In this document: positions 1 to 30,744 of the stretch, piece after piece | Position numbering within the stretch: position 1 is the stretch's first letter | How the letters are laid out: every line of letters begins with the position of its first letter | Position numbers and translations under genes: made by a program | The notes under the pieces: model-generated | Databases searched by the model: none | The model's input: the letters and a program-made list of their open reading frames with translations, nothing else | Told to the model about the DNA's origin: nothing | Source of the DNA: a virus | Length of the DNA stretch: 30,744 nucleotides | Strand: one strand, 5' to 3' | IMG/VR virus record: IMGVR_UViG_3300033141_003769 | Span: 1-30,744 of that record

Positions 1-1
1 A

Positions 2-214
2 AATAGATATGAAAATGGTTTTCATGTTTTTTTATCAAAAAATGATGCCGAAAAATTTACTGAATATTGTTGTATTGCACACCCTTATCGAGGTGCGGTT
101 GTCCTTCCTGTCTGCTATCAAAATGTAGTCGCCACAGGCTATCAAGATGGCAAGAAAGTAGTGGTGGCCAAAGAAATGATGATTATGGAGGAGTCGAGAT
201 GCCCCACCAACTAA
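2..214 (+). CDS. Hypothetical phage protein, 5'-truncated by window edge
   Basis: An open frame runs from the first bases to a TAA at 212-214 and gives at least 70 residues with no start in the window. It contains GFHVFLSKNDAEKF followed by a beta-rich stretch ending VVATGYQDGKKVVVAKEM. This pattern is seen in small phage proteins of unknown function in which an SK.DAEK motif precedes repeated strands. It overlaps the next gene by 16 bases in another frame, which is normal for this tightly packed region. No function can be assigned. The upstream part is missing. Confidence 0.6.
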   Translation, partial: NRYENGFHVFLSKNDAEKFTEYCCIAHPYRGAVVLPVCYQNVVATGYQDGKKVVVAKEMMIMEESRCPTN

Positions 215-516
215 CGTTAAAGGAAGCGAAACTCTGGCTTTCTGTGGTCAGAGAGCTAAGGGAGTATTATGAAGGGAAGAACGATAAGTTTATGCGTAGG
301 TGTCCACTTTGTGATGTGGCGTGGATAATTTCTCCTGATCTTTCTCGTTGTCCATTTTGTCTTTGGGTTCTTTTTGAAGGAGAAATGTGTAGAGAATTTG
401 TAGGAGATGCGGGAGAGAAAAGAAGAGATAGACCTCCTGATTGGTGTAAACAATCCATCTCTCGACTTAAGCGGTGGGAGAGGAGATTGGAAGAAATTAT
501 AAGGGGGAGGAAATGA
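199..516 (+). CDS. Small zinc-ribbon-like hypothetical protein (105 aa)
   Basis: The ATG at 199 follows a GGAGGAG site at 187-193; the frame stays open upstream, but the region before 199 is used by the preceding gene. The protein has an N-terminal helix, then two Cys pairs (RRCPLCDVAW and SRCPFCLW) about 15 residues apart, consistent with a single zinc ribbon. A basic helical C-terminus follows (RLKRWERRLEEI). It is coupled to the next gene by an ATGA overlap at 513-516. The zinc role is inferred from the cysteines; binding to nucleic acid or protein is possible but not shown. Confidence 0.75.
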   Translation: MPHQLTLKEAKLWLSVVRELREYYEGKNDKFMRRCPLCDVAWIISPDLSRCPFCLWVLFEGEMCREFVGDAGEKRRDRPPDWCKQSISRLKRWERRLEEIIRGRK

Positions 517-695
517 ATAAAAGATATTTATCTAAATGCTGTAATGCTTTGCTTGTTCCAGATTTATCGAGGGACAGAATTGAATATATCCATGCTGTTG
601 GTGATAGTTATCAACCGTCAGCTGTTTTGGTTCATCCGTTTATTTGCTCTAAATGTGGAAAGGAATATAAATGGAAAGAAATTATGGGGGAATGA
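513..695 (+). CDS. Small zinc-ribbon hypothetical protein (60 aa)
   Basis: It starts at an ATG overlapping the previous stop (ATGA), behind a GGGGGAGG ribosome binding site. It carries an N-terminal SKCCNA and a C-terminal FICSKCGKEYKW, a split Cys pattern typical of short phage zinc ribbons. The C-terminal CxxCGKEY half is the classic second knuckle. No enzymatic motif is visible. It is co-transcribed with its neighbours on both sides. Confidence 0.7.
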   Translation: MNKRYLSKCCNALLVPDLSRDRIEYIHAVGDSYQPSAVLVHPFICSKCGKEYKWKEIMGE

Positions 696-892
696 AAATG
701 AAAACAGATGATTTCACCGATAAAATGATTAAAGAAATGGCAGAAAAGGCAGCAAGAGAACAAAAGGCTTTTGAGTATATGATGTTTTGGCTTAGGTCTC
801 CTGATGGTTGGCAAAAGAAAGCTAGAAAATATTTATTAGTAGCTTTGAAAAATCAAAAAGGAGTTAGCAATGAAAAAGCCCAAAATTCCTGA
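692..892 (+). CDS. Hypothetical helical protein (66 aa)
   Basis: It starts at an ATG overlapping the stop of the preceding gene (ATGA, 692-695), with GGGGGA just upstream. The product is predicted to be almost entirely helical, Lys/Glu/Ala-rich, with a W-containing middle (FWLRSPDGWQKKARKY). No Cys cluster or known domain is visible. It overlaps the next gene by 23 bases. Confidence 0.6.
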   Translation: MKMKTDDFTDKMIKEMAEKAAREQKAFEYMMFWLRSPDGWQKKARKYLLVALKNQKGVSNEKAQNS

Positions 893-1091
893 TTGGTGGC
901 GGTGTAAGAATTGCAAGTGGTATGTAAAAAGTAAAGATAATTTCCCAGGTAATTATTGTAATAACAAAGATGTTAAGGAAGAAATTACATTAGTAATTGG
1001 GTCTTGGGGTGGGACTTTTGTTCATTCTTTTGGCTTCAGGTTTGAACCAACTTTTGGTTGCATTCACTTTGAGCCAAGGAGGGAAAGGTGA
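870..1091 (+). CDS. Cys-rich hypothetical phage protein (73 aa)
   Basis: The ATG at 870 lies 6-7 bases after AAAGGAG. The protein begins with a WWRCKNCKWY knuckle and has further Cys at NYCNN and GCIHFEP. This spacing (CxxC, then C, then C near the end followed by HFEP) matches a widespread group of small phage proteins that start CxxCxxy and end C.hfe. The likely role is structural zinc binding. It is coupled to the membrane gene at 1088 by a 4-base overlap. Confidence 0.7.
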   Translation: MKKPKIPDWWRCKNCKWYVKSKDNFPGNYCNNKDVKEEITLVIGSWGGTFVHSFGFRFEPTFGCIHFEPRRER

Positions 1092-1243
1092 GTAAGAAAA
1101 ATAAAGATTTTATTGATTATTTCTTAGAGTTTCCGCTTAATTTATTGGCTGTTCTAGTTATAGTAATCTTGTTTTTCTTTTTGATAGAGGGATTTCATTT
1201 TATTTTAAGAAAACTTGGTTTTGATTTTTGGTGGATTCAATAG
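1088..1243 (+). CDS. Small single-pass membrane protein (51 aa)
   Basis: A GTG at 1088 overlaps the previous stop (GTGA) behind an AGGGAAAGG site. The frame gives a 51-residue protein ending at the TAG of 1241-1243. It has a polar N-terminus (SKKNKDF), one strongly hydrophobic segment at about residues 17-34 (LNLLAVLVIVILFFFLI), and an aromatic C-terminus ending FWWIQ. It fills a stretch that would otherwise be empty between the genes at 870 and 1264. The function is unknown; small single-pass phage proteins include superinfection, lysis-regulation and host-takeover factors, but nothing here picks one. Confidence 0.6.
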   Translation: MSKKNKDFIDYFLEFPLNLLAVLVIVILFFFLIEGFHFILRKLGFDFWWIQ

Positions 1244-1263
1244 AAAAAATAAACATCAAAACA

Positions 1264-1743
1264 ATGAACACTGAAGAACAAAGAAAAATCAAAAAAGAGA
1301 AGGCCGAAAGAAAAGCAAAAAGAATTGAAACTAGAGCTAGAAGATTATTGAAAGAAGCTCAAAGGATTGAAGACTCTTGGCCAAAGGACATTATTCACGA
1401 CATTGCTTTTTTAACTCAGCCCGGAAGATTCCCTTTCCGGGAACGATTTTTCAGGCAACAAGATAAAGTTTTGAAACTACGAGCGGAAGCCAAAAAACTA
1501 TTTGAGAAAGCTGAAAACATCCGAATTTACGGAAGCCGAGTTAAGGGGGATGCTGAAAGAGCAAGAGAAGAAAAGAGAGAGAAGCTAGATCAAGAGGTTC
1601 AAATCGGCTCTAGGGTCTATTGTCCTCTTTATGGATGGGGAGAAATTTTAAAGATTTATAAAAAGAGCTATCGGGTTAAATTTGAAAGAGGATTCTCCCT
1701 TACAGTCGATAAGGTGCTTTTTGAATTGAGGAAAGAGGGATAA
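1264..1743 (+). CDS. DUF3560-like coiled-coil protein with C-terminal beta-barrel-like module (159 aa)
   Basis: The N-terminal ~110 residues are a charged coiled coil (AERKAKRIETRARRLLKEA). They are interrupted by QPGRFPFRERFFRQQDKV and then AEAKKLFEKAENI. This arrangement, paired AER/AEA helices flanking a Q-P-x-R-F basic loop, resembles DUF3560, a family of unknown function in phages and mobile elements. The last ~45 residues (IGSRVYCPLYGWGEIL...YRVKFERG) look like a KOW/SH3-like barrel. The start is uncertain: neither the ATG at 1264 nor TTG/GTG at 1228/1231 has a clear ribosome binding site. The DUF3560 assignment is by eye. Confidence 0.65.
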   Translation: MNTEEQRKIKKEKAERKAKRIETRARRLLKEAQRIEDSWPKDIIHDIAFLTQPGRFPFRERFFRQQDKVLKLRAEAKKLFEKAENIRIYGSRVKGDAERAREEKREKLDQEVQIGSRVYCPLYGWGEILKIYKKSYRVKFERGFSLTVDKVLFELRKEG

Positions 1744-2025
1744 ATGACTGAATATGTGAAAAACATGAAAAAAAGTTTGCTGGCTTGGTTCCTTTCACCA
1801 GCTTGGCAAGAAAAAGGCATTGATGGGCGAAGACGGTGGATAAAAAGTGTTTGTAGAGATATCGGATATAGCAGAGCAACCGATAAAGAATTAAGGGAGT
1901 TGGCTGATTTTATTTGGGATGAAAGTTGCAAAGGAATTTTAAGAGGACTAAAGATTGATTATGATAAGAAAGATTTACTGAAATGGATAAAGGAAGGATT
2001 CGCAATAAGAGAACAGGAGGCTTGA
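1744..2025 (+). CDS. Hypothetical protein (93 aa)
   Basis: The ATG follows the previous TAA directly, with GAAAGAGGGA as ribosome binding site inside the end of the upstream gene. The product is helical and basic, with WFLSPAWQEKGIDGRRRWIKSVCRDIGY near the start and a C-terminal DLLKWIKEGFAI. Nothing identifies a family. The tight spacing indicates translational coupling to the DUF3560-like gene. Confidence 0.65.
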   Translation: MTEYVKNMKKSLLAWFLSPAWQEKGIDGRRRWIKSVCRDIGYSRATDKELRELADFIWDESCKGILRGLKIDYDKKDLLKWIKEGFAIREQEA

Positions 2026-2026
2026 A

Positions 2027-2239
2027 ATGAAGAAAACAAGAGAATGGGAACACGAGACCTGTGGGACTTGTAAGCACTTTATCGAGCATGAGGGAAGCTG
2101 CAAAAAGGCGGAAGAGATAATACTTGAGCAAATGTTATTAGGAGTTCGAGAGTTTGAGCCAGGTGAATTGTATGCAGGATGTAGCGCTTGTCATTTTTGG
2201 AGTCATCGAGAAGGAAATAGAGACAGATGCGGAGAGTGA
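2027..2239 (+). CDS. Cys-rich hypothetical protein, putative zinc-binding (70 aa)
   Basis: The ATG at 2027 has CAGGAGG 8 bases upstream. The protein carries CGTCKHF, a Cys in GSCKKAE, and a late GCSACHFW. This C..C-HF/C...HFW pattern is common in small phage proteins of unknown function and would bind one zinc ion with Cys/His ligands. The C-terminus is basic and polar. The next clear gene starts at 2355, and the intervening stretch holds only a doubtful small frame. Confidence 0.7.
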   Translation: MKKTREWEHETCGTCKHFIEHEGSCKKAEEIILEQMLLGVREFEPGELYAGCSACHFWSHREGNRDRCGE

Positions 2240-2345
2240 GCGAGTTCTGGAGGTTTTCCTCTCCCCTTGCAAAAAGGTGGAGGAAATTTACTACCGTGAT
2301 TCTTCAATAGAGGATGGAGAACGCCCGTCTTTTATTGAGGATTGA
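2172..2345 (+). CDS. Doubtful short ORF bridging two genes
   Basis: A frame open through 2154-2345 overlaps the end of the preceding Cys-rich gene. Downstream of 2240 it reads protein-like (LEVFLSPCKKVEEIYYRD...DGERPSFIED), and its stop overlaps the ribosome binding site of the gene at 2355. No good ribosome binding site precedes any start (TTG 2154, ATG 2172). It could be the tail of a frameshifted neighbour, a real overlapping gene, or chance. Confidence 0.25.
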   Translation: MQDVALVIFGVIEKEIETDAESERVLEVFLSPCKKVEEIYYRDSSIEDGERPSFIED

Positions 2346-2354
2346 GGAGGCATG

Positions 2355-2684
2355 ATGTTTATCATCACCAAGCAAGAAAAAATTAGGAATATAGCCAAGG
2401 CGTGGAAGGATCAATACTACGCTGACGGGAAATGGCTCTATGGAGAAGGTAACCGCCTGGTGTATGAGACACTCGTGAGGGAGCAACCAAGGACTGAAAA
2501 AGAGATAACTCGAATAATTGGGAACAACTCTTGGACAGAGAATATTTGTGACGAATGCGGGAGAGATGTTGAGGTGCTGGCGGTGCTTGGAAAAGTACCT
2601 GATTGGGAAAGCCATACGGCTTGTATCTGTGAGGAGTGTTTACAGAAAGCTTTGGCTCTGATAAAGAGAGGCAAAGAGAGATGA
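2355..2684 (+). CDS. Hypothetical protein with C-terminal zinc knuckles (109 aa)
   Basis: The sequence is GAGGAGG at 2344-2350 followed by ATGATG; the second ATG (2355) is better spaced. The N-terminal half is polar and helical (AKAWKDQYYADGKWLYGEGNRL). The C-terminal half has CDECGRDVEVL and, about 25 residues later, CICEECLQKA, a four-Cys ribbon resembling treble-clef or rubredoxin-like knuckles of phage proteins. The stop overlaps the next start by 4 bases. Confidence 0.7.
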   Translation: MFIITKQEKIRNIAKAWKDQYYADGKWLYGEGNRLVYETLVREQPRTEKEITRIIGNNSWTENICDECGRDVEVLAVLGKVPDWESHTACICEECLQKALALIKRGKER

Positions 2685-2890
2685 GAGGAACGATAAAATA
2701 CTATCCGACCTCCGAGCAACGAGATCCGTCCCGCTTAATAACAGAGCAGGTTCAATTCTGGTACAGCGGAGTGATGATGGGTCTCTTATCGCTTGAGGAA
2801 GCGAGAAAGAAGGTGCGACGAGGCGAGGCTTTCGTTATCACTTCTCAGGCCATTGGTGCTTTAAATCCTGATGGCTCTTCTAATTCATGA
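2681..2890 (+). CDS. Hypothetical protein (69 aa)
   Basis: It starts at an ATG overlapping the previous stop (ATGA, 2681-2684), with AAAGAGAG upstream as a weak ribosome binding site. The central stretch LLSLEEARKKVRRGEAFVIT reads as a helix followed by a strand. No known motif is seen. It also overlaps the next gene by 4 bases, so it is firmly embedded in the operon. Confidence 0.65.
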   Translation: MRGTIKYYPTSEQRDPSRLITEQVQFWYSGVMMGLLSLEEARKKVRRGEAFVITSQAIGALNPDGSSNS

Positions 2891-3534
2891 TAAGAGGACG
2901 AAAAATGAATAAAAAAACATTAAAGGCTTTAAAGGAATCTATTAAAAAATGGGAGAAGATAGTTAGTGGAGAAGGAGAGGATAGAGGAGGCGAGAACTGT
3001 GCATTATGTGAAATGTTTGCGGAAGATGAATGCATTGATTGTCCTGTTTATATCAAGACGGGAGAGCATAGTTGTGGAGGGACTCCATATATTGAATGGC
3101 GAAATCATCAAAGCTATCATCTTTATACAACAGAAGAAGGATTTGTGGTTAGGTGTTCCAAATGTAAAGAGCTTGCTCAAAGGGAGCTGGAGTTTTTGAA
3201 GAGTCTTTTACCAGAGAAGCGTCAGAAACGGAAAAAAGAAAAAGTAAGAAAAGATATTTCAATCTCTCTTATTCCTCATAGTGACGATGTTTCTAGGTCT
3301 GAAGTATTCGAAGTAAAAGAGAAAATTCAACAATCCTTAGATGAGCTTGGTGTTGGCTATATTTTTCAGGAAGCCACCAGGAAGTATGAGTTTATACTTA
3401 AGAATGATGTTCGAGAGACAGTTTTCCATAGCCTACTTACCACTATTAGAGCGGTCACTCTTGGGCGTGAGGTGGAGGCGATCATCTCCTATATGGACGA
3501 AGAATACAAGGACTTTATAAGGAGTGGTAGTTAG
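2887..3534 (+). CDS. Cys-rich phage protein of the TLEALKxSIxHWE family with C-terminal extension (215 aa)
   Basis: Residues 7-110 match a widespread unnamed phage family. They show MNKKTLKALKESIKKWEKI, then CALCEMF, CIDCPVY, HSCGGTPYIEW and VVRCSKCKEL, ending in RELEFLKSLLP. The Cys and Thr-Pro-Tyr positions suggest a compact zinc-binding fold. Residues ~115-215 are an extra domain with mixed alpha/beta character (VKEKIQQSLDELGVGYIFQEA...YEFIL) that I do not recognise. The ATG at 2887 overlaps the previous stop; an internal ATG at 2905 also fits the family start. A decayed partial copy lies at 5214. Confidence 0.75.
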   Translation: MIRGRKMNKKTLKALKESIKKWEKIVSGEGEDRGGENCALCEMFAEDECIDCPVYIKTGEHSCGGTPYIEWRNHQSYHLYTTEEGFVVRCSKCKELAQRELEFLKSLLPEKRQKRKKEKVRKDISISLIPHSDDVSRSEVFEVKEKIQQSLDELGVGYIFQEATRKYEFILKNDVRETVFHSLLTTIRAVTLGREVEAIISYMDEEYKDFIRSGS

Positions 3535-3561
3535 AAAAGAGTCAATTAGGAGTGGAAAAGA

Positions 3562-4191
3562 ATGATTATTATTAAAGAATTTTTAGAGTATGTTCGTCGA
3601 GGAGAAGTTCCTCCTTTTCCCCTATATATTCCCCCACAATATTGTGCGGATACTGAAGTTTTTGATGCTCGCCGTGAATGTATAGCAAAAGGCATGTGGG
3701 CGATTGTAGATTTGTATTGGACGAAGTTTCTTGTAGATTGGATAGGCAGTAGGAAGGTTCTTGAGGTTATGGCTGGGGCAGGATGGTCAGCAAAGGCGTT
3801 AACTATTCATGGTTGTGACATAGTCGCCACGGATAGCGGAGCTTGGGAGGCGTCGTGGCATAAAGAAGCGAAAGTCGTTTTTCCAATAGAAAAATTAGAT
3901 GGCATTCAAGCGGTTGAGAAATATCGTGACAGAGATATTTTACTCATCTCCTGGCCTCCTTACAATGACCGGGAAATTTGTAGAATTTGCGAGAGGTGGG
4001 CAAAGACCATAATTTATATCGGTGAGTTGGAAGATGGATGTTGCGCTCCGCATGAATTTTTTGATAATTTTCGTATAGAGGAAGATGTGAACACTCTTCA
4101 TATTCCTTTTCCTTCATGGCCTTGTATACATGACACGATATGTATCGGTTATTATGATAGTAGAGGGAAAAGCGACTATGGAGAGGAATGA
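3562..4191 (+). CDS. Rossmann methyltransferase-like protein with SWPPY motif (209 aa)
   Basis: Residues 66-74 (VLEVMAGAG), the conserved Gly-Cys turn near 84 and an acidic residue at 91 (VATDSG) form a class I SAM-binding fold. Residues 126-134 (ILLISWPPY) occupy the position of motif IV, which in DNA N6-adenine and N4-cytosine methyltransferases is D/N/S-PPY/W. Here Trp precedes PPY and Ser stands before it, so substrate and even activity are open. The gene has an AGGAGTGG site upstream and a 38-base gap after it. A SAM-dependent methyltransferase or a degenerate relative is the best reading. DNA modification is inference. Confidence 0.65.
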   Translation: MIIIKEFLEYVRRGEVPPFPLYIPPQYCADTEVFDARRECIAKGMWAIVDLYWTKFLVDWIGSRKVLEVMAGAGWSAKALTIHGCDIVATDSGAWEASWHKEAKVVFPIEKLDGIQAVEKYRDRDILLISWPPYNDREICRICERWAKTIIYIGELEDGCCAPHEFFDNFRIEEDVNTLHIPFPSWPCIHDTICIGYYDSRGKSDYGEE

Positions 4192-4199
4192 TTTATAAT
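4171..4199 (+). promoter_or_regulatory. Weak candidate promoter (-10 only)
   Basis: A perfect TATAAT lies at 4194-4199 in one of the few intergenic gaps of the first 11 kb, about 30 bases before the gene at 4231. The -35 region is poor (AGCGAC at 17 bases spacing), so this may be chance or need an activator. Confidence 0.3.
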
Positions 4200-4230
4200 A
4201 CAAGAAATAAAAAGGAAAGGAGGGAAAATA

Positions 4231-4572
4231 ATGGGAACTAACTATTATGCCCGGTATAACATTTGCCCGCAATGCGGACGATATGACGAGCTGCATATTT
4301 GTAAGAATAGTTTCGGATGGGAACCTCTGTTTCGGGCTTATCGAGAAGAGGAACACGGAGTTGAAATTAGGTCTTTTCGTGATTGGGTTAAATTTTTAAA
4401 GCAACCAGATGTAAAAATTGTGGATGAGTATGGTGACGAAGTAAAGAAAAAGGATTTTGTAAAGCTTTTGAAAATGAAACATAGTGAGGAGAGCTTCAAG
4501 AGTCATCCAAAAAGTGGGGGGTGTTGGGTAGATGAAGAGGGTTATGAATTCACCTATAGGGAATTTAGCTAA
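4231..4572 (+). CDS. MGTNYY-family phage zinc protein (113 aa)
   Basis: It begins MGTNYYARYNICPQCGRYDELHI, the hallmark start of a common phage protein family. In that family MGTNYY is followed by CxxCGR, a His-Ile-Gly/Cys-Lys-S segment and a W-containing strand. Here LHICKNSFGWEPLFRAY follows, then SFRDWVKFL and VDEYGDEV, all in family order. The role is unknown; a single zinc site is likely. The ribosome binding site GGAAAGGAGGG is strong. The gene opens a new cluster after a short gap that holds a possible -10 box. Confidence 0.8.
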   Translation: MGTNYYARYNICPQCGRYDELHICKNSFGWEPLFRAYREEEHGVEIRSFRDWVKFLKQPDVKIVDEYGDEVKKKDFVKLLKMKHSEESFKSHPKSGGCWVDEEGYEFTYREFS

Positions 4573-4585
4573 GAAGGAGGTTAAA

Positions 4586-4975
4586 ATGAAAAAAGTTTAT
4601 GTAATTACTAAGGGGGAATACTCAAATTATCATATTTGTGCGATTTTTTCTGACAAAAAGAAAGCAAAAGAAATAACGGGTTTCTTCATTGATGGATATG
4701 AACGAGTAGGAATAGAAGAATGGCTGATTGATGTTGTTCCGCCAGAAAATAGAAGAAGGTTTTCTGTGTTTATGAGAAAAAATGGAGATGTGAAAGAAAT
4801 AAATAAAGATAAACTATATGATGTTGCAGATTTTAAAAATGCGGTTACCGAATGGTGGGACAAAGAAGGTTGGACTTTCCAAGTTTGGGCAAAAGATAGA
4901 AACCACGCTATAAAGATAGCTAAAGATTGGCGGAGAAAACTACTTTTAGGGGGGAAGAATTTTGAAAAAGAATAA
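4586..4975 (+). CDS. Phage protein of the VxTKGEYSxYHI type (129 aa)
   Basis: The ATG at 4586 follows AAGGAGG with good spacing; upstream in-frame ATGs lie inside the previous gene. The N-terminus KKVYVITKGEYSNYHICAIFSDKKKAKEI matches a frequent phage family (DUF7336-like) in which a beta strand, GEYSxY and F(S/T)xKEKA follow each other. A W-rich C-terminal half (AVTEWWDKEGWTFQVWAKDRNHAIKIA) resembles the end of such proteins. The function is unknown. Confidence 0.75.
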   Translation: MKKVYVITKGEYSNYHICAIFSDKKKAKEITGFFIDGYERVGIEEWLIDVVPPENRRRFSVFMRKNGDVKEINKDKLYDVADFKNAVTEWWDKEGWTFQVWAKDRNHAIKIAKDWRRKLLLGGKNFEKE

Positions 4976-5156
4976 GGAATCCTGGTGTGGTATTTACAGC
5001 TCGGAGGTAGTAGACGATTATTGGGAGGATTTGTTCTCGTTTTATAGAGGGTTATTTGAGGTGAAGAGGAGATTTTCGTTTGAGGCTATTAGAAAGAAAA
5101 TGCTTGCTAACAATATTGATTCTGTCCATGAGGAAATAAAGAAAAGATGTTTTTGA
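4962..5156 (+). CDS. Small hypothetical protein, probably frameshifted at its C-terminus (64 aa)
   Basis: A TTG at 4962 follows AGGGGGGAAG and overlaps the previous gene by 14 bases. The product begins KKNKESWCGIYSSEVVDDYWEDLF. It stops at 5156, but the +1 frame continues from about 5141 as KDVFEDYLKEGIKIPEPEE to a TAA at 5200-5202. That tail reads more naturally than the in-frame end KKRCF, so a one-base loss or gain near 5135-5145 probably truncated the gene. A programmed shift is less likely because no slippery heptamer is evident. Confidence 0.5.
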   Translation: MKKNKESWCGIYSSEVVDDYWEDLFSFYRGLFEVKRRFSFEAIRKKMLANNIDSVHEEIKKRCF

Positions 5157-5213
5157 GGACTATTTAAAAGAGGGAATCAAAATTCCTGAACCTGAAGAAT
5201 AAGGGGGATAATA

Positions 5214-5290
5214 ATGGATAAAAACATTAGAGGCTTTGAAAAAATCAATTAAAAAAAGAAGAAATAGTTGCAGGAGGAGGAGAAGGATGA
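5214..5290 (+). pseudogene. Decayed partial copy of the gene at 2887/2905
   Basis: With a good ribosome binding site (AAGGGGGA) and ATG at 5214, the DNA closely parallels the start of the gene at 2905: ATGxATAAAAA, then ACATTA, AGGCTTT and AATCxATTAAAAAA. A two-base deletion after the fourth codon puts the frame out, so it stops at once. Corrected, it reads MDK-TLEALKKSIKK. Further indels follow, and the Cys-rich part is gone. It is a remnant of a tandem or dispersed duplication. Confidence 0.65.
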
Positions 5291-5339
5291 TGACTAAAGC
5301 GAGAAAACACAACCTATTTATATTGAAGGAGGTATGAGA

Positions 5340-5534
5340 ATGGGCATAAAGAAGACTACATTATTTTTTCTGGTTTGTGATCTCTGCGGTTGCTATCTAG
5401 TTACAGGTCATCGGTTGCATTTACCCGTGTTGACGGAGAAGGTTACAAGTTTATTGGACGAAGCGAAAAAGGCGGGGTGGTGTAATATCGAGGGTAAATT
5501 CTATTGCCCTGATTGTAGGAGTGAGCAACCATGA
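5340..5534 (+). CDS. Small zinc-binding hypothetical protein (64 aa)
   Basis: AAGGAGG at 5327-5332 lies too close to the ATG at 5334, so the ATG at 5340 is preferred. It has CDLCGCY near the N-terminus and FYCPDCRSE near the C-terminus, separated by a helix ending KAGWCNIEGK. This layout (CxxCG, helix with W, Y-CPxC) matches a family of short phage zinc-finger proteins. No function is known. Confidence 0.7.
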   Translation: MGIKKTTLFFLVCDLCGCYLVTGHRLHLPVLTEKVTSLLDEAKKAGWCNIEGKFYCPDCRSEQP

Positions 5535-5597
5535 GAAGAAAAAGTTTGAAGCCGATATTCTTCTTATGTCTCTAGGGACGAAGGGAGGACTAGTAAA

Positions 5598-5759
5598 ATG
5601 GTAAAGGTGTTTTTATGTTTATTATCTCTAGCATCCATTCTTGGTGGGTGGATGTTAGTCTGGGACGGGATCGAGGACAGGCTAATACATAGGATTGTGT
5701 TTGGAGTCTGTGTCTTGGCCGTCACGGTGGTTTTTCTTAACTCAGTTTTAGGAAGGTAG
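5598..5759 (+). CDS. Small two-helix membrane protein (53 aa)
   Basis: An ATG at 5598 behind GGGAGGAC gives 53 residues ending at the TAG of 5757-5759. Two hydrophobic segments (about residues 3-22 and 33-50) are separated by a short polar turn (DGIEDRLIHR). This hairpin topology is typical of small phage membrane proteins and some class II holins, but the position far from the lysozyme-like gene gives no support for a holin role. Confidence 0.55.
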   Translation: MVKVFLCLLSLASILGGWMLVWDGIEDRLIHRIVFGVCVLAVTVVFLNSVLGR

Positions 5760-5761
5760 CA

Positions 5762-5941
5762 ATGGAAGAAAGAAAGATACAAGTGTTCTGTGAGGAATGC
5801 GGCAGCTCTGATGTTGAGGTCAGGGGAATAAAGCTTATGGATTATGTCCGTCCACCAAATAATGCAGAATATTTGATTACGTGTAGGGCGTGTGGTAAAT
5901 CTGGTTGGATCGGAAAGGCTGAGGAGTTGTCTAAGAGCTAA
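5762..5941 (+). CDS. Small zinc-ribbon protein (59 aa)
   Basis: An ATG at 5762, 2 bases after the previous stop and behind AGGAAGG, gives 59 residues. The protein has FCEECGSSDVEV and, about 27 residues later, TCRACGKSGWIG, a textbook two-knuckle zinc ribbon (CxxC ... CxxC). The polar loop between them is MDYVRPPNNAEY. Its coding purine bias matches the neighbours. Nucleic-acid or protein binding is likely but not shown. Confidence 0.65.
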   Translation: MEERKIQVFCEECGSSDVEVRGIKLMDYVRPPNNAEYLITCRACGKSGWIGKAEELSKS

Positions 5942-6024
5942 GAATGGCGAAGGTGATGGAAGGAGACAGTTGGAAAAATGAGGAGAGGCGATAAGATATT
6001 TCATGAAATAAAGGAGGTGTTAAA

Positions 6025-6189
6025 ATGTCAACGAAATTACTAAGGATGTTGTTAGCGATGTTAGGAATGAGATTCAGGCCTTATAGCAATCCCGCTAATG
6101 TTGGCGGTTGGCTGGGCTGGATTGAGTCCCGACATCAGAAGTGTCTCGGCTTCATTCATGCTGATGGTCAGATTGTTTTTGACTGGTAG
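6025..6189 (+). CDS. Hypothetical small basic protein (54 aa)
   Basis: A very strong AAAGGAGGTG lies 6 bases before an ATG at 6025. The 54-residue product has an amphipathic N-terminus (TKLLRMLLAMLGMRFRPY) and a compact C-terminal part with GGWLGWIESR and GFIHADGQIVFDW. The C-terminal part reads as a short beta domain. A 53-base untranslated stretch follows. Function is unknown. Confidence 0.6.
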   Translation: MSTKLLRMLLAMLGMRFRPYSNPANVGGWLGWIESRHQKCLGFIHADGQIVFDW

Positions 6190-6242
6190 TCGAGGCAGGT
6201 CAAGTGGGTCTGGGGCGGGAATGTTAAAGGGAGGTAGAAAAG

Positions 6243-6623
6243 ATGAAGGAAATCCATTATTTAACGCCAGAGGAAGAAAGAGCTATCAAAAGAAATGTTC
6301 CTTATGGGCGTCTTGATACAGATATTGTAGAGGTAGTGAGACTAGCGAATAGTGTCAAAGGAATAGCAACGGTTCAATCGTGTGCAGGACACTATCGTAG
6401 GAAGGGGACGACGGAAGAGTTTGACGTCAGAGCAGCCTCGGTAGTTATAAGAGCAAATGAGGAAATGACAAATAAGATTCTTTTTGAGTTTGCGCCGAGA
6501 TTCAGGATCACCGATATTCAAATAAGATATTTTACAGAGGGAACGTTTTGGCTTAACCTGCTGGTTGAGCCGACAGAGAAACATAAATTGATTGCATTAT
6601 TTGAGGAGTTGGGAAAGGCGTGA
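6243..6623 (+). CDS. Hypothetical phage protein with SCAGH motif (126 aa)
   Basis: The ATG follows AAAGGGAGG. The protein has an N-terminal helix (TPEEERAIKRNV), then VRLANSVKGIATVQSCAGHYRRKG. Its core matches a phage family in which an Asn/Gly-rich turn precedes a conserved S-C-x-G-H. The rest alternates strands and helices (ASVVIRANEEM, FWLNLLVEP). The Cys-His pair may bind metal or be catalytic. Similar SC.GH motifs occur in the Taw3-like fold, but the evidence is not enough to say so. Confidence 0.65.
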   Translation: MKEIHYLTPEEERAIKRNVPYGRLDTDIVEVVRLANSVKGIATVQSCAGHYRRKGTTEEFDVRAASVVIRANEEMTNKILFEFAPRFRITDIQIRYFTEGTFWLNLLVEPTEKHKLIALFEELGKA

Positions 6624-6624
6624 G

Positions 6625-7116
6625 ATGGACAGATTGAAGCAGCCTGTTTGTAAGGCGTGCAAGGAGCATTATAGGAAATATCCGCTGGTCCAAATCGAGG
6701 ATAGCTTAACAGGCAAGCCAAGATTAGTTCATAAATACAGTGACAACTTCATTTCGGATCCTCGAAGATGCGCTTTTACTAATGGAGTATTTGACTCTAA
6801 TAATTGGGGTTGTGAGACCTTGTTGCGGCTACGATTATTATGTGGCGAACAAGAAGAAGACTTAATTCCTAAATGGGCAAGATATTATTGTAGATGTGAT
6901 ATTCAGAATGGAAGCATCGGAGTTTTATGGATCCCAGAAGACAGTCCTCAGCATGGGTATCTTGTGATGAATTGGTATAAGTCAAGATATTCGACGGACA
7001 AGGCTTATGTTCTTGTAGATGACGAAGACAAGAAGCCAGAGTTACTCGCTCTCCCTACGGCTGAGTTCATCCTCGATTATTACACTAGGGAATATCATAT
7101 TAAGTGGGAATTTTAG
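6625..7116 (+). CDS. Phage zinc protein of the CAF..GxFxxxNWxC type (163 aa)
   Basis: The ATG at 6625 is 1 base after the previous stop; GGAAAGGCGTGAG upstream is a weak site. It has CKACKEHYRKYP near the N-terminus, DPRRCAFTNGVFDSNNWGCETLLRLR in the middle and YYCRCDIQNGSIGVLWIPE later. The middle segment is conserved in many phage proteins of unknown function. The C-terminal part is mixed alpha/beta. Cys pairs suggest one or two zinc sites. Confidence 0.65.
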   Translation: MDRLKQPVCKACKEHYRKYPLVQIEDSLTGKPRLVHKYSDNFISDPRRCAFTNGVFDSNNWGCETLLRLRLLCGEQEEDLIPKWARYYCRCDIQNGSIGVLWIPEDSPQHGYLVMNWYKSRYSTDKAYVLVDDEDKKPELLALPTAEFILDYYTREYHIKWEF

Positions 7117-7170
7117 TTCTGTGGAAATTTTTATCCCTGTGATAATAATAATAATGGAAGGAGGATTGAA

Positions 7171-7974
7171 ATGTTATCTCCAGAATCTAAAGCGTGTTGG
7201 AACACGGATTCGTGGTTAAAAAGACTGGGTGATTATGTAATCCTTCAGGGATACAGGGGGAGTGTTGCACATAACACATATGACAGAGAAGTCACCAGTG
7301 ACGACGTTGATATCATGGGCATTTTTATCCCTCCGCCCGAGTGCGTGTTTGGGATTGACAACGTTGAGACAATTGACAGACAGATAACGGAACGCCGAAA
7401 AGGTGGAGAAGAAGTCGTTTGGGATATTGTTTATTATAGTCTCCCAAAATTTATGAGATTAATCCTTAAGCAGAATCCCAATGTTTTGGGATTCCTATGG
7501 TTGAAGAATGAGCATTATCTAAAAGTTGAGTGGGGCGGACAGAAGCTAATACTCGAAAGAGAGCGACTTCTCTCTAAGAGGTGCTATGATAGTTATCATG
7601 GCTATGCGTGGGGGCAATTCAAGCGTATGTCAGGTTCGGTTACGGGAAAGCTCGGGGCTAAGCGTAAGGAGCTGGTCGAGAAGTTTGGGTATGACGTAAA
7701 AAACGCTGCGCATCTTATCCGATTACTTAGGCAAGGAATTGAGGTTTTAAAGACAGGAAGGATAAAGGTTTTTAGAGATGAAGATAGAGATCTAATCCTT
7801 TCGATAAAAAGAGGTGAGTGGAGCTTTAATGAGGTGATAAAAGAAGCAAGACGGCTTTTTGACGAATTATCCGAAGCACACGAGAACTCGCCTCTACCCG
7901 AGAAAGTGGATGTTAACTATGTTAATCAACTCTGTCAAGCGATCATGAGAGATTTTTACAGAGTTGGGAGATAA
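7171..7974 (+). CDS. Nucleotidyltransferase, RlaP-like family (267 aa)
   Basis: A polymerase-beta-type nucleotidyltransferase signature is visible: Gly-Ser at 30-31 in QGYRGSVAHNTY, followed by SDDVDIMG with the metal-binding Asp pair at 45 and 47. The pattern G-S-x-x-H-x-T ... S-D-x-D-x-x-G-I-F is that of the RlaP (RNA-ligase-associated, PF10127) group found in phages and bacteria. The helical C-terminal half (KNAAHLIRLLRQGIEVL) also fits that group. The substrate is unknown; RNA-end or tRNA modification is a possibility. No RNA ligase lies in the window. Ribosome binding site GGAAGGAGG is strong. Confidence 0.8.
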   Translation: MLSPESKACWNTDSWLKRLGDYVILQGYRGSVAHNTYDREVTSDDVDIMGIFIPPPECVFGIDNVETIDRQITERRKGGEEVVWDIVYYSLPKFMRLILKQNPNVLGFLWLKNEHYLKVEWGGQKLILERERLLSKRCYDSYHGYAWGQFKRMSGSVTGKLGAKRKELVEKFGYDVKNAAHLIRLLRQGIEVLKTGRIKVFRDEDRDLILSIKRGEWSFNEVIKEARRLFDELSEAHENSPLPEKVDVNYVNQLCQAIMRDFYRVGR

Positions 7975-7990
7975 CGAAGAGGAGGTTATT

Positions 7991-8206
7991 ATGGGAAAAT
8001 TTGATGTTTGTCTGGAAGAATGGACTGGAGGAACAAGTCTTTCCGTTAATTCACCTAGGGATTCTCGTGCGGTTCCAATCCCCGAATATTTTGAAGCCGA
8101 TGGGATTGAGGTTCTTAGGGCGTTAGAGGAGTTTAAGGGGAATCTGGATGCTTTGGTGGAGTGGATTAAGGAAGAAATGGGGGCTTGGGGAGGTAGAAAT
8201 GCCTAA
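7991..8206 (+). CDS. Small IPEYFE-DG repeat-family protein, copy 1 (71 aa)
   Basis: The ATG at 7991 has GAGGAGG well spaced upstream. The protein has an N-terminal strand pair (KFDVCLEEWTGGTSLSV) and then IPEYFEADGIEVLRALEEF and DALVEWIKEE. The second half is clearly related to the first half of the gene at 11488 (IPELYERDGDDVRKAL ... DLLEWVNKVD). Function is unknown. It overlaps the next gene by 8 bases. Confidence 0.7.
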   Translation: MGKFDVCLEEWTGGTSLSVNSPRDSRAVPIPEYFEADGIEVLRALEEFKGNLDALVEWIKEEMGAWGGRNA

Positions 8207-8624
8207 TTGGTGCGAAAACAGGTTGTGGGTTTATGGGTATGGTAAAGAGGCAAGTAAGCAAGCCATTGCGTTTTTGGCGCTGACAAAAACTGAGAAGTCA
8301 GATCTTGTGTTCAATAAACTTGTCCCTCTTGATCCCGATGACGTTGACGCGTGGGATTATGATAAAGCGGTGGAGATGTGGGGTACTAAGTGGAATCCGT
8401 CCGACGTGGTAATGGTAGACAAAGTTTTGGAGGAGGAATATGCGGTGCTTGAGTATTCGTATTTGACCGCGTGGTCGCCGCCTTTAAATTGGCTTTTAGT
8501 GGTCTCAAAGAAATGCCCAAATTTGCTATTTTTGTCGTTCTTTTTCGAACCAGGCATTGGGTTTATGGGAGTCGCTAAGCATCAGGCTGGAGATGAAGTT
8601 ATTAAGGAGATTACGTGGGGGTAA
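8199..8624 (+). CDS. Api92-like / DUF1281 protein (141 aa)
   Basis: It starts MPNWCENRLWVYG, the diagnostic beginning of the Api92/DUF1281 family with a ferredoxin-like fold. Later it has FNKLVPLDPDD, WGTKWNPSD, LTAWSPPLNWL and FFFEPGIGFMGV, all in family order. These proteins are common in phages and plasmids and have no established activity. The start ATG follows GGGGAGG inside the end of the previous gene. Confidence 0.85.
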   Translation: MPNWCENRLWVYGYGKEASKQAIAFLALTKTEKSDLVFNKLVPLDPDDVDAWDYDKAVEMWGTKWNPSDVVMVDKVLEEEYAVLEYSYLTAWSPPLNWLLVVSKKCPNLLFLSFFFEPGIGFMGVAKHQAGDEVIKEITWG

Positions 8625-8627
8625 TAA

Positions 8628-8945
8628 ATGAGCAGCGGAAATTGGAAACGATGCTACGATAATATGAGTCTAGATACGTTGGAGTCTGTGAAGGACGCCT
8701 TGGAGACAGATCTAGACTCTGTGGATGGAGAGGTTAAAGCCTATATTGAGGAAAGACTACGATATATCGAGTTGCGAATGGCAGAGCTGAGAGTTTTTCT
8801 TCCACAATGTGGTAAGTGCGTCTATTTCAAAGAGTACAAGGAGAAAGATGGACGAGGTTGGTGTATTTTAGGTAGCGAGCTAGGAGGTGAGGTAAGGAAA
8901 AATCTCTTATCTTTGTGTGCTCATTTTAAACGGAAGGAGCGGTGA
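8628..8945 (+). CDS. Hypothetical protein with C-terminal Cys cluster (105 aa)
   Basis: An ATG 3 bases after the previous stop is preceded by GGGGG. Residues 1-55 are helical (LDTLESVKDALETDLDSV ... RLRYIELRMAEL). The C-terminal 45 residues carry CGKCVYFKEY, GRGWCILG and SLCAHF. This CxxCxxf ... C ... C.hF order is the same small zinc fold seen in the genes at 870 and 2027. Confidence 0.7.
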   Translation: MSSGNWKRCYDNMSLDTLESVKDALETDLDSVDGEVKAYIEERLRYIELRMAELRVFLPQCGKCVYFKEYKEKDGRGWCILGSELGGEVRKNLLSLCAHFKRKER

Positions 8946-8946
8946 T

Positions 8947-9396
8947 GTGACAGAAGAAAAAAAGAAAAGACGTCTTCCATTCTACAAACGTACCTCACTG
9001 TCGAAGATTTTAAGTTGTGCGTTGGTAGAGGCTGTTGGTAGAGCTTGTTTATGCCAAGTGTTTAGTTGGGCAAGATTTTCTGAACACGAGGCTTATTTTA
9101 CCCAAGGATTTATGAGTGGCGTCCATGCTATTTTAAAGGCGATTTTGAATGAGGGTGAGGTAAAAGAGCTTTATGGAATAGCGGCTAAATCTGCATTTAG
9201 TGTTCATCCCTTGAAAGATCCTTCAGAGATGGAGTCTTGGGTTGCGAAAGAGTTAGTTGTAATGGTACATGATGCTTTAAAATTCACTGATAAGTCGGAA
9301 ATTTCAAAGGAACAACGCTTCCAATTAGAAGAGTTGGATAAGAAAATTCGTGATAGGTTAAGGAGCATCTATGGTGATCCCGAAGATTCAGAATGA
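8947..9396 (+). CDS. Hypothetical helical protein (149 aa)
   Basis: A GTG at 8947 behind AAGGAGCGG is the best start; it lies 1 base after the previous stop. The product is basic at the N-terminus (EEKKKRRLPFYKR) and otherwise helical, with an ILSCALVEAVGRACLCQVF segment and a charged C-terminus. No known family was recognised. Confidence 0.65.
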   Translation: MTEEKKKRRLPFYKRTSLSKILSCALVEAVGRACLCQVFSWARFSEHEAYFTQGFMSGVHAILKAILNEGEVKELYGIAAKSAFSVHPLKDPSEMESWVAKELVVMVHDALKFTDKSEISKEQRFQLEELDKKIRDRLRSIYGDPEDSE

Positions 9397-9418
9397 GTTA
9401 AACGGAGGTAATGCTAAG

Positions 9419-9724
9419 ATGGTGGATTTATCGCAGAATGAAGCTAAACGTGTTTTTTGGAGATATTGGGATCTGAGTAATTCTTTGCCAGAAGAGGAGA
9501 AGAACATTCCGTTTCCAGAGTGGCTTTATTTCAAGGGGTTTCGGCTTAGAACACGAGAGAACAATATAGTTTTTTCTTCGAAAGCAGTTAGTCATCTTTA
9601 TGAAGTATATCTGAGTTGTCCTCCTCATGGGAAGAATTTTTTTGATTGGATGTATGAGTCGTTTGGATTTCACCTTTCTCATCCATCTTCGAATTGGGAG
9701 GAAGAAATAAAAGAATCAAATTAA
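9419..9724 (+). CDS. Hypothetical protein (101 aa)
   Basis: The ATG at 9419 follows CGGAGG; the frame is open further upstream but overlaps the previous gene. It is rich in aromatics (FWRYWDLSNSL, PFPEWLYFKGFRLR, NFFDWMYESFGFHL). No Cys cluster or catalytic motif is visible. Function is unknown. Confidence 0.65.
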   Translation: MVDLSQNEAKRVFWRYWDLSNSLPEEEKNIPFPEWLYFKGFRLRTRENNIVFSSKAVSHLYEVYLSCPPHGKNFFDWMYESFGFHLSHPSSNWEEEIKESN

Positions 9725-9734
9725 GGAGGTTTAT

Positions 9735-10016
9735 ATGTTTAAATTTGATTTAGGGGCAAGGGTTAGAGACAAAATCACCGGTTATGTAGGAACGACTGTG
9801 GCAAGGATTGAGTATTTGAACGGTTGTAAGCGTTACAGCGTTCAAGCAGAAGTCAAAGATGGGAAGATTCCAGAACCCGAATGGTTGGATGAACAACAGC
9901 TGGAGCTAATCGAGGAGCCAGAAGAGGCGATTGAGCAAGACTCGACGGGCGGAGATCGGAGGGTGCCAAAATCACTGGCAGTTCCGTCGGCATTCGGGCC
10001 CGAGAAATCTTTATAA
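9735..10016 (+). CDS. Small beta-barrel-like phage protein (93 aa)
   Basis: AAGGAGG lies ahead of the ATG. It begins FDLGARVRDKITGYVGTTVARIEYLNGCKRYSVQ and ends its fold with PEPEWLDEQQLELIEE. This G-x-x-V-x-D-x-I-T-G-x-x-G start with a later EWLDE(Q/D)Q.EL is common in short phage and bacterial proteins predicted to form an SH3-like barrel. The C-terminal ~30 residues are low in structure. Function is unknown. Confidence 0.75.
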   Translation: MFKFDLGARVRDKITGYVGTTVARIEYLNGCKRYSVQAEVKDGKIPEPEWLDEQQLELIEEPEEAIEQDSTGGDRRVPKSLAVPSAFGPEKSL

Positions 10017-10028
10017 GGAGGTGAGACT

Positions 10029-10223
10029 ATGGCTCGGGATGAGTTAAAGAGGCTGGTAATTTTTTGTATTTTAATGGAATCGGGTAGGGGGATTTTAGGC
10101 AAGTCTCCTGATTATATCAAGGAGAAATTTGATGCTAGCACTCTTGCTCCTCATCCCGAGTCCTTACTGGATGGTGACAACATGGAAAAACTAGAAGAAT
10201 ATTTTAGGAGGTGGCACGGATGA
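10029..10223 (+). CDS. Hypothetical protein (64 aa)
   Basis: It starts at an ATG with AAGGAGGTGAG 5 bases upstream. The product is amphipathic, with a basic N-terminal helix (ARDELKRLVIFCILMESG), a middle GKSPDYIKEKFD and a C-terminal helix (MEKLEEYFRRW). It overlaps the next start by 4 bases (ATGA). No family was recognised. Confidence 0.65.
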   Translation: MARDELKRLVIFCILMESGRGILGKSPDYIKEKFDASTLAPHPESLLDGDNMEKLEEYFRRWHG

Positions 10224-10666
10224 CGTTAGAAAAATTTGTGAAAAGAATGCTTGAGCGCCATGGTTATGATGGGCTTTTCGACCCTGATACTGGTTGTAAC
10301 TGCTCGGTGGATGAGTTGATGGTCTGTGGCGAACCACATCCTTGGTGCGAACCCGGGGTGCTTGTTGTCTGTTCCTGTGAAGATCACGACGGCTATCATT
10401 TTGAGCCCAAGCGTGCCGATGTCCCTGAACAGGAAAAGCTCCTTTATTTATCACAGCATCCATTACGTTATGTTGATGCAACACCTGACAGAGACTATCC
10501 GTTACGGATCATCAGGACATATCTTGAGAATAGTCAGATTGTCATAGAGGAAAAAGGTGGGGACAAGCCGAGCAAGTTTATTAAGATGCTTAACGATGCA
10601 AACAAGGAACGGGTCAAGGTTTTGAAGGAGGCGCTTGACGTTTTGACAAAACATTATAAAGGTTGA
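10220..10666 (+). CDS. Phage protein of the GYDGLF..DxxCxC type (148 aa)
   Basis: An ATG overlapping the previous stop (ATGA) sits behind AGGAGGTGG. The first 60 residues (RMLERHGYDGLFDPDTGCNCSVDELMVC, then PWCEPG) match a widespread small phage family with a conserved G-Y-D-G-L and four Cys. In many phages that domain stands alone at about 60-70 residues. Here an extra ~85 residue C-terminal part follows (HPLRYVDATPDRDYPLRIIRTYLEN...) whose role is unknown. Confidence 0.7.
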   Translation: MTLEKFVKRMLERHGYDGLFDPDTGCNCSVDELMVCGEPHPWCEPGVLVVCSCEDHDGYHFEPKRADVPEQEKLLYLSQHPLRYVDATPDRDYPLRIIRTYLENSQIVIEEKGGDKPSKFIKMLNDANKERVKVLKEALDVLTKHYKG

Positions 10667-10683
10667 AAGGAGGCAAGAGGAAC

Positions 10684-10869
10684 ATGATTAGACGCATTAA
10701 TGGTGGTTGGGTTTTATACTGTGACCGCTGCTCCAATTATGAGGAATTCGATAGAGAGGATACGTTTAGGGATGTTGTGGCAAAGGCAAAGTCAGAGGGT
10801 TGGAAGATGCAGTATAGAGCTGATGGTGTGTGGAAACACTACTGCCCAGCGTGCGCTTGTGGAGGTTGA
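10684..10869 (+). CDS. Small zinc-binding hypothetical protein (61 aa)
   Basis: GAAAGGAGG precedes an in-frame ATG at 10684; an upstream ATG at 10663 would overlap the previous gene. The protein has LYCDRCSNYEEFD and a C-terminal HYCPACACGG, with a W-K-rich middle (AKSEGWKMQYRADGVW). The layout equals that of the gene at 5340: CxxC, helix, W, Y-CPxC. The two are likely members of one family. Confidence 0.7.
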   Translation: MIRRINGGWVLYCDRCSNYEEFDREDTFRDVVAKAKSEGWKMQYRADGVWKHYCPACACGG

Positions 10870-10900
10870 TGAGTGTTGAGTAATCTAGAAGGAGGTCGAG

Positions 10901-11449
10901 GTGGATACGTCGAATGAGTATATCAAAATGTGCACCCATCCCTTGCTTTGGGAGTTGTGGGAGCCAAAGGCAGGAGATTTTGTTCATGTTAAAGAAAAAG
11001 ACGAGGTCATAACTTTAGGACATGACTGGGTAGGAGTCAAGAAAATAAGGGTGTCGAGAGGTCCCGTTGTAGAGATAGCATATTTAGACACTCCTGTGGA
11101 AATCTGCAAGGCTCCAGACGCCGCTCCCGTCATTACTGAGGGGATTTCTGAGGGGCGCAATAGGTATTATTTCCGCAGGTTTACAGCGCCAATCTGGCTT
11201 CCGAGACAAGATCAGATACAGGAGATGTTGAGAAAAGAAACAGCTCCACCTACAGCGTTTCTTGTGTTTCAAGACTTCTCATCCTGGCTCTTCAAGTTTC
11301 AGGACTGGCTGCGCAATCATTGTGATGTTGCCTTTACGACTCTTGAAAAGTTGTGGCTTATGTTCTTTATGTATTCTGTAGATGAGTTGTTGTGGAATAA
11401 GTATAAGAAGGTGTGGGAGAGAATTTCTCCGCCTATTTTTAGATTGTAA
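10901..11449 (+). CDS. Phage protein of the YIKMC...WLPRQDQLQEM family (182 aa)
   Basis: A GTG at 10901 follows AAGGAGG. The N-terminus has EYIKMCTHPLLWELWEPKAGDFV, the middle APIWLPRQDQIQEMLR, and the end LEKLWLMFFMYSVDELLWNKYKKVWE. These three blocks in that order define a common phage family of unknown function. The D-x-V-H strands after GDFV may form a small barrel. No catalytic residues can be named. Confidence 0.75.
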   Translation: MDTSNEYIKMCTHPLLWELWEPKAGDFVHVKEKDEVITLGHDWVGVKKIRVSRGPVVEIAYLDTPVEICKAPDAAPVITEGISEGRNRYYFRRFTAPIWLPRQDQIQEMLRKETAPPTAFLVFQDFSSWLFKFQDWLRNHCDVAFTTLEKLWLMFFMYSVDELLWNKYKKVWERISPPIFRL

Positions 11450-11487
11450 GGAACGTCTATCTATTGTCAAAGGGGAGGGGTAAAGAA

Positions 11488-11925
11488 ATGACAAAGGAAA
11501 GCTTTGATTTTGTTTTAGTGGAGCCGACAAAGGGTATCTATCGTCTTGTTCTGGCTAGTACAGAAGAAACAAAGAGGATAGATATCCCCGAGCTTTATGA
11601 GCGAGATGGCGACGATGTGCGTAAAGCATTGTTGTCATTAATCCGCAAACTGAATGATTTACTTGAGTGGGTCAACAAGGTTGACCCGCCAAAAAAATCT
11701 AAAAGGAGGAATGATATGAAGACGCTTATTCGCAATCCAGAGAGTATTGAGTTTGAGATTCGCAAAGCGGAAAATGGTTTTTACATGCGTGTGGTTATTA
11801 ACGATTGTCCATTCTTTCATGAAAAAGAGAGGGTTGCCCAGACAGACGGCGACGTGAGGGCTTTTCTAAATGAGATGATAGACCTGTTCTGCGGATCGAA
11901 AAAATCTGAAGTTAAGGAGGACTGA
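11488..11925 (+). CDS. Two-repeat protein of the IPE-DG family with internal start (145 aa)
   Basis: An ATG at 11488 follows AGGGGAGGGG. Residues 1-66 (FDFVLVEPTKGIYRL, then IPELYERDGDDVRKALLSL and LLEWVNKVD) are related to the 71-residue protein at 7991. Residues 77-145 (IEFEIRKAENGFYMRVVI ... TDGDVRAFLNEMIDLF) look like a third, diverged copy. Between them lies an in-frame AAAAGGAGGAATGAT-ATG. The gene therefore seems to be two ancestral genes joined in frame, and the second half may also be made alone. Confidence 0.7.
   Translation: MTKESFDFVLVEPTKGIYRLVLASTEETKRIDIPELYERDGDDVRKALLSLIRKLNDLLEWVNKVDPPKKSKRRNDMKTLIRNPESIEFEIRKAENGFYMRVVINDCPFFHEKERVAQTDGDVRAFLNEMIDLFCGSKKSEVKED
11701..11718 (+). 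promoter_or_regulatory. Internal ribosome binding site and start
   Basis: A strong AAAAGGAGG lies 6 bases before an in-frame ATG at 11716, inside the gene starting at 11488. Initiation there would give a 69-residue product equal to the second repeat (residues 77-145). Confidence 0.6.
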
Positions 11926-11956
11926 GCTTTTGAGTCAGGCTCCGAAGGAGGTTATT

Positions 11957-12637
11957 ATGAAAAAGCTCGCACTTGTGCTCGGACTCAGTTTGCTCCTTAT
12001 AGGTATGGGAATTGAGCTTTACATCATGAATTGGTTAGGGCGCGAAATTGAAGAAATCAACGACAGGGTGGGGATGCAAGAGGTTAGGATTATGGCAGTC
12101 GAAAAGCAAGTCCCGCAGATAACAAAGTATCTTCAAGTGGTTAACTTGTTATCAGAGAAGACGGAAGGCAGGTTGAGTGCAAGGGAAATAGTTGAGATCA
12201 GTCGCATGATCATTGAGAGTTGCTACCTATACAGGGATCTTGGGCTGACAGAAGCGATGATTTTTGGGCTGATAGAGCGGGAGTCCAATTTCGATCCGAA
12301 TGCGGTCTCTCCTGCGAAAGCCTATGGTCTCATGCAACTCTTGCTCCCGACAGCGACACCACACTTGGAGAAGCTGGGCTTCAAGAATATAACTGTTGAC
12401 TTGCTAATGGATCCCGTGATAAACATTAAAGTTGGAATCGCAGAGTTGGTGAGGCTCAGAAAGTACTGGCTCTCTGAAGGAATTGACAGCTGGTATATTG
12501 TGTTTACCTCTTATTACTGGGGAGTTAGGGCAACGTCGCTTTTGTTGGTCGAAAAGGGTAGAGGTTTGTTGCCAAGTCTCGAATATGGAAAGGGTGTAAT
12601 GGAGCTACAAAAGAAATGGATCGAGAGAGGTTTATAA
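11957..12637 (+). CDS. Membrane-anchored lytic transglycosylase (SLT family, 226 aa)
   Basis: The ATG at 11957 follows GAAGGAGG. Residues 4-26 are a hydrophobic N-terminal helix (LALVLGLSLLLIGMGIELYI) that would anchor the protein or act as a signal. A coiled-coil stalk follows to about residue 75. The SLT domain begins near 80: the catalytic Glu is in GLIERESNFDPNAVSP (Glu109), followed by AYGLMQLLLPTAT at 122-134 and the late YYWG segment. The family cleaves the MurNAc-GlcNAc bond of peptidoglycan. The role could be host lysis or cell-wall penetration at entry; position before the late genes and the membrane anchor favour lysis, but this is inference. Confidence 0.85.
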   Translation: MKKLALVLGLSLLLIGMGIELYIMNWLGREIEEINDRVGMQEVRIMAVEKQVPQITKYLQVVNLLSEKTEGRLSAREIVEISRMIIESCYLYRDLGLTEAMIFGLIERESNFDPNAVSPAKAYGLMQLLLPTATPHLEKLGFKNITVDLLMDPVINIKVGIAELVRLRKYWLSEGIDSWYIVFTSYYWGVRATSLLLVEKGRGLLPSLEYGKGVMELQKKWIERGL

Positions 12638-12665
12638 ATTTATAACGTTGCATAGGAGGTGGGGT

Positions 12666-13622
12666 GTGGAGAGAAATGAAGTTGTCGTTCTCGTTGATGC
12701 TAATAACATGGTTTATCGGACTTTCAATCTGATTGAACTGAGCTATCAGGAAGAGCGGACTGAAGTGGCATTTCTGTCTCTTCGCCAGCTAATGTTTATA
12801 CTGAAGACGTTCCACCCGTCAGAGGTGGTATTTGTTTGGGACGGCGGATACGATAAACGCCGTCTCAGGATCTTCCCGAAATACAAGAGTGATAGACAGA
12901 AGGACTATGACGAGGAACAATTACGCGACTTTGCTGCACAGCGTTCACGGATGCAAGCTATGCTTTTTAAACTTGGAGTGCCACAGGTCAAAGTGAAAGG
13001 TAGAGAGGCGGATGATGTGATTGGAATGCTAGCTAAGAAGCTATTAGGTCCTTCAGGCAGCATAATAATTGTCTCGACAGATCGTGACTACTTTCAACTC
13101 ATCTCTAAGAATGTTTTTGTCTACAGCCCAACAAAGAATAAGCTCTATGATGAAACTACAGTTATGAATGAGCTGGGCGTGAAGCCCTCTGCCTACCCGC
13201 TCTGGAAGGCAATAGTTGGAGGACATGACGGAATACCAGGTCTGCACAGGGTTGGGCCGAAGGGAGCGCAGTTCTTGATCTCGCATTTAGAAAAAGGCAT
13301 CCCTCCTCAGAATAAGAGAGAAGAGACGGTTCTCAACAGGTTTCATGAGAATCACAACCAGATTGAGGTCTGCACACAGGTTGCGAAATTACTCCCCATC
13401 CCCGAGGATGAAATCTGGGATGGCTTGAGAGTTTGTAACGTTGAGTCGTTGCGGTCTTGGTGTAGGGAAGCCTATTCAGTTTTGAAGAATCTAGGCTTTG
13501 ATTTCTATATTGAGCATTTTGTTGATTTCGTCTCTACCTTTCAGGACTTTTTCAAAAGACGAAAACCCTTCAAGTTCCGTGAGCCGGTAACAGCCGGCAA
13601 CCGTTTTCAGACAAGAGGATAA
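12666..13622 (+). CDS. 5'-3' exonuclease / flap endonuclease (FEN family, 318 aa)
   Basis: A GTG at 12666 lies 6 bases after AGGAGG. The PIN-like nuclease motifs are in order: LVDANNMVYR with Asp11, FVWDGGYDKRRLRIFPKYK with Asp59, GREADDVIG with Glu114, Asp116 and Asp117, and VSTDRDYFQL with Asp139 and Asp141. They are followed by a helix-3-turn-helix segment (HDGIPGLHRVGPKGA, Asp188). All key acidic residues are present. The enzyme would remove RNA primers or flaps during phage replication, like T4 RNase H and T5 exonuclease. The length fits a stand-alone phage FEN. No polymerase lies in the window. It is convergent with the minus-strand gene at 13640. Confidence 0.9.
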   Translation: MERNEVVVLVDANNMVYRTFNLIELSYQEERTEVAFLSLRQLMFILKTFHPSEVVFVWDGGYDKRRLRIFPKYKSDRQKDYDEEQLRDFAAQRSRMQAMLFKLGVPQVKVKGREADDVIGMLAKKLLGPSGSIIIVSTDRDYFQLISKNVFVYSPTKNKLYDETTVMNELGVKPSAYPLWKAIVGGHDGIPGLHRVGPKGAQFLISHLEKGIPPQNKREETVLNRFHENHNQIEVCTQVAKLLPIPEDEIWDGLRVCNVESLRSWCREAYSVLKNLGFDFYIEHFVDFVSTFQDFFKRRKPFKFREPVTAGNRFQTRG

Positions 13623-13625
13623 AGA

Positions 13626-13731
13626 ATGAGGGAGGCAGGTCACCCGCCGAGACACTCCATCCAAGGGCGTCTCATTGGTCCCATCAATCTTTCCCACATC
13701 CCCCCAAATCCCAAAACCTTGCCTCCCTCAT
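13626..13731. repeat. 12-base inverted repeat within the minus-strand gene region
   Basis: The arms ATGAGGGAGGCA (13626-13637) and TGCCTCCCTCAT (13720-13731) are exact inverse complements, 82 bases apart. A smaller GAGAC/GTCTC pair lies between them. They could fold the 3' part of the minus-strand transcript or be a protein-binding site. Confidence 0.5.
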
Positions 13732-13858
13732 CCGCTGTTACTTTTTGTTTCCATCTCTGTTTGAAATGTTCTAACCAACTGATAATATCAATTTTTTTGT
13801 CATTCTGTATTTGGTCAAATGTTGCTTTTTGTTCCCCACGCCAGGACGAAAAGGACAT
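13640..13858 (-). CDS. Lone minus-strand small protein (72 aa)
   Basis: On the reverse strand an ATG (13858-13856) preceded by AAGGAAAA opens 72 codons: MSFSSWRGEQKATFDQIQND, then a helix with DIISWLEHFKQRWKQKV, then a Gly/Trp/Met-rich tail. The plus strand here is pyrimidine-rich, unlike the purine-rich coding strand elsewhere, which is the composition expected if the minus strand codes. Apart from this, every gene in the window runs forward. It converges with the exonuclease gene and diverges from the promoter at 13865. Its place suggests a regulator of the late genes, but no DNA-binding motif is certain. Confidence 0.5.
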   Translation of the reverse strand: MSFSSWRGEQKATFDQIQNDKKIDIISWLEHFKQRWKQKVTADEGGKVLGFGGMWERLMGPMRRPWMECLGG

Positions 13859-13864
13859 TTTTCC

Positions 13865-13893
13865 TTGACAAGTGCATTGTAAGGAAGTATATT
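13865..13893 (+). promoter_or_regulatory. Near-consensus sigma70 promoter for packaging/head genes
   Basis: A perfect TTGACA at 13865-13870, a 17-base spacer and TATATT at 13888-13893 (5 of 6 to TATAAT). It ends 14 bases before the putative small terminase start, so the leader is very short. It lies in the only sizeable stretch without forward genes. Host housekeeping RNA polymerase should recognise it. Confidence 0.8.
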
Positions 13894-13907
13894 GAGGGCA
13901 GCTAGCC

Positions 13908-14552
13908 ATGAATGATATCAACAATAGTCGCAACGACAATTATCACGAAGGTCTTGACTATCCTCAGCATGTAGAATCATTTGAGACCTATTACTACCTA
14001 GGAGAACTCAGAACATTGAAGGCAACAGCGGAGATCAGGTTTAGAACTCTGTTCCCTGATTGTCACCCGGATAGTCCTGAATATAAGAGTAAGTTTTCTT
14101 CTTTTTATACAAAAATCAAGAGGTGGGCAAAGAAAGAGAGATGGGATGAGTGGGTGAAGAGGAAAGAGATAGAGGAACGTTCAAAGCGAGAAGCTGAAAT
14201 GAGACAACGGCTAGAGTCGTTTCAGAGGACTCTAAGAGGCTATCAAGCATTGACTCGACAGGCCATTCTCGCTTTCTCAGACAAGGTGCGGAATACGCTA
14301 GCTCTGAAAAGGGCTGTTGAGACGGGGAACGAGGCGGAGGCACTAAGACTCAAACAACTACCTCGTGTCGAAATAAAGAATTTTAAAGAGCTCAGGGAGA
14401 TGATAGAGTTGGATTTGATGATCACTAGGACTCTAGAGCAACAGCCGGAGATGTCTCCTGAAGAGGAACGGCTAGCCCACAGCGAAATGGAGAAAATTGA
14501 TACAATCATGGAAAGGATAAGAAAAGCTGCTATGGACTCAGGCGAGTCTTAA
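13908..14552 (+). CDS. Putative terminase small subunit (214 aa)
   Basis: The first gene after the promoter at 13865; GAGGG lies 12-16 bases before the ATG. Residues ~24-80 (FETYYYLGELRTLKATAEI ... FYTKIKRWAKKERWDEWVKR) follow the pattern of a phage small terminase DNA-binding region: F-x-x-Y-x-x-L-G-x-x-R-t followed by W-x-x-K-x-x-W-x-x-x-V. The rest is a long charged helix pair, suited to oligomerisation, ending in an acidic region. In the family this protein recognises the packaging site and loads the large subunit, which lies at 17481. The usual helix-turn-helix is stretched here, so this is a probable rather than certain call. Confidence 0.65.
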   Translation: MNDINNSRNDNYHEGLDYPQHVESFETYYYLGELRTLKATAEIRFRTLFPDCHPDSPEYKSKFSSFYTKIKRWAKKERWDEWVKRKEIEERSKREAEMRQRLESFQRTLRGYQALTRQAILAFSDKVRNTLALKRAVETGNEAEALRLKQLPRVEIKNFKELREMIELDLMITRTLEQQPEMSPEEERLAHSEMEKIDTIMERIRKAAMDSGES

Positions 14553-14572
14553 TAAATTGAATGGAGGTATAA

Positions 14573-15619
14573 TTGGCCAAAAAGAAAACTGCTGAATCAC
14601 ACGGACTCAAGGGGGTGAAGATACAAATCCGCACCAAAAACCTTCCGATGAAAAAGATTGGTGAGTTTGAAGACTTCCAAGGAGATTTGAAGATATTGGA
14701 TCCTGTTCAGAAGGCTAAGCTGAAAGCTAGTATCGTCCGCAACGGATTCAATGCCCCTATCTTCGTCTGGGAGGGACATAATTACATCCTTGACGGACAC
14801 CAGAGGTTGGAGGCGGTAAAATCTCTCGTGCGTGATGAGGGAATGGTTCTGGAGAATGATGAACTGCCCTATGTTGAAATAAAGGCAAACACGCTGAGAG
14901 AGGCTAAGGAGATGATCCTCACCTACAATTCTCAGTATGGCAACATTTCTCCTGATGCTCTTGCTCAGATGCTCTCTGATTTGAATATTTCTCCCGATTC
15001 TTTGACTGATTTTATCAGTCTCCCCGATGTAAATATTGAAGAGGTGTTCTTTAAGCTTGGTTCATCTCCCGAATATGTCATCGTTGAGAGGGATATGGAT
15101 CAGCAGGAAGCTTTCATGACAAATCCCGGAGGGGGAGGAAAGTCGCTTTGGGCTTCGCAGAACTTTGTCTTCAGCGTAGGACCCTTATACACTGTTATTC
15201 CTGCTCACATGGGTGCAGTGCTCGTGAAGAAAATTATCAGTGAGGGGATGAAGACGATTGTTGATAAAATTCTCAACCTGGATGAGCGCTTTGGTGATGA
15301 TGAGACAAAGAAAGCAAACTACTTGCGCCGAGTTGGACACGTCTGGGTGGAGGTGCGTGATGAGAAGTCGGGGGAACCAAGGATGATGACGCTAGAAGAA
15401 GCTTTAGAGGCAGGTGAGCTGGAGTTTGTTGACAAGTTCGCCAAAGAAGATGATGGATGGGAAGCGTTATACGAAAAACGAAAGGTGCAGCGGTCAAAAA
15501 ATAGGGAAGAATTTAAGGAATGGATGAAGAAAGAGGCAGAAATGGGCAAAGCATTGGAGGCAGGGTTAGAAGACATGGACTCTGAGATGGGAGAAGAGCA
15601 AGATGAAAAAGAAGCTTAA
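14573..15619 (+). CDS. ParB/sulfiredoxin-domain protein (348 aa)
   Basis: A TTG at 14573 lies 4 bases after GGAGGT. Residues ~38-125 form a ParB-like domain: LDPVQKAKLKASIVRNGFN, PIFVWEGHNYILDGHQRLEAV with the core D-G-H-Q-R at 74-78, and VEIKANTLREAKEMILTYNSQYG. In phages such domains act as nucleases, CTP-binding switches or partners of DNA methyltransferases. No methyltransferase domain is fused here. Residues ~125-348 are long and unfamiliar, with Asp/Glu-rich helices at the end. The gene overlaps the radical SAM gene by 17 bases and sits in the packaging operon, so the two may act together. Function beyond the domain is unknown. Confidence 0.8.
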   Translation: MAKKKTAESHGLKGVKIQIRTKNLPMKKIGEFEDFQGDLKILDPVQKAKLKASIVRNGFNAPIFVWEGHNYILDGHQRLEAVKSLVRDEGMVLENDELPYVEIKANTLREAKEMILTYNSQYGNISPDALAQMLSDLNISPDSLTDFISLPDVNIEEVFFKLGSSPEYVIVERDMDQQEAFMTNPGGGGKSLWASQNFVFSVGPLYTVIPAHMGAVLVKKIISEGMKTIVDKILNLDERFGDDETKKANYLRRVGHVWVEVRDEKSGEPRMMTLEEALEAGELEFVDKFAKEDDGWEALYEKRKVQRSKNREEFKEWMKKEAEMGKALEAGLEDMDSEMGEEQDEKEA

Positions 15620-17174
15620 GGTCTTCTTCTTTTCAACAGCTTTTTTAGACGGACTGGCCGATGTCGGATACTACATGACAAGAGAGGCATTCCTCAAAAC
15701 CGGTTTTTTCGAGAGAGTGCAGCTGATTCAGGATGCAGATGTTTTGGCCATCAGCTCTGGCTCGGCGTTGGTCTTTCCTTCTGCCTTGACTTATGGAGGT
15801 AAAGGGAGGCTGATGCTGAAGGCGATAAAGAAGTTTAAGAAGAATCCCAAAAGATTGGTTCTCATTGGCGGCAACATCTCAAAAGCGCCTGCTCCGGTGG
15901 AACTTCTGGCTGATGTGGTCTGTGTGGGGCATATTTTCAGGTTTATGCCCGTTTTTGGTGAGTTGGTTGGAGAGTGGTTGTCGAGTGGGAAGGACAAAAA
16001 GTATCTTTTGGAAAAGGTTGCCGAAAAAATACCTAACGCATTTGTCCCGTATGTCCATAGACGTAAATACGATCCTGCAAACCTGAAATACTCTTATATT
16101 GAGGGGTATCCTCAAATACCGTATGATCATGAGGTTGACTGGAATCAGAATAAGGCCTTTGCAGTTGATGAAAAAGCTTATGCAGTGCTGGCTACGGTTG
16201 GTTGCAAGCGCAAGTGCTACTTTTGCCAGCCGGGATGGGTTGAGAAGTGGGATGAGGAGAAGGACTATCAGAAGATCCTCTATTACGAAAATACTATCAA
16301 CAAGAAAATGAGGGGTGTGGGGATAAGCTGGATTTCTGATAATCTGGCTAGCTGGAAGCTAGTGCATCTCGTTTCGACAGCTTCATCGTCAGCGACAGTG
16401 CAGGATTTGCTACGAGCTCGTCACAAGTCACGGATCATCAGGTTGGGAGTGGAAGGGTTTAGTGAGAGACTGAGGCGTCTTGTCAACAAACCTCTTTCTA
16501 AAAAACAGCTTGAAGAAGTGATCATGACAAATCGACACCGGAGCTTCAAGCTTTTCCACATTGATGGTCTTCCCTTTGTTAAAGATGATGATCTGGAAGA
16601 GTTTGTCGAGTTCTGGGGGAGAAACTGGGGAGGTCAGAAAGGGCGCCTCCTATTCAAGTTTACTTACTTCAATCCGGTTCCTTTGACACCTATGGGGTGG
16701 ATGCCTTTCTACAATGATTCGCCCTTCGCGAGGAATAGAGATACCTACTTTCTGAGAATTAAGAAGCGGGGAAATATGAGGCATCGCTTCATGTCTGTCA
16801 ACACACCGGAAAGGGGATTTATGCGCGCTCTTTTATGCAACACTGACGGACTTCTCAATGTTTTGATGCACAGCGATCCGGCCTTTACTAAGATGTATCA
16901 CGATCGCACTACTCCGTTGGAGAAGGTATTAGCTTGGTGTGAAAAATGGGGCTATTACGACATGGATTACGGTTACGACGTTGACGAGACACTCCCCTCA
17001 GAGTTTGTCGATTCAGGGATCAGCAAAGAAGTTTTGAGGAAGATTGCACGCAAGCTGGAGCCCGAGATCACTACACGGAGAGAAAGGCGATTTGTCGAGA
17101 GGCGTTCAGCTCCCGAGGACTACAAGTGCTTGGATGAGATCCTGACTGATGAACAAAGGGCGTTTCTGGAATAA
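15603..17174 (+). CDS. Radical SAM protein with B12-binding-like N-terminal domain (523 aa)
   Basis: Residues 201-208 are GCKRKCYFC, the CxxxCxxC site for a 4Fe-4S cluster that cleaves SAM. Residues 1-150 look like a B12-binding Rossmann domain (RLVLIGGNISKAPAPVELLADVVCVGH), though the DxHxxG cobalamin motif is not visible. Later blocks (RLGVEGFSERLRRLVNKPLS at 280-299, FKFTYFNPVPLTPM at 351-364) follow the order of the radical SAM barrel in YgiQ/MiaB-type enzymes. It starts inside the ParB-domain gene and is followed by a small gene and the large terminase. The substrate is unknown; nucleic acid or protein modification are both possible. It is not the short QueE type. Confidence 0.8.
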   Translation: MKKKLKVFFFSTAFLDGLADVGYYMTREAFLKTGFFERVQLIQDADVLAISSGSALVFPSALTYGGKGRLMLKAIKKFKKNPKRLVLIGGNISKAPAPVELLADVVCVGHIFRFMPVFGELVGEWLSSGKDKKYLLEKVAEKIPNAFVPYVHRRKYDPANLKYSYIEGYPQIPYDHEVDWNQNKAFAVDEKAYAVLATVGCKRKCYFCQPGWVEKWDEEKDYQKILYYENTINKKMRGVGISWISDNLASWKLVHLVSTASSSATVQDLLRARHKSRIIRLGVEGFSERLRRLVNKPLSKKQLEEVIMTNRHRSFKLFHIDGLPFVKDDDLEEFVEFWGRNWGGQKGRLLFKFTYFNPVPLTPMGWMPFYNDSPFARNRDTYFLRIKKRGNMRHRFMSVNTPERGFMRALLCNTDGLLNVLMHSDPAFTKMYHDRTTPLEKVLAWCEKWGYYDMDYGYDVDETLPSEFVDSGISKEVLRKIARKLEPEITTRRERRFVERRSAPEDYKCLDEILTDEQRAFLE

Positions 17175-17190
17175 GGAGATAAGTAGGTAA

Positions 17191-17484
17191 ATGATAATTT
17201 TAAATTTTTTTATCCCTTCCGCCGATGAAGTCAACGCTCAGGATTTAGACTATTCTAAAATAGCACATCAGCTATACGCTCTTGGCTATCATCCATTTGA
17301 ATACCACCGCTGGCATCTACGTATCCCGGTTGTGAGAATGATGTATGGGTTAGCGAAACTCCGCTTTCCAGAGATGGCGAGAGATTATGAGATTGACTGG
17401 TCGCTTGTTTTGCGAACGGCCTTTGAGTTTGTCTGTTGGCAGCTACGAACACTTTTTGCTAAAACTTTTAAAACAAGAAAATGA
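17191..17484 (+). CDS. Hypothetical protein before the large terminase (97 aa)
   Basis: An ATG at 17191 lies behind AAGGAG, with AGTAGG closer to the start. The product has a short hydrophobic start (IILNFFIP), a His/Tyr-rich middle (ALGYHPFEYHRWHLRIP) and a C-terminal helix (LRTAFEFVCWQLRTLFAKTF). No family was recognised. It overlaps the terminase start by 4 bases (ATGA), so the two are translationally coupled. Confidence 0.65.
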   Translation: MIILNFFIPSADEVNAQDLDYSKIAHQLYALGYHPFEYHRWHLRIPVVRMMYGLAKLRFPEMARDYEIDWSLVLRTAFEFVCWQLRTLFAKTFKTRK

Positions 17485-19526
17485 ATAGCATCCGTACACA
17501 CACTGGCTCACCAAACGATTCACATCTGCTTTTCACTTCAGATAAGGCGAGAGAAGATTTTGACACACTCATCAGAGCTTTTTCGAAAACAAAAAATCCT
17601 AAGTTCATAAGACCGTCGTTATATTTCAGAGAGAAGTATGCTTTTTGGCCTAAAGATCCAGTCTCCTGTGTGAGGTGGATAAACGATCCAGAATACTTTG
17701 GGCACATTGGGGTCCACACTTTCCCGAAGGTAAAGGAAGGTTTTATTGCAATCATGGAGAGAGAAAACCGACCACTGCGATTGGTTCTTGGAGGAGCTAT
17801 TGGGTGGGGGAAGACTTTCTTGACTTGTCTTATTATGGCTCGACTTATCTACGAGCTCGTAACCTTACGCAATCCTCAGGCTTATTATGGGTTGGCGCCC
17901 GGAACGCCTATTAACCTGATGAATCTTTCGGTTACGAGGACTCACGCCCGTTATGTCCTTTTTAATACACTCAAGGATATGCTTGATGGCTCAGTATGGT
18001 TCCGGAAATACTGTCCGCGGCGGAGTGATATAGAGTCCATTATAGATTTTCCTCAGAGGAACATTTCGTTCGTTCCCGGCTCCTCTAGCGAGTTAGCTCC
18101 TCTGGGGGCAAACCTCTTTGGGGGAGTGATTGAGGAGGCCAATTTCTTTCCTGTTGTAGTAGGTAGTCGTAAAAGTAGAAATCCTGATGAGCGTGAGTGG
18201 GATCAGGCCAAGAAGCTGCACGACGCTGTCTGGAGGCGGATGAAGTCTCGTTATCAGAAGCACGGCAGAGTTCCAGGGATGTTAGTTCTCAATTCGTCAG
18301 CGAAATACCCCGATGATTTCTTAGAAAAAGTGATAAAAGAGAATGATCCGAATACAGAAGTCATTTCCTATGCAACGTGGGATACAAAACCTCAGGACTG
18401 GTTTAGTGGTGATAAGTTCTATATTTTTATAGGAGATCGCTTCACTAGGCCTAGAGTTCTAGAGACTCAGGAGGAGGTTGAGAAATATAGAGGGAAAGGC
18501 ATGATCAAGGAGGTCCCGATTGAATACAAACATGACTTCGAAGTTGATATTGAAGGAGCTATACGAGATATTATGGGTGTAAATATTCGTTCTTTAAACA
18601 GGTTCTTTACAAATTTGGATGCGTTGGAAGAATGTGTTGATCCATCACTTCCAGTACCTTTCTCGCAAGAGTTTGCAGGCGGGATTGTCGCAACAGACCT
18701 TCCAATTGCTTTAAATCTTAAGAAGCTGATTAACCCAATAGTAAGGATGAAAAAAAGTCCTCCCCGTCCGCTCATCAATCCAGATGCTCCTCGATTTTGT
18801 CATATTGACCTAGGAACCACTAACGATGCTTGTGGAATTTGTATTGGGCATATAGCTGAAGTGAAGGAAGTCAAAAGGAGACAAGAAAGTGATGAGAAAA
18901 TAGAGGTGGTACAGGAGACCGCCCCAGTGATAGTAGCTGATCTGGTTCTGAGAATTATCCCACCTCTTGATGAAGAAATCCAGATAGAGGACGTTCGTCA
19001 AATTCTCTATGATCTTCAACAGCTGGTTGGATTTAGATTCGTGAGGATCACTTACGACCAATGGCAAAGTAAGGATTCGATGCAGTTATTGAAGCGTAGA
19101 TTTGGAGCGGACATCGTTGGCTATCTATCAGTTGACAGGACTGATGACCAGTACAATGTCTTGAAGGTTGCTATAAATGAGGGTCGCTTCAAGTGCTATC
19201 ACTATGAGCCGTTTTTTAGAGAAGTGCGACAGCTCATAAGAGATCCAAAGACAGGTAAAGTTGACCATCCTGCTAATGGCTCGAAAGATGTTGCTGATGC
19301 GGTAGCAGGGATGGTCTGGAATGCCACAACTTATGAAATGTGGATGACAGCGGGCGGAGAACCGTTGCAAACTAGTGTACAGCCTGCCATGACCGATGAA
19401 GAGAAAGCAAAGGCAGATTTTGTCAAACGCTTGATGAATAAAGAAATTGAAAAGAGTGAATCGGAATTAGACGATGAAGCGTTGATGAGAGAATTAGATG
19501 AAGGCTTAGACTTGGAGGAGGATTAA
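17481..19526 (+). CDS. Terminase large subunit (681 aa)
   Basis: The packaging motor. The ATPase half has Walker A GGAIGWGKT at 104-112 with Lys111, a Walker B-like GGVIEEANFF with Glu218/Glu219, and a coupling motif LVLNSSAKYPDD near 268-278. The RNase H-like nuclease half has FCHIDLGTTND with Asp443, ITYDQWQS with Asp526 and SKDVADAVAG with Asp603 and Asp606. The protein is at the long end for the family, mainly because of an insert near 320-420 and an acidic tail. It cuts concatemeric DNA and drives it through the portal at 20522. The ribosome binding site is weak, in keeping with coupling to the upstream gene. Confidence 0.92.
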   Translation: MNSIRTHTGSPNDSHLLFTSDKAREDFDTLIRAFSKTKNPKFIRPSLYFREKYAFWPKDPVSCVRWINDPEYFGHIGVHTFPKVKEGFIAIMERENRPLRLVLGGAIGWGKTFLTCLIMARLIYELVTLRNPQAYYGLAPGTPINLMNLSVTRTHARYVLFNTLKDMLDGSVWFRKYCPRRSDIESIIDFPQRNISFVPGSSSELAPLGANLFGGVIEEANFFPVVVGSRKSRNPDEREWDQAKKLHDAVWRRMKSRYQKHGRVPGMLVLNSSAKYPDDFLEKVIKENDPNTEVISYATWDTKPQDWFSGDKFYIFIGDRFTRPRVLETQEEVEKYRGKGMIKEVPIEYKHDFEVDIEGAIRDIMGVNIRSLNRFFTNLDALEECVDPSLPVPFSQEFAGGIVATDLPIALNLKKLINPIVRMKKSPPRPLINPDAPRFCHIDLGTTNDACGICIGHIAEVKEVKRRQESDEKIEVVQETAPVIVADLVLRIIPPLDEEIQIEDVRQILYDLQQLVGFRFVRITYDQWQSKDSMQLLKRRFGADIVGYLSVDRTDDQYNVLKVAINEGRFKCYHYEPFFREVRQLIRDPKTGKVDHPANGSKDVADAVAGMVWNATTYEMWMTAGGEPLQTSVQPAMTDEEKAKADFVKRLMNKEIEKSESELDDEALMRELDEGLDLEED

Positions 19527-19741
19527 TGTCTAATAATTTGGAAGAATTGAAAGAAAAAGCTAGGAGGCGTTTTGTCTTCCCTGGAGTTGCCCTTTGGACG
19601 TCTGAGACAGGGATGAAGCGGAAAGAGTTGCGACTTCTTGAACGCCATGGCTATTTGACATCAACGACAAGCAGGGGGACGTTTCCTGTCAGAAGGGTTT
19701 GGAAATCCGAGCCTAAATTATTTAGTGGTATTAATGAGTAG
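19526..19741 (+). CDS. Small winged-helix-like hypothetical protein (71 aa)
   Basis: It starts at TAATG, sharing one base with the terminase stop, behind GGAGGAGG. The sequence FVFPGVALWTSETGMKRKELRLLERHGYLTSTTSRGTFPVRRVW reads as helix, helix, L-E-R-H-G-Y, then a beta hairpin. This is the order of a winged helix with a basic wing. It may bind DNA, but the fold is inferred from pattern only. Confidence 0.6.
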   Translation: MSNNLEELKEKARRRFVFPGVALWTSETGMKRKELRLLERHGYLTSTTSRGTFPVRRVWKSEPKLFSGINE

Positions 19742-19751
19742 GAGGGTTTTA

Positions 19752-19976
19752 ATGCAGTCTTCAAAGATGGTCTCTTTTTTGGCTAGCATAATTGTTGCGG
19801 TTTCAATCGCTTTTTGTTCGGTCATTGGTCTAGAAACAATCCGACGCTTGTGGATTGTGGTGAGAGGATTACGTTCTTGGGTCATCATTTTGATCTTTGT
19901 GGTATTAGCGGGCATCATGGGATTGTTCTATGACAAAAACAATGAAGCGAAGAAGGAAAAGGATTTTATGGAATGA
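19752..19976 (+). CDS. Two-helix membrane protein, holin-like (74 aa)
   Basis: The ATG at 19752 follows TAGGAGGG with 6-base spacing; earlier in-frame starts lack a site. Two hydrophobic helices (about residues 7-29 and 43-60) are joined by a basic loop (RRLWIVVRGLRS), and a charged tail follows (DKNNEAKKEKDF). Size, topology and charged C-terminus fit class II holins. It is not next to the lytic transglycosylase, so a holin role is a guess. Confidence 0.6.
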   Translation: MQSSKMVSFLASIIVAVSIAFCSVIGLETIRRLWIVVRGLRSWVIILIFVVLAGIMGLFYDKNNEAKKEKDFME

Positions 19977-20143
19977 GACATCATACAACCGATGACCAAC
20001 TCGCAGTCGGGCGGAAATGCCTCGAGCTTCATCGTCGTCAAAATATCCCGATAATTCGTTTGTCTCGGCGGTTCGGCGTTGCTCGTTCGACTGTTAAGCG
20101 GTGGATGAGAAAGGCGGAAATGTATGAAAGCGAAAGTCGTTAA
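19973..20143 (+). CDS. Small helix-turn-helix DNA-binding protein (56 aa)
   Basis: An ATG overlapping the previous stop (ATGA) opens 56 codons to a TAA at 20141-20143. Residues 26-48 (PIIRLSRRFGVARSTVKRWMRKA) are a textbook helix-turn-helix: hydrophobic first helix, Gly-Val turn, then S-T-V-x-R-W recognition helix. This form is found in transposase N-termini, small terminases and resolvase-type regulators. The protein is a single HTH and very basic. It could regulate late transcription or help packaging. It overlaps the next gene by 20 bases. Confidence 0.7.
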   Translation: MRHHTTDDQLAVGRKCLELHRRQNIPIIRLSRRFGVARSTVKRWMRKAEMYESESR

Positions 20144-20477
20144 GACGACTAGTATAGACATAGCTCATTTTTTGACTGAGTATGTTGGGGTCGAGAGTAC
20201 CCTCCACGGGCATACGTGGGGGCTAGTTTTTGAGTTCGAGTTGGAGCAGTCAATACATCCAAGGGATATTGAAAGACTGACTAATCGAGTGCTGTCAGAC
20301 TTTGAACACAGGGTTTTAAACCAATTAGCCGAATTTGCGCATATAGACCCAACACCGCTCAATTTTATTCTGGTTCTTTTTGAGAAAATAAGGGATCAGT
20401 GCGATCCGGAAATTGTCAAGCTTGCGGGCATTTCTGTGCGTGAGGGTAGTTTTACGTGGCGCGTCGAAAATATTTGA
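20124..20477 (+). CDS. 6-pyruvoyl-tetrahydropterin synthase-like enzyme with Glu at the Cys site (117 aa)
   Basis: The fold markers of the PTPS/QueD family are present: SIDIAHFL with His15, LHGHTWGLVFEFE with His28 and His30 (the three zinc ligands), FEHRVLNQ with His62, IDPTPLNFILVLFEKI (the P-T-x-x-N block) and a late VREGSF with Glu107. The catalytic Cys, which stands four residues before HGH in QueD, is replaced by Glu24 (ESTLHGH). Glu at that site is known from PTPS-III enzymes that make 6-hydroxymethyl-dihydropterin for folate. The gene overlaps the HTH gene and precedes the portal. Folate, deazaguanine or an unrelated pterin role cannot be decided here. Confidence 0.75.
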   Translation: MKAKVVKTTSIDIAHFLTEYVGVESTLHGHTWGLVFEFELEQSIHPRDIERLTNRVLSDFEHRVLNQLAEFAHIDPTPLNFILVLFEKIRDQCDPEIVKLAGISVREGSFTWRVENI

Positions 20478-20521
20478 CTTTGGCCACTGAGCGACTTATT
20501 CTTAATTAGAGGACAGAAGAG

Positions 20522-22021
20522 ATGGCGAATGCACAAAAACAACTCATAGATAAAATATCAGCTCTCTTCAAGCGGACGGAACCTGAAGCAATCCCTGTGA
20601 CAACAGAGCAAAGACAGACAAGCTGGAATGAGGTAAGACTCTTCAAACTCGATAATGACAGATTAGCGCATTATAAAGACTATGATGATATGGACAGCGA
20701 CATTGTTGAAATTTCCTCATCTTTGGATGTACACGCTGACTTTGCAGTTAGTGGAACCACCAGCAATGAGCTTTACTCGTGTATGGTAGATGAAAAGAGT
20801 GTGGGTTCTAAACTTGACACAGTCAATAGCATAATAGCCGATCTTGAAAAACGGACAAAGCTGAAAGAGCGTGTCTGGTTAATGGTTAGGAGGATAGTTA
20901 AGAGCGGGGATTGTTTTTATGAGATTGTTTGTTCCCCTCAGGAAATAGTAAAACTCAAACCTTTACCTGTCGAGACGATATTCCTGAACCTTGAAGACGG
21001 AGTTGTTAATAAAGAACAGCCCTATTATCAGATCAATGAACTTGGGAAACCAGACATTTATTTTGCCCCGTGGGAGATTGTGCACTTTAAAGCAGGGGAT
21101 GGTCTCTATGGGTACAAATATTCAATATTGAAGAGATTGCGTAGGACTTACAGAGTTTTACGGATGCTGGAGGACACCCTAGTTGTAACACGCGTTGTCA
21201 GGGCTAATCAGCAAGGGGTTTATGAAATTGATGTTACTGGGATGAGTGAGAGGGAAGCGACAAGATATATCAGAAAGATCCAACTCATGAACAAACGCCG
21301 ACCTTACTTTGACTCTGAGGGGAAGCTTAGGTTTGGTGACGATCCTTTGAAGCCTCGAGAGGATGTTTATGTTCCTGTTAGGAAGGGTGGAGTATCTAGC
21401 TTCAGAGTCATAGAGGGCGACCAAAATCTCGGAGAGATAACGGACGTTGAGCATTTTCACAACAAGTTATTTGCTGGGACAAAAGTGCCGAAGGCGTACC
21501 TCGGGTTTGAAAGAGATGTAAACGCAAAGGCAACGTTGGTCCAACAGAACATAGCTTTTGCGAGAGAGGTGCGTAGGCACCGCATTGCGTTAGTTGGAGG
21601 TTTGAAGAAGATATACATATTAGAATTCTTGTTAGCGGGTATTGATCCGTTCAGTTTTTCGTGGCGCTTCAAGTTTCCGCCTCTCGGGGATCCCGATGAA
21701 AAGGTCAGGTGGGAGATCGAGGAGCTGAAGGCTCGGACGCTCAAGACTTACGCTGATATGGGGATCGTGATCCCGACAGAGTGGATTGTTCGCAATCTTT
21801 TTCTTAATCTTACACCTGAGGAAGCAGACACGCTTTTGGATATGATGGGCGAGGGGACTTCAGAGGAGAAGAAGAAGAAGATTGACAAGGTCAAGCTAGA
21901 CAATCTCAAGAGGCTGGTTCTTTCTACACCGGCGCTGAAGGCTAAGATTGAAAAAGTTGAGAAGGTGATAAAGGAGATTCTATCAGGTGATGGGTATGAT
22001 TATTACATAGTTAATGAGTAG
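20522..22021 (+). CDS. Portal protein, T4 gp20-like (499 aa)
   Basis: Residues ~30-200 carry the stem/wing core: DIVEISSSLDVHADFA, then CFYEIVCSP and YFAPWEIVHFKAG. The diagnostic T4-type segment lies near 285-330 (VYVPVRKGGVSSFRVIEGD, NLGEITDVEHFHNKLFAG, KVPKAYLGF). It is followed by a helical crown ending KIDKVKLDNLKRLV. The dodecameric portal forms the DNA entry vertex and docks the large terminase. Length is close to the T4 type. The gene follows 44 bases of untranslated DNA with AGAGGAC as ribosome binding site. Confidence 0.9.
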   Translation: MANAQKQLIDKISALFKRTEPEAIPVTTEQRQTSWNEVRLFKLDNDRLAHYKDYDDMDSDIVEISSSLDVHADFAVSGTTSNELYSCMVDEKSVGSKLDTVNSIIADLEKRTKLKERVWLMVRRIVKSGDCFYEIVCSPQEIVKLKPLPVETIFLNLEDGVVNKEQPYYQINELGKPDIYFAPWEIVHFKAGDGLYGYKYSILKRLRRTYRVLRMLEDTLVVTRVVRANQQGVYEIDVTGMSEREATRYIRKIQLMNKRRPYFDSEGKLRFGDDPLKPREDVYVPVRKGGVSSFRVIEGDQNLGEITDVEHFHNKLFAGTKVPKAYLGFERDVNAKATLVQQNIAFAREVRRHRIALVGGLKKIYILEFLLAGIDPFSFSWRFKFPPLGDPDEKVRWEIEELKARTLKTYADMGIVIPTEWIVRNLFLNLTPEEADTLLDMMGEGTSEEKKKKIDKVKLDNLKRLVLSTPALKAKIEKVEKVIKEILSGDGYDYYIVNE

Positions 22022-22031
22022 GAGGGCGGCG

Positions 22032-22463
22032 TTGACGAATTTACCTGTTGAGGCATACTATTTTATGGCTGGTGGCATTGCCTATCTGATAATTAAAGAT
22101 GTTTTTTCTTTCGTCAAGGTAATTATAGGGAAAATTAACGGGAATGGGAAGGTGAATGGGGATGGAGGCCGAGCTAAAGCTAACGGGCAGATACTCACAG
22201 CTCTAAAGTTGAGTATTGATGATGTGATAGTGCCCCGACTCTCAAAGGTAGAGAATACAGTTGACGATTTATCAAAGACATTCACTCATTTTGTTCCGCT
22301 CTATGAGAGCATCGAAAAAAAGATGTGCAGCATGAGCAAAAGCCTGACTCAACTGAGTCGGGACTTTGAGGCAACGCGTAGAGATTGTTCATCACGGTTT
22401 GCAAGGTTAGAGGTGATGGCTAATTCTTCAAGGAGACGAAAAAATGGCGGACAAGAAAAATAG
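22032..22463 (+). CDS. Single-pass membrane coiled-coil protein (143 aa)
   Basis: A TTG at 22032, 6 bases after AGGAGG, is a better start than the ATG at 22014, which has no ribosome binding site. Residues 9-33 form one membrane helix (YYFMAGGIAYLIIKDVFSFV). A Gly/Asn-rich linker follows (NGNGKVNGDGG), then a long coiled coil of ~80 residues (SKVENTVDDLSKTF ... LSRDFEAT). Possible roles include lysis inhibition or membrane anchoring of the prohead, but none is shown. Confidence 0.65.
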   Translation: MTNLPVEAYYFMAGGIAYLIIKDVFSFVKVIIGKINGNGKVNGDGGRAKANGQILTALKLSIDDVIVPRLSKVENTVDDLSKTFTHFVPLYESIEKKMCSMSKSLTQLSRDFEATRRDCSSRFARLEVMANSSRRRKNGGQEK

Positions 22464-22857
22464 GGTTACGTCATATCAAGGGATCCCCGTCTCTTATGAG
22501 CCCTGGGGGCTCTACACAAAAAAATATCGTAAGAATTTGCCGCCTGAATGTTTTCTCTGGGTGGAAGATCCAAAGAAAAAGTCAACATGGAAATACCCAT
22601 ATAGGTTTGGTGCAGGAGGCATTGATCCCAAGACGGGCTTGTTTAGGAAGGCAGGTCCGATAAGCTACTATGGCGTCGCGGCGGCTAGGCAGATGGCGGC
22701 AGGAGCGAGGTCTGGCGTCAAAGCGCCTGCGTGGTTGAGGAAGAAGCTCGATGCTATGGCAAAAGCCTTAAAGATGGGACCGTATAGCCGAGAAGAGATC
22801 CTCGACATTTACGCGGCTATTTTTGCGGAGATGGAACATAGGAAATGCCAGGAATAG
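22444..22857 (+). CDS. Head-associated domain protein (LWVEDPxxxSTWxxPYR type, 137 aa)
   Basis: An ATG at 22444 follows AAGGAGACG. The block CFLWVEDPKKKSTWKYPYRF, with the later RKAGPISYYGVAAARQMAAGAR and PAWLRKKLDAMAKAL, matches a domain usually found in phage prohead-protease or MuF polyproteins. There the pattern is L-W-V-x-D-P-x-x-R-S-T-W-x-L-P-Y-R followed by an Ala-rich helix. Here it stands alone. It presumably takes part in prohead assembly. The domain has no proven biochemical role. Confidence 0.7.
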   Translation: MADKKNRVTSYQGIPVSYEPWGLYTKKYRKNLPPECFLWVEDPKKKSTWKYPYRFGAGGIDPKTGLFRKAGPISYYGVAAARQMAAGARSGVKAPAWLRKKLDAMAKALKMGPYSREEILDIYAAIFAEMEHRKCQE

Positions 22858-23288
22858 ACGTTCCGAAGACAGGAAACTCGATAAGAGTTAGGCAGTTTGA
22901 CCCAAAGAGATGTAAGGCTGGAAGTTACCGCACGTTGACAATTTCGAAGAGTAAAGGAATAAGTCTTGTTAGGTGCATTCTAAAATCAACAGGGAAGTGG
23001 GCAACTCAGACAATCTTATTTGCTAAGGATAAATGGGACAAATCGTCAATAAGGAAGTGGATCAAGGATCACGGGTATGTTATTCTCCCTGAAAACTTCG
23101 AGTCGCTATTTTCATTGGGAAGATTTAGGCGGCGAAAGTTTCTCTACGACCTACACGTCGCCCAACTGTGGCGCAATGAATACCTAAAAGCATTGGATGC
23201 AGATGCCGTGGATCCTGCCGCTGAGGCTTGGTCAGCCGTATTTGAAAGATACAAAAGAGTCAATGGGAGATGGAAAGCTAGGAAATGA
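22845..23288 (+). CDS. Head-associated protein with ChaB-like C-terminus (147 aa)
   Basis: It starts at an ATG inside the end of the previous gene. Residues 15-77 (RVRQFDPKRCKAGSYRTL, GISLVRCILKSTGKWATQTILFAKDKWDKSSIRKWIKDHGY) match a phage domain linked to prohead proteins: C-x-R-T, G-V/I-x-L-V-x-G, then W-x-x-x-x-A-x-x-W-x-x-x-H. The C-terminal EAWSAVFERYKRVNGRWKAR resembles the ChaB-type W-x-x-V-x-x-x-Y...G-x-W motif. It is probably a subunit or co-factor in head assembly; this rests on domain company only. Confidence 0.65.
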   Translation: MPGIDVPKTGNSIRVRQFDPKRCKAGSYRTLTISKSKGISLVRCILKSTGKWATQTILFAKDKWDKSSIRKWIKDHGYVILPENFESLFSLGRFRRRKFLYDLHVAQLWRNEYLKALDADAVDPAAEAWSAVFERYKRVNGRWKARK

Positions 23289-25258
23289 TCGAACGATTGA
23301 CAGACGACTGGGATTCGATAGACGAGCACTGGTACCGAGAGTCGGTCAAGTCTATCACTCATGATATTTCGCAACTTGGATCTGCGCCCCTTGCGAGTCT
23401 GTCAGCCGACGTAGCGGCACAGGGTTTTTTTGCGGTGGGAGGTTTTGATGTCAAACTCGCGAGTGAGATGTGGGACGCTAGATGGAAGTTGTCTAAGTCA
23501 GTCGCTTCTAGACTTCAGTCTTTGGTGAAGGACGCTTGGGATCTGAGAATTTCCATCCCTCAGTTTCGTACGAAAGCTCGGAGCGTGTTAAGAAAGGCAT
23601 ACCAAGACGCATTTTATCTTGGTGGGCAGGCTGCTGGCAATCCTTTTTTCAAAGATAAGGCTTTGACCTCGCTCGAGAGGTCTATGTTAGGTCGTGCATT
23701 TAAAGCTGAATCACGTTTTCTTGACCGGCTTATTGATGACTTGAGGGTCAAAAAACAAAGTCTCGAGGTTTTCAAGAGGCGTATGAAGGGCTATGCAAGT
23801 TCAGTTGAAACGCAGTTCTGGAATGGATTTATCACCGGATCGCCTGATGATGCGTTGTTCTATTGGAGTTTGGGGATCCCTGCAAAAGGAGGCAATTGTC
23901 CCGACTGTGTCGAGTTGAATGCTCTTTCACCCTTTAGAAAAAGAGATTTACCGACTACACCAAGAGCGGGTGATACGAGATGTCTTTTTAACTGTACATG
24001 CACATTGCAGTTGGTTAAAGAGGCGTCTCGACCAACTCCAGGTGGGGCAAGATTCGAGCCCTATTGGACAGTTGTTTCGCCAAAGGTCCCCGCGATTCCT
24101 TTCGGACGGTCTGCTCATCTCCAGTCTTTGTCAAGGAGCGGAATACCTGAATCTATAGAGCGAGAAATTAATGACCTATTTGAGTTGATGAATGTCTTCA
24201 GGATGAAGATGGCTGTTACCAAGGGGGAAGCTCGAAAGGTGTGGATGGCAGCCCGACGCGACATCAATGAACTTATTATTCAGAAGCTGAAGACGTACAA
24301 CCTTAGAGCAACACCAGCGTTTTCAACAAAAGAGCTTGTCGTTAGAGCTAGGTCGCTAATGGCGAGAGGAATGCGGTTAGTAGACGATGCTGTGGCCGTT
24401 GGCGAAGGAGATTATGTTTACACCATCCGCTTTGGTAAGATGATCATAGGGAGAGTGACGTCTGTTAATCCTGATGGGTCATTTATGCTGGATCTTGGAG
24501 AGTTTGGTGAGTTGATGGTTGATGAGAGGAGCCGTTTCTTCTTGGCAGCGCGCCCGGACGGAAGAAAAATAAGCGACCTTGCTAGTGTTAATGTTATGTC
24601 AATAGTTGAGAAGTTGCGGGAGAGTGTTGAGCTGCCGCGCTCGATAGTGAGAGCTATCTCCAAGCTGTATCCTGCAATAAGGGATGCGGTAGTTGCTAGT
24701 CTAGATCCATGGGTGGGAAAGGGTTATAAAGCGACAATCGGGCTAGTTTTTGAAGAGATAGCAACTGAGAAAGCGACGTACATTTTAGCATCACAGCCAT
24801 TCTTTCGACCACCACAGTTTTTCTTTTCTCACTACGCTCTCATGCCCAAAGGATTAGAGAGAGCAGCAAAGACTGAGTATTATTGTCATAGGCTAAGGAG
24901 GTTTCTGGTTGCTGCTAAGGCTATGCGCAACGCAGACGATATCCAGATATTTGTCAAAGCGACTGTTGAACATGAGATGGGTCATTTTCTTTCAGCTGCG
25001 CTAGAAAAAACAATTGTAAATCCTCCCCTTTCGGGGATTAATATTGATGAGGGAAAAGATATTTTACACGCTCTCAAGAGATATTATGAGGCGTTGAGTA
25101 AGGATGAGATTGCGAGAATGATAAGTGAGTATGCGTCACTCAACTATTACGAATTTGTCGCCGAGGCCTATGCAGCTTGGCGACTCGGTTTGCCACTTCC
25201 CAAAAATTTAGTTGAAATTTTAAAAAGGATGCATGCGTTTATGCTAGGAGCAGGATGA
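23285..25258 (+). CDS. MuF-like head morphogenesis protein with C-terminal zinc metallopeptidase domain (657 aa)
   Basis: Residues ~90-250 look like the MuF/SPP1 gp7 minor head domain, ending in a Cys module: NCPDCVELNALSPFRKRDLPTTP with Cys205 and Cys208, then TRCLFNCTCTLQL with Cys233, Cys237 and Cys239. Residues 370-425 are a small beta domain. Residues 530-640 carry a zincin motif: VEHEMGHFLSAAL with His563, Glu564 and His567, and a downstream YEFVAEAYAAW (Glu623, Glu627) that could give the third ligand. MuF proteins enter the capsid in a few copies and in some phages carry C-terminal effector domains ejected with DNA. A peptidase effector is therefore plausible but not shown. Confidence 0.75.
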   Translation: MIERLTDDWDSIDEHWYRESVKSITHDISQLGSAPLASLSADVAAQGFFAVGGFDVKLASEMWDARWKLSKSVASRLQSLVKDAWDLRISIPQFRTKARSVLRKAYQDAFYLGGQAAGNPFFKDKALTSLERSMLGRAFKAESRFLDRLIDDLRVKKQSLEVFKRRMKGYASSVETQFWNGFITGSPDDALFYWSLGIPAKGGNCPDCVELNALSPFRKRDLPTTPRAGDTRCLFNCTCTLQLVKEASRPTPGGARFEPYWTVVSPKVPAIPFGRSAHLQSLSRSGIPESIEREINDLFELMNVFRMKMAVTKGEARKVWMAARRDINELIIQKLKTYNLRATPAFSTKELVVRARSLMARGMRLVDDAVAVGEGDYVYTIRFGKMIIGRVTSVNPDGSFMLDLGEFGELMVDERSRFFLAARPDGRKISDLASVNVMSIVEKLRESVELPRSIVRAISKLYPAIRDAVVASLDPWVGKGYKATIGLVFEEIATEKATYILASQPFFRPPQFFFSHYALMPKGLERAAKTEYYCHRLRRFLVAAKAMRNADDIQIFVKATVEHEMGHFLSAALEKTIVNPPLSGINIDEGKDILHALKRYYEALSKDEIARMISEYASLNYYEFVAEAYAAWRLGLPLPKNLVEILKRMHAFMLGAG

Positions 25259-25494
25259 TGCAGAGAATACAATGTTTGTTTTGCCGTCATTTCAATCTTT
25301 CCAACTCGACTTGTCCAGCTTTTCCAAAGGGGATTCCGATTGAGATCCTGGCAGGTGAGGTGCCTCATTTGAATCCTGTGCATGGCCAGGAAGGTCAATG
25401 GGTATTTGAGCAATTGTCCGAGGAGGCTTTTGATAGAAAGGCGAGGTATTTTGTAAGTAAGGTAAGGGAGAGGAGAAGTCGTGCGAAAAAGTGA
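25255..25494 (+). CDS. Phage protein of the C..C.HF...C.AFP.GIP family (79 aa)
   Basis: It starts at ATG 25255 (or 25258), overlapping the previous stop. The sequence RIQCLFCRHFNLSNSTCPAFPKGIPIEIL, then HLNPVHGQEGQWVFEQL, matches a very common small phage family. In it, C-x-x-C-x-H/R-F is followed by C-x-A-F-P-x-G-I-P and later H-x-x-P-x-x-x-D/Q-x-G. It is usually found among head genes, as here. A zinc site is likely; the role is unknown. Confidence 0.8.
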   Translation: MMQRIQCLFCRHFNLSNSTCPAFPKGIPIEILAGEVPHLNPVHGQEGQWVFEQLSEEAFDRKARYFVSKVRERRSRAKK

Positions 25495-26176
25495 TATTGT
25501 TATCATCCTTCTGTTGGGAGCGCTTATCTTTTTGGTCGTAAGATCCTGCGGTTATCGTTCTCGGGTAGCAGAGCTAGAGCAAGCTGTCGTGGAAGCAGAG
25601 CAAGCAGCCATGGAGTCGGAGGCTTTGTATCAGAGGGGGGCGCAAGTTGTTTTAGAGTTGTCAAAGGAGTTTGAAGAGGAACGTTCTTTTTTAAGGGAGA
25701 AGTTATTTGAGTTGGAGAAATCTAGAACTGAGCTAGAAAATCGATATCGAAAACTAAAAGCAGAGGTCGCTGAAGTTCGAGACGACGAGGTAGTTCACAG
25801 AATTGCGCAGTTCGTGGGCGATACGAATGTCTGGAAAGATAAGCGTGCTTTTTGTCTTACACGCGAAGGAGCTGAGAGGTCTCTTTCAATATTTTATGAT
25901 CGACAGATGTTGGAAGAAAAAGCTAAAATCCTGGTTAGGACGCTCGAAGCCGAGAGGCAGGTTTCGGAGTCGTATAAAAAGGAGCTAGATGCTTCACGGC
26001 GTCTTCTTAGTTTGTGCAACGAGAAAGCCGTTCGGTGGAAAAGAGCGTATGAAGCCAGTGGCAAGTTGATAGGTGAATTGCAGAGGATAAGGTTGAAGGA
26101 ACGGTGGACAGATAGAGGAGGTGGGTTTTTGTTGGGTGTAGTAGCAGCGGTGTCGGTTTATTTGGTGTTGCGGTAA
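25481..26176 (+). CDS. Coiled-coil membrane protein, spanin-like (231 aa)
   Basis: A GTG at 25481 behind GGAGAGGAG overlaps the previous gene by 14 bases. Residues 5-21 form a membrane helix (DIVIILLLGALIFLVV), residues ~26-100 and 140-207 are coiled coil, and residues ~215-230 are a second hydrophobic segment at the very C-terminus (GFLLGVVAAVSVYLVL). The middle has FCLTREGAERSL. Helix-coil-helix with both ends in membrane recalls a unimolecular spanin, but those have an N-terminal lipobox, which is absent. The role is open. Confidence 0.65.
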   Translation: MRKSDIVIILLLGALIFLVVRSCGYRSRVAELEQAVVEAEQAAMESEALYQRGAQVVLELSKEFEEERSFLREKLFELEKSRTELENRYRKLKAEVAEVRDDEVVHRIAQFVGDTNVWKDKRAFCLTREGAERSLSIFYDRQMLEEKAKILVRTLEAERQVSESYKKELDASRRLLSLCNEKAVRWKRAYEASGKLIGELQRIRLKERWTDRGGGFLLGVVAAVSVYLVLR

Positions 26177-26183
26177 AAGGTTC

Positions 26184-26217
26184 TTGACAATGGACATTTT
26201 TTAAGTCATTTTAAAGT
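26184..26217 (+). promoter_or_regulatory. Possible promoter before protease/capsid genes
   Basis: A perfect TTGACA (26184-26189) lies in the 59-base gap before the protease gene, but the -10 region is poor: CATTTT at 17 bases, ATTTTA at 18. It may be weak, activated, or chance. Confidence 0.35.
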
Positions 26218-26235
26218 TAGGTTGGAGGAATTGAC

Positions 26236-27525
26236 ATGAATGAAGAACTCGAAAAGGAAAAAGATCTCCAAGAACACGAAGTTGCTGATATTCTTTTTGA
26301 TGATTTCACTTATACAGAAGCGAAGGGAGAAGATGGCGTTAAGCGTATGCGGGTTGTTGCCTGTGTCCAGGAGGCTGATAAGATAAACAAGAACAACCGA
26401 ATCTACCCACGAGATGTTTTGGAAGATGCAGTTGCAGATCTAAAGGCGAGAATAGCAAAGAAAAGAGTCTTTGGGCAAACAGATCATCCAATGTTATCCT
26501 CAGGCAGACTGTCAGAATCCTCTCACATAACGACTGACGTTTATTGGGAGGATGGCACAAATAGGCTGATAGCTGAGCATCTAATTCTGAACACGCCGTC
26601 AGGCGAGATTTTAAAAGAGATAGTTAGAGCTGGAGGAAGGCCTGGTATGTCTTCAAGGGGACGCGGGACTTCAGTAACGAAGAAAATAGGTGGACGTGAA
26701 GTTGAGGAAATTCAAAAAGGGTTTAGGTTCGACGGTTTTGATTTTGTAATTAATCCGTCTGTGACGACCGCAAGGATACGTAAGATTATCGAGAGCGCGG
26801 TTGAGGCGGAAGAAGAAAAAACTAGACAGGAGGAAACTATGAATGAGAAGGAGTTGACTAAGGAAATCCTTAAAGAGGAACATTCGGAGCTTTACGAGGA
26901 AATTGTTAAGGAGGCGAAAGAAGAGTCAAAAGAAATCGAGAAGAAAGTTGAGGATCTAAACAAGAAGCTGGAGGACGCTGAAAAATCCGCATCTGAGCTT
27001 GAGGCTCAGCTATCCGAGCTTAAAGATGAAGTTGAACGGCACATAACTACAATCGAAGGTGTTATCGAGCTGTTGAAGGCTGGTGGTTATCTCAACGCAA
27101 AAGAGAGCGGGTCGCCCTCTTCAGGAGAGGATGACGATAAGAGAGCCGCTGAGGCCGAAGAGGAGCTCGAGAAACTCAAAATCCAACTGGAAGCGAAGGA
27201 GGTAAAAGTTAAAGAGTTATCCGACGAATTGGAAAAAATTAAAGCCGAAGCTCAGAAGCAGGAAATAGAGGCTTACATAGCTGAAAAGACAGCCTCTCAC
27301 AAATTCTCGGTGATCCTCAAAGAAAAACTGAAGGCGCAGGAGTTCAAATCAAAAGAGGAAGTGGATCAGGCGATTAAGGATTACGACGAATTCATCGAAG
27401 GAATTCTTGGCTCAAAGGAGCTGTTAAGAGGTAAAGGGAAAATGGAAGATCAAGATGGTAAAACGGGTAACGCGGATGATGAGATAATCCGAAAGAAAGC
27501 CAAGAAGTTGGCGGAAATTGAATAG
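26236..27525 (+). CDS. Prohead protease fused to scaffold domain (429 aa)
   Basis: Residues ~35-180 are a gp21-type prohead serine protease: NKNNRIYPRDVLEDAV, FGQTDHPMLSSGRLSESSH with candidate catalytic His84, AEHLILNTPSGEILKEIV, and RPGMSSRGRGTS with candidate Ser139 or Ser140, then FDGFDFVINPS. Residues ~190-429 are long charged coiled coil (KVEDLNKKLEDAEKSASELEA) as in scaffolding cores. The full-length product is protease plus scaffold. The protease matures the prohead by cutting scaffold and capsid protein. An internal start at 26839 would give scaffold alone. GGAGGAATTGAC precedes the ATG; the major capsid gene follows 11 bases downstream. Confidence 0.85.
   Translation: MNEELEKEKDLQEHEVADILFDDFTYTEAKGEDGVKRMRVVACVQEADKINKNNRIYPRDVLEDAVADLKARIAKKRVFGQTDHPMLSSGRLSESSHITTDVYWEDGTNRLIAEHLILNTPSGEILKEIVRAGGRPGMSSRGRGTSVTKKIGGREVEEIQKGFRFDGFDFVINPSVTTARIRKIIESAVEAEEEKTRQEETMNEKELTKEILKEEHSELYEEIVKEAKEESKEIEKKVEDLNKKLEDAEKSASELEAQLSELKDEVERHITTIEGVIELLKAGGYLNAKESGSPSSGEDDDKRAAEAEEELEKLKIQLEAKEVKVKELSDELEKIKAEAQKQEIEAYIAEKTASHKFSVILKEKLKAQEFKSKEEVDQAIKDYDEFIEGILGSKELLRGKGKMEDQDGKTGNADDEIIRKKAKKLAEIE
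26828..26841 (+). promoter_or_regulatory. Internal ribosome binding site for nested scaffold
   Basis: AGGAGG at 26828-26833, 5 bases before an in-frame ATG at 26839 (Met202 of the protease gene). This is among the best ribosome binding sites in the window and falls exactly at the junction of the protease and coiled-coil parts. Confidence 0.75.
26839..27525 (+). CDS. Nested scaffolding protein (228 aa)
   Basis: The same frame as the protease gene, starting at Met202 (MNEKELTKEILKEEHSEL). The product would be an acidic, almost wholly coiled-coil protein with a Gly/Ser hinge near GSPSSGEDDDK and a compact C-terminal part (AEKTASHKFSVILKEKL). This equals the arrangement of lambda C and Nu3, where the scaffold is made from an internal start in the protease gene. 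The scaffold forms the inner core on which the capsid protein assembles and is later degraded by the protease. Confidence 0.7.
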   Translation: MNEKELTKEILKEEHSELYEEIVKEAKEESKEIEKKVEDLNKKLEDAEKSASELEAQLSELKDEVERHITTIEGVIELLKAGGYLNAKESGSPSSGEDDDKRAAEAEEELEKLKIQLEAKEVKVKELSDELEKIKAEAQKQEIEAYIAEKTASHKFSVILKEKLKAQEFKSKEEVDQAIKDYDEFIEGILGSKELLRGKGKMEDQDGKTGNADDEIIRKKAKKLAEIE

Positions 27526-27536
27526 AGGAGGTTGTA

Positions 27537-28739
27537 ATGAATAACCTATATGAAATTTTATCTAAACAGCGGCCCGTTGCCCCTGAGGTGAAGAAGTTAC
27601 TTGAAGATCCGGCAAAGTATTTCGCAACGGTTTATGAAGCTCTCATCGAGGACTTGCCGAAGAGCAAAAGAGAAGAGCCGTTCACTAAAGAGTGGATCAC
27701 GGCACGGGTTTTGGAAAACGAAGCCAAGCACCTGATGGAAACCACCACAACTGCACTTCCCTCGGGTCAGTCGATCACCTTCACGACTGTCGCTCTTCCC
27801 TTAGTGAGGAAGGTCTTTTCGAAGCTAATCGCGATGGATCTTGTCAGTGTTCAGCCAATCTCTCAACCTACGGCCAAAATCTTCTATCTAGATTTTGTCT
27901 ATGGGGATGATCACGCCTCAGGTGGAGTCTCCGAGGGCGACTCTCTTGTTGACAGCAAGGGCGGCACCGACTACGGTTATGCCACTCGAACCGAGACGGG
28001 CTCAGTCAAGGAAGTCGATTTAAAAATCACTTCCGAGACCGTCACCGCGATCGAGAAAGCACTCAAGGCAGTTTGGTCAACTGAAGTTGAGCAGGATCTC
28101 AAGGCCTATCACAATCTCGACGCAGAGTCCGAGTTAATGAAGATGTTGCAGGAGCAGATCATTCGCGAAATCGACGGCCTTGTCATTAATGCGTTGTTAG
28201 CAGGTGCAGGAGGCACGGGTTCAGGGACAGGCTCAGGAGCAGGAAACGTCAATTGGAATACTAACCCTCTTGCTGGTGACACAACTTCAACTTACATCAG
28301 AGACTACAAGCGGACTCTCTACGAAGCCATCATGGATGCTTCCAATCTGATCTACAAGAAACGCTATCGTTACGCTAACTGGTTAGTGGGACATCCTGAT
28401 GCCATTGTCAGACTTGAGAAACTAGAGGACTTCAAGCTCGTAGAAGGTGGGAACACTGAAACTGATACCATTGGACGCCATCTTGTCGGGACACTCGCTG
28501 GAAAGATCAAGGTTTACAAAGATCCATTCTTCCCGAACGAAAACAAGCTCTTGCTAGGGTACAAAGGGAACAGCTGGACTGATGCTGTTGGATTCTATGC
28601 GCCCTACATCCCGCTCTACGTCTCTCCGAAGATCGTTGATCCCGATGATTTCAAACCTCGCAAAGGCTTGATGAGTCGCTTCGCTTATGGCACACTAATC
28701 AAAGACGGACTGGCAACGGTAACTCTGGTTACTTCATAA
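27537..28739 (+). CDS. Major capsid protein, T4 gp23-like (HK97 fold, 400 aa)
   Basis: Residues 76-123 follow the T4 gp23 core closely: LPLVRKVFSKLIAMDLVSVQ, then PISQPTAKIFYLDFVYG, equivalent to the gp23 R-x-x-x-P-x-L-I-A-x-D-x-x-x-V-Q-P-x-x-x-P-T-x block. The first ~68 residues should be a propeptide: HLME at 65-68 fits the (L/I)xE cleavage rule of gp21-type proteases. A Gly/Ser-rich loop (222-237) may be surface exposed. The gene uses more C-ending codons (GTC, ATC, CTC) than its neighbours, as expected for a highly expressed protein. The site GAGGAGG is strong and a hairpin terminator follows. Confidence 0.9.
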   Translation: MNNLYEILSKQRPVAPEVKKLLEDPAKYFATVYEALIEDLPKSKREEPFTKEWITARVLENEAKHLMETTTTALPSGQSITFTTVALPLVRKVFSKLIAMDLVSVQPISQPTAKIFYLDFVYGDDHASGGVSEGDSLVDSKGGTDYGYATRTETGSVKEVDLKITSETVTAIEKALKAVWSTEVEQDLKAYHNLDAESELMKMLQEQIIREIDGLVINALLAGAGGTGSGTGSGAGNVNWNTNPLAGDTTSTYIRDYKRTLYEAIMDASNLIYKKRYRYANWLVGHPDAIVRLEKLEDFKLVEGGNTETDTIGRHLVGTLAGKIKVYKDPFFPNENKLLLGYKGNSWTDAVGFYAPYIPLYVSPKIVDPDDFKPRKGLMSRFAYGTLIKDGLATVTLVTS

Positions 28740-28757
28740 ATTATTAGTTTCAATCGA

Positions 28758-28786
28758 GGGAGGAGGAGCTGACTCCTCCTCCTCTC
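28758..28786 (+). terminator. Hairpin terminator after the major capsid gene
   Basis: GAGGAGGAG (28760-28768), loop CTGA, CTCCTCCTC (28773-28781), extended by one GC and one GU pair. The following bases are CTCACAATTT, so the U-tract is weak. It may reduce rather than stop read-through into the glycosyltransferase genes. Confidence 0.6.
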
Positions 28787-28798
28787 ACAATTTAAGAG

Positions 28799-29770
28799 GT
28801 GAAGGTGAAGAAGGTTTTTAATAACACGAGAATTTGTCAGATCGTCTATGATTGGAAACATGACCCTATAGAAATCCCACCTAATTGTGTTTTCCCCTCA
28901 AGAAACGTGGGACAATTCAAAGTCTGCCCAAACATTTCCAAATATCTGGAATCCGCTAAGCGTCTCTTAGCTATACGTCGGTTCGCTTTAGGGGACGTCT
29001 TAATGCTTCTCTGTGTTCTCCGTGAACTAAAGTCATATTACAAAATAGATCATATCACGCTCGCAACGTCGGGGATGTTAGCCGCCCATCCTGTCATAAA
29101 CCAACTCAACTTCTCAGCGGATCTTATCGTGCCCATAAGCGGAGTAAGTAAGCTCAGTTATGACGCGGCTTGTCATTTGGATGGCTGGTTGGAGTTGGAT
29201 CACATGTCAGACGAGTTCTCATCTAAACACAGGGTGGATCTTTATAGAGAATTCTTTGGACTCCCGACAGGCAGGAGCCCCGACTGGAGTGGATTTGAAA
29301 CAAGGGTCTCGGCTGAGTATTTTGTTTTTTGCCCTGCCGGTAGACGAATTTATAACTCGCTATCTCCGAGGTTAGCAGAGGAAATAAAGACTGCGCTTTC
29401 CCGTCATAAGAAAGTTGTTACAATCTCGGATGAAAATCGCGTTGAAGATGATAAGCTGGTTGATATTATTGCAGGTGCATCGGTTTTAGTGACGGTTGAT
29501 TCGGGTCCTCTTTGGATTGCACATTACACAGCGACACCGGTGGTCTTTCTTTCGGGACCAACTAAACCGGAACAGCGAGTTTCTTATCATCCTCTTTATC
29601 CTGATGGAGTTGAGACGGTGCAGCTAGCTGAGAGAGTGGGTTGCAGTTCTTGTTTTGAACGAGCGGCAAATTGTAATTTTAGTGCAGCGTGCATGAAGAA
29701 TGATAGAGAGGCAAAGGCAATAGCGTCAGAGGTGGTTAGGAAGGTTGGTAAAGTGAGGTGGAAACGATGA
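28799..29770 (+). CDS. Glycosyltransferase family 9-like protein (323 aa)
   Basis: A GTG at 28799 follows TTTAAGAGGT, which is a modest site. The N-terminal domain has the GT9 start RFALGDVLMLLCVLRELK at 61-78, and the C-terminal domain has the donor-site pattern VTVDSGPLWIAHYTATPVVF, then GPTKPEQR, at 232-260. Four Cys follow at 282, 285, 292 and 298 (CSSCF ... CNF..AC). GT9 enzymes such as ADP-heptose transferases use NDP-sugars to modify lipopolysaccharide. In a phage the target could be host surface sugar, virion protein or DNA. It forms a pair with the gene at 29767, overlapping it by 4 bases. Confidence 0.75.
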   Translation: MKVKKVFNNTRICQIVYDWKHDPIEIPPNCVFPSRNVGQFKVCPNISKYLESAKRLLAIRRFALGDVLMLLCVLRELKSYYKIDHITLATSGMLAAHPVINQLNFSADLIVPISGVSKLSYDAACHLDGWLELDHMSDEFSSKHRVDLYREFFGLPTGRSPDWSGFETRVSAEYFVFCPAGRRIYNSLSPRLAEEIKTALSRHKKVVTISDENRVEDDKLVDIIAGASVLVTVDSGPLWIAHYTATPVVFLSGPTKPEQRVSYHPLYPDGVETVQLAERVGCSSCFERAANCNFSAACMKNDREAKAIASEVVRKVGKVRWKR

Positions 29771-30744
29771 AACGCAACTCCGCTTCGGGTTGGGTTCCTA
29801 GAGGCAGAATCTTTAAGAATGAAACTAAAGCTCCTCAGATATTCTATGACTCTCATATGAATCCCATCATAGTTAAACCGGGAGAGTCAATTTTCCTCGA
29901 GACGATGCAGAAGTTTGGGGGGCTGGCTCATTATGCTGTTGATCCGAACCTGTGGAATAAAGCATCAGAGGTTGTTAAAGTTGCGGAGTCAGGAGGCAAA
30001 ATAGTTGTTGACTTACATCACATAGACAAGGCGGGCGACTCGCTTATGTTGTCCATACTCCCCAAGGCTATAAGAGCCGTGGCGTCAGAGGAGATGGAGA
30101 TCGTTGTTTGGGTTAATAATGAGAGGTGTAAAGAATATTGGCTCAATAATCCCGATGTTGATAGAGTAGTCACGGTGGAGGAGTCGGGCGACTTGGTTCT
30201 TGATGTCAACTCGCTGGAGTTAAAGTGGCGGGAGAAGTGGGCAGATAAGACGCTTGGATATCAAAGCAGGTCAAAGGTCTGGCTTAGCAATCTCGGGCTT
30301 CATCTTATTGACAGGACACCTCGATTGGTGCTTTCTGAGCGTGAGAAGAAGTGGGCGGAAGATCAAATTAAAAAGCTGAAGCGGGGCAAGGGTATTATAG
30401 CGGTACAAACTGAGGCAAGTACAAAAAGCCGTGAGGTCCCGGCCTTTAAAGACGTTATAAAGAAACTCAAGGCTAAGGGGTTTACTGTTATTGATTTAAC
30501 GGCAAAAGTAAAGGGAAGGTATAAATACTCATTTCGACAGGCCGCCGCCTTAGCTTCTAAAGCAGATCTTTTACTTGTCCCTGACTCATCCTTTCTACAT
30601 ATCGGAGGAGCGCTGAAGAAGCGCATGGTCGGTGTCTTTGGCTCGACAGAGGGCAGGATCATAGGAGAGGACTATGAGAAACTGTCAGTCGTTCAAGCCA
30701 AGCTCACCTGTAGGCGGACGTTTCCGTGCTGGTGGACGTTGGAT
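29767..30744 (+). CDS. Second glycosyltransferase family 9-like protein, cut by window end
   Basis: An ATG overlapping the previous stop (ATGA) opens a frame with no stop to the window end, at least 326 residues. It has DKAGDSLMLSILPKAIRA near 88-104 and LLLVPDSSFLHIGGALKKRM, then VGVFGSTEGRI, at 268-298. These are the two diagnostic blocks of the GT9 fold, with D-S-S-x-x-x-H in the donor site. A late CRRTFPC recalls the Cys pair in the preceding gene. The first ~85 residues are an extra N-terminal extension. A duplication origin with the gene at 28799 is likely, though they are far diverged. Confidence 0.75.
   Translation, partial: MKRNSASGWVPRGRIFKNETKAPQIFYDSHMNPIIVKPGESIFLETMQKFGGLAHYAVDPNLWNKASEVVKVAESGGKIVVDLHHIDKAGDSLMLSILPKAIRAVASEEMEIVVWVNNERCKEYWLNNPDVDRVVTVEESGDLVLDVNSLELKWREKWADKTLGYQSRSKVWLSNLGLHLIDRTPRLVLSEREKKWAEDQIKKLKRGKGIIAVQTEASTKSREVPAFKDVIKKLKAKGFTVIDLTAKVKGRYKYSFRQAAALASKADLLLVPDSSFLHIGGALKKRMVGVFGSTEGRIIGEDYEKLSVVQAKLTCRRTFPCWWTLD

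Follow-up and report, generated by a model that had tools for sequence, protein, structure and literature searches.

The stretch of DNA analysed here, called the window, is the 30.7-kb (30,744 nt) IMG/VR virus record IMGVR_UViG_3300033141_003769, which belongs to a tailed phage. Its head genes encode a T4-type portal, a prohead protease and a major head protein, and its large terminase subunit (TerL) is akin to those of the siphophages Vibrio SIO-2, Stenotrophomonas DLP5 and Rhodobacter RcZahn (30-35% identity). The genes considered below all lie on the plus strand, in the order TerS (terminase small subunit), ParB-like protein, radical SAM protein (rSAM), 97-aa ORF, TerL, two small ORFs, QueD-like protein and portal. 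TerS (13908..14552) was recognized by a match to phrog_6299 (E 1.6e-5), TerL (17481..19526) by a match to phrog_2 (E 4e-11), and the portal (20522..22021) by PF07230 (E 2e-46). An earlier note on this DNA had described a ParB-domain gene and a gene for a 523-residue rSAM that overlap by 17 bases between the two terminase genes. The ORF coordinates confirm this arrangement: the ParB-like gene (348 aa) occupies 14573..15619 and the rSAM gene 15603..17174, the overlap of 15603..15619 being possibly a sign of translational coupling. The description of the locus can be refined by two genes, namely the 97-aa ORF between rSAM and TerL (17191..17484) and the QueD/PTPS-like gene between TerL and portal (20124..20477; PF01242, 50.7 bits).

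The ParB-like ORF has a TTG start codon with GGAGG upstream, and its product combines a ParB/Srx-type domain at about residues 23-150 with a coiled-coil-like C-terminal end. The domain, located at 14639..15022 by the motif check and the alignment, contains a DGHQR box. Its assignment as a ParB domain is supported by matches to PHROG families 620, 723 and 930 ("ParB-like") and 498 ("DNA methyltransferase"), with E values from 1e-13 to 5e-6 and phrog_498 at the top (E 1.4e-13). Since the protein was not matched when the window was scanned with Pfam ParB_N (PF02195), the domain has to be regarded as a divergent member of the ParB/Srx fold. The motif check detected neither of the canonical CTPase boxes, GERR and ENxQR, but DGHQR and YNSQYG instead; lacking these boxes and a ParB_N match, the protein was not classified as a canonical ParB CTPase. 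Profile similarity places it with the ParB-like domains linked to DNA methyltransferases, and PADLOC matched it to MTase_II. The predicted structure (pLDDT 41.5) was too low in confidence for use.

Outside its own group, the window ParB is best matched by the ParB-like domain of a protein of Porphyromonas gingivalis phages in which this domain is fused to a DNA methyltransferase (36% identity over 146 aa, E 2e-18 by blastp; hhalign probability 98.5%). The fusion gene occupies the corresponding neighbourhood just 5' of TerS/TerL, being followed by two small genes and TerL. It differs in that a methyltransferase domain with a DPPY motif is fused to the ParB-like domain, whereas the window protein ends in a different C-terminus and its rSAM is encoded separately. 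The ParBs encoded beside TerL in Vibrio, Stenotrophomonas and Rhodobacter phages are of a different subfamily; BLAST detected no similarity between them and the window ParB, and profile comparison recovered a domain common to both (82%).

The second gene of the pair encodes a protein that matches Pfam Radical_SAM (PF04055) with 30.9 bits, above the cut-off of 29.5. The [4Fe-4S]/SAM motif CxxxCxxC, reported as intact in the earlier note, occurs once, at residues 201-208 (C201, C205 and C208; 16203..16226), and is kept in all three homologues discussed below, which together with the Pfam match and the rSAM fold identifies a member of the radical SAM superfamily. The N-terminal part (15603..15992) is predicted to form a cobalamin (B12)-binding-like Rossmann domain of the kind found in class B enzymes. 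It is covered by Radical_SAM_N2 at residues 36-149, with a score (28.9 bits) at the cut-off of 29.0 in the window and above the cut-off in one homologue (L007, see below), and the predicted secondary structure agrees. An AlphaFold model built from 28 homologues (pTM 0.75) was compared with the PDB, and the B12-dependent MgmA was the top match, accompanied by OxsB and MiaB; the likeness to MgmA and OxsB amounts to about 10-13% identity and TM 0.3-0.5. A search of PDB sequences with the rSAM family profile also ranked MgmA first and matched RimO/MiaB, and the same search with the single window sequence gave nothing useful. Because both the model and the family profile match B12-dependent rSAMs, the N-terminal domain appears to be B12-binding-like at the level of the fold, and a B12-type (class B-like) architecture, already proposed from the sequence, is supported at that level. 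MgmA (methyl-coenzyme M reductase glutamine C-methyltransferase) and OxsB would thus share with the window rSAM a B12-binding-like domain joined to a radical SAM fold, but they act on protein or small-molecule substrates. The motif DxHxxG was not found in the window rSAM by the motif check; many other class B rSAM enzymes are also devoid of it.

The nearest annotated family is NCBIfam TIGR03960 (18-25% identity), a cellular B12-binding radical SAM family that has the N2 domain and the CxxxCxxC core in common with the window rSAM and a different N-terminus. The scores of 53.1 bits (window) and 44 bits (L007) are far below its equivalog cut-off of 462, and the phage proteins look like a separate deep branch. 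Two other identities were rejected. No QueE (CDG synthase) model matched the protein, and its 523 aa compare with about 210-240 aa in QueE, in agreement with the view that it is not of the short QueE type. As for the methylthiotransferases MiaB and RimO, their three extra N-terminal cysteines are absent, C107 alone preceding the core motif.

Two virus contigs that carry the pair were found besides the window: the 100.8-kb contig L007 (IMGVR_UViG_3300035688_000002), by alignment-guided scans, and L112 (IMGVR_UViG_3300033149_005665), a close relative of the window, by a scan in which the portal served as anchor. All three are contigs of uncultured viruses and possibly fragments. In L007 the order is TerS, ParB, a DUF5675 gene, rSAM, TerL, QueD-like and portal, and the proteins are 53% (rSAM), 62% (TerL), 53% (portal) and 53% (TerS) identical to those of the window; the ParBs share 51% identity over 249 aa and 46% globally. 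A homologue of the 97-aa ORF was not found in L007. As the DUF5675 gene parts ParB from rSAM, their tight overlap is not universal. Synonymous sites are saturated between the window and L007, with dN values of 0.43 for rSAM, 0.43 for the portal, 0.45 for TerS and 0.78 for the QueD-like gene. The dN of rSAM equals that of the portal, and rSAM therefore behaves as a core gene in this pair of viruses.

The comparison with L112 gave a different picture of the slot. The portal (81% identical), the QueD-like protein (78%) and the product of the next gene beyond the portal share about 78-82% identity with their window counterparts, TerL is 65% and TerS 46% identical, and DNA similarity resumes only within TerL. 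The slot itself contains a tandem of ParB-like proteins (37% identity between the two) of a subfamily other than that of the window ParB, and an rSAM only 27-28% identical to the window rSAM. The second ParB gene and the rSAM gene overlap by 40 bases, so that ParB and rSAM overlap in two of the three viruses. The homologue of the 97-aa ORF (61% identical over 77 aa) precedes the ParB genes in L112 rather than following rSAM. Because L112 exchanges both genes while the flanks stay constant, ParB and rSAM are retained or exchanged together at one constant position, and the recurrence of the order TerS-ParB-rSAM-TerL in two other virus contigs places it beyond chance. The search for conserved neighbourhoods of ParB, rSAM and terminase that the earlier note had suggested thus revealed one slot common to all three viruses, not a pair separated and randomly placed in relatives, and the joint function proposed there is supported by the common slot and by the joint replacement in L112.

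Single-protein scans of the viral contigs with rSAM or TerL gave no match, and pattern scans of the same contigs found no pair-bearing contig besides L007 and L112; since pattern scans miss divergent cases such as L112, the rarity of the pair is not established by this result. Genome scans with the phage-pair pattern found no relative, and with a broad pattern only cellular proteins of the TIGR03960 type (19-25% identity). The rSAMs of L007 and L112 had no match among isolated phages, and the matches of rSAM to plasmids were confined to two very large replicons (21-25%). Two records labelled as phages that matched rSAM, MT836750 and MT839369, proved to be bacterial contigs in which TIGR03960 lies beside chromosomal housekeeping genes.

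The earlier note had presented ParB as inserted in the packaging operon; a ParB beside the terminase is, however, a recurring arrangement and no peculiarity of this phage. A ParB-like gene lies within a few kb upstream of TerL in six of 15 phage loci with a related TerL (Vibrio V-YDF132, DLP5, RcZahn, RcTiptonus, PA_L9 and HJ05) and is missing from the other nine, one of which is cut by the record end. This count is not an unbiased rate, because three of the six entered the set early on as top or notable matches; four of the six ParBs were part of the profile used, and those of PA_L9 and HJ05 were found independently. No rSAM is annotated beside ParB in the six loci. The neighbours of ParB vary: V-YDF132, DLP5 and RcTiptonus have glycosyltransferase-like genes there, and PA_L9 and HJ05 have, ahead of TerS/TerL, ParB, a ParB-methyltransferase fusion and a homologue of CmoA (matching TIGR00740 with E 6e-26 and 7e-35, respectively, below the equivalog cut-off).

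A QueD-like gene is present near the slot in all three viruses. The catalytic motif reads ESTLHGH in the window, ESSLHGH in L112 and CANVHGH in L007, and the catalytic Cys is thus replaced by Glu in two of the three proteins (GVESTLHGH in the window, GSESSLHGH in L112). The PTPS-I signature is CxxxHGH (PMC5041015). The motif ExxxHGH is also not the ExxHGH of PTPS-III, and neither class fits the window protein (PMC5041015). Neither a TGT/DpdA-type gene (PF01702) nor QueC (PF06508) was found in the window or in the L007 contig, an absence that is weak evidence because the contigs may be fragments and DpdA can be distant from PF01702. With TGT and QueC not found and the QueD Cys lost in two of three viruses, canonical 7-deazaguanine modification of the dpd/Q type is unlikely.

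The earlier note knew of no characterised phage system of this form, but related forms are known, and the large B12-type rSAM is the unusual partner. In mycobacteriophages of subcluster B2, tgt(DpdA)-queC-queD-queE precede TerL (PMC6392294, PMC11772480), and the DNA of Rosebush contains preQ0 (PMC6884629). These phages (Rosebush, CRB2 and Vic9) resemble the window in having a possible ParB-superfamily DpdB, QueD and a radical SAM protein immediately before TerL; they differ in that this protein is the short QueE and is accompanied by DpdA, QueC and FolE, whereas the window has a large, putatively B12-type rSAM, no detected QueC or TGT, and ParB and rSAM between TerS and TerL. Another related form is the CmoA/CmoX/CmoY carboxymethylcytosine system (phage S-B43); phage CmoA supports CmoX, which carboxymethylates cytosine in DNA, and ParBc proteins are often encoded nearby (PMC12783734). 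The likeness lies in the modification of phage DNA bases beside ParBc-domain proteins, whose role next to such enzymes has been called unknown (PMC12783734), and the difference in the catalyst, which is a methyltransferase-fold enzyme using Cx-SAM and not a radical enzyme. PA_L9 and HJ05, with a TerL related to that of the window, show a combination of this kind. A ParB with a DNA-modifying enzyme beside the terminase is therefore already known; in the literature covered by this analysis, a large B12-type rSAM in the place of that enzyme has no description. Iyer et al. (2013, NAR 41:7635) reportedly predicted phage base-modification systems, and this work might anticipate part of the ParB-rSAM arrangement.

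In our best reading, to which we give a probability of about one half, the pair would be a cassette for late modification of DNA, with ParB bringing rSAM to its target. The cassette, swappable and always placed between TerS and TerL, would use the ParB-like protein as a DNA adaptor or specificity subunit and the B12-type rSAM as the catalyst. With its [4Fe-4S] cluster and SAM, the enzyme would abstract a hydrogen and attach a group to a base of the viral DNA, possibly a methyl group on an unactivated carbon. This would happen late in infection, before or during packaging, and might hide the genome from host nucleases. The sequence data themselves show the gene order, the overlap, the CxxxCxxC motif, the B12-rSAM fold, the strong conservation, the joint replacement in L112 and the kinship of the ParB domain with one that is fused to a DNA methyltransferase. 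We infer DNA as the substrate, the guidance by ParB, the timing and the product, and a carbon-linked methyl or similar group is a guess from what suits B12-type enzymes. An exchange of enzyme and partner between constant flanks would be expected of cassettes that protect DNA where host nucleases exert selection. The fuller statement, that a ParB-guided B12-type rSAM modifies a base at an unactivated carbon near the time of packaging and that viruses swap such cassettes to vary the modification, is tentative and the less probable of the two.

The earlier note had left the choice between late modification of DNA and of the capsid; DNA is favoured by the subtype of ParB and by what the corresponding slot contains in other phages, and by these analogies the capsid would be the less favoured target. 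It is rather unlikely that the substrate of rSAM is a protein of the virion or of the packaging machinery (the capsid, the portal or the terminase), which it might C-methylate, for instance, while ParB acts as a packaging or scaffold partner. The best fold match of the model, MgmA, methylates a protein (PMC11796369), which would speak against a DNA cassette, the pair sits among head genes, and rSAM is conserved as much as the portal; but the nearest relatives of the ParB-like domain are tied to DNA methyltransferases, and the great divergence of rSAM between the window and L112, where the portal, the QueD-like protein and the post-portal product retain about 78-82% identity, would be odd if these were its substrates. 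That the two genes are independent neighbours, ParB helping in partition, in the handling of the genome or in the loading of terminase, and rSAM being an auxiliary enzyme of, for example, RNA or cofactor modification, is unlikely, if a little less so. The six loci with ParB beside TerL and no rSAM, the reading of ParB in phage DLP3 as a lysogeny or partition protein (PMC7326821) and the tRNA enzyme MiaB among the fold matches favour it, and the Vibrio, Stenotrophomonas and Rhodobacter ParBs, which form another subfamily with no rSAM, count against the cassette as well. Against independence stand the joint change of both genes in L112 between kept flanks, their overlap in two of three viruses, the missing GERR and ENxQR boxes and the lack of MiaB-type N-terminal cysteines.

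A 7-deazaguanine-type pathway, in which the QueD-like protein makes the pterin, rSAM replaces QueE, ParB replaces DpdB and the host supplies the rest, seems improbable. It would explain the QueD-like gene beside the slot in all three viruses, with CxxxHGH retained in L007, and has a precedent in the ParB(DpdB)-DpdA-QueC-QueD-QueE genes beside TerL in mycobacteriophage B2 (PMC6392294). It conflicts with the loss of the QueD Cys in the window and L112, with the size of rSAM and its lack of a QueE match, and with the lack of PF01702 and PF06508 matches in the window and L007, both possible fragments. Phages deploy varied enzymes against host defence, and the model of rSAM has a weak structural similarity to viperin (E 0.05). 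A small-molecule or antiviral-antagonist function based on viperin-like nucleotide chemistry is nevertheless very improbable: PADLOC did not match rSAM, its closest folds are B12-type and not viperin, and ParB would be left unexplained.

The chemistries of phage DNA modification comprise those of methyltransferases, glycosyltransferases, transglycosylases and ligases. If the DNA-modification reading is true, a radical enzyme of the B12 type that is linked to ParB and works on DNA would extend this repertoire by a chemistry that can functionalise unreactive carbons. The slot also suggests a route of discovery, in which genes beside ParB between TerS and TerL are taken as candidates for DNA-modification enzymes, and the finding bears on the role of the widespread terminase-linked ParB proteins.

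Directly upstream of the TerS gene, both relatives of the phage carry an operon that encodes ThiS/Ub-like, ThiF/E1-like and JAB-like proteins. It was located at positions 1397-5394 of L007 (from the 100.8-kb virus contig G001, IMGVR_UViG_3300035688_000002) and 232-2288 of L112 (from the closer relative G002, IMGVR_UViG_3300033149_005665), and is also listed for L118 (reverse complement, 10470-14162). The ThiS/Ub-like member is small, the JAB-like one is a protease, and an unknown protein of 474-481 aa is encoded as well; the operon is a phage-borne ubiquitin-like conjugation set. No ThiS/ThiF/JAB-type operon was noticed among the ORFs of the window.

In L007, a gene for a DUF5675 protein (9094-9723) lies between the ParB and radical SAM genes and overlaps the ParB gene by 4 bases. 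Three more radical SAM proteins are encoded in G001 (L012:309-1391, L012:5843-6781 and L014:17892-18575), two of them within a cluster downstream of the capsid gene that also contains glycosyltransferases, sugar-nucleotide enzymes and a sulfatase-like protein. Two records titled "Bacteriophage sp.", MT836750.1 and MT839369.1, were read as bacterial chromosome fragments, in which the TIGR03960 radical SAM gene adjoins housekeeping genes.

Downstream of the major head protein gene, the window encodes glycosyltransferases (28799-29770 and 29767-30744). Glycosyltransferases in this position and tail proteins within one phage have a short motif in common at the N-terminus, about 20-25 residues long and similar to 'VFNRGSPEVFYDEKMEPTEIPS', with other loci at L012:8219-11949 and L015:4034-6234; the motif is perhaps a common attachment domain. 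Three viruses keep a QueD-like gene (20124-20477 in the window) between the TerL and portal genes, and in two of them Glu replaces the catalytic Cys of its product. A large protein of the window's head-gene region (23285-25258) has an HExxH metallopeptidase-like C-terminal part, which matches PF15887 below the cut-off (E 6e-4), and an RlaP-type nucleotidyltransferase (7171-7974; PF10127, 67.8 bits) belongs to a family from an RNA-repair pathway.

In the TerL-related Pseudomonas phage PA_L9 (L103:2907-8755) and Aeromonas phage HJ05 (L107:91-6321), genes for a ParB protein, a ParB-methyltransferase fusion and a CmoA homologue are located immediately upstream of the TerS-position gene and TerL. 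Together these genes resemble a cassette for carboxymethyl-type DNA modification that has gone unannotated.
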